Of a stretch of 64,000 nucleotides of DNA, positions 1 through 64,000 are shown in pieces. The stretch comes from Coniochaeta sp. PMI_546. Lineage: Eukaryota > Ascomycota > Sordariomycetes > Coniochaetales > Coniochaetaceae. A model generated the notes under the pieces. That model ran no database searches and had not been told where the DNA came from. It saw only the letters and a list, made by a program, of their open reading frames with translations. The position numbers were made by a program, and so were the translations under genes. Where the stretch lies: positions 558,001 through 622,000 of the forward strand of contig MU271144.1 of assembly GCA_021432605.1 (NCBI GenBank). Reading direction: 5' to 3'. Position 1 is the first letter of the stretch, and every line of letters starts with the position of its first letter.

Positions 1-392
1 CCTGGCATCATGGTAGCCTTGGATAGGCTCCAATGGGAAAAGAGGGCAATCATGGACTTTGACACTGATCCGAACTGCCTCGATGCGCACAACGATCTCC
101 AAGAGTTAAGCCTTGACCTGCCTGCTTCACTGTCGTGGAAGCAAATCCCCAACCATCCGTCAATCAATGAAGCGATCGTCACTGGTCCACACATCGTTTG
201 CGCAAGGTCTGTAGTTGAAAGCCGTCGAAAATCATGATTTGGTTGTGTTCAGAGGTTTATCCCTTTTATTCGTACCGCAGCTTTTTTGGCTACGTGACAT
301 GCAAATGCCAAATGAACCCCTGCCACTCCTGTGAAGACCCAGAAAGCACAAAGAAACCATGGCCCGACGTACCCCCCATCCGTAACCGCACT
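1..392. other. Intergenic, no gene recognised
   Basis: No coding region could be supported here. A 75-codon open frame on the plus strand shows no recognisable motif. The last part should hold the 3' untranslated region of the ribosomal protein gene on the minus strand. Confidence 0.5.
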
Positions 393-1355
393 TTACTCCT
401 CCTCGACGATGTTGCCCTTCTCCGAGACGTAGAGACCGTCAAGGAACTGTTCGAGCCGAAATGTTAGCCACCAATTGCGTTCGCCAGAGTTCAAACCGGG
501 GGCCGAAAACACAAACCTTCCGGATATCCTTGTTCCGTACTCGGCAGATCTGCTGGATGTCGGCCGCGCTCTGGGAGACGTCCTCGAGCGAGTTGCCCGA
601 CAGAACGAGCTCGTCCTTCTGTGACTTGGAGATCTCGACGTCGACGCCCGGGCGCATGACGACGCGGCGGACGATCTTCTCGCCGATGAAGTTCCGGATC
701 TCGACCTCGTACACGCCCGTCTCGCCGTTCTTGTCCACGTTGACGTTGATGGGGAAATGGGCGTAGACGTAGCGCATCTTGTACTTGAAGCCCTTGGTGA
801 CGCCGATGATCAGGTTGTTGATGAGGGTGCGCACGGTCCGGAGGGCGGCAACGTTCTTACGGCTGCCGTGGTGGATCTCGAGTCCGATGACGTTCTTCTT
901 GGGTTGCGAGAAGTTGATGGCGATGTGGCTGAGATCCTTGACGAGCTTGCCTGTTTTTTTTTGTTAGACCAATCCTATCATCACGCCTGACACCGCTTTC
1001 GCAATCGATTGACATCGCAGCGTGGTGGTTATTCGGAGCGTTGCATACCTCGGGGACCCTCGACGGTGACGATTCTCGACTTGATGGCGACCTTGACTGT
1101 AGTGAGAAGAGAAGTCAGCAACTGCGCCAAACCAGCGATTTCCCAGCCATCAGAATGCGGTTTCTGCAGCCATTGCAGAGCGAACCGAGGGGACCATCTC
1201 GCCAATCCCAGGATCTCGACGTTCGCTCCGAGTCGCTTTGGCATCGAACCGCACCCATTCGCCTTGGCTTCCGTCGAGCTGTTTCGTGGAATACGGAATC
1301 TGCACATACCGCCCTCTGGGACCTCAAGGGTCTCTTCCGAGTGGATGTACTTCAT
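393..1355 (-). CDS. RPL9: 60S ribosomal protein L9 (uL6)
   Basis: Structural protein of the large cytosolic ribosomal subunit. Four exons on the minus strand: 1310-1355, 1049-1096, 517-950 and 393-446, summing to 582 bases and 193 residues, close to the roughly 190 residues usual for fungal L9. The product starts MKYIHSEETLEVPEG, continues through KSRIVTVEGPRGKLVKDLSH and VRTLINNLIIGVTKGFKYKM, and ends in EKGNIVEEE, all typical of eukaryotic L9. Introns are bounded by GTATGT-, GTATGC- and GTTTGT-type donors and CAG acceptors, and the split codons rejoin cleanly (E-G-V-K and P-R-G-K). Several short introns near the 5' end are usual for fungal ribosomal protein genes. It is divergent from VPS26. 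Confidence 0.96.
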
Positions 1356-2227
1356 CTTGCCGGCGGGTGTGGTGAGGTCGTCGGTGATGTTCGAGGGTGT
1401 CGTTGAAGGTCGGTCCGCGGTCAACGAAATATTTTGGTGAAATTCGTGTGGGCTCTTTTTTCCGTAGGGTTTCCGAGGACCACGTGACTGCCGCCGTGAA
1501 ATCGGCCGTCAAATTCAGAGGTATGTGGGGGCCTTTGCCATGTCGGTCCGTGCGTCGATGCGCTAATGCTGCTTAGACTAATAACACTTGCTTGTTTGTT
1601 GGTTCGATTCCTCCACTGCACAGGGAGGTGAAGTTTGGAGGTCATAATAGACAAGGACTTTGAAAGCACCAATGTGTAAGAGACCCTGGGTCTCAGTCTC
1701 TGATATATATGTAATGCTGCTAGTGACTTCAACGTGAATCTCTCATGCTGCGGTTGAAATACCCTTTATGCTCCACCACCTAGGTAGATTCCAAAGGCGA
1801 TTTGCCAGAGTCCAAGGGAAATGCAGGCCGTGTGCGAGTGGTCTCTGTCTTGTACCACGCCTCTCAAAGCAAAGAATGCGTCTTGTCGCGATCTGAGGCT
1901 GTGTCCGCATTTCATAGACGTACTCTTGCGTTCGAGTCCCGTTAGCTGAGGCGTGATCCATACCCCACTCTGATTGGCTACCGACTAGAGCTTCCGCGGA
2001 CCCCTGCTGGAGCTTCGTCAACTCCCGCCCTGACGCCGCTGGCCGAGCTGCGGACATCAAGGCATCGTTATCGAGCTGACGACTCCAAACAAAGACAGCA
2101 CCGTAACCACCAATTAAGAACCAACGCCCAACCTCACAATTAGTTCAACAGCGGGCAGAGATAGCGCTTCTAACCATCTCCTCAGCCATCACCTCTCTAG
2201 CCCGAATACCTCCAATCACAACCTACG
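1356..2227. other. Divergent promoter region between RPL9 and VPS26
   Basis: About 870 bases without a supportable gene. It must hold the 5' regions of RPL9 (leftward) and VPS26 (rightward). The minus-strand open frames here have no recognised motif. The 100 bases before VPS26 are rich in CAAC/CACC, as in many fungal leaders. Confidence 0.5.
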
Positions 2228-3303
2228 ATGTCGTATTTCTTCGCAACTCCGGTCGACATCGACATTGTGCTCGACGATCCGGATGACCGGCAGATGGTCG
2301 AAGTGAAACTCGACAAGAACCGCCGCGAGAAAGCCCCCCTTTACATGGACGGCGAGTCCGTCAAGGGCGCCGTGACTGTCCGCCCCAAGGACGGCAAGCG
2401 GCTAGAACACACGGGCATCAAGGTGCAGTTCATCGGAACGATCGAGATGTTCTTCGACCGCGGCAACCACTATGAGTTCCTGAGTCTAGTCCAAGAGCTT
2501 GCCGCCCCGGGCGAGCTGCAGCACCCGCAGACCTTCGACTTCAACTTCAAGAACGTCGAGAAGCAGTACGAGTCGTACCACGGCATCAACGTGAAGCTGC
2601 GGTACTTTGTCCGCGTCACCGTGTCCCGCAGGATGGCGGACGTGATCCGCGAGAAGGATATCTGGGTGTACAGCTACAAGGTGCCGCCTGAGATGAACAG
2701 CAGCATCAAGATGGATGTCGGCATCGAGGACTGTCTGCATATCGAGTTCGAGTACAGCAAGTCCAAGTACCACCTGAAGGATGTCATTGTCGGCCGGATC
2801 TACTTCTTGCTTGTCCGGTTGAAGATCAAGCACATGGAGCTCAGTATCATCAGGAGAGAGACCACCGGCGCAGCGCCGAATCAGTATAACGAGAGCGAGA
2901 CCTTGGTGCGGTTCGAGGTATGGTGACCCGTCGACGAACTCCTGATGGCATGCGGTTGCTAACTGAGACTACAGATCATGGACGGCTCTCCATCACGAGG
3001 AGAGACTATCCCCATCCGTCTATTCCTAGGCGGCTTCGATCTGACGCCGACCTTCCGCGACGTCAACAAGAAGTTCTCTACAAGATACTACCTCAGCTTG
3101 GTGCTGATCGACGAGGGTAAAACCGCGATCACAGCTCCTACCTCGTCTTTGTATGTTGAAACTAACATGTACCTCCAGATGCCCGCCGATACTTCAAGCA
3201 ATCAGAGATCATTCTCTACCGCCAAGCGCCGGAGATAGTAGTAAACGGCGCAGATGGCCTACCACTACCCCGAAAGGACGAGATCACATCAGTTCCGGCA
3301 TAG
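2228..3303 (+). CDS. VPS26: Retromer subunit VPS26
   Basis: Arrestin-fold subunit of the retromer cargo-recognition core (with VPS35 and VPS29), which returns sorting receptors from endosomes to the Golgi. Three exons: 2228-2917, 2975-3116 and 3179-3303, giving 957 bases and 318 residues, the normal length. The protein opens MSYFFATPVDIDIVLDD and carries the family signatures GIKVQFIGTIEMFFDRGNHY (near residue 63), LHIEFEYSKSKYHLKDVIVG (near 175) and, after the first intron, RLFLGGFDLTPTF and DVNKKFSTRYYLSLVLIDE. It ends with RYFKQSEIILYRQAPE and a short tail. The first intron has a GCTAAC branch site just before its acceptor. It faces NUP120 tail-to-tail. Confidence 0.97.
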
Positions 3304-3656
3304 AAGAAGGTCAACTGGCGGAGATAACGAGTCCTGATTCAGCGGTGATAATGCATATCGCATTGAGCACGCGTTGTATGTTTCGAGAGTCTCCCTTCCA
3401 GAGGAAGGGGGAAAGACTTGCTTATAGTTATGTGTTTTACAGCATGGTCAGGCGTTTGGTTCAAGAGGGTTTTGTGCTGTTCTCTTCGTCGGCGAATTGA
3501 TTCATCTCAGGTGGTCTAACCTATCCGTTTTCCAATCCCGTGCGCAAAGTTGCCTTCCGTGATTCTGACTCCTATCGAAAAACGTGCTCGGAAAACGCTT
3601 GATCCTGTGTATTGTACATCCGCCGTCATTCTCGTCCGATCCTCCCCCCGCACCTT
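3304..3656. other. Convergent 3' region
   Basis: About 350 bases between the stop codons of VPS26 and NUP120, presumably shared terminator and 3' untranslated sequence. No gene or repeat is seen. Confidence 0.5.
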
Positions 3657-6600
3657 CTATGCAATATCCATAGCATCCTCATCCCCAAACTCATACTGGT
3701 CGTTCTGAATCGCCACGACCCGATCCAGCTCCTCCTGGTACTGCTTGCGCAGATCTGCCAAAGTGACCGCCTGCCGGGGTGTCTCGTGCTTCCTCGCGGC
3801 CTTGCCCATGGCCTTAGTCAACTGCTCCAGCCTGGCATCTTTCTCACCCGCCTCCTGTCCGCCAACCACACTCGCAAGCTTCTCGATATCCACCACACCT
3901 CCCAACATACCCCCTTCCCCATTTGCCGTCTGCTCGGGCACATCCTCCAGTATAAAAGCCTGCCCCTCCTCGACACAGCTCAACGCATTGATGAGCAGCA
4001 GGAACTGCCTCGTCACCGCAGTGTCCATGACGTCTTCCCGGTCGGTAAACTTGTCCCCCTCGCCCATCTCGCGCAGCTTGCGCAGACGGTCGAGTAACAC
4101 CGCCGCTCCGCCGCGGTAGTCGTTCCGACTCACCCGCCACGCGTAGAGGATCTGGTGGTAAGGGACCCCATTCAGCACGTCCTTTGCCGTGCGGCACTTG
4201 TCGAGCAGAATCTCGTCGATCTTGTCCTGCAGCCCTGCAAACGGCAGCGACACCAGCTCGCGGTTCTGGCCCGTCTCGCACATCTTCTCGACGAGCTTGC
4301 GGAGGTAGGACTTTTGCATTGCTTCGTCTTTCATGGCGAGAAGGGCTGAGTGGGCGATGTCAAAGTGAGATATAGCAGTTGCCGCACTGAATAGGCGAGA
4401 CAGTAGCTCGGAGTTGATGGATGCACTCTCCGGCTCGTGAAGATTGGTGAATTGTAGTGCGAGCCGGGAAAACTCGATGACGAAGGAGTAGGCTTTTTGC
4501 TTGTCGTAGAGGTTCACTACGTGGCTGTAGTATTTCGGCAGACCATTGTTAAGGAGATTCCACTCTGTGTCGTCTAGCAGACCCGAGCTGTGTCTTCCGA
4601 TATTGCGAAGTGATATGCCTAGTTGAATGTTAGAAGTCACATAACGTGATGTATGGCAGCATGTTACTTACTCAACCCAATCGCAGCCTTCTTGAAGTAC
4701 AGGGCTGCTGTGTCGTAGTCTTGGAGTGCGAGGAAGACGCGTCCTTGGACATACGTCGAAAATGCATCCTGTCCAGCAAAAGGGCTGAGTTGAAGAGCCA
4801 GATCCGGCCGATCTGCCTTCAGCAGGAAGCATTGGTGGAGATATGGTACGAGATCAATGTCGCTGTCATAAGCGCACAGATTCGTAACCACATTTGTTAT
4901 ACTCATCATTAGTGGCTGGCTTTCCGCTTCTGAAAGTCCAAGGAGGTGGCCCAGAATACCCTCCAGAGCAGTGATGACCTGTGGTTCGTCCCTACTGCGC
5001 TTGGAGGCCGTTGGCGAGCTGGTCCCGGATACTGAGGATCGTCTTGACGCTGGTTTCGCCTGAGCGTTCATCTCTGTCTTGGCCATCCACTTGACGTGCT
5101 CGAGACGCCGGAGTGCCGTTATGATCTTGCGGTAGATAGCGCCAACGTCGAACCTCGAGTGCAGTGCATCTTCCTCGTTATCAAATTCGAACTCCATATG
5201 GACAAGTAAGATCAGCTGGCTGAATAATATCTGCCAGTGGAGGTCTGAGGTGTCTTGCGTAGCCCGAACGACGACGGTCCGCCCAAGATTGGTGAATGCG
5301 TATTGCAGTTCACGGCTGTTCTCGTCGCTGTCCGCCCTCAAGAGATCAAACAGATCTTCATAGAGCGACGGCGTGACAGTCCGGAAGTTCTGACCCAGAC
5401 TATCCACCACCTGGTTGCACTCCTCTTCCGTGACTTGCCGCCAGAACCCGGCCTTGTCCGAGAAGTACTGAAGCCGCTCCTCGTCAGTCTTAGCCTGGTC
5501 TTCAAACATCTCCGACTGCAACGCCGCTCTGCAGAGCTGCCACATGCCGTCCGAGAAATTGTCCACAAAGTCCAACCCAGTCTTGACCAGCGTCGCGACA
5601 TCCTCGCTGTTCTTCTCAGGTGCGTGCATGTTATGACATACCGCATCAAGACTGCTGCAGTGCCTGATGGCAGCCGCAATATCCGCACAGAGAACCCACG
5701 GCATGCCCAGATCCGTGTCTACGACGAGAGATAGTGCTTCCCCGCGCTGCTTGTCAAGCTCGATAAGCAGGCGGTAGAATCTTCGCCATTGAACCTCGCT
5801 TGATGCCCGGAACTGGTCGTAGTCCATCCTACCGGCCGACCCTTGATCAAGCGTAGTAGTTGAACCTATAACGGCGCATATTGACTCGGCTAGCGTTCTG
5901 CTTCCCTTTGACGACGTATCTTTCGCCGAGCCTGAGCCCTTCTCGTACATAGCCAAGGCGGTCTCCAGTGTCGATCTCGCAAATCGGCCCGGGAAGAAGA
6001 TAAGGTCGAGCCACCTCTCAGTCGCATCGGTCGGGTCGCAAGAACCAGACGTCTGCGCAGCCGGTGGCACATTGTCGAGGAACACCGACTTCCATCCAGC
6101 ACTCCACGGACCCGCACTGCTCTTAGGGCGCAGTTGGAGAGCCTGAACCCTGTAGGTGAAGTTGTTCTTCCACAACGTCCAGATCTCCGGTCCCTCATCA
6201 TTCTGCGCGACGCCAAAATCTGCCAGTGTCCAGACATCCAGCGATGAAGGTGCTTGCGGTGTGAGCTTGCTATTGGGAAAGAGATCGACGACGAGAACCG
6301 AGCCCTGGTTGTTACCCTTGACTTTCCAAAACTTGAACTCCCCAGCGCCGATTGGAGAGTAGGTCACCACTAGACACTGTCCCTGGGCGGTATTGACTAT
6401 CCGGATGAGATTACTCTGAGACGGCTCGATTATCCACTTTCCGACCTCTTGCGGGTCCCTGTTTGTGTTTAGAATGTCGCCTGTGTAGAGAATCTGGCCT
6501 GTCCGCACATCCCATACCCGCATGCGATGGTCCAGGCAGATGGTGAAGAGGAAGTTCGTATCGTCGTATCCCATGGATGTTGCTGCCACCGAAGTCGCAG

Positions 6601-7419
6601 CTGTCAGCTCCATGTTGATCTTGTCGTATCTGATAGTTTGGCTTCTTTGAAAGGGCACCAGGCCACGAAGGCTCTGACCCCAGCCGGCGACATTGTAGAT
6701 TGTCTCCTTCCAGGGACTGCCGTGAGCAGCTGCTGTACGTTAGTTCCCGTTGCCATCCCTGTGAATGAGTAGGGAAGCCTACCTTCATGTGACTTGTTCC
6801 TGTCAAACCTTAGGATGCCTCCATCGTGCATAGTCACGATCACCTGATCCGGGCTGACAGCAACCAGCCTATGGGGGTACTTGAAGCCGAACCCTGGCGG
6901 CGAATATGACTTGCAAGCTTCGCTGAAGTTGGGTTCTATGATTGATCGTTTCCTGAAGGCGTCGGGTCGGAGTGTGATCGAGTGCAGGACGTTGGCATGG
7001 TCGACGACGAATACGGTCAACGCATCGTGCTCCGCACAATCGGAAAAGCCGATGCATGAAGTCCGTAATGGCGAGCTGAATTTGAGGTGTAGTATGAGAG
7101 TTGCATCTGGTTCCTTTTGCCGTTTGCAGACGTCGGCAGCTCGAATGCTCAAGATGGTATCGTTCTCCAGCACCCTCCAGAGAAAGCTGCGCGGAGAGTC
7201 ATGGTGCTTTCGGCGGTATATCGACGAAGCTGTGGCTAGATTCTTGACTCGATATGCCTTCTCGTCCTCTGAAATGGCGGCACCGTTTATTATACGTGAG
7301 CTAGAACGGGAGTGGGAGTTCGTCGAGAGGACCCTGAGCTGGACGATGGACGAAGCTGATTGCGGTTCGAGGTTCAAGCGCGTCTCCTTGTACACGTAGT
7401 GCACTTCTCCAGGAGCCAT
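3657..7419 (-). CDS. NUP120: Nucleoporin Nup120 (Nup160 family)
   Basis: Scaffold nucleoporin of the Y-shaped Nup84/Nup107 complex, needed for pore assembly and mRNA export. Three exons: 6783-7419, 4672-6729 and 3657-4618, giving 1218 residues. The N-terminal part is the Nup160 beta-propeller, with YKETRLNLEP at the start, SPWKETIYNVAG after the first intron and then RMRVWDVRTGQIL. The C-terminal half is alpha-helical, with YDTAALYFKKA and PYHQILYAWRV. I chose the ATG at 7419 (MAPGEVHYVYKETRLN...) because the family begins close to this motif; an in-frame ATG at 7641 would add 74 unconserved residues. The first acceptor is a tandem CAGCAG, so one extra alanine is possible. The gene lies downstream of RAD51 on the same strand, about 510 bases away. 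Confidence 0.93.
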
Positions 7420-7931
7420 CTTGCTTCCATCCAGTCGTGGGCCAGAGGTAATTCGTACTTGTGTAGCAATGTTTCGCGGTTTGGGAGAGAAAGCAAGGTA
7501 GCTCGACGCGCTGGTGGTGTCTGTCCCTAGCTTGATGCGCGTGGCAGAATTTCTGCCCGCCTTTTTTCGAGCTTCATTGAGCTCAGCTGCCAGGTGACAA
7601 AGGTGTAAAATGCTTACCCCGCTAGATGCACCGTACTGCATATAAGCATAGACAAGCCAATCTCAAATCTGGTTCCCGAAAGCAACGCTTCTTGCTTCAA
7701 CGTCTGGGTTAGGGATGGATAATTTTAATGAGTTTTGGTATTACTGGAAGCGAATAGATACATAGAAGCTAAGTATGCAATGAGACTCCCAATCTCTGTA
7801 AATAGGGTCTGAATAACCCATCAAACGCCAGGTCCATATGCTAGCTCTTCAGTTGTTCCCCCCCGGTTCCACGCCCGTCATGAAGCCATCTAACATTAAT
7901 GCAAACATCTTCTCCGTCTCGTAGCCCTTGT

Positions 7932-9079
7932 CTAATCCTTCTCCATGTCCTTGGGTGCCGGGTCACCAATGCCATCCTCATTAATGGCAAACATACAGTC
8001 ACTTTCCGGCAAGCAGGGGCTGTCATATATCTTTGCAATCCTGGTTTCTCCTCGTCCCTTCTTCAAGCTGATACGTGTTGTACTTGCGTGGGCGATGATG
8101 TTGCCACCAATGGGCTTCTTTGGATCCGGGTTGAACATAGCAGATGGGCCACCATCGACTTGCGCCACGACCTGGTTGGTGATGACAACAGCAATTCCGA
8201 ATTCGTCGGCCAACCGTTGGAGGGTACGCATGAACTTGGCAAGATGGGTCTGTCGTGAACTGAGCTCTCCTCGGCCGACGAAATCCGTGCGATAGAGTGA
8301 GGTCGCGGAATCCACCACGAGAAGACTGAAGCGGGTCTCGCACATCATCGCTGCCGCCTGGTTCAGAAGCTGCAATTGGTGATCGGAGTTGTATGCTCTT
8401 GCATAGGCGACATTGTCCAGGACTTCCTCGCCAGAGAGCCCGTACCGGTTCGCAACGGCCAGCAGACGGACAGGACGGAACGTGCCCTCGGTGTCGATGT
8501 ACAGACACTTGCCCTCGCCACCACCCATATCGAACGGCAGCTGACAGGTCACGGCCAACGTGTGGCAGATCTGCGACTTGCCTGTCCGGAACTCGCCGAA
8601 GATCTCGGTCACGCTGCCGGTCTCGACGCCACCAGCCAGCAAAGTATCGAGGTTCTTGGACCCAGTTGTGATGGATATGAGTTCGCTGCGGCGTTGGTGC
8701 ATCTCTGTTGCGGTTGTGAAGCCCATAGGGACAAGTTTCGAGGCTGCAGTCACAAATTGTTAGGCTTATTCAATATTCGTAAGCAGAGAATTCGCCGTAC
8801 CTTCAGCCAATATCTTTCCCGCCTTCTGCTCGGAGATGCCCTTGATCTGTTCCAGTACTCGTCGAGGGGTGTAGGCAACCGACTCGACAGTGTTGAAGCC
8901 ACCATCCACGATAAGTTGAATATCGCGCTTGGTAAGTCCCGAAACGCCCTAGGTTCTCGTCAGAATGTCATTTCACGTAGCACTCGGACGACATAACACA
9001 CCTCGAGAGCCGATAGCGGCGTGGGCGCGCCAGGGCCTGTCATTCCGCCATCCTCCACCATGCTCTCCTCCTCAGCCAT
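7932..9079 (-). CDS. RAD51: DNA recombinase Rad51
   Basis: RecA-family strand-exchange ATPase of homologous recombination; it forms filaments on single-stranded DNA in the nucleus. Three exons: 9002-9079, 8801-8948 and 7932-8743, giving 345 residues, the usual fungal length. The N-terminal helix-hairpin-helix region ([17 protein letters not shown]...[14 protein letters not shown]) precedes the core. Walker A is GEFRTGKS near residue 125 and Walker B is LLVVDSA near 216. The Rad51 signatures [33 protein letters not shown] and [10 protein letters not shown] are all present. An ACGCGT element lies 173 bases upstream of the ATG. Confidence 0.98.
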
Positions 9080-9251
9080 GATGATTGTGAATTGAAAGCT
9101 TTGAACGCTCAACAAGAAAATTACAGGGGTAGGTATGGGTACAGACAGACCGCGGAGTAACGGAAACGAGACGACTTCAACTTGGTAAGACCTGAAAGAG
9201 GAGACAGGCAGTAGAAGAAGTTCGGGTGGCGGAAAGATGTCCGGTTTGTTG

Positions 9252-9257
9252 ACGCGT
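9252..9257. promoter_or_regulatory. MluI cell-cycle box-like element upstream of RAD51
   Basis: The palindrome ACGCGT lies about 173 bases before the RAD51 start. In budding yeast the MBF (Mbp1/Swi6) complex binds ACGCGT boxes in promoters of S-phase genes, RAD51 among them. Use of this copy here is inferred from position only. Confidence 0.4.
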
Positions 9258-9731
9258 CTTCTAAAATGGCCACAGGGGGAAGGCGCGTTTATTACAGCAA
9301 AAGACCCCACCCCTCACGTACTTCACGCAAACACCACCTCGCGGTATCACATGACTTCTCTATTACATGTCCTGAACCTCGACCTCACCTATTTCCACTG
9401 CTAATCTTGACTACTTGAATCTCTACCATTTTCTGGCACCGAAGCAATGGACGCAGCGTTCACTGTGCAAGGCAACAGCCCAGGTTCTCATTTGTTGTAT
9501 CCAACATAATACTTTTTGCCATTCCTTCCCAACGCCGTATGTCCGCAGATCCATGCCCACCTTTCATCAGACTATGCACAAAACAATGTAGATGTCACAT
9601 CTTCTTTGGCGACTCGGCTGTCATCGAAGGCTTGCCCTGGCATCCGTGTCGCATCCTCTCCTGTTAGTTCCATCAGTGGCCTCCGCCGCCAATTTTATCT
9701 CCATAACTTCGTATCACGTAGAGTATATTAC

Positions 9732-10962
9732 TCAAAAGTTCTGACTAGCATTTTGCTGTTGCAATGTCTGGGTATACGACATGTTCCTCGTTTTCTTTGC
9801 TGGCCTAGGAGCAAGATTGTGTCTTTCAACTCCATCTGAGTCGACATTAGTACTGTTCGCCCCAAACTCATGCGGAGTTCCGGAAGTGCCGACCGGCAAG
9901 ACATCGAAATCATGGTACGCCGTTCGTGTATATGATGACTTGTTGCTATGTAGATCTCCTGGACCGAAGGTCGGCTCAGGCACCGGTGGTTCCTGGCCCG
10001 ATAACGATGGTGAATGGTTTGCGCCATAGGTGAGTGGTGATAACGGGGTTCGGGTACTCGAAGCTTCGTACGGGTCTCGCCTTTCTTTCTCCGGCGAACC
10101 TCGAGGCACCGATGTATAGGTAGGGCGCGAGTCGAGCCGTGCCTTTGATGTGTACATCCTCGAGCTGCGGGAGGACGTATAGCTTCTGCCGCTGCCACTC
10201 CTCACGCTGATCCCAGATCTTGGCTGGGAGTCCGTCGACTCGCCAGAGGAGGACGCAGAGCTCCGTTGACTCGGTCGCCGAGGGTTCCGCGCTGGTATAT
10301 ACGTGTCGTAGGCCATCCTGGTAGGGCTATATCCGTCAAGTCTCCTAAGCGTATCCTCGTTCAAGGCACTGACAACCCGTGGGTGCTTCGGCCTCGATGC
10401 GAACTGAGACTGGCGAGGAGTGCCAGACCCATTGCTCGCGAGAGACTCTGCGTCCGTGAGCCGTTGAAAGATTGACGCATCAGACTGGCTCCCTCTTTGT
10501 TCCGTGGTGGACCTCGAGTCATCCACCTGCTTCCCCTTCTTACTTGGGTCTGCATCTGTGCCGATCAAGGTCGTCGTGGACTGGAGACGGGGTTTCGCTT
10601 CGAGATTAGGCGTAGCCGGACGGGATATCCAAATACCGTCCACTTCGACACCTCCTTGTAAAGCTCGAACACCAAACGGGATTTCTGCACCGCGCTTGGA
10701 CGAGACTGGAACACCGGCCTTGCGCATCTCGGCAAAGCGTGCTCTCTTCTCTTCGTCCAGAATTTCTTGCTTTCTCATAAGTCGGTTATTGTACCAGAGT
10801 TTGCCTAGGCCTAAGCAGAAAACGGAGACGATGCACATCGCGAGTACCTACAGCCAGATTAGCCGATGCTTTGGTCAACTCTCGTCAAATGGACTAGATT
10901 GGACTCACAAATGTCATCTGCTGCCATAGTTGCCAGTCTTTGAAGAATATTCCACTACCCAT
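9732..10962 (-). CDS. Single-pass membrane protein with disordered Ser/Arg-rich tail, function unknown
   Basis: Two exons, 10909-10962 and 9732-10847, give 389 residues. The first exon encodes MGSGIFFKDWQLWQQMTF. After the splice comes a hydrophobic helix (VLAMCIVSVFCLGLGKLW, about residues 19-36), so this looks like an N-terminal anchor with a cytosolic tail. A basic-acidic helix (RLMRKQEILDEEKRARFAEM) follows, then a conserved-looking stretch KAGVPVSSKRGAEIPFGVRA. The rest is low complexity, rich in Ser, Arg, Pro and Thr, and probably disordered. I do not recognise a named family. The upstream exon is short but joins in frame to the helix, which supports the start. Neighbouring genes give no functional clue. 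Confidence 0.75.
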
Positions 10963-13841
10963 TTTGGCGCAAAATTCCAGAGAAAGCGAAATGGATTGAT
11001 GATAGTATAACAATCACTACCAGTTATGGCGATGGGTATCTGGAAGATTGCCAGCCTCTAGACAGGAATTGATGCAAACGCACTTAGAATCCTAGAGTTT
11101 TGGAAAGTTCAAGTTGTCGCTTCTCATGGGTGGTGTCTCCAGCGGTAAGGGTCGGGGCGATTGGCGAACGACGTCCAGGAAGCGACCTGCGGTTGAAGGT
11201 TGAGATGCAATTCACTAACGGCGAGGAAGGACCGATAGATCGAGGTTTTACTTGCTGGATTTCGGCAACCTTATCGAGCAAAAGTGTCGGTCAACCGCGG
11301 ATAGTTATATCGAATTTGAGCCTTCGATGTCGTCCTGTCTCGCCACAGCGATCTCTCAACCTCCAGCCTCCGCTTCAAGGAGGTCACAATCCTGAATCTC
11401 GGCACTGCTCAGTTGTTGGTCGCCCCGTATCCAGAGAGTTGTTCAAGGTTCTCTGCTAGAGTTGGGTCCGATCCGGGACAGCGCGACCTTTACGGGCCGT
11501 CGTGCAACGGAGAGCAATGTGCTTGTGTCACAGCAAGCCTCCTGATTTGTTTCGCAGAGTTCCAGTCTTGGGACCGGGTAGCTGCCTTAGCCAGGTAGTT
11601 GGTTCTGGCTGTCACCCCAAGACACGAGGGCGGCTCCCGAGGCTGACCCTGAGAATAGAAGCCGTATGCTGCACAACCGGTAGTCACAGAAGTCGAGGTA
11701 TGACAGCAGGAATGAGCCTCAGCAAGAGTGACCAGAAAGTAACCAGATATTCATTTTCCACGCCGCACAACGAGGACACGGAAGTTCGTATGGTAAGAGG
11801 CTACTGCCCAGACACACCGGGCGGTCAAACGACCACGGCAACCTTTTTGTACGGTGCTATCCCTGAACACGGATAGCAGCAGGAGATATCACACGCCCGG
11901 ACTGCGGGATACCACAAACCAGCGGCCTGCGAGCAGCAACGTGGGGCCACTTCTGGATTGCCATTATTCAACCGCCTCTGGATGGCCTCTTCTGGTCTAG
12001 AAGAGACGCACGCCATGGTTAGCGGGGCGTGCCTGGCAGCGACGAGATGTCCAGTTCGCTAGGCTAAAGCGTCGATATGACACCAATGTCGGCCGAGTAT
12101 TGAAGCACACGGCCAGACTCATAGACATCCCATATTGCAGTCGACACCCTACTCGACGAAAAACCCGGCTCATGGTAGCCCTCGGAACAGCCACTCAGCA
12201 TCGCCTGACCAGGGGTCAGTGCCGGCTCCTGAGGGCTGCATCCCGTTGCATACCTAAGCCCTAGGTGACGTGATGACGATGTCTTCCCCACAAAGAACGA
12301 ATATATTGCGCCTGGCCCAGAATCCGGCAAAAGACCAAACTCCCGAGCAAAACATTGCGGCCAGTTTATATTGACTTACCACCTTAATTCGCCAGGCGGA
12401 CATTCATCCATATTGAGCTGGACCTTTCAAAGTCATAGTGTCTGGGGCCAGATATAAACATCGGCAGTAAAATTTTCGGTCTGTGGAGGCACATCCGTGT
12501 GAACTTCGACGATGGCAGGACGCACGGGTTGGAAACCGACCGTGCTCTTCCGATTACGGCTAGTGAGACCAGCGCGTACCTGACTGAACACGGATCCGGG
12601 TATGGAGACTATGTCCCCGGAGAAAAGCAAGAGAAGCACACCTTCGTCTCTAGAAGCTCTGGAGTTCGTTTGGGAGAAGGTGTGAAACATACGTTCAAGA
12701 CGCATCGAGTTGGCGTGCGGCACTCACTCGGAGACTTAACCGTTGCTGCTGCATCACCGAGCGGTTCGCCCAAACTCAATGAGGTATAGCCCCTGGGCGG
12801 GGGATCTTCAGGGGAGTACCCGCAGCGCCATTTCAGCCCCTGGTTCGCCTCGTCGATGTAACGCTCACGATAAATATTCGCATGACAACTGAACCCATGA
12901 TGGTACAGGCCCTGGGCGTTATTCTTTCTGACCTGGACATGGGCGTGCATACCCGCAATGACTGCGCATCCATAACGTCGGATGGTTGAGAGCGACAGTA
13001 AGTGCCTCGGCGCTGGAGTCGAGTGCGGTCGATGTCGTCGACGGCCTTGGATAGGTTGGACACTGCTGGACAGACATGGTCTAAGGTCGCCTCATCAGGC
13101 TTGGTCTGGGTGACAGATCGTACGCTTTCGCAAGGTTATCCCGCTCTTTCATATCCGAACTCAAGATATGGCCGTCACTACTACGCTGGCCTGCATAACA
13201 GGCAAGTGCTTACGTATGTCATGTTCCGCGATCATATGCTTCGATGGAGCCGAGTGCGACTCGAAATTATACAGCGTTGGATCGACTACTTATTTACATT
13301 ATCGGTTCTGTGGGTTCGAGGACGTGTTCTAGATCAACTTAACCACCGCGGTCGCTGTTGGTGTGTTAAGACGTCCATGTTCTCCTCCTTGCCATTCTCA
13401 TCCCTTCGTCGCCTGCCCACAATGCTGTCTGCAAAGATCTCCGAAGGCGTGTGTGATTCATATACATGATGACTTAACGACATTTATCCGGTACTCAACC
13501 TCACGCTCTCTACTCCAGATAGGACGTGAGACGCCCATTTTCACGACTAATACAATGCAACACGGCTGCGAGAGCAGGTAACAGGCAGCTTGATACGAGC
13601 CCCTTGGCTGATGGACATGTAGTCACGACCAATACGCCGTGCCCCAGTAGCCTCAAGCACGAAGGCCTAGAATACAGCTTTTTGAGACCGTCCATCCCAT
13701 ATCCGCATCACGGTCTTCACAAAGATCGAGCTAAGCATCCCCTCGATGCACTATGCATTCGTGGGATCCTCTTAATCAGACAAGTATCTCGAGCTGTCAT
13801 CACACTTTCCACTACCCTTCAAGCCATAGACGTCTGATTCG
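10963..13841. other. Long intergenic stretch without a supportable gene
   Basis: Nearly 2.9 kb of normal base composition. Open frames on both strands are at most 155 codons, and none shows a recognised domain or a convincing exon chain. It contains the promoter of the membrane protein gene at its left end and the 3' region of the dioxygenase at its right end. A non-coding RNA or an old decayed gene cannot be excluded. Confidence 0.4.
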
Positions 13842-14938
13842 TCAATTCCCCAGCTGCGCCGCCCTCCTAACCATCCACTCCCCAGCAGAGTACACCTTTC
13901 CTTCATCAACCTGCTCCTGGAACTTTCCCGCAACCTTGACCTGCGTCCCATCGTCAAACTTCGGCAGCGGCTTCATCAGGGCATCATTGTGCGGTCTCAC
14001 GAAATACACGACGCTATACCGATCATGTAGCCCCTGCTCGCCCGGCGCCGGCACGACTCGATGCTTGGCCGACTTGAGCGCCCCGTTCGTAAACGTGACC
14101 ATCGCGTCACCTACTACCTGTGAGCACATACCACCACAACTGGAGAGAAAGGGGGAAACATACCAAGATTAACAACAGCATGCCCCTCAACAGGGACAAC
14201 CCACTCCCACTCGCCCTCCCTCCCCTCAGTCCTACCCTCAATCTGCAGCCCCCCAAGCCAATTAAACAAGATCGTCACACTCCCAAAATCAGTATGGCTC
14301 GGCAGTCCCACACTCCCCCGATCCTGCACGGCCTTCTTCCTCGTCAGCCGGACGTGGTCGCCCGAGGGCATATCGAACCTATTCAGCCCCTCCAGCTCCC
14401 CCCTCTCCAGACCAAGCCCCGTCTCCAGGGCCCGGCAGACCACCATCCCCATCCCATGCGCGCGGGCCATAAACCCCCTGAACAACTCCCCTTCGCGGGC
14501 GATGACATCCGGATACGGCCTCGACGGCACGATGCCGTGCATGTGGTCCTTCCCCACGTTCCAGAACTCGGTGCTGTCCGGCCTCCGCGAGGCGTCGGTC
14601 TGCTTCACCGTGCCGGCGGCCTTGTAGCCGAAGAGGCTGACGCCCTTGAGCAGGTGGTAGCCGTTCTTCTCCTCGGGCGAGAGCTCCTCGAACGACGCCC
14701 TTGCCAGGGCCAGCAGCCGCTCCGACTCGGAGATGAGGCTGCGGCCGGCCTCGGAGTCGCGCAGGTCGAGGTAGAAGAAGCCGTAGGTCTGGCTTGCTTG
14801 CAGGACCGCTGCGCTGGCGGCGGGGTCGGAGGAGAGGAGTTGGGAGGACGAGATGCGGGCTATGGGTGCGTGGGGGAGGGAGGAGGGGAAAGGGGGCAGG
14901 GACGAGAGGGACGAGGTTGGGGAGGTTGAGTGAGGCAT
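13842..14938 (-). CDS. 2-oxoglutarate/Fe(II)-dependent dioxygenase (isopenicillin N synthase-like)
   Basis: Two exons, 14164-14938 and 13842-14110, give 347 residues, typical of the family. The N-terminal DIOX_N region has ASQTYGFFYLDL near residue 48. The catalytic core has the HxD pair in LPSHTDFGSVTILFNW (H215, D217), the distal iron ligand in LKSAKHRVVP (H275) and the 2-oxoglutarate-binding Arg/Ser in DRYSVVYF (R289, S291). All expected catalytic residues are present, so an active oxygenase is likely. Fungal members oxidise small molecules, often in secondary metabolism; the substrate cannot be told, and no biosynthetic gene cluster surrounds it. The first 25 residues are Ser/Pro-rich. 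The third-position GC bias is stronger than in its neighbours. Confidence 0.9.
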
Positions 14939-15330
14939 GGTGAGATTTTGTTTTGTATGCCTCTTATGTGGTCATCAGGTTTGGCGCAAAGAGCGCTTGC
15001 AGGTCGCGATATGTGAGATGTGATGTCAGGGACACATGTGAAGTATGCAGTAAGATTGTGCTCATAGGTCTGAATAGCTTCTAGTAGTTAGATGTAGAGT
15101 CGGCAGCATCCACGACCTGTCTATTTATTTGTAGTCGTTGATATCTGAACATGTGTCCGCTGGATGCGGCCAACATGTGTTGATCGAGGTTCAAGATATG
15201 GCCCCTTCCCCGCATTCACCTCCTCCTTTGACGCATGTATCCCACGTCGGCAGTCGACGGTGGAAAGGGGACACTAGAGAAACCGAACGGATGTATCACG
15301 GTTTTTGCCTTCATGACGTCGATCGCACCG

Positions 15331-15738
15331 TCAGTCGTATTCGTGGTTTGATGTGATGCTATGCAGGTTATACGTCGATGTATAAGTCACCCTGTCCAAC
15401 TCATCCACAGACTTCAGGTATGTTGCACATAGCTTCCGGTTGTCTCCTATCATTTCAGCCAACGCATGATGATGATACTTACGATGCTCAAGCCCGCGCA
15501 GTATACCGGTAGAGTCTGTTGGTTTCATTTTCGGTAGGCACATATAGATTTTGTCTCGAGCTATTCTGTTCCAGACATAGAAAGACACGAAGTCTTTTAC
15601 CGTACTAGTGTTGAGAGCAAACACCTCACTCGGATACGGTAAGTAGTTGTGGTAAGTTAATTCGATGCCAATTCTAACCGGCTTCATGCTTCTCTTAGAC
15701 TTGTTGTCACAGATCACAAATGTGTAAAACAAGAGCAT
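15331..15738 (-). CDS. Unrecognised small ORF beside the tRNA
   Basis: Open frame of about 135 codons from an ATG at 15738; a second ATG lies at 15687. It encodes PVRIGIELTYHNYLPYP near its start, and no family is recognised. It contains a perfect GTAAGT donor after LRGLEHR, so a spliced version is possible. It begins about 15 bases from the tRNA 3' end, which may be chance. Coding status is doubtful. Confidence 0.25.
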   Translation of the reverse strand: MLLFYTFVICDNKSKRSMKPVRIGIELTYHNYLPYPSEVFALNTSTVKDFVSFYVWNRIARDKIYMCLPKMKPTDSTGILRGLEHRKYHHHALAEMIGDNRKLCATYLKSVDELDRVTYTSTYNLHSITSNHEYD

Positions 15739-15753
15739 GGCGAGACGCAAAAG

Positions 15754-15828
15754 TGATTCGACCCAGGCTTGAACTGGGGACCTTCAGTGTGTTGGTCTGA
15801 CGTGATAAACCAACTACACCATCGAACC
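15754..15828 (-). tRNA. tRNA-Val (AAC)-like, degenerate anticodon loop
   Basis: A 75-base cloverleaf can be folded on the minus strand. The acceptor stem GGTTCGA pairs with TCGAATC, followed by discriminator A. The T arm CCCAG-TTCAAGC-CTGGG is perfect, and the D arm GTGTAGTTGGTT resembles fungal tRNA-Val. The anticodon arm reads TCAG-ACCAACACA-CTGA. The anticodon would be AAC, but position 33 is C instead of the near-universal T and pair 31-39 is A-A. No intron is seen. It may be a pseudogene or a recently mutated copy of tRNA-Val(AAC). Confidence 0.7.
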
Positions 15829-16729
15829 GCACATCAGTCATCATGGTGCTGATGTTACCGACAGGGACCATCTGAGCCCAATATACCCCGGCACTGTAGA
15901 CTAGGCCAGGTGGAGAAACACCATACTGTGTAGCTCTCGCGAGTCATGGTGGCCAGTTTGGTCTGGAGACCCATGTCGCGGCATGTGCCAGCGTGAGCGA
16001 CCAACGGCCCACCCAGCCCCCTATTCTAAGGGCTCTTGCTCGGAGGACATACCTGGTTGATGTGAAGGCAGACGGAAGTCCTGGTGTCGAAGTAATCTGT
16101 AATCATCACATGTTGTGATCCAAAGAAGCGCGAGAAGATGGATACTGATAAAGCCATTCTCGGTACCGCTATATATAAGACTGTCAAGTCTAGCAGACGG
16201 TCCATCTATGTCAAGTCCCCGCCAAGTATCCTCCGACGACAACCAGAAGAGGGCCGGGGGCTGATATATCAACCTAACGAGGTTCTGCTCCACGTCCCTG
16301 TCCAAATAGGTGATCGCACACTTCGACGTCCACGTCGCAGACCACGAAACGAGAAAGTCATCCTGCGTCAAAAAGGGTAAATCAATGCAAGCCAGAAACA
16401 TTACCTCCCAGAACAAACGTAGCCCAAAAGCAAAGCCCTTTTGGGCCTCAAATCCAAGCAAGAACTCCTATATCCCTGTAGGTGTAGCAACGCCCGTGCA
16501 AAAGTGTGATAAAAGAGGGCACCTCGCCCAAGTGAATGAAGCGAAGTGAAACCATAAAAGGAGGGGGAGGTAAGAAACGATCTCTTACCGTGCCACGTCG
16601 ATATCCCAAATGCCCCAACCCAACCGACGGCTTATTCATGCCCGTCGTCGTCGTCCCAGAAACGCCTTATCCAGTCTGAGTGTAAAAATAGCAAGAAAGT
16701 GCGGGATGTTGGTCGCTGTTTGTTGCCCG
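15829..16729. other. Intergenic region downstream of the zinc-finger gene
   Basis: About 900 bases. The right part should be 3' untranslated sequence of the zinc-finger gene. A 146-codon minus-strand frame (16021-16461) shows no recognised motif and is treated as non-coding. Confidence 0.4.
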
Positions 16730-18261
16730 CTACCGAATGTCCAGCTGGAAGGGCTTGAAGCGGCCGCCTATAGTGGCGCATCGGGGACATTTTCTTCGAG
16801 CTCCTTGCTCGCCCATGAGAACGTCGACGCACGCCTGACATAGGCCGCAAATACACTCGGTGCAAGCGTAGGACTCCCTGAGGAGCGACACGCCTTGACA
16901 TGCAGCGCAATAGATCTGCGTGTTTTGGGACGAGTAGCTCGGCGACGAATCAGACAGTCCACGCGACTCAATGTGGAAGTTCTCGCCGCTCCCACCGCTC
17001 TCCACGGATGGAAATGGGTCGGGCGCCTCCTGGTTGTAAGATGGCGGCGTCAGAGCTTGTTGAAGAGGCGATGCTTGATAGCTCTGAAAGCTATGTTGAT
17101 GGAATGGCGGCATTGAACCTCGTTGGATCGAGACGGGCGATTGCGGAACCTGGGGGGTCAGGCCGCTGTGGTCGTAGACTTGAGGGGAGAAAAGACGTAC
17201 AGGAGTCCTGTCCTCATCTATATCTTCGGTTGCCGAAGCAGCTGCGTCGATAAGATCTTCCCAGCGTTTCCCGAAGTCGACTCCCGCAGGCTCCGCAGAT
17301 AGGGCCTTCCTATCCGCTCCCCCAGGCCTCAAGTAGTCGGGTCCGTCGTTCTGCAGCCGTCGTAGCCAATCGGCGGCTGCTCCCTTTGACTTCTTTCGCT
17401 GATGGCTCCTCTTCGTCACGGATTGCTTCCGCGGACGGTTCGGTGCGATACCTCTGTGTATCGGCGGCAGGGTAGACGATCTCCCAGGAGGTGAATTGGC
17501 AAGGATTGAGGGGAGCATCTCCCGTGGCCTACCTCCGTCGTAGTTGGGGAAGCTGGTGATGTCATTATTATTCAAATGTAGGGGCGGCAGCTCGATTGAA
17601 GATCGAGCGAAACGGCCACCTTCATTGTCCGAGTGCCAATCCTGCAATGCGAAACTGGTCAGCTCTGTGGGGAAAAGAATCTGCCACGAGCTGGTATCAG
17701 GGCTAAAGCCTACAGGTTCTGAGTCCCATGTGGACTCTGTCTTATGATTGTGAAGCTGCGCAAGTGCTGCGGCAGCGGGAAGGAGAGAGCCGCCTGGATA
17801 GTCATCTATGTTACGAGGGGTTCCTGGGTTGCTCGAGTCGTCAATGTGGTATCCGTGCGATAGGCCTTTTGTCTGCGCGAGATGCTGCGAGCCCGAGGTC
17901 TGCTGCGGCTGCGGTCGTTCGCTTGGCGCGGTACTAATCATCAGATGAAAGCTTTCTTCGGTAGCCGGTAGCTTCGAGATGTAGTGTTCCGGATGAGCCC
18001 GACGGATGTGCTCTTGCATCGAGCGATACCGCTTCTCCTGAAGTTGAGACGAATTGTCAGCATGGCAAACACGGCACCAGAGCTACCTAACCCCCTCATC
18101 TGAAGCTGACGAGAGCTTGCGCCGGATCGCTTGGGAGTACTCACGCCGATGCAGCGCTTCCTACAGCTAGACCCATCTTGATTGCGCAAGGGGCAGACGA
18201 CTTCATTATTAGTGTCGGTGATTGAGAATGACGAAGTGAGAGCGGAAGATCTGGGCGGCAT
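16730..18261 (-). CDS. Zinc-finger protein with N-terminal C2H2-like and C-terminal RING/zinc-ribbon-like fingers
   Basis: Two exons, 18145-18261 and 16730-18037, give 474 residues. The intron splits an N-terminal metal-binding motif: CPLRNQDGSSCRKRC before the splice and EHIRRAHPEHY after it, an atypical Cys/His finger at about residues 23-55. The middle is disordered and rich in Ser, Pro and Gln, with a basic patch PNRPRKQSVTKRSHQRKKSK that could be a nuclear signal. The last 60 residues hold eight cysteines in pairs (CAAC, CTECIC, CQAC, CPRC), a RING-like or zinc-ribbon fold at 416-459. A nuclear regulator or ubiquitin-related role is possible, but no family name can be given. The leader upstream is unusually pyrimidine/purine biased and contains an 11-G run near 18577. 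Confidence 0.8.
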
Positions 18262-20258
18262 CTTGAAAACCCCACCATGCGCTGTTATCGCGGATGGGCT
18301 GTGGCGGGGATGTCGAGACGATAGCTGTCGATAAGGATACGGGACTGTCGTTGAAGTTCAATTGACGATGCTCGTGATAGTACAGCTTTCGCATTTGAGT
18401 GTGCGAAGCCGAGCTTAATTTGCAGTTCAGCCGTTTGACGGTGGCAAGCTTTCCTAGCTCCTCGAGCAGGTGTAACAAGAGATGTTTCGAAAGGATGTGT
18501 GGGTGGTGGTTGTGAGTCGAGCAAGGAAGCTGGGGAGGGGATGAGATTGGGCAGTGCTTGGATAAAGGGAGAACGAGGGGGGGGGGGAGGGAGGAACCAA
18601 AGCTTCGGCTGGAGCTTTGGTAAGGTGAAAATTAGCAGGAGGCAAGTCATGTAGGTCAAGAGGTAGCGCAGGGAAGCAGGGTAGCTCAAGGATCAACCGA
18701 AACCAGAAGTTGGTGGTCAGAGTCCACACCTGGGCTGCTGCTGGTCTTGCTGCTGTACCGGTACTGTGTGTGGTAAGTATGGTATGTACAGTACATACCT
18801 CCCGGAAGGTCATGGGGGCGCTCATGAGAAAGTATCGGAACAGCGGCATTAGCTTAGACGTGTACATAGCAAGCTAACATCCTGGGACAGCAGCCTCTGA
18901 GCAGAGCAGCAAGACCTTGAGACTGAAAAGGGTCGCTGCAACATTATGCATAAAACCAGAGGGCACGGCCTGCAGACACTCATCTCGCCTTGCTTGTATG
19001 GCGTGGCCAGTGACAGACACATTCATAGCACATACTTGTCGCTGCTGAGGCTATCAGTGCAGCGTACCTGCAAGCTCCGAGAGTCGATCAATGGCGCAAG
19101 AGGGCAGGGAGGGGCGGCAAGGAACAATGCCGTCGATTCTATTCGTTTGCGGATGTTCTTGTCTCGGTCAATCGAACTCTCCAGATTGTTCAGCTTGTTC
19201 GGTATCTGCTGCCTCGAGGACGTACCCGCTCCCAGAGCTGACTATACCAAAGGTAAATGAGGCGCTAATTGACCATCCATTGGCCATCTTATGTCCAGGG
19301 GACACTTCCCCTGAAGCTCATGAATAGCTGGCGTAACACGTGTACATGGCATCTGCTATCCGGATTTTGACTCTGTCGGGGACCGGTTGGAGAGCTCGCC
19401 GGATGAAGGAGGTGGGGTCACTCACTGGTCTGCGGTACGTGCAAATGGGTCAGGTCAACAGCACTTCAAGCCCAAGCTCTTGATTGGCTGTGCTGCTGGA
19501 AGCAGCTTCGACGGAGCACTGCGTGTAGCGGCGCATCCAATGTCTTGATAAGTCCCCTTCCCCGCCTGTTTATGGATAAGCTACCGACTGGTACAAGGTG
19601 GCGAGTCAGTCTTTGCCACGATTTTTTCATTGATGCCGAGACAATTCCTGAGAAACTGTCTCGAGGTTGAAAGGTGCTTGATTGCTGAACTGCGTCTGCC
19701 GCCTGCTTTCTGTCTCAGAGAGTAGTGAGAAGGAAGCCAACAGGTCCGGACTGTCTTCCACCTGCGAAGAAGGACTTCTTGCCGAATTCGAGATCGAGTG
19801 GGCTTACTGTGGGGCAGAGCTCAAGTCTTAAATAGTGGAGGCAGCGCGTCATATCTCCATGTGAAATCGAGTCGTTATGGAAGCTCGACAGTCAGATTTT
19901 GGCGTCTACACATTAGTAGTGTAGACGTAAGTTGAGACGCCATAATGTGCCATGTTTAAGATATGCAACTACTTCGAAAATGGGAGGTTGGCGCGACAAG
20001 TACAAGGTTAACTTGAGCTTCTTTTGCTACTCGCCTTGCCGCGTTTTGTGGTCAAAGGTGGCGCTTACGACGATCCAGAGGACCTCTTACGGAAGTCATG
20101 ATGGAATCGATTAGACGATATCACGACAACACGATATCGCCCATCTCCCATATCATTCCGGGAGTAAAGGAACGCTTTGGCTTCAAGTACTATCCATGTC
20201 TGTACTACCTCGATAAGATATAAGTCCTATAGAAAAAACAAATACAAAGAGCCAAAAA
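18262..20258. other. Long upstream region of the zinc-finger gene, no gene recognised
   Basis: About 2 kb. Minus-strand open frames up to 137 codons between 18285 and 18867 are Pro/Ser/Leu-rich and read through pyrimidine-rich leader sequence. I take them as untranslated leader or chance frames. From about 19.9 kb composition shifts toward AT and the accessory region begins. Confidence 0.4.
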
Positions 20259-20310
20259 CGTACAACACCAGGGATTCCCCGGTGGTCACCCACCCGAGTA
20301 CTAGTTTGGC
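20259..20310 (-). pseudogene. 5S rRNA fragment (3' half) with oligo-T terminator
   Basis: Read on the minus strand, the stretch ACTAGTACTCGGGTGGGTGA followed by CCACC, then AATCCCTGGTGTTGTACG, matches the 3' half of fungal 5S rRNA. A run of five T follows directly, as at RNA polymerase III terminators. The 5' half of a 5S gene (including its internal promoter boxes) could not be found at the expected distance; the sequence there is unrelated. This is most likely a truncated dispersed 5S copy, or the 3' part of a 5S-derived short interspersed element. Confidence 0.65.
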
Positions 20311-21009
20311 GATTAGTGATCTTGTCTATGGGGTCTGGGAGGTCCGAAATTGGTCCTTTAGGGGTCAAAAAATGGCAACCTTGGATCTCAACGGTCGCGC
20401 CGTATACGGCCACCCCGTTTGGTCTTTCCATGACATATATCAATTGAAGATGATGATACCGCGTAAATCTGTGGCCCGTTAAGGGGCTTGTACTAGGCGT
20501 ACTGTTTGGCATATCTTCAGCTGCCGTATGATTCTAAGGCATACTGACTACCGTAGGGTTGGAATTCGGGCTCTCCGAACATAAGGGTATTAATCGTCAG
20601 ACTCATCGTCAGTATAGATATCATCATCGGAGGTCTGCAATCTGTCAGGATCGGTATTTGCTTTTCGAGCAACACTAATGGTACAGAGGAACTCCTCCCA
20701 GTTCCAACACGACAAAAGGCCGCCAGGCGGTATAGTCATCGACCTCTACTACCAGGTTACGACAAAGCTCGGTCGTAGAGATTGGTTACGCAATAAAAGA
20801 TAAACGACGCTTTTCGGGCGCCATTGGCCGGCGCCGTTTGTATTCGTTACGGCTACACGGGAACGAGAACACGTTGTTAGCAGAACGTCGGAAGGGTAGC
20901 TGAGTCATCATTTGGTAGTAGCGTATGACAGGGACGGGTTTTCTTTTATTTCACTTCACTTGTAAGGCTAGCGATATCCTTTAATCGGTTACCTCTATAT
21001 TAGAGTAAA
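20311..21009. other. AT-rich transition with possible coding remnant
   Basis: No intact gene. On the minus strand around 20600-20720 a frame encodes a short acidic C-terminus-like stretch (TSDDDIYTDDESDD then stop). Further upstream are protein-like pieces in more than one frame, so a decayed gene is possible. No family is recognised. Confidence 0.3.
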
Positions 21010-21690
21010 CTACAAGAAGACGTAGATTGACGGTAGGAGGTTGCAGAATGTATTATATATGATCTTTATATATTGATACGGCCTTCTTCTTTTGCTCGGC
21101 CTTTCCCCTTTGCCGCGGTTCTTCGCTTGGAAACCTTGAAAGATGCTGGTGTGTACAACTATGGCAGCGGATAGCTCTTCTCTTATAACTTGTAAGCGCC
21201 GAGCAAAAGTATACGGAATGATACAACTTACGACCTGGACTTGAGTAGGCGGCCATAGAGGGTTCTGTAAAACGATGTATCGGTAGAACTTGCCATTTAC
21301 GTAAAGGAGGAAGTAAATATCTGCCCTACTCAACTGGTAGTACTTGTAAAGGTTGAGTAGGATGGTCTCTCTCCGCTTGCGGATCTTCGCTTGCCTCTGC
21401 TTTTCTTGGTTGCGGGAGAGAGGCACCGCTTGTTCGCTTGTTTGATGGCAGGAGTTCTGCCTATCAGCGGGAGTCGACAGGGAGAGAGGCACCGCTTGTT
21501 CGCTTGTTTGATGGCAGGAGTTCTGCCTATCAGCGGGAGTCGACAGGGGGAGAGGCACCGCTTGTTCGCTTGTTTGATGGCAGGAGTTCTGCCTATCAGC
21601 GGGAGTAGCCAGGGAGAGAGGCACCACTTGTTCGCTTGTTTGATGGCAGGAGTTCTCCATATCAGCGGGAGTAGTCCGGAAGGAACCCAT
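21010..21690 (-). CDS. MADS-like (SRF-type) protein with four N-terminal 22-residue repeats
   Basis: An uninterrupted ATG frame of 226 residues. The first 90 residues are four copies of a 22-residue repeat with core PADRQNSCHQTSEQAVPL. After it, KIRKRRETILLNLYKYYQLS followed by RADIYFLLYVNGKFYRYI (about residues 102-137) resembles the MADS-box pattern of a basic helix, K...L..KA.ELS, then AD-Y-L-I...NGK-Y-Y. The WPPT that follows is a mark of a small fungal MADS-like family as I remember it. The C-terminus is basic (KAKNRGKGERPSKRRRPYQYIK here reads QAKNRGKGERPSKRRR). It may be a nuclear DNA-binding protein. The usual Gly/Lys residues of true MADS boxes are partly missing, so function is uncertain. 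A second fragment of the same family lies at 38.24 kb. Confidence 0.5.
   Translation of the reverse strand: MGSFRTTPADMENSCHQTSEQVVPLSLATPADRQNSCHQTSEQAVPLPLSTPADRQNSCHQTSEQAVPLSLSTPADRQNSCHQTSEQAVPLSRNQEKQRQAKIRKRRETILLNLYKYYQLSRADIYFLLYVNGKFYRYIVLQNPLWPPTQVQVVSCIIPYTFARRLQVIREELSAAIVVHTSIFQGFQAKNRGKGERPSKRRRPYQYIKIIYNTFCNLLPSIYVFL
21421..21684. repeat. 66-bp tandem repeat, four units
   Basis: Units begin at 21421, 21487, 21553 and 21619, exactly 66 bases apart, and differ by only a few bases. The length is a multiple of three, so the repeat extends the N-terminus of the MADS-like protein by 22 residues per copy without breaking the frame. The last unit is the most diverged. Confidence 0.95.
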
Positions 21691-22268
21691 CGTAAAGGTA
21701 GTTAAACTAGAGAGAATGCAAACTCAGCCTGATGCCATGCCATTTGAACTCTATATACGGGATATGTAAGGATCAGCTCGGTGAAAGCAGCAAATCGCCA
21801 TTTGTGTCGTTAAGAGTTCGAAAACACGAAATAGGAACCACGAATTCGATAACGCGAACCAGGAAACTCGAAAACACGAAACAGAAAACAGAAGGCACGG
21901 CCTAACCGCCGACGATCGCTAATCCAGGGCTTAGGCCCACCTTTCTCTCTCTCTCTCTCTATGAACGGCCAGGTACACGGACATGGAAGGCTGGAGAACG
22001 AGAGTCTTAGGGGACAATCACCCTGACATGCTCCTATCTATGTCCAACCTTGCCTTGGTACATAACAGTTAGACTAGGAGGGGGCAGACGGGAGACCTGA
22101 TGCCTAAACGATCCAAAGGCAGAAGCACCACTCTCATCTTGGAGAGGAGCATTATTGTTTCTGGGAGGCTCATGACCAAGCGGTCTGTCGGCTACGGCCC
22201 CACTCCGAGTACGGTTGTTGAGGAGACCGGATGCGAGAACGGGTTTCGGTGACCCAAACGCGTTCTGC
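21691..22268. other. Intergenic with short simple repeats
   Basis: Contains a run of short related words (CGAAAACACGAAA, GATAACGCGAACC, CTCGAAAACACGAAAC) at about 21820-21890 and a TC dinucleotide tract near 21945. It separates the MADS-like gene from the next ORF and would hold both 5' regions. Confidence 0.5.
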
Positions 22269-22445
22269 ATGCGATATATCAACGACGTCCGGCCAGTTGT
22301 CAGTCGCCAGTTGTCTCTGCTCCGGCAAACTCCAGCGTCGACATTCCAGAGGGGACCTTACGGGTGGAACTTCTCTCCGTCCTTCCCTTCTCGACGGTAT
22401 CCCTACTCTGTGTCCGTTAATCGTCCGCTGGCGGACGAAACCGCT

Positions 22446-23246
22446 ATGTCCGGCCACGGAAGTGACTGGATGCAGGAACTTGTTGAAAAATTTGAAGCGC
22501 TGAGATTAGAAGACAAGGGGGACAAGTGCAGCGGCGCCCCCTCTCCTATGGACATTGATCAAGAAATCGAAGGGAACATGGTCGTTAAGGTAGGGAGCAG
22601 CCTTGGCGTTCTTAACTTCTCCGCCAAAGACATGGCAGCGCCGAAGCGTGTCGGGAGCGAGCATTCTATCCCCCAGCCTGGGGAACTCCCCTTTGGACGC
22701 CTTGGCAAGACAGAGCTCGCACGCTTGGATAACCTCGCCCGCAGGCTCCTCGGGGACGACCCAATCCGCTGCTTCGCTGACAATCTCGAGAAGACGATGC
22801 CGGCCTGGATAACGTTGCTCAACATAACGTCGATACCACCCAATACGGCTAGCTCCGATCCCAGCATTGTCGGCGCATTTAAAGCAGTGGATAGCGTGAT
22901 CTGCGGACGCCGAGCTAGCTCCCTCCTACGCAGGCTAGCGTATGTCCAGCTTATGCGGCTCTTTGGATCTCTAGAAGCCATCATAGAAGCGGAGCGCCAG
23001 AAGGGCCGCCACCATGCCGTTGGCCACGGTAACGCAAGTGTCGCTGTTGACATCTACATCGGCGCTCAGGAATCGGCAACAGGACTCAAGCTCAGGAATG
23101 GGATAGTGAAACAGCGCAGGCGGGCTGCCAAGCGTGGGTTGGCGATGTCAGGGCCATCGCCGCTCTTTCTCCTCCTCTATTCCGACGCGGCTGAGTCCCT
23201 CCTGTACGGTCTACCCTTTCCAAGGTGCAGGCGAGCTGGAGGCTAA
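22446..23246 (+). CDS. Unrecognised protein, 266 residues
   Basis: Open frame with normal codon bias starting at ATG 22446 (MSGHGSDWMQELVEKF). The frame continues upstream without an ATG until 22269, so an earlier start or an upstream exon is possible. The region LGKTELARLDNLARRLLGDD followed by a long, mostly helical stretch is soluble in character. No motif is recognised. The C-terminal half is rich in Leu and Arg. It is GC-rich, unlike the damaged block to its right, and shows no sign of RIP. Confidence 0.5.
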   Translation: MSGHGSDWMQELVEKFEALRLEDKGDKCSGAPSPMDIDQEIEGNMVVKVGSSLGVLNFSAKDMAAPKRVGSEHSIPQPGELPFGRLGKTELARLDNLARRLLGDDPIRCFADNLEKTMPAWITLLNITSIPPNTASSDPSIVGAFKAVDSVICGRRASSLLRRLAYVQLMRLFGSLEAIIEAERQKGRHHAVGHGNASVAVDIYIGAQESATGLKLRNGIVKQRRRAAKRGLAMSGPSPLFLLLYSDAAESLLYGLPFPRCRRAGG

Positions 23247-23525
23247 CTTTCTAGGAACGACCTCAGAACGAAAATCACAACCTTGCGCCTGGTCGCGACG
23301 AGAATCCAGCGGGACTGTCCGGATGTACTCATCCAGATATGCACGCATCTCACCGGAGCGGCAGACTCCGCGGCGAGGCGCCAGCCTCCGCCAAGCGTGG
23401 AGGATATCACCGCGCATATAAGGCATTGTTTTGCCTCGATTCATTTCAGATGCCCTGACCTGGCCGTGAGCTGAATATCGGGCCGCATCGGGGTTGGGGT
23501 GTTGCAAGGGATTTGGGCATTCCAG

Positions 23526-23990
23526 CGGTTTGGGTGTTGCGGTGGACTTGGATACTGCGGTGGAGCCTCGGTGGCGGTGATTTGGGTGTTGCGGGGGATT
23601 TGGATATTGCAGTGGAGCCTCGGTGGTTGTGATTTGGGTGTTGCGGTGGACTTGGATATTGCGGTGCAGCCTCGGTGGCTGTGATTTGGGTGTTGCGGGG
23701 GATTTGGATATTGCAGTGGAGCCTCGGTGGCTGTGATTGGGTGTTGAGGTGGACTTGGATATTGCGGTGCAGCCTCGGTGGCTGTGATTTGGGTGTTGCG
23801 GGGGATTTGTACGTTGCGGGGCCTGGTGGCGGTGATTTGGGTGTTGCGTGGGATTTGGACATTGCGGCGGTGGCGGTGATTTGGGTGTTGCGGTGGACTT
23901 GGACGTTGCGGGGCCTGGTGGGGGTGATTTGGGTGTTGCTGGGGATTTGTTGCGGTGGGGCGTTTGTGTGGCTGTACTTTCGGTGTTGCG
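23526..23990. repeat. Minisatellite, unit about 52 bp
   Basis: The word GATTTGGGTGTTGC recurs at about 23579, 23631, 23683, 23786, 23833, 23878 and 23926, with a variant near 23734. The spacing is 51-52 bases in the left part and 45-48 in the right, giving eight or nine units. The strand is G-rich. On the minus strand the array reads as a His/Pro/Asn-rich open frame, which I treat as an artefact of the repeat. Confidence 0.9.
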
Positions 23991-24369
23991 GGGGATTGGA
24001 TGATACAGTGGGGTGGATGCAGTGACTCTGGGGTTGCAGGGCTTCATTTTCGGGCTAAGGTTAGTCCTACCTCTAATGACCAAACCGCCTGGTGTCTATA
24101 GCAAACACATGAGTTCCCCTCTTCCGCGCCGGACGGTCTGGTTTCATTTCAAAGCGAGTGTCGAGGTAGAGGTGCCTTCAGTGGGCCGACGCCACGAGTT
24201 GATCCTGGCTTCGTACCACGGGGTGCCGAGATGGGGGTCGCTGCCGTCGAGCAGGCAAGCGGTGGCAGGGAAGTCAGTACGCTTGCGGCCGCCGTCAAGT
24301 GTGAGGCCTAAGAGACTGACGCCTACGTAAAGCGATACCATCCAGAATAGACGAGGAAATCTCAACTTC

Positions 24370-24790
24370 ACATTACAGGTACAACAACCAGAAGAGGAGC
24401 ACGACTACTAGGCGTCGCCCTGTCTCGGTACAGATGTACTATTCCATGCCACTCACCACATAAACAGTATTGAAAAGCTTCATGCTGCACACTTCCCTTG
24501 ATACCGGCTTCTGCAGCAACCAATGAGGTCTCGCTGCAGATGCAACTCACCAACAGCTTTGCGTGTCAGGAGACCAGGTAGGTGCAGGATTTCCATGCAG
24601 TGGCCGACTGTTATGGCGCATCCTGTGTCTACAGGTATTGGATTTTACATTTTTCGTCCACGTTCTCGGCACATCTTTCGTGCACAATTCCGCGCATCGG
24701 ACTCCCCAAACCTTGCAGGTGCAACAAACAGAAGAGGAATGGGTTTACTTGGCGTCGCCCTGTCTCTCTACCGTGTAAATGTGCTCGCTT
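24370..24790. repeat. Pair of related sequence blocks
   Basis: The blocks at about 24374-24430 and 24714-24775 share CAGGT(A/G)CAACAA(C/A)CAGAAGAGG, then, after a less similar stretch, GGCGTCGCCCTGTCTC. They lie 340 bases apart in the same orientation. A third, weaker relative may lie near 27035-27090 (TACGACAAGATTGGGACC... then GGCGCCGCCCTGCCTTTC). No coding function is recognised. Confidence 0.5.
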
Positions 24791-25136
24791 TATCATATAT
24801 TGGTACTCTCTGCCCACTTACTTGCGCTGGGTTCGCAACACAGAAGTTGTGCGGGGTCGCAAGTCGACAGCTCGCTTGCAGGTTCCTCATGCCGGTTCCT
24901 CATGTGCTCTACTTGCGTCTCATGGCCAAGTGTGGGAGGGGTAACGTCGACACCCTCGACACTTGCTAGATTTCAATTAAAGCTCAAGTTATCCCATAAA
25001 TAGTGGTAGATTCTTGAAGTTTTGACCTGATTTCGCAACTCGACAGTATCGACGATCAAATAACTTAACCTACCCTTCCAGCTCAGACGGCATTGACCAT
25101 AACCACGCACTGGCCTATAAGCAGTCGCTTTTCAAC

Positions 25137-25319
25137 ATGTGCGAGCGTCAATTCCACAAGAAAAAGTACATCAACTGTACAAACAGCCCAAAACACGTTG
25201 TTGAAGAAACAGTAATTGTTCCTTGCAAGGATGCTGGCACCTCTGCCTGCACTGGATTCAACGACAATCACTCCTTTGGGAGCAGCAACGTCCACGGTGG
25301 GATCTGTCCCAAGTGCTGA
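25137..25319 (+). CDS. Short cysteine-rich ORF, 60 residues
   Basis: Starts MCERQFHKKKYINC and ends GGICPKC, with six cysteines in 60 residues and paired Cys at the C-terminus. There is no signal peptide, so if expressed it would be an intracellular metal-binding or regulatory peptide. Small Cys-rich proteins of this layout occur in fungi, but no family can be named, and the minus strand is also open here. Confidence 0.3.
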   Translation: MCERQFHKKKYINCTNSPKHVVEETVIVPCKDAGTSACTGFNDNHSFGSSNVHGGICPKC

Positions 25320-25699
25320 GCCAAAGAGGGTGAGAATGTTTTGGGGAAGTGTGGGCATATCTGTATTTACGGGGGATACCTGTGGATTCAAGGGCAGTGG
25401 AGGACCAGAGTGCATAACAAACATTCATTACATTGGGAAGGAAAGGGGGTTTCAGGCGGAGGGCTGTTTTCCAGAAACTGGATCATTCCTTCCGCTACAC
25501 CTCTCTGAGACAGACACCAGACTCAGTGGCATACAACCGTAGAAGGATCGCCAAAGGTAGACGCTATGTTTACAAAGGCGCACTAAAGATCAGCCGCTTT
25601 CCCCACCTAACGTGTTGTCCCCATTGCTCTCCACCTGAAATTTAGAAACCTGCTCCTCCACCTCGGTCAAATCACATCACTACGCAACTCTCTTCGGCC

Positions 25700-26527
25700 A
25701 TGGACGCTTTCCAATTTCAGCCTTGGTTTCCCAGGGGAATCCAACATTTCATTGCCGCTGGTGCTAGCAATTACGTCGCTGTTTTTGATGAGCACACCGT
25801 CCTAAAATTTCCCATTGTACCACCTCAAGACGAGGATGTCTACACAGAGGAAGGACGGGCCTACCGGAGGAACTTTAGACAGCGCACCTTGAAAGGCCTG
25901 GAGAGCGAAGAGAAGATACTCACGACATTGGGACATCATCCTCGGATCATTCTGCTAAGGCACCAGAAGCACGAAGCTGGCCTCCTGCTTGAATATATGC
26001 CAAATGGCTCCGTGGAAAGATATCTGCGAGATATAGACCCCGACACATCACTTGAACAGAGATTGAAATGGGCGCGTCAAGCCGCGGAAGGCCTCGCTTA
26101 TATCCACTCAAAAAACGTCCTCCATTGTGACATAAGCCTGGGGAATCTTCTCCTGGACTCCGACCTGAACATCAAACTGAGCGACTTTCAAGGGAGACTC
26201 CTACATCCTGACGGAACTGTTCTTATTGATGGCGGTGCAGCCGACAGCACCATGTCTTCGATGCCGCGACTAGATCGGAACTATTGTGACTATAAGACCG
26301 ACATTTTCGCTTTGGGAACAGCCATCTATATGATGATGGAAGGTCATCCGCCCTTCGCTGACCTGGACCCTGTGGATGACGAGGACGAGATCCAAAGACG
26401 TTTTAAGGACGGCGAGTTTCCGGCCCTGGATGAGTACTGGGGTGGTGATGTAATTCGGAAATGCTGGACGGGAGGTTACCAGTCGGCCACCGAGGTTGTG
26501 CAAGATTTGCAGAAATTGACCGGCTGA
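25700..26527 (+). CDS. Fungal protein kinase-like protein, apparently intact
   Basis: Single-exon gene of 275 residues. VLKF (K36) is in the position of the ATP-anchoring lysine, LLLEYMPNGSVERYL forms the hinge, and HCDISLGNLLL (142-152) is the catalytic loop with HCD in place of HRD. SDFQG (161-165) stands where DFG is expected. DIFALGTAIYMMMEGHPPF is the helix-F region and IRKCWTGGYQSATEVVQDL the C-terminal lobe. The glycine-rich loop is weak (AAGASNYVAVF). This fits the small lineage-expanded fungal kinases, many of unknown substrate. The asparagine and both aspartates needed for catalysis are present, so activity is plausible. A damaged relative lies at 62.1 kb. Confidence 0.85.
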   Translation: MDAFQFQPWFPRGIQHFIAAGASNYVAVFDEHTVLKFPIVPPQDEDVYTEEGRAYRRNFRQRTLKGLESEEKILTTLGHHPRIILLRHQKHEAGLLLEYMPNGSVERYLRDIDPDTSLEQRLKWARQAAEGLAYIHSKNVLHCDISLGNLLLDSDLNIKLSDFQGRLLHPDGTVLIDGGAADSTMSSMPRLDRNYCDYKTDIFALGTAIYMMMEGHPPFADLDPVDDEDEIQRRFKDGEFPALDEYWGGDVIRKCWTGGYQSATEVVQDLQKLTG

Positions 26528-27130
26528 CCTAACTGTGGCGGAGAAACAATGTTTTTCCAGGCTTTTTTGTGACGCATACTATATGGCATCTTACCGGTCC
26601 CTGTCAGCTAAGAACGGCTAGTTCTACACGGCCCGTCTCATGTTTCCTGGCAAGCAGATATAACTCCCAGGCCTTGGGCAATGCATGACCAGTTCTGGAC
26701 GATGGATATGGGAGGCACCCAACCTAGAACGAAACGTAACACATTGCCAAGGTGCTAAACATACCGCTGCATTCCCATAGGAGTAATGGCTGGGCAAAGC
26801 ATCACGACCATGACCCTCAAAGAATGCCTGAAGACCTGTGGCTTTGAAAGGGACAGAGCCGATGCTCTTGATGAAGTCCTCGAACCTATGGATATCGATG
26901 TACGTCTCGAAATAGACATCGCGCTTTGAGAGGATGTGCCAATCTCGCTTCGGCATTCGAGCCCATGGTCACGGATCAACAGGCTGACGTCTGTGTAGCT
27001 ACACCAGCACGGCCCGGCCCAGAAGCAGTAGGTCAACCGCGCATTACAGATACGACAAGATTGGGACCCCTTTACGCGGCGCCGCCCTGCCTTTCCGTCG
27101 GCATACATGTGTACACTTCTTCGCTCCATC
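26528..27130. other. Intergenic between kinase and Ulp1-like gene, tail-to-tail
   Basis: About 600 bases of normal composition. A minus-strand frame here has no recognised motif. It presumably contains both 3' ends. Confidence 0.4.
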
Positions 27131-29951
27131 TCATTGGACATCGTGTGCGTCCTTGCGCTGGGACCTGCGTGGCTTGGTCTTCGGTTGCATGGCATCCCTC
27201 TCAGCGGCCAGCCTCAGTAGACTGACTAATTCCTTGAGTAGCAATTCTGGATCCAGATCATCATCCCAACCACCAACCTCACGACCATTCATCCGCCGCC
27301 TGGCATTCCGTATCACCATCAAGCCACACGAGCTGGTGTCGTTCTGCTGGGGGCAGGGCTGGACTACGAGTTAGCATATCGGTCGGTCACGGATTTCTGC
27401 CACTTACTGCTTCCTCATAACCGAAGCCCAATCCCTTGAATTCCGCCTGGGCAAAATTAGCTCATATCCTACCTCTTGGATCAGTAATTCGTACCTCTAC
27501 CATTTCTCTAACGCGAGTGCGTCTTGGCCTGCCGCGGATAGTACTCCTGGTTACCATCGAGTTATAATGGTATATCATCCCCAACTGTTCATTGATCTCG
27601 AGTAGCGTATAGTGGTTCATGTCGAGGTTCAAGGGGCACAAATATACTTGCTTTCCTTTATCTCCTATTGAACGTCGGCATCCGTCGATTTCTTTTCTCT
27701 AGCGGCCGAATGGACGTTCGATAGATATAGTCTTGCCCTCCTTTTCTTCATCTAGGGGGATACTAAGCCCGTACTTTATATAAGATAGCTTGTCCGTCAG
27801 TTCTATAGCGGCAGCGATTAGCCACATGTCCAGCCACTTCCCGACCCGAAGCCTGTCTAGTGACTCAAAGGTCAATTCCACGGTATCGTATACTATAAAG
27901 GATTCAGTTTGGTTCGAGTCAGCCTTGTCGGACATCTGATATAGTATTGTAATCAGGCTGTCGGCGTCGGCGTCCAAAGAGACATGCTAAAGTTCGTTGT
28001 CAGATAGGCCCGAAAACAACGGACGCGAAATAGATCGTGACCTACGGTCTCGAGGCCAAACTTGGCTCGCAGTTCCGATACCTCCTCAACCGTCAATATG
28101 TTGCTTGACTCCAGTGACGAGAAGAAGAGAGCTAGGTTCGTTCGGCCTTCCTGGACGAGGACATTGACCTGCTCCTCTAAGAAAGGAAGTAGAACCTTCG
28201 TCCGTAAATCGGCTCGAAACTCTTTAGTAACTCTTCTCTCAAATTCATGGTCTGTTATTTTCTCGTAGTCCCTAAAATCTCTTAAATCAGCACTGACATA
28301 CCCATAGATAATAAGGGTCTTACCAGATCTTCCTTCGCAAGAGAATTCCGAAGCCGGCCTTAGAAACCATAGTACGTAGTTTATGCCCTTTGCTCACCTT
28401 ATCGGTGATCCGCCTCTTCCTCTAGGCAACGACGGCTTTTGAGACGTTAGTTATCTGGTTCGTGGAAAGACTGATTTCCTTGCTCCCTAGACCTAGCTTC
28501 CTCCTCTTTCCCGGCTCTTGGAAATTCATCTCTTCCAGGAGGTAGTCGAAGAATGGGGATACCACACGTTTCCGCGGTTTTCCTTTCTTTGTCAGAGGTG
28601 CGTCAAATAATACAAGCTGAGCATCATACCACGTAGAGCCACCTATATAGGCGATTATGTTCAATATAGTCGTTTTCTGAGAGCGAGCTTCGCCTACCTC
28701 GAGAAGACCAGCCCATATGTCGCCGGACCAAGCTGTCGGATCTACTACCATCCAAATTGTGCCGGATCGCGTTGCTTTAGTATCTGTTGGTATCGGCTCG
28801 ACACGAGCTTGCAGACTTTTGAGAATCGTAGCGTAGACTCCTATAGGTATATCATCCTGAGGGCCCCTTATTATAGCAATAGTATCAATCATCTCTACAA
28901 GGAAGTCTGCGAAGTTGAATGTGTATATAGGAGGACCGGGCGAAGGGCTTTCTGGCAGGACGACAAACAGGGCGGACCCGTCTACTCTCCGGATCTCCTC
29001 GGTTTTGGGTGATTGTTGCACATATCCGGTCTGAGCCTCTGGGGTCGATTGTATGACGTCCTACTTAGATTGGTACTGTTCTCGTTCGATCGATGACGCG
29101 GTACGCACATGTTCCTTCAGATCTTCAAGATCCTTTGGCTATGTCGGTAGGGGAATCTCGTCCCTTGGGTTCCCTGCCTCTGGCGCCGTTGTCGAATGCG
29201 CCTGTGGCTGCCCGTCTACAAGTTGCTCCGAGTGACCTTGCGCGGAGAGTATACCGTAGGCGGACAGAATTTCAACCTCCTGCTCTAGCTTTGGGGTAGG
29301 ACAAGGAGTAGACTCTTGGTCAAAGCATACCGGAGTCCCCGGGTGTGGAGACATAGCAGAGATCACGTCGCATTTGGTGTCAGCAACAGACTTGTAGGGA
29401 TGTGCCGCGGAATATTGGCTCTCCTCGACCAGCATGAGAGCAGGGAAACTGTTTTCGGGGAAGGCTGTCGAAGGCGATGGAAGCTCACCCAATGTGTCAG
29501 GCCAGTCATTAAGATCGCGGGGGGGTTTAGTAGGCTCCAGAGTTCCGCCTTCAGAAGCCGCTGGTCCACGAGTTGTTTCGGCCCCTAGCAGCTTGTCGCC
29601 TTCGGTTAATATAATATTGACCTTGCCTTTTCCCGCCTTAGACGGTCTAGGCGGACAGTACGAAGGGTCCGGTCTCTTTCTTCTTCCTCTCTGTCCGGAA
29701 GACGTCTCCGGCTCCTCGTCGTTATTATCCTTCCCGTTACCTTCTTAAAGGTACCTTGGAATTTCCTCCGCGAGGAACCGGGCGACGTCAGGGGCCTTTT
29801 GGCACAAAGTTCGTACGGCGATAGAGTACTAGAGATGGCGGTTGGCCTCTGTACTACAAGTTGTAGGAGTTTAGCTTACCTTAGGGAATATCTCAACCGA
29901 AGCCGCCTCGGAGACGAATTTCCTAAACAACTGTAATAGATCTCGAGCCAT
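27131..29951 (-). pseudogene. RIP-damaged gene with C-terminal Ulp1-type (C48) cysteine protease
   Basis: A large gene starts at ATG 29951 (MARDLLQLFRKFVSEAAS), with an early intron, and ends at 27131. Most of it reads in one frame but is broken by several in-frame stop codons that look like CAA/CAG-to-TAA/TAG changes. The C-terminus carries a Ulp1/SENP SUMO-protease core: RLRVGKWLDMWLI, then LNLDMNHYTLLEI (catalytic His), HYNSM where HYDSM is usual, and after an intron PQQNDTSSCGLMV (Gln and nucleophile Cys). The N-terminal two thirds is Pro/Ser/Glu-rich and unrecognised. The last exon (27131-27340) shows no RIP damage while the rest does. Such protease genes occur both as host genes and in some eukaryotic DNA transposons; no transposase part was recognised here. 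Confidence 0.75.
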
Positions 29952-32229
29952 CTCGCTCGTGTAATTGGGAGACTGGGAAGAGAGAGACTGACAAACCTAA
30001 CGATCATTGACATTTGGATCTGCTAGGAAATGAGGAGATGGAAAGTGACGGGGTCCTGGCTTTAAGTAGGGAACGTCAGGGAAGGGTACTGGTTCGTTAG
30101 ATTCCGCTGTCTCCTTTCCGCCTGACTTCCTATAGCCCGCCTTGAGGCCGTTTATATGAGAAGCGGCTGAGCGTTTCTAAACATAGCCTACGATATCCTA
30201 AGGCGGCCGGTCGTTGTGGTCTTAATCAAGTGTTAGAGTGGATCTTCGAGCTGATTTTGCTGGATGAGAAAGGATGCTCGGGGCCGTAGACCTTCGTAGG
30301 AGGTGTTAGGAAAGAGGCCATGGACGGTCCGTATAGGAATGTGCATTTCAGTGCTCTGGAGAACCGAAACGCCTCGTACGTCGCTACCTTGGATACCAAA
30401 TCTCCTCGAAGCAACGGCAGGACAATAGGCCTTTAGCGAGACGACCAATACTTCCATACCCCTTGCCGTACTTCCGCCGGGGCCACAAAGTTGCAGACGC
30501 TGGTGTTATAATAAATAAATGGCCTTCGTCTCTTCCCTTTATTACCGAGGCGGTCCGGGGGAACTCTATCGCGAACCGCCGCCCTAATTCCGTAACGATA
30601 TAGTACTCGTCACGGTCTGCCTTATTATCGAGGACAACCTATATATATTTGACCGAGTATCATACATACCTGGGACGCGGTATCCGTTATATGACCGGCC
30701 GAGATATCTAACCTTGCTGGCTACGCAAAGTCGCGTATCTACCATTCATGCCCCTATACTCCTTCCTTCCTCCGACCTGCTAGGCTACATCTGCAACAGG
30801 GTTTGAGGTTCAGCTCATCGTAGTTGACGCTTGACCGCCAACCAATCTTGCCAAGGCCCTCCTGATGCTCCAAGCAATATCAGGAAGGTATCATTACTTC
30901 GGGTACACCCGAGTAGTAGCCTCGCCCAGACATACGAATGGACGTACCATTATAGCCTCACACCGGTCAGATACAAGGCCGCTGAAGGTTTGGTAAGCTC
31001 CTTCCTATTGCCGTCAAGGGGCCACGATAACGTCGACCTACCATCCTATAACTGACATCCGGTATTTTAATATCCAACTATCTGGATATTCAGTCTTTAT
31101 TGGTAATGACTCCGGGATGTCTCATACGTTCCTTAGGCCGTAACAATCACTGATGTCGAGGAGTACCAACTGTCCGTCTATCTTATAGGAGATATTCTTA
31201 GCCAGCCTTATGCCGGCTATAACTTGTGGCCAGCGGCTGGACATCTCAATACGAGTAACGTAACGCTCTATTACAGAGTTAGCTATCTATTAGCTAGTAT
31301 ATATCGTATTGGTAAACTTTATACATATATAACGGTAGTACGAGGTAGAATGTACGGCGCGGGTCCGTTCTGACGATCTGCCTCGTCATGCTTTCGTAAT
31401 ACCTGGGAGAGACCCTTGGCTACGCTTCCTTAGAGCCTCCTTATAGCCATGAAGGTTTCGGCAATCTAGCTATGGATATAAATACCTATATATCTCTATC
31501 CATTACCCTCTGTTACGGGATAGAACTCAGGCCCTCCTATCACGCCTTTCTACCACTTACCGAGGCTTCTGAACTCCGTTACCGATTCTATCTCCGAAGG
31601 TTACCTTCCTAAGTTCCGATCCAAGAACAATGAGTTTGATTAGAGGTTTTCCAAATGCTTCTAGCACGATAGATATCTATAGAAGTACGGAAAGTATTGA
31701 AGACGAAATAGTCGTCTATCTCGATCGGTATATGAGTATTAAACTTGTTTACGTTTTCTTAAAGCTCCCAAGCTAATTACAACCTAGCTATAGACAACCT
31801 TACCCAATACGACTCGGTAAGACGGGTGATTATCGACGATAGTGGCAGGTTGAGACCTGTTTTCTGGTGTCAACTTGATTATGACGTCTGGTGGAAATTC
31901 GGGGAGCTGGATACGGCGGATAAGTTGGGGATATATAGTAGTTTCTAGGATAACGGCGGTTGGGAGGGCGTATTTTCGAAAAACCAAGGGGCAATATATA
32001 GCCTACGTACGTCTCTTAGTGAATCCCGAGCCGTTAGTATTATAGGTATGGCTAGGAGTAGGGAAGAGCTTATAGTTCGCGTAAAGGCGCAAGTAGCGAA
32101 GGTTATGCCGTAGACGGAAGTGGAACAAGTATAGTGCTTGCGAAACATGGTTTAAGAGTACCTCAAGAGCTACCGATTTGGAGACCTACTAGATATAGGA
32201 CCTAACAATCTCTAAGATAAGGCGGCGTA
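29952..32229. other. RIP-damaged AT-rich stretch with unrecognised coding remnants
   Basis: TpA-rich sequence with stops in all frames. Protein-like pieces persist on the minus strand: around 31110-31260 (IAGIRLAKNISYK, then DGQLVLLDISDCYG) and around 30830-31010 (TFSGLVSDRCEAIMV). A third piece at 31790-31990 has PEFPPDVIIKLTPEN. The LVLLDISD piece is loosely like the end of a kinase catalytic loop, but this is too weak to name. Confidence 0.35.
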
Positions 32230-34490
32230 ATATTACGGAATATTCGTGGAAAATTCACTCCCTCTCTTTATACCTAGATTAGTGCGAATATATATTTGTG
32301 TTGTGACCTCGAGAAAGATATATGGAGTGCTAATATGTAGCCTCGCGACTCCTTGGGTATTAATTGAAAGTGAGCACCTAAGCATGACACGTAACTCGCA
32401 TCCAACCCCTCCCCTTAGGCTAGGTAGCTTACATAGTGAAAGGTCGAAGGTCGGAACGTTATCGTCTGAGTCTACTAGAGGGCCGTAGAAAGTCGCCGTT
32501 ATCGAGGTAGACGCGTTCCGCCCGTAATATTCCTTTGCCATTCTAACTACTCACTCGGGCGCTGACGCCGTATAGAAAAAGTGAAGTCTCCTCCAGATCT
32601 ATGTCTAGTTTATGCAATGTGCTATCAAATATCAGATAACATGTAAACGAACGTTATCGTCATAGCTTTCCGGACGCTCGGGCCGTCGGGCTCTCCTTCT
32701 GAGACGCATCGTAGGGATAGCTAGCGATCTGTAGCTCGGCTTATTAGCGCTATAATTCGGTCGGTATTCAGCTTCTATAAATTCGATAGGCTAGTTCTTT
32801 GAGGTATTGCGAATTACCGAGGCCCTCCTCTCATCCGTAAATAAACGGTTACCATATATTACAATAGTTAGTATAGACCAAAGCGAAGGGAGGGGTCCCA
32901 TACCAATAACAATATACTTGTTTGGTAAGAGGATCTTATGGCTTAAGGATTTCTCGAACGAGAACGGGACCTCCGCCTCGGCTACCGTCTAGTTTAGCTT
33001 GGGATAGACGGCGGACTAGTAAGGGTATTCCTAAAAGGGAAGATTCTTCTTTCGCTCATTGGGATAGATATACCAGATAAGTAACATCAAACCCCTCGGA
33101 TCGAGGTCCTAGAAGGCTCTAAGCTGGTCAACAACCTATAATTCCTGATTATTATACTCCAACCTCTATAATAAGTTAACGCGGCGCGTGGAGTCCCGGA
33201 ATACAGGTACGGTATTCAGGTCGGTAGCTAAGCCGATAGTAGGATTTGAGTTCGAATCAAATTGGCTACGGATAGAGTCGTCGTGGTTTTTACGTACTGT
33301 TAAGTGTAACGCCATAGGAAGAATAGATATTATACCTACCCCTTTAGCCGTAAAGATTATAGTTTCGTACTCATATAGTCGCAAATCCTGTCCGTAGGGA
33401 CCGTCTAGCAATACCCTATCGCTTACCTTGATTGTTCCGAGTATTCGTAGATACCGGCTTTGCTGTCCTACGAGAATATGGAAATCAATCGTTTTGCCAA
33501 TAACAGTTTGCTTCGCGTCGTTCTATAGTATTATAACCGCGCTATTACGTAGCAGGTCGTAGTTGAAATATAAGCCTGGAAGGTAAATATAGAAATAATT
33601 GCCCGGGAATATAGATACGGGCCGTTGTATTTTGAGCTACAACCGGGTTATATGTTCATCCTCGTTAGTCTACTTCTCTATCATAGTAACTATACGCTAG
33701 CGTACAAAAACACGATAGACGTATAATAGAAGCTATAAGCCGTAGGCGACAAAGACGAGTACCTCGTACAAGAAGCTCTATACGAGTAGGATATACCAGA
33801 CCAAACCTGTTATTCCGGCGATATAGAGAATACGGTATACGTTACGAAAGGCCCCTCCCAATTTGCGTCTCGTATACGGCATAGACAAAATGAGGAGGGC
33901 TAGGAAACTAGCTGCCGCCTGGAATCTAACTGTTAGCTTAGGATAGTCTTAGCGAGAAAGGGCAATTTACGATGTAACTAGATATGGCGATAGGATCAAA
34001 GGCGTGGCGCTACGCCGCGGAAATAGAACCGAAGACGGCGTGGACCAAAGCTTCTACGACCGCTATACGGCCTATCTAGTAATAGGCAACGTAATACGAG
34101 GGGCGAGATACCCTAATAATATTAGCGATGCGGTTCGTCCGGCCTCCGAGTAGTAACGGAATCAAGTTGATAGTAGAGGCCAGAACCGTGCTGCTGGCGA
34201 TAGTTGTTCTTCTTGTGGCTTATATAGCTATTACGGCGCTATTGCCGCCGATATATAGTAATAGTAGAAAAAGTTCAAGACCGGTATAGCCGTTGAAGAG
34301 GTATAGGCGGGTGAAGCCTTGAAAGCGTTGGTACCGGAGCTTGGTAATGTTGGAATGGAAGCGGGGTACAATATGCCGTCGGAACAAGCCGTAGAAGCGC
34401 GGGAGTACCGCTACGGCCTATAGCGCGTTGAAGCCGATAGAGTAATATGCGAAGGCGTCTATCATATAAGTATACCTAAGCAGCTTTTTG
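32230..34490 (-). pseudogene. Ferric reductase (NOX/FRE-type flavocytochrome), RIP-damaged
   Basis: Read right to left, the damaged frame gives the heme-binding membrane core (SSTVLASTINLIPLLLGG, then a His-containing IGRIAVVEALVHAVF), which is typical of ferric reductase transmembrane domains. The FAD-domain mark PGQLFLYLPG follows. Then comes the NAD-binding stretch LLDGPYGQDLRLYEYETIIF-TAKGVGI near 33350, close to the LDGPYG...AKGIGI of fungal metalloreductases. Several in-frame stop codons, mostly TAG at likely CAG sites, make it a pseudogene. An intact protein would move electrons across a membrane to reduce Fe(III) or Cu(II). Ferric reductases are frequent cargo of the giant fungal Starship elements. 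Both ends are approximate. Confidence 0.8.
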
Positions 34491-35770
34491 GATTTTTGCA
34501 ATTTAGCAGACCCCGAGAGCTTATCTATGCTTTTCTATAGCTCGGTTATATACGATCTGTCGTAACGTATTCTCGTTTCCGGCCCCGGATACTCTAGTCC
34601 CCGTTCTGGTAATCCAAGGCGTTTCGCTTTTTCGTTTAAGTCTCTCTAGACCCCTTGCCGCGTCTAATGCGGACCAGAAAGGGAATTAACAACCTATACA
34701 AACGCTAAGGCAAATCCGCTACCCCGCCCTGGCGTCTACAGAGCTTGTCTACTGAACTCGTAAACAGCTTGCCGTAAAGTATGGCCAGAATGTAGCTTAT
34801 CCCTTCCGAAGTATAAAGCAGGAATTCGTCGCCTGGTTTCGTGTAATGTTTCCAGTGCTACCAGCTTCTCCCTTTTGTACCAAATATATTCTCTTTAAGT
34901 TCAACTGCTAGTACCGCTCTCGTAGATACCCTCCAAGCTTAGCCTCGTCTACCTTACTTATCATGGTCGTACAGGGCTCCAAGAGGACTTTTGCCTACCC
35001 AACTAATCTATATGACCTAGCCCGCACTTTTAACGAACGCGGCTAGGGAATCATGAGGAAATTGTTTACATATAAAGAAAGCCTTTCCGTATTCGGGGTC
35101 GAGGTCGGCCTACTTATCAGAACACCGTATATCGACTTTGTATACGAAACCTAAGACGATATGATCCGTAACTTTATTGTTAACGTGGCGGAAAACAACC
35201 GATACCGCCTATAGGACGTTAAGGACTATTTCCGAGGCCGCGTGCTTCGGTACCTATCTATCCTTTCCATGTCGCCATTATCATCCGTTATAGGGATATC
35301 ATCACCTGCCTTTAGTTTAGCGTCGTCTAATTCGTTGCTAGCAGCGGATACGGCACGGAGACAAGTCAAAGCCAAGCAAGCCTAGGGACTCGGTCTTTCG
35401 CTTCCTAGAAGCGACTTGGTATCCGATCCGTATTCTACGTTCCCTGCTATAGAAATTTCCAGCCTCTTAAACTTAACCTACTGGCCGTCCTCCCCTTTCC
35501 CTGGTGAAACACGGCTTTCAGAGTAGCAATAGCAGACTAGCTCCTATTCGTCGCTGCCGGCATCAGACACCCCGAATCTGACCTTTCCCCCCGCGATATC
35601 GCGCCCTTTCCGCCCTTGGACCCCAACGCGTCCTAATAGCATATCCTTACCATCGCCAAAGTCTTCTACTTCGTACCGGGTCTTGAAGATTCGAACGCCC
35701 GGCAAGCTTCGAAGAAATTGGTTCGACGAGACTCCTTGAACGGGTCATGTGGCTTGTAAAGGACGGATGT
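34491..35770 (-). pseudogene. RIP-damaged coding remnants upstream of the ferric reductase, unrecognised
   Basis: Minus-strand frames continue rightward from the ferric reductase with protein-like segments (AKRLGLPERGLEYPGPETRI, LHSGHTLRQAVYEFSRQAL, KTRYEVEDFGDGKDMLLGRV), broken by stops. The left part may be an N-terminal extension of the reductase, the right part a separate hydrophilic protein. No family is recognised. Confidence 0.4.
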
Positions 35771-36129
35771 ATTGGTTGTCTTATGGTATTCGCTTACTAT
35801 ACTGTATTATATTTAGCACTTGATGTTCAATATATATGCCGATCTGGTGTCACTTTGGGTACTTCTCTGTAGAGTTTGCTGTGTTCAAGTTAAAGTAACG
35901 TAGCGGGGTAGAAAGTAGATACAGCAAAACTAGACTTCAAATTATATAGACTTCTTATACAATTCAGATATCAGACTAAACAAGTACTTCTACTTCAGTT
36001 GATCAAGCTATATTGCCGTCCCCGTTCATTGCCCCGTCAGCTGGCGGTGAGATATATCTTAGTCTTGCCTCTATACTCAGTTCGCGTTAGTAAAGTTCAG
36101 GGTAAGGATATTGGGCATTAGGATTTACT
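35771..36129. other. AT-rich spacer
   Basis: About 360 bases of AT-rich sequence with no protein-like frame and no obvious repeat. Confidence 0.4.
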
Positions 36130-36951
36130 AAAGTTCTTATACTGTTATATCTACCTATTCTCTTGCTTCGGTATCTACTCCATACGCGGCAATCCTAATC
36201 GTTAGAACCGCTTTGTCGCGACCTGATATTTATCGAAGACGAGTTCTAAGGTATTCGCAATCTGTACGACGAGGTGGTTCTACGTATTAATTTGTAAACG
36301 GTATTAATAGTTTTCTTTTTTCAGCGCGGCTACCTGGCGATCTATCGATTCGAATTGGCCTTTCGTAACCGCCAGCTGTTAGTATAGGATATCGATCTCT
36401 AGCTATAAGATTTGTATTTCAGATGGCGGCGGAATTTCCGATACGGGAGAAAAGGGCCGTGTGGTATAGAACCCCGAGTGATATAACGTATACGACCTCG
36501 GTATATAGGGTGTATATTGGGTATATAAACGTAAAGATCGGCTAGGTATAGCTGGTAGAGAGGGTAGTAACTTGTCTATCATTTTGGGTACCATACGAGG
36601 GTAAGAGAGAAAATTATGCTAACTACTTCTTCAATCTTACCGCGCCGACTATCGCTAGTTATATTGGTAGTATCGGTCTGAGGGAAAATAGTATCGCGTT
36701 TAGGCGAACCTCGAACGCGTTGGCCCTTTCGACGATAGGAAACTAGTATCACCTGGCAAATCCTGGCCATATTTTACCGCGATAGAAGACCAATAGACAT
36801 ACGAAACTACTATATTAGCGTGGTAAATGCTCTTGTATGATTTTAGTTTAGCTATAGTGCGATACGAGAAAGTCGAATCCCTATTATTTCTAAGAGACAA
36901 CCAAGCCGTGTGAAAAGAACGCGTACGGCTTTCAGTGACATTGGGCGGCAT
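36130..36951 (-). pseudogene. RIP-damaged unknown gene with C-terminal coiled coil
   Basis: Begins at ATG 36951 (MPPNVTESRTRSFHTAWLSL). A Tyr/Ser/Pro-rich middle (IPSRSLRLYTQYTPYIPRSY) leads into a heptad-like C-terminus (LAVTKGQFESIDRQVAALKK), all in one frame with several in-frame stops of the RIP type. The coiled coil suggests dimerisation. Family unknown. Confidence 0.45.
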
Positions 36952-37081
36952 AAAAACGCGGATTTATTCATATGGCTTGATTGCGCTATTGATAACCGGC
37001 ATAGGGCGGCTAAACAACGCAAATCCATCCAATCGCTTATACTAATATATGGTTCGTATAGCTATTTGTAGGCATGTGACT

Positions 37082-37833
37082 TTAGGCCGTGCGGCCGCCC
37101 CCTGCGGGAGTGTCCCCCGGCTACTGTTCCGTCAACATGTTTATGAAGTTGTCTAGGCCACTTTTCAAGTTATTGAGCGATGTCTTTATCTCTTGCTATC
37201 CGACGGCCTGCGTACGCCTAAGATCCTGTATCTCCGATACCATACGGTCGATTTTAGCGTATAGCATCAGCAGCCTGATAGCCATCAGCATCATCCCAAA
37301 CGTGGTTAAATTAAGTCACCTACTGAGTCTCTATTCTACTACCTCCTAGGATAATGTTAACAGGTCGCCGGGAATCGTCAGCCTGTTGGGTGGGCGAGAA
37401 GGAAGCTGCGAAAGCATCAAAACTCTCAGAGGGACGTGGTGCGGTAGGGAATCTCGGATTCATGCCACTGGCTGATATAGCTCTAGATGGGAAAGTATCG
37501 GGCGCCTTGGAGGGAGAGAAGATATATTAGTTCTCTAGGATACCGGATTGTTCCAGGGCTTGAAGCTACGTATCAAAGTTATTGAACGGCTCTATGATGA
37601 TATATAAAAAATTGCGATTGTGCTAGAGGGATTTTGAAGCAGGCCAGATAACTCTTTAAGAGGTCTATAGCAAGACCGCTGACATTATCCTTCAACGTAA
37701 TCGAGTCCCCGTTTGGGGTTGCCTAGAATAGGAGCTTCGCCAATAACCAGAATAGGGTAATCTTCCGCTTAGACGTAGCAACTAATACGGGAATACAGTT
37801 TTCATCACCAACAGCTGACGATAATGGCGACAT
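37082..37833 (-). pseudogene. RIP-damaged unknown gene, Ser/Pro-rich
   Basis: Starts near ATG 37833 (MSPLSSAVGDENCIPVLVAT). It passes through SKRKITLFWLLAKLLF and, probably after an intron near 37610, a Ser/Pro-rich part (SPSKAPDTFPSRAISASG). It ends with a helical stretch (KIDRMVSEIQDLRR) and GGGRTA before the stop. Several RIP-type in-frame stops. Not recognised; its layout (short, disordered, terminal coiled coil) resembles its left neighbour. Confidence 0.4.
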
Positions 37834-38239
37834 CGGCAGTCGAAGGACGTAATGGTTAGAAACGACTAGAGCTATCCGCGTTGGAGAAGTTCCTGGCTTA
37901 GGAAGGCTTGATTGGTCAATGCGATATTATGCTATAAGGTGTCTCTTCTTCAATTCGCTGCCTAAACGACGTACGTCGAGAGAGCCGACCTGTGATTGGC
38001 AATTTCGAGCACTTAGGGTACCGACAGAGTGGTTACGCTAGTAAATTACATGGGGCCTAGTAAGCACTTCCGCGTCAAAACGCCATGCTCTGTCTAAAAA
38101 TCTCCCACCGCAATTCGATTCTTGTCCCTCTTACACTGTTCCAAAAGTAGCCGGGCCCCGGACAAACTACTGTAGTGGGAAATCGTCTGGCCTCGAAGCG
38201 GATTAGCGTATACAACTTACGTGCGAAGCACGAATGCCC

Positions 38240-38467
38240 TTACCATGATGGAGGATGGCGGGGGGAGTGGTCTGAGTTGAATTCGTAGAACCGGCCACGT
38301 CGAAATGCCACAAGATACACTTCCGTATCACCCTCTCTACTGAGCTCTATGGCTTTTAAAAAGCGTCTTCGGACGTCGTCGTGTTCTGGCGTGTGCAGCT
38401 TTGGCTGCGCGCTGTTGCGCGAAACTATATTGCGCTCATGGTTTCTGTTGGTATTTATCGTTACCAA
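38240..38467 (-). pseudogene. MADS-like fragment, second member of the 21-kb family
   Basis: The exon-like frame encodes RRRFLKAIELSREGDTEVYL followed by VAFRRGRFYEFNS and PPS. This aligns with the ETILLNLYKYYQLSRADIYF, LLYVNGKFYRYI and WPPT of the protein at 21.0 kb. The frame has no ATG and runs to a stop just after a GTAAGG donor-like site, so it is one exon of a gene whose remaining exons are decayed or not seen. Confidence 0.45.
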
Positions 38468-38673
38468 TATAAGGCAGGTGGGAGGACAACTTGGCCCAAA
38501 TACACGGCGCTTAGGCTACTGTACTCGTTCCGGAGTCAGCATCTTGGCAAGATCGGGAAGGCGGACGAGAACGCGGTCGGAGAGCTACGTAAACGTGGGG
38601 TCCAAGCGAGTAGCTACTTCAAAACACTATATAAAAGGTGTAGTACGAGGTCGGAGATAGGCCTAGCAACGGC

Positions 38674-39831
38674 TTGAAGTCTGTTGCTATAGAGACCCTG
38701 CCCCTAGAGATTCTCGGCGCCGTCGCATTCGAACTCGCCGTAGCCGACGTCCGCCACTTTCGCTTAGTCAGCCGCCGATACGCGTATACGGGATTTCCCG
38801 TTCTTATACGGAATATATCCTTCCTCAATACCATACAAACCGCGGATACGCTTTAGACGTTAAGATAGTCGGCGTATATATCATTCGGCTCTACTCGGTA
38901 CTTCAATATATATGATGGGTCCTGGCCCCTAACATCCTCTTTGGAAGAATGGGCGAACTACTTCCTCGGTAGGGATAATCGCTACTGTACCTAGGTATCG
39001 ATTCAATACGCGTATAAATGCTACCAGGATTTTATCTAGCGGGAAGTGTTTCGTACGCCGGAGACGGATATATAGCTCTTCCGTACGTTTCTCGCCGGCT
39101 TCCCCTCGCTTCGAGAGGTTACCCTTTCGTATGTCCATGTATGGCGTACGTAACGGTTGAACCTGGTATACTTTCGCAACCTTACCAACAGCATCTAGAT
39201 ATTTCCGTTCTTTAAGAGCTTCGTCTCTATAGCTATGGTACGGCTTCTTCCTACTATCGAAGATTATCCGTATATCAAACGGCTGAATGTAGACGGTCTC
39301 TTGGACCCGCGCGATTTACTAATAGAACCGTATACGACTATTCAATTCCTGTATCTGAACTCTATTCTTGCTAGTAAAGGCCTCAAAAAGAGTATAACCT
39401 ACTTCTTAGGCTCTTTTCCCGAGCTTACGAGCCTAACGATCAGAACGTCTCCCGTAAGGCCGATTTACTATCAACGCCTTCCCCTAAACCAGCTCCAGTG
39501 GTCGAACCTACGGTTCTTTGCTATAGCTTGTATATAGATATCCGAGGATAAACTTTTCAGTTTTATAGAACGCTACAATCTCCGGCGCTTGATCCTCAAG
39601 CAAATCGTACTGACGGACGGCTCCTGGAAATCTTTTTTCAGCCGGATTCGTCGTCTTCAACTACGGCCCAAAATCGTTATTCGCGGTCTTTTTATAGCAA
39701 CCGGCTCGCTACTAGTTTTACCATACTTTGAATCTCAACGCCTCCTAGATCATTTTCTCAAATACAAGGACTTCCTATGGCCTTTTGTAGATCGGGACAG
39801 CGATATCCTAGTATTTCGACTTTCGCCTTAA
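38674..39831 (+). pseudogene. F-box protein, RIP-damaged
   Basis: The frame starts with an F-box: IETLPLEILGAVAFELAVAD then VRHFRLVSRRYAYTGFPVLI, matching the LP.EIL..I...L...D...FRLVSKRF pattern. Leucine-rich repeat-like pieces follow (EDYPYIKRLNVDGLLDPR, FPELTSLTIRT, YNLRRLILKQIVLTDGSW), as in fungal F-box/LRR proteins. Several in-frame stops of RIP type occur, and no ATG remains at the expected start. An intact protein would be a substrate adaptor of an SCF ubiquitin ligase. Confidence 0.8.
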
Positions 39832-39839
39832 TACCGGCG

Positions 39840-40468
39840 CGTTCTACTTTGCGTTTAGATTTCTCATATGTATTACCAATAACTATATTTATTTAGCTAA
39901 GACACTAAGAAATGAAGCATTTCAAGCTCAAAAATCGGCAACTGTAGTTATATATCCGTGGCTAGTTCAGTAGGGTCTGCTTCCAGAGGAAAAAGTCCGC
40001 CTAGGAGGTTTTGCTCTAGCAATGTTTCCAGACCATATCTAGAACTTTTGTATCCCCCTTTACCTCGGGCCATTCTATAACGGCCTATATCGTTACGTAT
40101 ATTATAATCTCTCCATCCATTTTGCACATATCTTTGACCTCAAATACGTTAGACTTACCAAGTAGATATTACCGTAGGGAATGTAGTACGATGATCGACT
40201 TCTCGAACAAATATATTATCCAACGATTACGGCTCTGTTCGCAGAAAGCGGACACCATTTTTTTCTCGGTACTCGTTATCTTATCCAGTTTCCACCATAT
40301 TCCGCGGTTATACTCGAACATAGCTCGAAGACGGCTTTGGTCGAGCTCTATATAGCTTACTTTGGGTTCGAGGGGCGGGACCTCGTCGAGTTCCGTGACG
40401 CTCCCCGATTCGATTTTAAGGGGCTGGAGAGAGCTAAGTCTGCCTACGGCTATCCATATAAGTGTTTG
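39840..40468. other. AT-rich stretch with no recognised gene
   Basis: RIP-like composition. A short plus-strand frame around 40122-40355 has no motif. Confidence 0.35.
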
Positions 40469-41060
40469 TATTCAGTTAGAAAGAAATGGGAGTATTATAG
40501 TACCAGAAAGACTGATATTATTTGCTAGTATCGTATACCTTCTTGCAAATATACTTTCGTCAACCCCTAGGGAATTTGTTACGGTAGGGCTAGATATCTT
40601 GGATTCGTGGTAACATTCGTCTATTATATCGGAGTCTATATTTGTGATGGTAGTATCCGAGTTACGCTTACGTTGATTCCAATTATCTGACATCGGGAAT
40701 TCAAACGTAGTAGATATAGAGGAAGATACGAGCTCTCTTCCGAAGAGGGTAACGCTCTCGTTAGACCCTGGGGTATTTGCGTTACGATGAGGCGTCTCGA
40801 ATCCGTATTGGAATTCGGTATCTCTTGTAAAACCTATGGTTATAGTAGAAGTATCTGAACTACGTTTGGAACGGTCTGGGTTATTTAAGCTTAGAAGTTT
40901 AAAGATGGTAAAGGTAGGAGGAAAACTGTATAAGACTCGAGAGGGCCGTATCGGCTATTTGTACTGGTTAACTATCCCAAGTGGTAGAGGCTGACTCGAT
41001 GTCTTAAGGTGGGTTATGGTAGCCGAAGGCCCATGACCAAGCAGGGAATCTGCGTTTATA
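40469..41060 (-). pseudogene. Unrecognised Ser/Thr/Asn-rich coding remnant
   Basis: One minus-strand frame stays protein-like for nearly 600 bases and has a single internal stop. It includes SLLGHGPSATITHLKTSSQP and two similar internal motifs, NNPDRSKRSSDTSTITI and DNWNQRKRNSDTTITNI, about 60 residues apart. It ends ISLSGTIILPFLSN. Probably a disordered protein. No family is recognised and the true ends are not seen. Confidence 0.35.
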
Positions 41061-42220
41061 GCCGTTCGTGCCTATCATTAAACTCTTATTATCGGAGTAC
41101 CTTGTATCTCCTTCGGCCACTTATGTGAACAGTAATATCTGTAGCCGGGGTTCGTTATTACGACTCAGGGGTAAGAGGCTTCCAACGTACTCTCAGTTCG
41201 TACTCCTCCTACCCGTATATACCAGCCACCCTCGCCCAATATAAGCCTATTGTAACCGGAAACGTGTCAAACAGCATTCTGCCTTACCTTGCCCCTTTAA
41301 AACGAGCTTTTAGTAATCATCTGGCATCACGGCCTCCCGTGTTGAGCAACTTCGCAGGGGTGGTCGGGCCTATATCTGACCGGCGATATGTATTGCTATG
41401 CTATTGAAGGCACGGGCGAGTCATCTCTGTCTGAGCAACTTGGCCTCCTATAATAGCCTTACGTTAGCGTTATCATTAGGTATAACGACAATGCCTCGTC
41501 GAATTATACTGTATAGGGGAAGATTCGTAGCGTCGTATACTGGGGAGGGAGGTATCGTCCCGCCATCTACAAAGATGCCCTAGGATATCTAAAGAGTCTT
41601 TGAGTCTGCCTATTGCGGTCGTGTTTAAGGGGCTAGCGAGCTTGGCCGTTGAAACTAAAATGCCTCATACTTGGATTGTCGTCCTTCAATACTGGGCCGT
41701 TGTGACAGATTGCCGCAGCGCTTGCCGCCAGGTCAATCTCGCAGACGACCGCCGCTTCCACTTGTGGTCGCGTATGTTGGCTGTTAGAGCGTAAGGCAGA
41801 TCTAGCAAATCTCGAGGTCAGGCGGAATGGGGTCAATTCAACGATCAATGCCTTCGTCTAAGGGTAAGGCAGATTCATTCAAATGAGTCTCCCATCAGGC
41901 CTGACAATGGGAGGCTGGCAGTAGTAGAACCAGTTGATCCATGTACAAGGCTTATGCACAGGGAGAGGGACCACCGGCACAAGGAACCTTGAGGAACAGC
42001 CATGGGCAAACTGGCTAGGCTCAGTCTCATGAAGCGTTATCCCTGGATAACATAGAACTCTGGAGGGAGAATTATATAAAGAACTCCCTTGGAGCTTTTA
42101 GTTTCCGCCGCTTCACACCTCACTCCATAACCTGCTCAAGAGCTACACTTTGCAACACATTTACCGACACACTCGGCCTAGACCTAATCATACCTCTGTC
42201 GACGACCTTCGACCTTTACA
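41061..42220. other. Right edge of the RIP block, no gene recognised
   Basis: Composition changes from AT-rich to normal around 41.6-41.9 kb. No supported gene. The last 150 bases are likely the promoter and leader of the membrane protein that follows. Confidence 0.4.
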
Positions 42221-42763
42221 ATGTCTTCTGAATATATCCAGACCCGACTTACAATCCTGTTCTTTACTCTCCTATTGTTGGCTATCGCCGGTCTTGACTT
42301 AGCCAACGTATGCTTCGCAGCCACTTTACGAGATCGAGCGAGATCCAACTATACTATACCGGGTATTCTAGACTATATATTTCAGACGTTCTAGAACAAG
42401 GTCCTCGGCGGAATGATAGCCGCGGCTATCCCAATTATCGCGTATACCATTTACGGATTTATGATTGCGGTCTATCCAAAGTGGCTGGAACGTAGGTGGA
42501 CATTAAAAGCATACGATTGCCTTCAGTTTGTCCTGGCCTTCCTTATGGTTGGTACGGGAGCTTATCTTGCCATCGAGATCCACAGTTTTCAGGCTTCATT
42601 CGAAAGGTTCGCTAGCAATGACAGCATCCCGTATTACAACATGATATACTACGGTAGTCTTGCCCAGGTGTTCTATGGGGTAGTCCTTGCTATCAGAGCT
42701 ATTATCCGTGAAGTTATGGAACCGGAGAATGGGCTAGTTCGGAGACTCGTCGCTGTTTCGTAA
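42221..42763 (+). pseudogene. Small four-helix membrane protein (MARVEL-like), one in-frame stop
   Basis: From ATG 42221 (MSSEYIQTRLTILFFTLLLL) the frame encodes about 180 residues with four hydrophobic segments: near residues 10-35, 60-80 (GGMIAAAIPIIAYTIYGFMI), 95-115 (LQFVLAFLMVGTGAYLAI) and 145-165. The layout resembles fungal MARVEL-type proteins. A single TAG interrupts the frame at about residue 57, next to a CTATATATTTCAG that could be a splice acceptor. Either a short intron removes the stop or RIP has inactivated the gene, which sits at the edge of the damaged block. Confidence 0.5.
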
Positions 42764-42990
42764 CGAGTAGATGACAACAAGGATTTTGAATAAATAAGTG
42801 TCTGTCCGCTATAGACTGCTATATAGAAACACGTATGCCCAAACTCAAGGGGACCCTTATCTTCTTTGTACCTTAACGACCCAGAGTTCCGGCTCAGTCC
42901 TCGGCACCAATATCAATCTCGGTTTAGATATCCTGCACACGCCTCTGTTGAATTTCAAAGCCCAATCACTATCTCTGTTCCAGCCTCCTA

Positions 42991-43116
42991 TTACAGTGTA
43001 ACTACTTCTTCTTTGGGCTCTGGAATGTCGTCCATTGACACCGGCTTGCCCTGACCGGAGCCGCCCTGACCGGAGCCGCCTTGTCCGGAGCCCGATGAAG
43101 GGTCAGATTCCGGCAT
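42991..43116 (-). CDS. Short Gly/Ser/Gln-rich peptide or last exon of a minus-strand gene
   Basis: An ATG frame of 41 residues contains three GSGQG repeats and an acidic tail (MDDIPEPKEEVVTL). Just upstream on the same strand, 43130-43551 encodes protein-like sequence (GGVSPFVVAFLNHFVNANLY) ending in a possible GT donor (SSSFQSK then GTCTTC) with CAGCAG acceptors before this ORF. It may therefore be the 3' exon of a longer gene, although the frames do not join cleanly in the simplest model. Confidence 0.35.
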   Translation of the reverse strand: MPESDPSSGSGQGGSGQGGSGQGKPVSMDDIPEPKEEVVTL

Positions 43117-43551
43117 TGTTGTGGTTCTGCTGGTGGCTAGTCAGTACTGTGAACATCTTGGCGACAGCAAAGGGGTGAAGACCTTAGACTGGAAGCTGCT
43201 GCTCAGACTTAAAGTGTCTTGTGCCACCTCAAGGATCTTTTCTTGATAGTAGTAAAGATTGGCATTGACGAAGTGATTGAGAAAGGCCACGACAAACGGA
43301 GAGACTCCCCCCTTCTTATAATTGTAGAGCGTGATATCAGGGTCTGGCGTCCGCCAGGGCTATAAGCCCATATAAAAGTCTGCTATGTTGGCATTCGTCA
43401 GTCGTAAGATCGGGATGCTGAACCGGTAGGTTGGATTGGGTATATGTATTGGCCATGCAGCCGTACATGATCCGGGGACGTCACGTCTAACACGTCCAAT
43501 GTTTGACGAGGCCCAACATGATATGCACGCCATCCCACCGTCACTGATCAT

Positions 43552-44640
43552 ACAGAGTCCACTGGGATCTTTTCTTGACGGCAGACCGGAAAGGGGCCGG
43601 TGGCCGTAACCGGCTAGAACATGTCGCCGGTTAGTATTGTTATCTCTTATAACGCCCTGAGATTCCCAAGTCTGCTTGCATAAGGGTGACCCGCGACTTT
43701 GTCTATTCGGTATCGACGTTTAGCTACAGTTCTAGACAAGTGGATTGGCCGCCCTGGTTGCCTTTGGGAGAAGGCTGACCATCACAATGAGTGAGTGAAT
43801 ATCTTTGGACCAGCTCAAATTCTTTGGAGCTAATATGCAGCCCCTGGCCTCGGCAACTATCAAACTAAGACAGCGGGAGTCAAGGATGATTTGGTTCGTC
43901 TACGATCAACAAGGCGACTTGACAACGGACCCGAACGAGGATGTCTACAACTATATGTCATGACAACATCGAAAGAGCATTTCCATGCAGTCGCATCCCG
44001 TTGTCAATCATGAAAGATCTAGGCGTGGTCGCATGCGGGTCGACCGCCACCTCCATTTGGTGTGGTATGCTACTGCTTCCGGAATGAAGTAGTTGGCTAC
44101 TATGAACGTCTCGAGAAATAGTGGACCGTGAAGAGGATCAAGCCAGGTCATTCACTATGTAGGTGCCTCGATTAATTTCGAGAGGACCTGGCAGCTCAGT
44201 GATACAATCGACCTATGTCTACATCACAATGGCTAGCATAGCGGATGGAGGATGTATCTTTCAAATCCATAACAAGACTGGTCATATGATAATGTTACTT
44301 TACAGTCACAGCAAAGTCCACTTCTGGATTTATGTGAAAGTAATCGAGAGGTTAGAGCATATGGATCCGCGTCATTATACACTTACACGTTGAACAACAT
44401 CCTGGAGAGAGGTCGCTACAAAATAGATATCTCACCGCCTCTTTCTGCCGGCAGAATACTAAGGTCTAGCGGTTTACAGCGCTATTAGCGGTGACAGCGG
44501 AGTCATCCTCTGTAGGCGGTCGACAAATGAGTGGCTGGCTTAAAGCGGTACGTAACACGGCGAAAGCTGATGGGACACCCGAAAAGGCCCACCTCGACTA
44601 ATCACAGCAGATTCCCCGCGCCGCAAGCAAGCTTGTGTCA
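43552..44640. other. Intergenic, nothing recognised
   Basis: About 1.1 kb without a supportable gene; short open frames only. Confidence 0.4.
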
Positions 44641-44644
44641 TTTC

Positions 44645-44745
44645 AGGTCACCTCAGATCACCTTACATTACCTCAGAGCACCTCACATTACCTCAGAGCA
44701 CCTCACATTACCTTAGAGCACCTCACATTACCTCCGTTTACATCG
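44645..44745. repeat. Left array of 10/20-bp repeat (CCTCACATTA units)
   Basis: CCTCACATTA alternates with CCTCAGAGCA in a 20-base unit, with copies at 44671-44730 and variants on either side. It is the reverse complement of the array at 46.1 kb (AGGTAATGTG units). Together they form inverted brackets around the convergent gene pair between them. Confidence 0.85.
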
Positions 44746-44803
44746 GATCAGCTTTGTTTAGATCGATCTTACATCAACTATCTTGCCTGGAACAATCTTT
44801 AAA

Positions 44804-45397
44804 ATGACCCAAGCTAAAGCTCTACTTACTACAAGCGGCTTGATTAAGCTCCTCGAAGACGAACTCAATACGTACTCTAGCGAGTATTACCCACTTCATG
44901 CCAGTCGACTGAAGCGTATTGAAAAATGTTCAACATTAGTTGACGCCGACGCGGGTGAATTTCCCACCAATGTGCCAAAAAGAAGAGCACACTCAATTCT
45001 TCGCGACCTCTGGACATACGCTCCGCAAGTGTTCTTTCTGTGTGCCTCGGCAACCACACCAACTGATCTCGGCACCCTTAAGTCAACTGATTATATGTCG
45101 TCTGTCGTACGGTGGTGGAAAGATGTCGAAGTCCCTGAAGGACTGACGAAGACGATTGATAATCATTCGGATATCCTGCCAACCGACTCGCGCGACAAAC
45201 GGCAAATTCGCCAAACAGTGTCCTCTGCAGAACTGCTCGGCTTTCTTCTTAGAAGTTTTGAGGATAAACAGGTGGAATTGACTCTTCCATTCAGTGGACA
45301 GCCGTTGCCTTTTGTTAGACTTGATGAGCATACGAAGATAGAGTTGTCTTGGACATTGGTCAAGTCTTTTTTAAACAATAGACAAACTAGTACCTAG
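44804..45397 (+). CDS. Unrecognised 197-residue protein of a convergent gene pair
   Basis: Open frame from ATG 44804 (MTQAKALLTTSGLIKLLEDE) with normal composition and no damage. The frame begins about 60 bases after the left repeat array. Hydrophilic, largely helical sequence, with WTYAPQVFFLCASATTP and SSVVRWWKDVEVPEGLTKTI in the middle. No signal peptide, membrane helix or known motif. Its 3' end overlaps the stop of the minus-strand gene by 11 bases. No function can be named. Confidence 0.6.
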   Translation: MTQAKALLTTSGLIKLLEDELNTYSSEYYPLHASRLKRIEKCSTLVDADAGEFPTNVPKRRAHSILRDLWTYAPQVFFLCASATTPTDLGTLKSTDYMSSVVRWWKDVEVPEGLTKTIDNHSDILPTDSRDKRQIRQTVSSAELLGFLLRSFEDKQVELTLPFSGQPLPFVRLDEHTKIELSWTLVKSFLNNRQTST

Positions 45398-45783
45398 TAT
45401 TTGTTCGTTTGATGAGACGAAACGATGGCGTCCCTAATATAACACAAGACTGTCCCTCCCCGATAGCAAGGATACAGTACCGTGCTCTCTTTCTTGGACC
45501 TGTTTCGACGTTTACGTCTCCATCCTCCGTTCCGGCCCCGATCGTCCTGACTGCTCCGGCACCGCTCTTTGTGAACACCAACACTCCGCAAACATCAGAA
45601 CCAACGGTCTGGTATCCTCCGTCGCCGATGATCTTGTTGTCAACGGTAACGCCCTCCCCGAACTATGGCAAACATTAGATTGAGTTTTTGAGAGTCTGAC
45701 AAGCCTTAGCATACCAGAACAGTGATCTTTTCGGTTAGCTTCTCTGCATTAGTCGCAGTATCTTCAGGGATGTATTCTGTCAT
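45387..45783 (-). CDS. Unrecognised 114-residue protein of a convergent gene pair
   Basis: Two exons, 45715-45783 and 45387-45662, joined in phase by a 52-base intron with GTATGC donor and CATAG acceptor. Exon 1 encodes MTEYIPEDTATNAEKLTEKI; exon 2 a Gly/Val/Thr-rich, beta-like domain (FGEGVTVDNKIIGDGGYQTV, then TIGAGTEDGDVNVETG). No signal peptide. The clean splice and the switch from an acidic helix to a compact beta-rich part argue for a real gene. The 3' end overlaps its plus-strand partner by 11 bases. Confidence 0.6.
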
Positions 45784-46080
45784 GTCCGCCGTTCGTCGAA
45801 TGGCCTTGGAGTGACAGGTATGGCGAGGAGGTCTTAAAATTTCGTAGTCGAGATACCCCGCGCTGGCTGTGCAATGGTCTCTTATGCAGGCTTGGATGCA
45901 TGGATGTTCTGATGGCTTTCTCGGATTGAGAAATGACTCACTTGACGACTTAACAAGGTCAGGCTGGTAAATTGATAACAGGCAGAGACATGCAGTCGGT
46001 ATTGCTGCCCGATCGAGCGGGAGAAGTCTGAAGCATGAAGGGTGGCCAGTTGCGCGGGGAATATAGGTGGGGTTAATATG

Positions 46081-46230
46081 AGTTAAGCTGAGTTAATGTG
46101 AGGCGATAAAAGGTAATGTAAGGTAATGTGAGGTAATGTGAGGTAATGTGAGGTAATGTGAGGTANNNNNNNNNNAGGTAATGTGAGGTAATGTGAGGTA
46201 ATGTGAGGTAATGTGAGGTAGTGTGAGGGA
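46081..46230. repeat. Right array of 10-bp repeat (AGGTAATGTG) with assembly gap
   Basis: At least twelve AGGTAATGTG units, the first few imperfect, interrupted by ten N at 46166-46175. The gap marks a stretch the assembly could not resolve, so the true array is probably longer. It is inverted relative to the array at 44.65-44.75 kb. Confidence 0.95.
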
Positions 46231-47047
46231 CCTAGATATAACTTACAGGTGTAGGAGTGACTTGTGGAACTGGTTATGCTGCGATGAACTTCACGACAGG
46301 TATCATCTGCACAACACCCCGTGGGCGTGTATGGTACTGACCAACGTACTTAGAGACCTGGCGACTGCCTAAGCACTTGAAATTGGAAGACTCGACTATC
46401 GGAGTATAAGAACTAACTCAAATCCATTAACCCATCTGTATCATTCCATATTCTCCTCTCAAGAGCTAGATACATTTCTATCACATGCCGTACGTGTTGG
46501 AAGGAAGTTGCCATTGAGTCGGTCGATGCCAGTGATCAGCTGCGTCAACACTTCCTGAACCGAGAGCAGGACGGCTTTCCCGCAAATCCCATATCTTCCG
46601 TCAGAGATTCCAGGTCAGTACCATTATACCCCAGCAATGACGGATGAAAAGCCAATAAATCTTCATTAGTCAGTCACCATGTGTCTCAGAATCTGGCACA
46701 GTTACGCCTGCGGATGTGTGCTTATTCAATCGACGATTACTTGCGATGTACCAGGTGTTTCAACCCACATAATTCAGGATCTTACACAAAACTTTGCTGG
46801 GCGGTGTCCCGAACACTCATTGCCCACCCCCCCGGGAGATTGAGGGAGCCATACATCCATGTGTTACGTTGGGGCTGCAACTTGATTTTGGCGGCTGAAA
46901 CCTGAAGAAGGTGGGAGGGATTTAAGCGTTAGCGTGGAAACGTAGACAGCAGTTAGCACTAAAGAAGAATGTTTCGACACTACCATCTCGTCCCGTAGCC
47001 CCTCCGCACACCATCGATTTGATTGAAAACGGGGCTGTTTCCTCTCC
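46231..47047. other. Intergenic, upstream region of the next gene
   Basis: About 800 bases with short open frames only; no motif recognised. Confidence 0.4.
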
Positions 47048-47650
47048 ATGCTACCGCAACTTCTATCCTGCACCGACCTTACGCGTTATGGCATATCCGC
47101 TATGGCTACTCGCGTTTATGTGACCTGCTTATCCGAGCTGATTCCCGGCAATGCTACCGAGCGGAGAACGACGATGGCAAACATTATATGCGAATTTCAA
47201 TTCAAACGAGACTTCGACAAGAGCCACGATAGTTTGCAATCATTTGGTCAATACGCGGTCGACGGTTCGCGATGTCATCTTCTTGTCGATGTCGGTCCCC
47301 CGGGCGCAGACGAGTATGACTTATACTGGTACCATTGGGATGGGAAGCAACTGTGAGTTAGTCATCAATTTGTTGGGTATCTATCTTCGCTAAGGGCCCC
47401 TAGCATCGAGCGGACAGTGACGCCACCGCTCATCTGGCACATGAAGAAGTACTACCCATTCAATCCGATGCCGAAGCCTCTCCTCAGCGACAATGATCTC
47501 AAGGTTCGCTTGGGCGAAGACGGGTACAAGAAAATTATATCAAGCCGAATAGAGCAGAAGCGCAAGTATGGCATCGACTTGTCCCAAGAAGATAAACAGT
47601 TCCTTGGCGAATACCCGAACATGACCTGTGAGGTGGGAAGAAGACGATGA
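47048..47650 (+). CDS. Unrecognised protein, two exons, about 183 residues
   Basis: Exons 47048-47352 and 47404-47650 join in phase through a 51-base intron (GTGAGT...CCTAG). In-frame ATGs at 47102 and 47174 are alternative starts, giving 165 or 141 residues. The middle (CHLLVDVGPPGADEYDLYWY) and the second exon (RTVTPPLIWHMKKYYPFNPM, then YKKIISSRIEQKRKYGIDLS) are hydrophilic with a basic helix. No family is recognised. The open sequence in another frame to about 48.0 kb may be a further exon, but no clean junction was found. Confidence 0.5.
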
Positions 47651-48501
47651 GGGACGTGATGCGGGGCGGTCTATGGTGACGTCACCTGAGTCTGGCTGGT
47701 GGAAACTGCACCGGCCCGGGACGGAAGCGGTGTCTGTCTCAGAGTCCGGTGTCAGCACATCAGGGTGCATTTGCACCTCTGTGAGCCATGGATATCTTCG
47801 CCGTCACTGGCGGGAACCTGTCACATCACTGCCTTTCTATTGTTATACAGTCGATGGAAATATATCCTGGGGAGAAACCGGGGCTCCCTGTTGGCAAAGC
47901 GAAGCTGCCAGACCGCCTGCATACCCACATTGTTTCACCTTTATGATGCTTCGAGCTCTGGGCTCCGCGTTTGTTTGTTATAATGTTTTGTATGTGATAC
48001 CGCAGCATGTACCGTTGTCAAGCCAGCGTCCACTGTAAGCTTGGTTTCCTTTCTGGTTTTGTTGCAACTTTAACCGGGTCTGAGGGTTCTAAAATGCTAC
48101 CGTCAGCAGCACCAACCAAGAAAGATAGAAGTGCCCAAGAGCACGATTTGGGTAGCAATATATTCGATCTTGATGTCTTTCGCTTGACAAGCCTTGCTGC
48201 GCAGTGTTAGGCTGTCGCACGAGTCCATCTATGCACCCAGTTCAGTGGATCTGGGATGTATATAGTACGTCCGGGTTCGGTCATTTGTTGTCCCGCAATG
48301 ACCTGTGGTGCCACGCGACAAATCCGCCCCACTACTCCACAGATCCTCGAAGGTGGCATGCGGCCCATTACCTTACCGTGTTTTCGAGTTAGGATCTTGG
48401 CTCCCAGCATACCGCGCTTCATTCAACCTTCACTACGCTTGCGATGCTGAGGACTCTTCACATTTGCAGATGGAGGTAGCGTTATCATCTATTCGCGCAG
48501 T
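47651..48501. other. Intergenic or unresolved downstream exons
   Basis: About 850 bases. A frame at 47628-48038 is open but unrecognised. The rest shows no gene. Confidence 0.35.
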
Positions 48502-49069
48502 ATGCTAAACTACGAACCTTTCAGTCTCTCGACTGAAGCTCGGGATTTGGCTCGCCATGCGACTCAAAGCCTGACTGGCAAGAAGCACAAGCCCGCCATG
48601 CATATCTTCGTTTACGCTTGGCCTTCACAACTCGAGCAACTAGCACGGCAAGTGGTTAGGTTGGACCTGGTATGTAGAAGCCCATATAGCTGCGGCGTGT
48701 TGAACTGACTCACTACAGGCTGGCAAATTGAAGGGTTGGAGCCCAGTCATCACAGTCACGAAATGGGCTGTAACTCTGGAGCGGGGTCATTCGCTTTTTA
48801 CCCCTGCCGGTAAAAGGAGCATAATTGTCGATATAGAAGAAGAAGGCGTCGAAGGGCAGGTCGCAATATATAAAGGAGAAGAGGACCATCAGGAGGTGGA
48901 TTGGCGGTTTGGCGTAGGTTATATCTTGCAACAGTCCGTTTCGATTCGAGCTCTTGAGCACGATATCACCATGATGTTGCTTGTGCTTGCTCCGAAGTCT
49001 CAAGGGACTAACGGAAGTCAAGATAGAGCCGAGCACATACCCGGCAGCCAATCGACAGTGGAAAGTTAA
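48502..49069 (+). CDS. Unrecognised 172-residue protein
   Basis: Exons 48502-48669 and 48719-49069 join in phase across a 49-base intron (GTATGT...CTACAG). Starts MLNYEPFSLSTEARDLARHA. The second exon looks beta-rich and acidic (RSIIVDIEEEGVEGQVAIYK) and ends in a polar tail. No known motif. Its stop lies 4 bases from the stop of the minus-strand gene at 49074, a very tight tail-to-tail arrangement. Confidence 0.65.
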
Positions 49070-49073
49070 GTGG

Positions 49074-51134
49074 CTACTCTAGAAACACATCATCCCAAAT
49101 GTTCTCTTTGTCCGTGTCGTTCTCTGTGTCCGTGTCATACGTTATGTTGTTCATGTTATCTGGTCTCTCTTCCCAACTCGGTTCACCCTGGTCCATCCTT
49201 GGGTTTTGTCCGGTGGCCGGCCCGGCTCCGGGCTGCGCTGGCGCTCCAAGCATGAGTCCCGGATCGCCCATTGGGCCGAACCCTTCCCTGCTGCCTCTCT
49301 GACCATCACCAAAGCAACTCGTGTCGGAAGTCGTATCACAGTTCTGCTCTGCCGCAGCAAGGAGTAAATGAAAGGGGGAGGTGGATCCCCCGGCCGAAAT
49401 ATTGAAGTCCCTCTCGCGCAAGTGTCCCAAGCCGCACGTCGAATGGGTTTGGTTCAGGTTGTACCCGGGTGGCTCATCAGAAAGCTCACTACCAGCAAGC
49501 ATCGGCTGGACACTCGGCAATAGGCCATCCTCAAGGTGACGTGAAAACACAGCCGTGGGGCATGCGGCTTCCCTTCCTGCCAGCCACCCTTGAGTGAGGC
49601 CTTCAAGAGGCCCTTGGGCTGCTGGCCTCTGGTCAGGCAAATTCGAGACTCTGTCATGTCCTTGCCCCTCTGCAGTTGGCTGCGTCTTCCGTCGTTTCGC
49701 CCGCGGATCATGGACTGATGTCGTCGATTCGCTGCGATAGTGCTTGCTGTTGTTGATGGGTCGGAACTGTGTCGTTCTGATTTCCTCCGAGCTGCATCTT
49801 GTGGTAGATCCGCTCAAGGTAGGCGGGCTTGCATCTATCAGAGAAACAGGAGATGGCGGACATAAGGGACCTGCATCTCTCGGGGCCGGGTCGGTCCCTT
49901 TGGGTAGCGTTTGGCTGCCTGGTATGGCACTTCCCTTGCCATCAGTTGCAACTGCGACGTCCTCACTAGTGGCGGGTGAACTTGCTGAGGTGCTATTTTG
50001 AATGCGACAGGCGACGAGCTTTCCCGAAAGCAGTACCCCCTTCCACGATTGGTACTCTTCATCGCGGCTGAGAAGAGTTACGCCTAGCGCCTTGCAAATC
50101 GTCGAGACTCTACGAAATCATTAGCTGAGAACACTGTAGCGTTCGGGCATCTCACCTCCATCGATCGCCAGCGAATATTGCGACACAGAACGGGAGATAG
50201 AGCGGCAGGGAGGCTTGTATTTCGGCCGGAACTTTGCATCGAGGAATGTTGTCCGTGAAGAGCTTCATCGGTTCGCCTTTCTTTGGAAGCCTATTATAAA
50301 AGTGAAGACTCTTGCCCTCTGTGATCATGTTAGTACCTGAGGAAGGACCAGAGCAATCGCCTTACCATTGAAGAATAGCTCAAACGCTCGATGTTCAAGC
50401 CCACGTTCGAATTGGCGTTGCTGTTCTTGGACGACCCATTTTACTGTGGACCGACACTTGCGGAGATGCGTATTCGCTGCAGTACACTTTCCCTTTCCCT
50501 GACTCGCCGCTAGGAACTCCCGTTGGGCTGCAGCTACCAAAGGCTCCGGATGACCTGCGTATAAAGCTACGCAACATGCTGCAGTGAAGACGAGCGACAT
50601 GAAGTGGGAAAGGTTGCGTTCAAATCGCGACTTCACCATATGAGAGCCGACATTTCGCGCCATCGACTTCAGAGTCTCTTGTAGATCTGGGTATGTGGTG
50701 TGGTCCGGGATGACGAGACTGTTGTCGCTTAACGGCTGTATTGAAAAGCGCCTAAGTGCGCGAAGTATGTCGGCGGCACTGGACATGCCAACGCTCTTCC
50801 TCTTGACACCCCACTCCTCCTCTGATGTAGGCATATCCTTGATAAATGCTGCTACTTCATTGTCCGAATCTCTGGACATACTGGTTGATGGCAGACTTTG
50901 CTTGCGATCGACGCTTGGATCGAAGCTCTCGAAGGTGGTCGTATCATGGTCTGGAGGTGATGTCGGGTACTGGATCCTGGACGAGGGTACGCTCTCAGTT
51001 TGTCGTATCTTTGTCACCTCCTCTTCGAGCCATTGAGTACACTGGCGCAATACATCTTTGTTGACGAGCCCGAGAAGGTAGCCTGCGTAGGCGTGGGCAT
51101 CACCACTAAACCCATCAATTCGCGTTACCGACAT
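49074..51134 (-). CDS. Unrecognised 655-residue fungal protein
   Basis: Three exons, 50366-51134, 50156-50318 and 49074-50109, joined in phase (1968 bases). Start chosen at MSVTRIDGFSGDAHAYAGYL; an in-frame ATG at 51197 would add 21 residues. The N-terminal half includes a helical region (KSRFERNLSHFMSLVFTAAC, then HRAFELFFNEGKSLHFYNR). Exon 2 encodes IPRCKVPAEIQASLPLYLPF. After LGVTLLSRDEEYQSWKGVLL comes a long disordered Pro/Ser/Thr/Asp-rich tail with a basic KRRKTQP patch that could be a nuclear signal, ending in DTDTENDTDKENIWDDVFLE. No family recognised. It may work with its tail-to-tail partner, but only proximity suggests so. Confidence 0.7.
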
Positions 51135-51207
51135 TATAAAGGGATGCGAGGAGGACAGAGGCGTGGTGAAAAGGATTATTCCTGCCTGAAAAGACATTGT
51201 GGGGATG

Positions 51208-51250
51208 CGCTAGTCCTGATCGGTCGCGCCTTCGAAGGCGCGACTAGCGC
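51208..51250. repeat. Large palindrome, copy 1
   Basis: A perfect 22-base core centred on TTCGAA (51223-51244; inner part TCGCGCCTTCGAAGGCGCGA) lies inside outer inverted arms GCGCTAGTC (51208-51216) and GACTAGCGC (51242-51250). The core is identical to that of the palindrome at 57.26 kb. It sits about 75 bases before the start of the 655-residue gene. Confidence 0.9.
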
Positions 51251-52028
51251 AGTAATCAACATTGGGGAACTAATATTCTCCCTTTCCTTGAAACTTAAAC
51301 TGAGCCCATAAGCTCGTGCTCACTCTACTAATGTGAAAGCAGGTTTGCTCTTCATCTGGGGACATGTAACTGAATAGATCGGTCCCGTGAAATAGATCGC
51401 CTGCAAGGCAACACGATCGCCTGCAAGTCATATCTGGTTGCCTTACCCGGCTGTTCCTCTGTGCACTTGTGCAAATGTCGGGAGACAAGCAGTGACCCCG
51501 GCGGTCTGCAAAGTGGTTCGCAATGCAACGTGCGTCCTGAGCTCTGGCACAGTATTATATATGTAGCGTGTAGCTCGCCAGGACCATCGAGACGTGGTTC
51601 CTAAATGTGATACTCAGTGCGATGTCCTCCATACCTCCACTTTTTGTACACATGGACGCTCGTTCGATGGACTCCTTGATCGAGAACCTCTATATGGCGT
51701 AGCCCCGAATGCTGTTCGAGAGATGGGGTTCGGGGTACGCTGGGTGCTGCCACTTATGCAGTGGTGGCACCGCGAATCAGGTCTGATCCCGCACAAGCTA
51801 CCATGGTATCGATGTCAGAACCCTTCTTCAGATTTGCCTCCCAGTTGACGTGTCTCCAAAGATCCTACCCTCCTTTGGATTATATATATACAGCACTTTC
51901 TTCTCACGGTCATAGTATGAAGTATCTTGCCCACATTAACTGATAACAAACCTCCACTACACACGAGATTCGCATTCTCCTCACCGTCCGAGTTCTTCTA
52001 CTTCCCACGAGACATCGGACTTCTCGAG
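51251..52028. other. Intergenic, divergent promoter region
   Basis: About 780 bases between divergent genes. Contains a doubled word GATCGCCTGCAAG (near 51397 and 51415) and otherwise nothing recognisable. The plus-strand leader of the next gene lies at the right end. Confidence 0.45.
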
Positions 52029-53703
52029 ATGACGACAACTACGGACACTTCGCAGGTCGGCGAGCTGTATCTCGATAGCGCACTACCACAGCGACCATAT
52101 GGGCATGCAGCTGTTATGCTACTACGGCCTAGCACAGCTTCTGGGATACCAACGACGGGTGTACCGCACCATATTAGCCCTGAGGAACCGCAGAAGAACC
52201 CGACTTGCCACAGAGCACCCAAGGATAGTCAAGCCGTGGGGGCAACGTGCTCTCGGGATGAATTTGTCAAGAGCTTCCGCCGGCACATAGAACCCACGTA
52301 TCCTCTCATCATGCCGGGCCAGCTTAAGGAAATCATGTCGTCCATCTACGACACGGACAAGACATCCGTTCCGGCAAAGCGGAAGAGACGGGAGGACGCG
52401 GAGAGCAAGGACGTCGTCGCACTGGTTGTGCTTGCGTTGGGCGCGTCCTGCCGCCCTGGCAGTGGTAAAAGGGGCTGGACGTACGCAGACGAGGCTCACA
52501 CTCTCGTTGGAAGCTTACATTCTAGTGCAGGGAGTCTGAACTATATCTGGGCCAACCTACTTATGGCACTCTACGATGAGTTGTTTGGCAGTCGACAAGA
52601 AAGTATGGACTTTGCCGCTAACGCTGGAAGAGCTTTACAGCAGCTCCTGACATCAAGGTTCGCGAATCTTAAAGGACAAGAAGAGGGGGCAATCTTCACT
52701 TCGGAGCAGAACGAATTCCTCTTCACCAGCTGGATCTATCTCATGATGGAGAGGTATGACTTATGTACACCCACTCACATGCTTCTGCTGATCGCCTCAG
52801 TGACCGTCTTGTCGCGCAAGAAGATAGCCGGATTGTAGGCCAATCCTTGCTGTGGGCGATGCCATACCCGAATGCTCAATTGGCTACCAAGCAAGGCCTT
52901 GATGAGCGAGTTGGCTTCGAATTCTTGGACCGTGTGTGGCTATGTCGTCGGAAGCACGAGGCAGCATTCAGAAAGTGGCCAAGTGAGCTCGACACGGTCT
53001 TCAACCTCGAGCAGCTGTTCGAACCGTTGGAGAGTAGCGCGTTCCATGCTTCTCCGACCAAAGCACTAGACATCTTGCTTGCACAGGCTCAAGCCACATA
53101 CTGGGATGCGAAGGCGGACATGTACGCGTCATTTGTCTCTCGAATCTGCCGCAAGGATCCCATCTTCGGAGCCGTCGACATCGAACTTGGAAGTAGAGGC
53201 GTGCGTGCTCTAATTAAGAGTGTAGAAGCTCTTAATAAGAGTGTCGAAGCGATCAGCACCTTCCCGAGCCAGTCGCTGATCGTACCCAACATTGTTCGCA
53301 TCGTTTATAGGTATGATCCTCTATCGTGTCTTCCATCAAGATGTTGACTGGTAGCAGTCAAATGAAGAATCTACTGCTTTTGGGAGACTGTCACAGGAGT
53401 AGGGTGCTCAGGAACTGGGTCACTACAGAGCAACTTGAGGAGATTTTAAATCGCACGATACTGTTCTTCGAAGCGGTGTGTGCAGGACCAGGCTCTCTGT
53501 CTGTCAATCTGGATTTCGTGGCGCCTCTGAAAGAACAGGTACGATCCCCCAACGCCGGTCGAAACGACTTTATCGGTCGCGACGCACTTCATGCCCTATT
53601 GGTGAAGGGCAACGTTGGGTACTCGTCAATGGGTTACAGCGGGTCATTCGCTGACGGTGATGATGACTCACGGCATGGGGATGAGGCGGAGATTGGAGAG
53701 TAA
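52029..53703 (+). CDS. Fungal transcription factor-like protein (MHR/Fungal_trans core, no Zn2Cys6 cluster)
   Basis: Three exons, 52029-52753, 52801-53310 and 53355-53703, give 527 residues with in-phase joins. DEFVKSFRRHIEPTYPLIMP (about residues 80-100), ALVVLALGASCRPG and the helical array NYIWANLLMALYDELFGS, then NEFLFTSWIYLMME, match the order seen in the middle homology region of fungal transcription factors. A KRKRRED patch could be a nuclear signal. No N-terminal Zn2Cys6 cluster is seen in or directly upstream of the frame, so it may be a regulator without its own DNA-binding domain or a truncated one. It lies between two copies of a palindrome and next to methyltransferase genes. Confidence 0.6.
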
Positions 53704-54302
53704 ACACACCACGCGATGGGAGGTGATTTCCTAAGGCGTAGCTGTATATTAATGATGTTTCTGAATATGCCATTACTCGTACTCTTGGTGGCTTCTAAGC
53801 AGCGAAGGGTAAGCTAGCACAATTATGGCAAGTTGCGCGTGGTTCTAAAGAATTCTCAAAGCAACCCTCTAGTCAATATAATCATGCTTGCATGTACTCG
53901 ATAAAACTTTCGTTGGAATCCAATGTCTGTACATATTCAGCAAGGGCAACCTATCTCTCCGTCTTGCGCATGTCCAGTCAGATTATTCTTGGAAGACTCT
54001 CAGCTTGGGGTGCAAACCTGGCAGTGGAGCTGGTCTCTGGCTAGCGGGGCAAGGTTGATCGTGGCTGTCTCGCTCGCCCCTCCATATAAAGACCCCATCG
54101 ACATCTCCCCGTCGAGTTTCCTCAGTGTGTCCCTTGCGTCCTCACTTGTTAAGACCGAGTTCTGTCCACTCAAGTCATTTCTTTACGGCGTCCGGCATCT
54201 AGATACTAGGTCACCTTGAGACACCTACAATATACATACCGCCGACCACGGAGAAGGGTTCCGACTTGGCCTGGGAGGCAACAACAGACGAGCCTTGTCG
54301 AA
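53704..54302. other. Intergenic
   Basis: About 600 bases with no recognised gene; a TATATAAAG-like word near 54085 and pyrimidine-rich sequence fit a promoter for the gene that follows. Confidence 0.4.
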
Positions 54303-55030
54303 ATGAGCATTCGAAAGGTCGGTTCCTACAGCAAAGGGCGTCCTTCAGAACCTCGCAGACATAGCCCTTATCCAAATCCAAGGCTCCCAGACACTCAGAA
54401 CCGGACGGGATCGCCTGCCAGGGATTTCTGGGTAGGATCAGCGGAAGATCTCGTCACCAGTCTCATAAAAGATACGTCACCGGATCCCGGAGTCCAGGTA
54501 GAAGACTCAGGACTAGTGCGACGCTGCCTTGACGAGCTTCTCCCACATGAAGTCCAGGCAATTGGGAAGTTCCAATTATGGAATAGGGGCATGGTCCTGG
54601 GCGAGCGCAAAGAGAGGGACGACCTCGCCAGGACGAAGTCATGTGATCCATGGCTTATCAAGGAGCGGTATGAGGTGTATGAGGAGAAGAATCCCGATAT
54701 CATCGCGCACCAGGAGAGAGCGTTTGTGCGTATCTGTATTCCAAAGGCCGTGTGTTGTACTAACGAAGGCAGAGCTCTTTGTTCAAAGCCATCCGTGAAA
54801 GTGCGAAAGCACTTGGTCTCCCAACGGTGGCAATGGAAGCACAAAACAGCCTGTCGGAGATTTACCAGGCTAACTTGGCGGCAGAGAGTTCCGAAAAGGA
54901 ACGTTTTGAGGCGGAAATGGCACGAATGAACATCCAGGAGGTCAGCACTCGCCCAAGTGAAGCAGGCAGTTCAAGGCTATTGATAGCAGGGCACAGCGTG
55001 CTTGCCGAAGACGATGCCGCCGGTGACTGA
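54303..55030 (+). CDS. Unrecognised 226-residue protein with C-terminal coiled coil
   Basis: Exons 54303-54725 and 54773-55030, joined in phase with a GTGCGT donor and CAG acceptor. An earlier in-frame ATG at 54216 would add 29 basic residues. The first 60 residues are Arg/Pro/Ser-rich and disordered. The middle is charged and helical (SLIKDTSPDP, LDELLPHEVQAIGKF, then LIKERYEVYEEKNPD). The second exon forms an amphipathic, coiled-coil-like helix (ANLAAESSEKERFEAEMARM). Soluble; no known family. Confidence 0.6.
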
Positions 55031-55404
55031 CTCCATCGTACTCGTCGCGCCAGCAAGCAGCAGCGCCCAAAGAGCGAATCTGTGGTCAATGTAATGTTCA
55101 ATATCGCGAGTGTTGATCAGCAAACGCGGATAGAGACCGTTATGGCGCAAACCGCAGATTGTATTATTGTCTATTAATAGAGTGAAAAACTGATAAAGAG
55201 AACCAACAAGCTAGCCCACTGCTCAATTTGTTTCTATGAAGGGCGATGCCTTTGTGGTCACGCTCATCATTTGAAATGGAGACTTGTTAAAGAGGCTTTG
55301 AAATGAAGTGTTAATACACGCCGCGTTAGATATCCCAACCCTGCCACCCTGCCTCCCAGCACGTGGGCCGTCCTTATTCAGTCTGTGGCATGAGTTCTAA
55401 CTGC

Positions 55405-56617
55405 TCACGATGGGCTCCTGCCAATAACGACAACACTGCCAACAAGGTCAGTTAACCTCATCTGGAAGTGTGGTTTGACACTCACATTTCAACAACAACG
55501 TTGTGGCAGTCTTGGTTGAGTTCATATCTGAGCTTGTCGATGAAAGCATTATGTTGCTTGGCCTTTACGCCCGTCATGGAGTGGTGATAGGTGACAATTC
55601 CAACGATCTTTTCAATGACGACGAATCGCAGATCCTCCATCCAAACTTCCGTTCCGGCAATTGGGGTGGGGAAGCGATGTGTGTAGAAGATTTCGAGGCC
55701 AGCTGCTTTCATCCAGCTTTTACACTCTTTCAAGTCGACGTGAAATGTCCGGCGTGTGTTACCTGAAACCTTTTTGATGAATTGGGAAGCCATTTTCCAT
55801 GGACCAGGAATAGCGGAAACTTCGTGGTCCTTCACGAATTCTAGAGATATATCGAGGTAGTGGGCGTATCCTCGTGGTGTCAATCGGGGCCTGGCACGTT
55901 TCATGAAGTCCGACCAATTGTCGATGCATCCATTCAGCCCGCGCAAATGGATGTAGTCGAACTTCTCTGATGGCAAATCAATATTGGCGTCGCCGATATA
56001 TCGTATGACATTCTCGGGAATTGGTCTTCTGAAGTTGAAGACATCCATCGCGAATATGGTTGCCTCCGGAAACCGTTGGGCAACCTCGCTACAGCCATCA
56101 GTCAGAACGGGGCAGGGTTGCGTGAGTTGCAGAAAGAGCTTACCCAACCCAAGTGCAAAGGCCGGCACCAACGGCCAGTATCTTGAGGTCTGAATGCCTG
56201 CCTAGCAAAGTACGCATCCAATATTCAGTCTCAAGGTTAGGAAGCCCACCCAAGTGACGATAGAGCTTTTCTCTGTGTGTTATTAGTAGTCAGTCATCTC
56301 CTGCTTTTAAATGAGGATTGTGGTCTACTAACTGTTTGTCCATAACGAGTTGTGCCTCCTCGTCAACAGCGAACCTTGAGATTGTTAACGCAACTACAGA
56401 TCCAACGCGTGGAAGTCGGAACTTACACACTGAGCCAGTCGGCCGGATACTCTCTGCCAAGTTTCGTGATCGTTCCTCCAGGGATGGAAGAAACTTGAGG
56501 ACGTCGTCTGTGTGTACATCTTAGGTGAACGTTTGTCTCTGTAGGCGAAGGGAGCAAGAACGACTTGTTTTCCGTCCAGGCGGCAGGATCCCCGAGAAAA
56601 TCAGCGTTGCTACCCAT
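55405..56617 (-). CDS. LaeA-like SAM-dependent methyltransferase
   Basis: Five exons, 56427-56617, 56333-56374, 56144-56272, 55486-56088 and 55405-55435, sum to 996 bases and 331 residues. Motif I is KILAVGAGLCTW (about 108-119), where most relatives have an acidic D-LG-GTG start; here it is AVGAG. Post-I AQRFPEATIFAMDVFNF, then KFDYIHLRGLNGCIDNW and RGYAHYLDISLEF complete the Rossmann methyltransferase pattern. The start is chosen at MGSNADFLGD; exons further upstream are possible. Family members such as LaeA influence chromatin and secondary metabolism, but the substrate here is unknown. The exon structure and several motifs mirror the methyltransferase at 57.5 kb, so the two are diverged paralogues in divergent orientation. 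Confidence 0.8.
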
Positions 56618-57256
56618 CTGTGGGGGGGACAGCGATGTGCTGTGCCTTTCATGACTGGCACGCGACGAGACAAGGCGTTGCGGATAGTTGTCCTCGCTGG
56701 TAAGTCGGACCTGTCTCTCGAGATCTCGGCCAGAGCCCTGTGAATGTGGATAGCATTCCTTCCTAGTGGAAAGGATCTGTGCCGGCTGGACACGAATGAC
56801 CGGAAAACAAGACTGTCCATCTGTCAGCAAACAACAGGAAATAATAATAGTTCACTTGAATGCCCGAATACTGACAAGGACTGATCTCAGCCATCCTTGG
56901 ACGGCGGAAAGCCTGGCCGATAGAATTCCATTCAACATCCTATGCGAACAATCTGGTACATCGGATTGCAGATGAAGAAGGGAGAAATGATCAGGAATCA
57001 AATATCAAGTGGGAAAGCCGGGAGGCTATTTGACTAGCTGATGATTGCCTTGGTAGCATGGGTGCGCCGTAAGGATGAGTATGGGATGTAGGCTTGGTCA
57101 GGTCCCCGGCAGGGGTTAACAGACTAAAGAAACCAGGCTCCGCAATCTCCTTCTCAGGACAACTATTGGTTCCCAAGTGAGCATCATGCTGCGTAGAGAT
57201 CCCGCGTGGTGGTGATACACATAGCAAGTGCCTGCCAGGGGGCGTTCAGGTGTAAT
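56618..57256. other. Shared upstream region of the methyltransferase pair
   Basis: About 640 bases before the palindrome. Short minus-strand frames here could be an upstream exon of the leftward methyltransferase, but no junction is convincing. Confidence 0.4.
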
Positions 57257-57308
57257 CGCTATCCCCAATCGGTCGCGCCTTCGAAGGCGCGACCGATTGG
57301 GAATAGCG
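57257..57308. repeat. Large palindrome, copy 2
   Basis: A 52-base palindrome with one mismatched pair. 57264-57301 is a perfect 38-base inverted repeat centred on TTCGAA, with inner part TCGCGCCTTCGAAGGCGCGA, and the outer arms are CGCTAT and ATAGCG. It lies between the two divergent methyltransferase genes, about 210 bases before the start of the right one. It shares its core with the copy at 51.2 kb. Confidence 0.95.
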
Positions 57309-57514
57309 CATCTTAACAAATGCTTACCCTTAATGGTTGAGAGCGGCCGTCGATGAAATCCTGGGCATTCCTGGGCACAGTCATCTTCTGGTTACGAGGT
57401 TTCTTGCACACTCTTCAGTGTAACCTTTATTCGATCACCACGGTTTTGACGTTTACATATTTCCTTCCCGTGTGAGCTTGTGTCCCTCGATGTGCAGTTC
57501 TTCAACATTCGACA

Positions 57515-59938
57515 ATGGACATGCATGCTCCCGGAACGAATGGGTATAAACCAGGGAACCAGCAGAGCCACTCGGCCGGAGCAGCGCCCGGAAAAGAGAA
57601 AATGGAGCTCACCAGGTTCGCATTGGACGATTTCATCACCAGTGTTACTGTTTGGACTGAGCAACTGGTCCAGCTTCCGGACGAGATCAGCGAGCGGCAA
57701 GTGAACCTGGCTCGACTAAACCAGTCTCAGGAACCGGCGCCATTGCAGTCCAACTCGGTGAATGAAAATTCCGGTGTGCAGCTTAAGATCGAAGAAGGGC
57801 TTGGAGTAACAGCTTCGACCTCGACCAACACCCCTCAAGACCCGTTTCCAGATCCCTTGTATGGCAAGACGACTCCCTTGCGCTCAATGAGCCGGACATC
57901 TTCCCTCCCTCAGCGACGGACAAACATGAGCACGCCTATGCCGCTTGCAAAGGCAAAAGCTGCGGCACAGGAGCGCAAGCAAATTATCATCGACACGGCA
58001 GCGACAGGCGGAGCCACAAGCGCAGCGAACGATGTCTACTACGACGATATCACGCAGGATTTCTTTGCGAAGCTTATCAATTTCGCTTCGACATCAAGGA
58101 ATCAAATACGCAAGGCCGTAGAAGCGGCCATCGAGCCTCAGCTGAAGCGGCAGGTCGACTGGACTGAGCACGCCGAGCAACAGTATATGCAAACTTCAGA
58201 TGGAGCACAGGACCCTGACAAGCTGGAAGTCGACGACAAGCTGGAAGTCGACGACAAGCTGGAAGTCAGTGAGGATCCCGGAGCGACAACACCCAACGAC
58301 GGGAAACGAAAGCCACTTCACTGGCGGACGAGAATCCATAGTGCACTCAAGGGGTCGGAAAACAGCAATGTGGCTGTATTCGTCCTGATGGACCAGGCGC
58401 TCAGTTCGGTTCAGATGCTTGGAGTGACAGCCGCCTTTGACGTCTTGTCACACGGACATCGGGTTGATATCACGAAGATTGAGGAAGAGCTGCGAGTTAT
58501 CAAGGGTTTGGCCGTTGAGACGATGAAAAGACTCGACGGAGAAAGTCTACTTGAACGGTGGCACACAGAGGCCGTCTGTGCACATGCCCATATCTCACCA
58601 TCCAGCCTCTCTGATGAGCCCGCAGACGCCGTCATTCCTTCACGGGTGGAAAACAATGCGCACACCTCTGACACTTGGGCACTCACGGCGACAACATCGA
58701 ATGCAGCTTCAATCCGCGTCGATAGACAAACCCAGCTTACAGACAGTGGGAACTTATTCGAGGCCGCTGACTCGCAAATAACCCTGTGTGGTACAGGAAA
58801 TGCTTCTCTCGCTTCGTCAGATGCGAGCACTGATGCAGATTCCCGATATGGAAGGACGACTCTAAGGTTTGAGAGAGAGTACTCGAGCTACGGCTCCAGT
58901 CTGTAAGTCCTCTTCACACGCTTGTCTGTATCCAGTCAATGATTAATCAGTTCAAGGTTCGCTGTGGATTTGACTGGCAGAATGGTCAGGCGAGCTGAGT
59001 AAGTGGATCATTCCCCTAGCGAAACAGCAAGATACTGATATCTGGCAGATTTTGGTTTTATGAAGCCTGTCCAGGTTTCAGTTCTGAGTGCTCCACGAGA
59101 GTCTTGTCCTTGCATGAGCAGCCTAAGATCCTAGACCTTGGTGCTGGTGAATGCTTCTGGGCCAAGTAAGGCATTCAAGCAATCTATTACGGTGTCCTGG
59201 CTAATAGATTACAGCGCAATTGCCAGACAGCTGCCTAATGCAGAAGTTATCGGTGTAGATAGTTTCGATTTCGGTGTACCTTTTCAACGCAACGTCAAGT
59301 TATATATGCAAGACCCTAACACAAGCCTTCCATGGCCAGAGGGGACCTTCAACTATACCCTTCTACGCGGGCTTGGTGGTTGTATCAAGGACTGGCAATT
59401 CTTGCTCAAAGAGGTCTTCTCGTGCTCGCAGGATGGAGGATCCTGCATGTTACAGAACATGAATATTCTCTGGGTCTCCCCCGATGCGCGGATCGAACGG
59501 CCGGATTGTTTCAACATCATGGACACAGTAGCGAGGACAACAGGTATTGCAATCAATATTTCCTTAGAGGACGGCAGAAAATGGATGACAGACGCCGGCT
59601 TCGAGATCGCAAAGGATGAATGCGTGCCTTTCCTTTTCGATAAGATGTTGCAATGGATGGTCATCAACAAGTTCGCCGATATAGCAACCTCCTACTACTC
59701 AACGATCGAGGAATACAAGGCGTTCGTCTGGAAACTTGAACGCGAACTCGACTTCAGACAAATTAGGGTCGAAGTGTGAGTATCACCCTGATCTGGCAGC
59801 TTAGATAGCTTGACTAACGGGATTGGCAGCGTTAGACTCATTGGAAAGAAGGTCATCAGAGAAGCTGTCGACGCCTCTCACGAAGAAGGTTCAGAGTGCG
59901 CTGGGAGAAACAGGATGCCAGGATCAGAAACTGCATAG
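57515..59938 (+). CDS. LaeA-like methyltransferase with long N-terminal extension
   Basis: Five exons, 57515-58902, 58951-58998, 59049-59165, 59215-59775 and 59830-59938, sum to 2223 bases and 740 residues. The first 460 residues are an extension mostly without known domains: a helical start (LTRFALDDFITSVTVWTEQL), Ser/Thr-rich linkers, DDITQDFFAKLINFASTSRN, three DKLEVD repeats and another helical part (SSVQMLGVTAAFDVLS). The C-terminal 270 residues are the methyltransferase: FAVDLTGRMVRRAEFWFYEA, motif I KILDLGAGECFW (about 505-516), PNAEVIGVDSFDF, then TFNYTLLRGLGGCIKDW. All splice phases agree, which supports a single fused product. It could methylate a protein or metabolite; the extension may recruit a partner. 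It is paralogous to the gene at 55.4 kb. Confidence 0.8.
58217..58266. repeat. 18-bp tandem repeat, about 2.8 units, in frame
   Basis: GACAAGCTGGAAGTCGAC occurs twice exactly, followed by a partial third unit, encoding DKLEVD repeats in the N-terminal extension of the methyltransferase fusion. The length is a multiple of three. Confidence 0.95.
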
Positions 59939-62133
59939 CTATATGGTGGAAGACTGAATGGAGAAGCCTCTCTGAAATTTCAGTTATAGAGGCTATCTCC
60001 TCATGTGGTACGGCATGGAAAGGACCTATAGTATTAGAGTATTCGTGTATGTATGTTACATTCTAGCTATTATCAAGTTGGTCAAGACCACGTCCTTTGT
60101 TTACGGCGTGAGTAGCATGGAACGGTTGCCGTTGGACCGATGTCGTTGCTGACTGTAAACAATACAAGCTTCTCGTGGTAAGTTTGTCCCGCTGAAGACT
60201 GTACGATAAAGGGGCGTAATATTCATATACCAAACCTACGTGTCGTACCGTGAATGGGGAAGTATCAGTACCGGTACTGGGCATAACTGCCCTTTCAGAC
60301 AGTATGGTGAGCTGGAGATTGGTTAAGTCGCTGCCCCAATACCTTTCGTCGATTATTCGGCCCTAGCACGTATCGTCGGGCAATTTGCGCCATCACAAAT
60401 CTTTACCTCGACATACCTCCATTACGCGATCAATGATATCACGATCGTTGGTTGAGCCATGGCAGAGCCATTGCCATGCGCTAATTTCTGTCTCTGTTGG
60501 AGGACGCGACAATCTCCTTGCAGATCTGGGTTCTGATAGACCAAGTCAGTGCTTGGAGGTGCTGGCCTCCTCTGCGGCCAAAGATGGTCGTGGTATGAGC
60601 TCCTCAGCCCCAACCAGGTAGAATGGATATCTCGCGCCAATCGTGATTAGGGTTGCCTATGACGGCCTGGTACACTACGCCGGAGATGCTACCTTATACA
60701 CCATTATGATACGTCACGACATATCAACCCGGCACGCTTCGTCGGGCAGTTTGATATAGTACGCCTTACCGGGCAACTTGCCACTGTACTCTTCGTCAGG
60801 CTGGCTACCCCTTGCAATCAGAGTAATGTACCTAACTCAGACTTCTATTGCCGTGAAGAGTACTTTTCTGGTGACGTTATAGATTGTAAGAGATTTGGTC
60901 AGACCGCTATTGCGCACGTCTCGGCACGATGCTACCCCAACTACTAGTGTACCTTATATTAGTCACTTAGGTTTTCTAGTCTCAATAAAGTCCTAGCCCA
61001 ACCGGTCAAACTACCCGATTCAAGGCTATGTATGCTCGTACACATTGGACTGACGTTAGCTGGTAAACAAGTCGTAGCCTACGGAAAGCCGCGAAACCAG
61101 GGCGTAGCTCGTCGCACTTCTACCAAATTATCAGTCTGGGAATCGCCATTAAGATAGCGGTACAAACTCTAGTCATTCCGGAACCGCCAGGTAAACGATA
61201 ACTGGCCGAAATATCCTCGCCCGGCCTAAATGAGAGCCTTATGAGAAAGGCCACTTTATGTATACCGCGGTCTTGTCTTTTGCGGCCTACCTATGGTACA
61301 CTCTAAATTACTATAGGTTCTAGGGTGCAATCCCGGCGTAGTCAGTCATCTAACAACTTCCTTAGATTGACTATCGCGAGAGCGGTATGATGGCGGGGCG
61401 ATGAGGGAAACAATACGGCTTAACAAAGCGGCCGTCGCTCTAGGCTGTTCGCCCTACTTGAAAGTATATATATAGCATCCTATCATAACTAGGACCGACT
61501 GCTTTCTATATCTCTAGTTTCTACTATTTATTACTTTATCGATCCTCCTCTATTGAATCACATATACCTATACCAGAACACACCTATGAGAAGTACAAAA
61601 GGTATATCCCTCGTACATTTATTTCTCTTGGACTTGCTAATTCAGAATATAGAAGATATGTCAATATATCGTACAAGTATATACTTTCGCCAACTATAAG
61701 GACGAAAATGCCTACGCGGTAGAGACTAAGCGGAGGTTCGACTGGGCTAGGGAGTGCCCTTGGCCAGATCCGTGCCCCCTACCGAAGGACGGCAATGGTT
61801 TATGCATAAATGCGACAATAGTACAACGGACACTCTATACTCCTTCGACAAATCCCTAGAGCCCCTGTGTTATGTGCCATGGTTTCGTAGATGATAGCAG
61901 GGGTAGAACCCGGGCTGCTTAATACATCGTCTACTTGTCAGCTTTGGAAAGGCGTGCTCTTCCCGCTTTGGCCACTTACTATAGGGAAGACGCTCTCACG
62001 ACATAGAGGATCACGTGCTGAGCCGGTCATTGGTGTACGTAGTCCAAATACAAAAAGGGATCCTTCCCCCCCTTTTAAAGGTAGGACGGATGCTTACTAT
62101 TATAGCCCTCATCTTTCTCGAGGTCACAATACA
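59939..62133. other. Transition into a second RIP-damaged block, no gene recognised
   Basis: 59.9-60.6 kb has normal composition. From about 60.65 kb the sequence becomes TpA-rich with stops in all frames, and no domain could be recognised. No terminal repeats or transposon genes were seen. Confidence 0.4.
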
Positions 62134-62848
62134 ATGTCTGAATTTCAGCCGCATTTTGTTAGAGCCGGCCGTTCGAATATAGTTTTTCGTATCTTATCCT
62201 AACGAGTAGTCAAATATGCCCGAGAAGGATTTATCTACGAGATCCAATACGAACGACGTATTTTGGAAGAGCTAGGGTCGTATCTTTATATCATCAAGTC
62301 TTTCGATAGTATAGATGATCGCGGACTCGCTCTCGAATACCATCTTAGAACCCTCCAAGACTTCCTCCTTTCTAGTATACTAATTCCACTCTAGAAGTAG
62401 GCAATACAAATTATGATAGGTATCGTATACATCTATACTAAGGGTATAGTTTATTACGATTTGAACCCGCGTAATATATTAATTACGGAAAGTCAACATA
62501 TCATTATTTGTAACTTTGCTAGCTTATCATTATACGGCGTACGACCTTTTGGAGTTGGATATACAATTAGGTATAGTTACCCCGAGTTCCGTAGCCGAAC
62601 GACTATTCGCGGTAATATCTTCTCCTTGGGATCCCTTCTGTACGAGTTATGTACGCGAACACCGCCTTACGAAGACTTACCCGACGAGCAAGTAGCCGAC
62701 TTATTCCGTACCTAGACATTTCCCGACGTAGCCGACCTATAGCTTGGAGATATTATTACCGGCTGTTGGACGGGCAGATACGAAACCGTTTAGCAGGCGC
62801 TTTTAGAGTTTGGTAAGATTGTCTATTATCTTGCCCTTCTGTACTAAT
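62134..62848 (+). pseudogene. RIP-damaged relative of the 25.7-kb fungal kinase
   Basis: Starts MSEFQPHFVRAGRSNIVFRI, comparable to the intact kinase start. IGIVYIYTKGIVYYDLNPRN then ILITESQHIIICNFASLSLY aligns with GLAYIHSKNVLHCDISLGNL-LL and LNIKLSDFQG. FSLGSLLYELCTRTPPYEDL aligns with FALGTAIYMMMEGHPPFADL, and GCWTGRYETV with KCWTGGYQSA. The HRD-type motif has become YYD and DFG-type NFA, and several in-frame stops occur, so the gene is dead. Many changes fit RIP (C to T on either strand). Confidence 0.85.
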
Positions 62849-63189
62849 CGTGATTTAGAATCTTCTTTCGACTCTTCAAAGTGGTTTCGGATATGGATAG
62901 CCATGGTTAGGTCATGGCTGAATGGCGTCAGCGACAAGATCTACTATGGCGTATAGTGGTTTATCCAGCTGGTACGTAAGGCGTCAAATGACCCTTGAGG
63001 AATTAGTATTAGTGATAACAGCACAATCCTGCTTAACCCTAATGGTTTCCGGATTCTTGTACGGCTGTTCGACATGTAGTCAACACTGCGAGGGCTAATG
63101 TCATCCATGGGAAATGGTTTCCACTTCTAATATATATATACGCAACAATCTCTACACATTCCTAACACAAGGCAAAGATATATCAGTCT
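62849..63189. other. AT-rich spacer between two pseudogenes
   Basis: About 340 bases between the convergent kinase and sirtuin remnants; nothing recognised. Confidence 0.4.
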
Positions 63190-63965
63190 ATGACAATAGG
63201 ATGCTCCTTAGTAAAGCCTGGTCTATATGCTCGCTGCCTTCTTAGCAGGTCACGTACCTATTCATCGTACTCCCAATGCACCCAGTAGTGAATGATGCCG
63301 TTCCACATGGTCGCGGGCTTAGACCGATTCACGTATACTATTATCCCACCTTGGGCTCGGATCCGGCGAGCAAACTGTCTAGTCAGGGCCCTCGGCCTAT
63401 CAACCTTTAGGCTCGTACCAAGAATAACGAGAACGTCCGTTTTGGCGGCGTAATCACGCTTGATAAGGTTAGCAATATCGTCGCCTTATAGGTGCACCGC
63501 GTCGAGTATGACAATACTTGGCCGAAGTTGCCCAATAGGGAGCCGCCGCTTACTAGTAGTCTCCCGAGCATCAGAACGCGCCGTATATCGTAGATAGTGA
63601 AGTTCTCGCCCGGCCTTGATACTATCGCGGTAGGTCTCCCACCTGTACGTCTCGTAATAGAGGTAATACTGCAAGTCGGCCAAGCTACCGTGAAGGGGAA
63701 TGTAACGGAATCGCCCGCCGATACCTGTTTTCAACCCAGCTTTTCCCTCTAGCATGTCGATATTCTGGGTATAGTAGCGGCGTAACTTCGAATCCAGTGA
63801 TGCTAGCTATCGGTATGTTTCTATCGGCTCGCAGTTTGCCGCGAGTTCGCGGAGCTGTAAGGCCGTCTGAAGCAGCTTGGTCTTCCGTAAGTCGACAAAA
63901 ACGCTCTCGTAAAATAGCTCGCCGCCAGCGTAGAGACCACCTGGTGAGCGGAAGTCCTAGACTTG
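63190..63965 (-). pseudogene. Sirtuin (Sir2-family NAD-dependent deacylase), RIP-damaged, cut by the window edge
   Basis: Read right to left, the exon begins right after a CTAG acceptor with DFRSPGGLYAGGELFYESVF, the sirtuin DFRS signature. It continues with YYTQNIDMLEGKAGL (the YTQNID motif), YIPLHGSL (the catalytic HG), then KTDVLVILGTSLKV and GGIIVYVNRSKP, the NAD-binding GTSL and VN-R motifs. A few in-frame stops of RIP type make it inactive. The exon before DFRS, with the GAG-S nucleotide-binding motif, should lie beyond the window. Intact relatives deacetylate histones or other proteins. Confidence 0.85.
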
Positions 63966-64000
63966 GTGTCAGTTCTCTTCCGGTCAAGGATCCAAATTGC

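Follow-up and report, generated by a model that had tools for sequence, protein, structure and literature searches.

The two palindromes in the window, a 64,000-nucleotide stretch of contig C2 of Coniochaeta sp. PMI_546, are real and not a product of chance. A colinear paralogue of the surrounding DNA, with the same gene order, lies on contig C3 and likewise carries two palindromes, placed between the same divergent gene pairs as in the window. The core is common to the two elements of a cluster, differs between the clusters and is nevertheless palindromic in both. We tentatively propose, at not quite even probability, that the C2 and C3 pairs are matched, cluster-private putative operators of a symmetric (dimeric) regulator, which would have diverged together after duplication of the cluster.

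Palindromes and genes of the two clusters

The 20-base core TCGCGCCTTCGAAGGCGCGA is found exactly at 51224-51243 in the first element (P1) and at 57273-57292 in the second (P2), 6 kb apart. Allowing up to three mismatches, these are its two matches in the window, where shuffled sequence gives a mean of 0.01. P1 contains a perfect palindrome of 22 bp (51223-51244) and separate 8-base outer arms, TGCGCTAG and CTAGCGCA, at 51206-51213 and 51244-51251, which are displaced by one-sided extra bases; the right outer arm lacks about 11 bases, and the foot is kept on the left side (GATGCGCTAGTCCTGATC on the + strand, 51204-51221). P2 is a 52-bp palindrome (57257-57308) in which 25 of 26 pairs match and the inner 38 bp are perfect, its foot GATTGGGAATAGCGCATC extending to 57312. 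The common core, the architecture of both copies and the view that such symmetry is hard to obtain by chance, all put forward in a sequence-only reading of this DNA, are thus borne out. P1 and P2 are exactly identical over a patch of 26 bases, in flanks that are otherwise unlike; aligned over their full length, they match better when one of them is inverted. Comparison of 2 kb around each site within one cluster limits the likeness to the element itself, and the promoters of ORF 54210 and of the second methyltransferase, inside the cluster, are without such a palindrome.

The regulator, unknown ORF and methyltransferase described earlier within the bracketed 6 kb are all seen (Table 1). The elements had also been placed in short upstream regions between divergent genes; the gene pairs are indeed divergent, while "short" is a loose term for the intergenic region of copy 1, which measures about 0.9 kb (51134 to 52029). 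The left gene, which is likely to have a further exon between its first and last, belongs to an orphan family with relatives in Canariomyces and metagenome records; 10 protein relatives were found for it. Its last exon encodes a basic KRRK stretch, and its predicted structure is all-helical (mean pLDDT 50.5). For the right gene no protein relatives were found among 8000 candidates scored, and kinship between left and right genes is not detectable (hhalign probability 0.2%, two sequences each). The sole protein relative found for the regulator is the C3 regulator itself, and no counterpart of the ORF at 54210 was found in the C3 cluster.

Table 1. Features of the C2 cluster, in window positions
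Feature	Position	Strand	Remarks
Left gene	49077..51134	-	first coding exon within 50325-51134, last within 49077-50117; model inferred from C3 and a Canariomyces protein
P1 (copy 1), palindromic element	51204..51251	-	
Noncoding block, left gene to regulator	51339..51525	.	76% identical to C3; rest of the intergenic region aligns poorly
Regulator gene	52029..53703	+	three predicted exons; introns ~52754-52800 and ~53311-53357; paralogous to the Zn2Cys6 regulator of C3
ORF of unknown function	54210..54929	+	
Methyltransferase main exon	55482..56201	-	Methyltransf_23 PF13489, E 7.2e-05, below cut-off; first exon upstream
P2 (copy 2), palindromic element	57257..57312	+	
Right gene, orphan	57515..58906	+	C3 paralogue at 38% identity
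Diverged island versus C3	44100..60000	.	~45-75% DNA identity; flanks mostly 78-88%

The C3 core is common to both C3 elements except for one central base. P1 of C3 is mismatched at its centre, P2 of C3 is perfectly symmetrical over 32 bp, and the two align better in the same orientation, in contrast to the C2 pair. An 18-base foot is similar in all four elements, three of which have eroded outer arms. Placement is similar in the two clusters, P1 lying 89 bp (C2) or 77 bp (C3) from the conserved start codon of the left gene and 785 or 788 bp from the regulator start, and P2 lying 206 or 344 bp from the start codon of the right gene. The noncoding block at 51339-51525 is a candidate additional control region. 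No match to C3:527001-529000 was found in C2:548001-632000. The paralogy might also stem from a hybrid genome, but an excerpt of PMC6757388 treats PMI_546 as related to the hybrid 2T2.1 without calling it a hybrid itself. The sequence-only description contained neither the second cluster, nor the cluster-specific cores, nor the missing zinc cluster of the regulator. Its suggestion of recent origin or selection has to be divided: the pair of positions is old, being held by both paralogues at a synonymous divergence of 0.65-1.08, and it is the core sequences that differ between them.

Symmetry is kept while the letters change. P2 of C2 and P2 of C3 have different bases at 8 of their 15 innermost positions, and both halves are perfect there in both clusters. 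Were the arms to change independently at 0.35 substitutions per site, the chance of 16 or 19 pairs staying paired would be 6e-5 or 1e-5. The distance from centre to foot is 16 in one P2 element and 17 in the other, and in perfect palindromes such a one-base shift implies a change in both arms. When 114 kb are searched with a covariance model built from the two C3 elements, the C2 elements rank next after these, with E values of 4.8e-05 and 2.5e-04 (two strands) for copy 2 and only 0.44 for copy 1.

Copy number and distribution

A pattern search of the whole genome (33.5 Mb) finds the C2 core exactly at two places, with two others at three mismatches (reversed control, one), and the C3 core at two places with up to three mismatches allowed (control, none). 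Each core thus has two places genome-wide, both inside its own cluster, where it is carried by only two of the promoters; the count suggested earlier as a check gives two exact places and not hundreds of scattered copies. No third copy was found by DNA similarity search of the genome, a tool of limited sensitivity that also missed P1 of C3. In a non-random sample of 263,056 bases, drawn from 57 places, the four elements are the only perfect palindromes seen with arms of at least 10; none is present at a remote homologue of the right gene (C2:3.088 Mb) or within about 1.5 kb on each side of seven other methyltransferase homologues (L064-L070). Inverted repeats that are imperfect are met with elsewhere, for example at L068:2562-2604 (score 11) and L071:917-987 (score 13, 15-base spacer); on the same scale they equal or exceed P1 of C3 (score 11).

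These counts bear on the proposal, made in the sequence-only reading, that the palindromes are footprints of a small foldback element, i.e. two insertions of a MITE-like mobile element. In its favour, the elements are palindromic, about 50-60 bp long and have repeated GCTA/TAGC ends, and the loose patterns CCCAATCGGTCGCGCCTT and CCGATNRGGAMTAGCGCATC each give 26 matches against 11 in the reversed control. However, among the loci of these and the foot patterns that were examined (20 of 26 places for CCCAATCGGTCGCGCCTT, 12 of 26 for CCGATNRGGAMTAGCGCATC), palindromes were found only at the known elements and at L040, the locus of P2 of C3. The foot GGGAATAGCGCATY, with up to one mismatch, has 12 places genome-wide against 13 in the control; the two exact ones are P2 of C2 and P2 of C3, and no adjoining palindrome was found at any of the 10 inexact ones. 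Cores of the TCGCGCC-N0-12-GGCGCGA type add one place, of 14 bases and without the centre, making three in total against three per strand in the control. Many dispersed copies are therefore not what the palindromes display: there are two per core, at homologous positions in both paralogues, and no consistent target duplication was seen when the four elements were judged by eye. The mobile element, which we consider very improbable, was rejected because of copy number and homologous placement.

Equally far-fetched, in our estimation, is that the palindromes bracket an inverted segment or represent a replication, recombination or chromatin feature. The better alignment of the C2 elements in opposite orientation would suit an inversion; the C3 elements, however, prefer the same orientation, gene order is colinear in C2 and C3, and a Pfam scan of 20 ORFs revealed no recognisable recombinase.

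Putative operators, their readers and competing readings

Of the options raised by the sequence-only reading, sites for a dimeric regulator are the best supported, with one palindrome per divergent promoter, cores found nowhere else and the same placement in the paralogue; the regulator in the window, however, is without a zinc cluster. A symmetric regulator would control both divergent promoters of a cluster jointly through P1 and P2. We infer that the cluster was duplicated and that operator core and reader then changed together, so that each cluster would answer only to its own regulator.

In the C3 cluster the reader is likely to be the neighbouring Gal4-type Zn2Cys6 regulator. This protein contains the zinc cluster (PF00172 Zn_clus, E 2.5e-10, at L071:8426-8590) and aligns to GAL4 (E 0.0039), and in the genome it was found only in these two clusters. 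CGG-N8-CCG is present in both C3 elements (572359 and 578134), but the same spacing occurs at 5 other places in 22 kb of C3 and 22 in the window, hardly above other spacings. For the C2 cluster the zinc-cluster motif was not found in any of the six frames of the window, nor by tblastn at the locus, and the palindromes there would therefore be unreadable by that domain; since the C2 cores also lack the CGG-N8-CCG spacing, their reader would be another protein. Both pairs have their motif in cluster promoters and nowhere else, but only the C3 pair has a regulator with PF00172 encoded in its cluster. By analogy, the window pair would work like a Zn2Cys6 operator, but it is not classed in that family.

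A dimer site needs 10-20 bp, and the perfect symmetry over 38 bp (P2 of C2) and 32 bp (P2 of C3) exceeds this, which argues against operators and makes fold-back copying and a hairpin role serious rivals. The central mismatch in P1 of C3, the eroded outer arms and the promoters inside the cluster that have no palindrome likewise count against operators. In fold-back copying, mutation mechanisms (template switching between arms, and short conversion tracts between nearby copies) would keep the palindromes perfect and the cores alike with little or no function. It would account for symmetry at positions that a dimer would not need, for the 26-base patch of identity amid unlike flanks in C2 and for the 16-to-17 shift in both arms; the paired changes described above, with arms left perfect, are of the kind that template switching produces. 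An excerpt of PMC3820800 describes quasi-palindrome mutations that equalise the arms and extend their identity in highly transcribed yeast DNA. However, fold-back copying acting everywhere would make perfect palindromes common, and the 263,056 bases of the non-random sample contain 0 others with arms of 10 or more; the presence of a palindrome in the same two promoters of both paralogues would also stay unexplained. We regard fold-back copying as rather unlikely, if well short of negligible.

The hairpin role would have the elements transcribed as self-complementary hairpins, acting as a 5' UTR switch or a source of small RNA, and the cores of P1 and P2 would have to match because one would target the other. 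Predicted folding energies are -44.6 (C2 P2), -27.0 (C2 P1), -32.3 (C3 P2) and -30.9 kcal/mol (C3 P1), with z values of -8.8, -4.6, -5.7 and -3.3, respectively; of 200 shuffles each, the numbers folding as well are 0, 0, 0 and 1. The perfect 26-nt match between P1 and P2 of C2 is in the length range of small RNAs, and a start codon is only 77-89 bp from P1. Similar z values are nevertheless obtained for single-stranded DNA (-9.3, -4.7, -7.0 and -2.9 in the same order), a gathering-threshold scan of the window with Rfam returns 0 families, and P1 and P2 of C3 share only 12 uninterrupted bases because of their central difference. Hairpin RNA appears less likely than fold-back copying, though it, like a cruciform, keeps some probability.

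Alternatively, though we think this unlikely, the palindromes may be a self-complementary address code, in which selection would act on base pairing and on the likeness of the two sites of a cluster while the letters turn over almost completely. Such a code could still be read inside its own cluster but not across paralogues; its reader may be a hairpin- or cruciform-based or RNA-guided switch, or a regulator co-evolving with its operator fast enough that duplicated clusters insulate themselves.

Comparison with known systems

The way in which duplicated regulatory circuits are kept free of cross-talk has long been discussed, mostly on the basis of single binding sites. The present genome contains two versions of a cluster, each with a palindromic core common to its pair of sites and different between versions, and with a regulator whose DNA-binding domain is present in only one of the two. 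Should the palindromes be operators, direct tests become possible both of the insulation of paralogous circuits and of the upkeep of perfect palindromes in eukaryotic promoters. None of the titles and abstract openings retrieved describes the element, but an account may exist in print.

The correction of quasi-palindromes by template switching, as an excerpt of PMC3820800 presents it, resembles the present case in that arms are made identical by paired changes; it differs in that here two promoters in each of two paralogues are involved and the sequence is common to sites 6 kb apart. MITEs and foldback elements are likewise short, palindromic and hairpin-forming, but here there is no dispersal, no consistent target duplication was seen by eye and the homologous position is conserved. 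Idiomorph-like diverged haplotypes are known from mating-type or allorecognition loci and share with these clusters a block of low identity that gives way abruptly to better conserved flanks. In the present case, however, a single genome contains both versions, on separate contigs, and no mating-type or allorecognition gene was recognised in the 20 ORFs scanned with Pfam.

Regulators of the AflR, GliZ and Gal4 types are cluster-specific fungal Zn2Cys6 kinds with site consensuses. As in their operators, a palindromic motif lies in divergent promoters of a cluster with the regulator gene inside it, and C3 offers both a regulator with PF00172 and inverted CGG triplets in its elements. The present system of putative operators differs in that the C2 regulator has no zinc cluster, in that symmetry extends over 32-52 bp rather than 10-20 at two promoters only, and in that two paralogous clusters carry different cores.

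Palindromic elements of the two clusters

The core TCGCGCCTTCGAAGGCGCGA occurs twice in the window (pattern search; 0.01 expected) and nowhere else within it, once in each of two palindromic elements, copy 1 (P1 of the cluster on contig C2) and copy 2 (its P2). As the sequence-only reading had described, the two share this core, within a perfect 22-bp palindrome in copy 1 and a near-perfect one of 52 bp in copy 2; a single mismatch breaks the latter, and the outer arms of copy 1 are displaced. The genome-wide search that it had proposed (33,477,513 bases, 24 contigs, with the window at C2:558001-622000) returned two exact places, both in the window, and two 3-mismatch places, with one place for the reversed control pattern. 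An 80-base query spanning copy 2 matched only copies 1 and 2 in a genome DNA search of incomplete sensitivity, the same tool having missed P1 of the paralogous cluster on contig C3. A foldback element, another option of that reading, is distinctly unlikely, no further copy having been found. Aligned as whole elements the copies fit better in inverted orientation, with copy 1 lacking several bases of one arm relative to copy 2; the longest exact identity is 26 bases, and a comparison of 2 kb around either copy showed no other similarity. That they are inversion or replication structures is likewise very unlikely.

A search with the foot, the 18 bases beside the core, led to a different palindrome on C3 (P2), which immediately precedes a similar foot, CGGGAATAGCGCATT; the genes beside it are paralogous to the methyltransferase and the right gene of the window. 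The second C3 palindrome (P1), in which all pairs match save two central bases, occupies the position corresponding to copy 1. Allowing up to 3 mismatches, the C3 core was found genome-wide at exactly two places, these two elements.

Coordinates of the elements and of neighbouring features (window positions unless a contig or locus is named; L071 and L068 are loci read from C3 and elsewhere in this genome, respectively)
Feature	Coordinates	Sequence
C2 P1 (copy 1)	51204..51251	
Core in copy 1	51224-51243	TCGCGCCTTCGAAGGCGCGA
C2 P2 (copy 2)	57257..57312	
Core in copy 2	57273-57292	TCGCGCCTTCGAAGGCGCGA
C3 P1	L071:7354-7377 = C3:572354-572377	GTTGGCGGCCCAGGGGCCGCCAAC
C3 P2	C3:578 kb	ATTAGTTGGCGGCCCATGGGCCGCCAACTAAT
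Noncoding block	51339-51525	GATCGCCTGCAAG-like words
ORF	54210-54929	
Second methyltransferase	59135-59779	
Tandem repeats	L071 ~7684-7741	TCGTTCGCAATG-like
Inverted repeats, C3	L071:917-987 and 1056-1077	AGGGTCATGGATTCATGACCCT-like
Inverted repeat, L068	L068:2562-2604	

The two C2 elements have one core, identical in both, and the two C3 elements have another, which differs between them at one central base. Pairwise foot matches range from 10 to 15 of 18 (C2 P1–C2 P2 and C2 P2–C3 P2, 15/18; C2 P1–C3 P2, 14/18; C3 P1–C3 P2, 13/18; C2 P2–C3 P1, 11/18; C2 P1–C3 P1, 10/18), so that the feet are broadly alike and do not sort by cluster, with C3 P1 the furthest diverged; the cores are cluster-specific. 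Counting outward from the centre, C2 P2 and C3 P2 differ at 8 of the 15 innermost half-positions, and the arms are perfect there in both. Since the residual similarity of these halves is weak (7/15, permutation P 0.09), it is possible that the core was replaced outright and not changed stepwise.

In 263,056 bases from 57 non-random places of this genome (many brought in by pattern searches, two overlapping by ∼0.8 kb, further loci over the same stretches dropped), no perfect palindrome with arms of at least 10 and a spacer of at most 2 was seen besides the four elements; the next best arms are 9. Sequence simulated to the dinucleotide composition of the window contained, over 1.92 Mb, 26 perfect palindromes with 8-base arms, 2 with 9-base arms and 1 with 10-base arms. 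Imperfect or spaced inverted repeats are less rare, the first of the C3 inverted repeats in the table and that of L068 scoring at least as high as C3 P1 on a looser scale. The recurring C3 inverted repeats are unlike the four elements in sequence. Two genome-wide searches with loose patterns derived from the element each gave 26 places, against 11 with the reversed control.

Gene context and divergence of the clusters

In both clusters P1 separates the left gene, on the minus strand, from the plus-strand regulator; its distance to the conserved start codon of the left gene is 89 bp in C2 and 77 bp in C3, and that to the regulator's start is 785 and 788 bp. P2 separates the minus-strand methyltransferase from the right gene, on the plus strand, whose start is 206 bp away in C2 and 344 bp away in C3. 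The examined exons of the four flanking genes (for the methyltransferase, the main exon) are all open in C2; two stop codons interrupt the frame of the C3 right gene, and an intron might remove both. The conserved noncoding block between left gene and regulator, in which GATCGCCTGCAAG-like words recur, is 76% identical to C3, and the tandem repeats lie upstream of the C3 regulator, no such array being seen in C2. The second methyltransferase, of the same family as the first and 30% identical to it, is missing at that place in the C3 cluster, as is a counterpart of the tabulated ORF.

The window from ∼43.5 to 64 kb is colinear with C3:565-584 kb, and sampled stretches widen this from 27 kb to ∼10 kb past the window's right end. 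From 27156 onwards some 47 kb is colinear with C3:548-593 kb, at a similar distance from both contig starts; one sample farther left, at C3:527 kb, gave no match. This paralogy represents a duplication, either a large segmental one or one of wider extent. Passages of PMC6757388 present Coniochaeta sp. PMI_546, the strain of the window, as related to Coniochaeta 2T2.1, which is a hybrid, without terming PMI_546 one.

The block at ∼44.1-60.0 kb has 45-75% DNA identity to C3 (L071 and the further C3 locus L072), with parts hardly alignable and ∼1.4 kb almost without counterpart; its edges are sharp, and the flanks are mostly 78-88%, dropping to 68-76% at 63-64.5 kb. Synonymous divergence is 0.65-1.08 for block genes, against 0.31 for the kinase and 0.50 for SIR2, both in the right flank; the cluster, therefore, is older than its flanks or has changed faster. 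With its higher synonymous divergence, the island at 44100-60000 is idiomorph-like. The C2 right flank looks RIP-mutated: transitions with A/T in C2 outnumber the reverse by 238 to 77 (60000-64000) and 225 to 112 (start of L042, another locus of this genome), and the C2 kinase and SIR2 gene carry 6 and 4 in-frame stops, with none in either C3 gene.

Regulatory reading and the regulator

The elements occupy the same two promoters in two paralogues, their letters agree within each cluster and differ from one cluster to the other, and no further copy was found; together these features point to selection on cluster-wide recognition. In its simplest form, P1 and P2 would be a putative operator pair for a symmetric regulator, which would have diverged together with its cluster. 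This dimeric-regulator option of the sequence-only reading is the one we tentatively favour, the same promoters being used in both paralogues, and the binding is inferred. Its weak points are that the symmetry is excessively long, that the C2 zinc cluster is missing and that both clusters come from one species. Fold-back template copying gives a better account of the length and perfection of the symmetry but leaves its restriction to these promoters unexplained, and we consider it appreciably less probable. A predicted hairpin RNA could account for both features, and the elements are predicted to fold strongly whether taken as RNA or as DNA (z-score weakest for C3 P1); we nevertheless regard it as improbable.

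The window regulator begins with the same residues as that of C3 (MTTTTD), the N-terminal match being weak (E 0.08) but exactly there, and its more downstream part is retained, at 55% and 34% identity to C3 in two exons; neither a motif scan nor tblastn at the locus detected a zinc cluster in it. No further copy of the gene was found beyond the two clusters. The motif CGG-N8-CCG is present in both C3 elements and absent from the C2 cores. Outside the C3 elements this spacing was met 5 more times within the 22 kb of C3 read, and 22 times within the window, little more often than other spacings. The C3 regulator, which matches BR93DRAFT_935213 of Coniochaeta sp. PMI_546, is a 654-aa protein (annotated model) with a Zn2Cys6 cluster (Pfam PF00172, E 2.5e-10), and its alignment to GAL4 covers the DNA-binding domain (E 0.0039).
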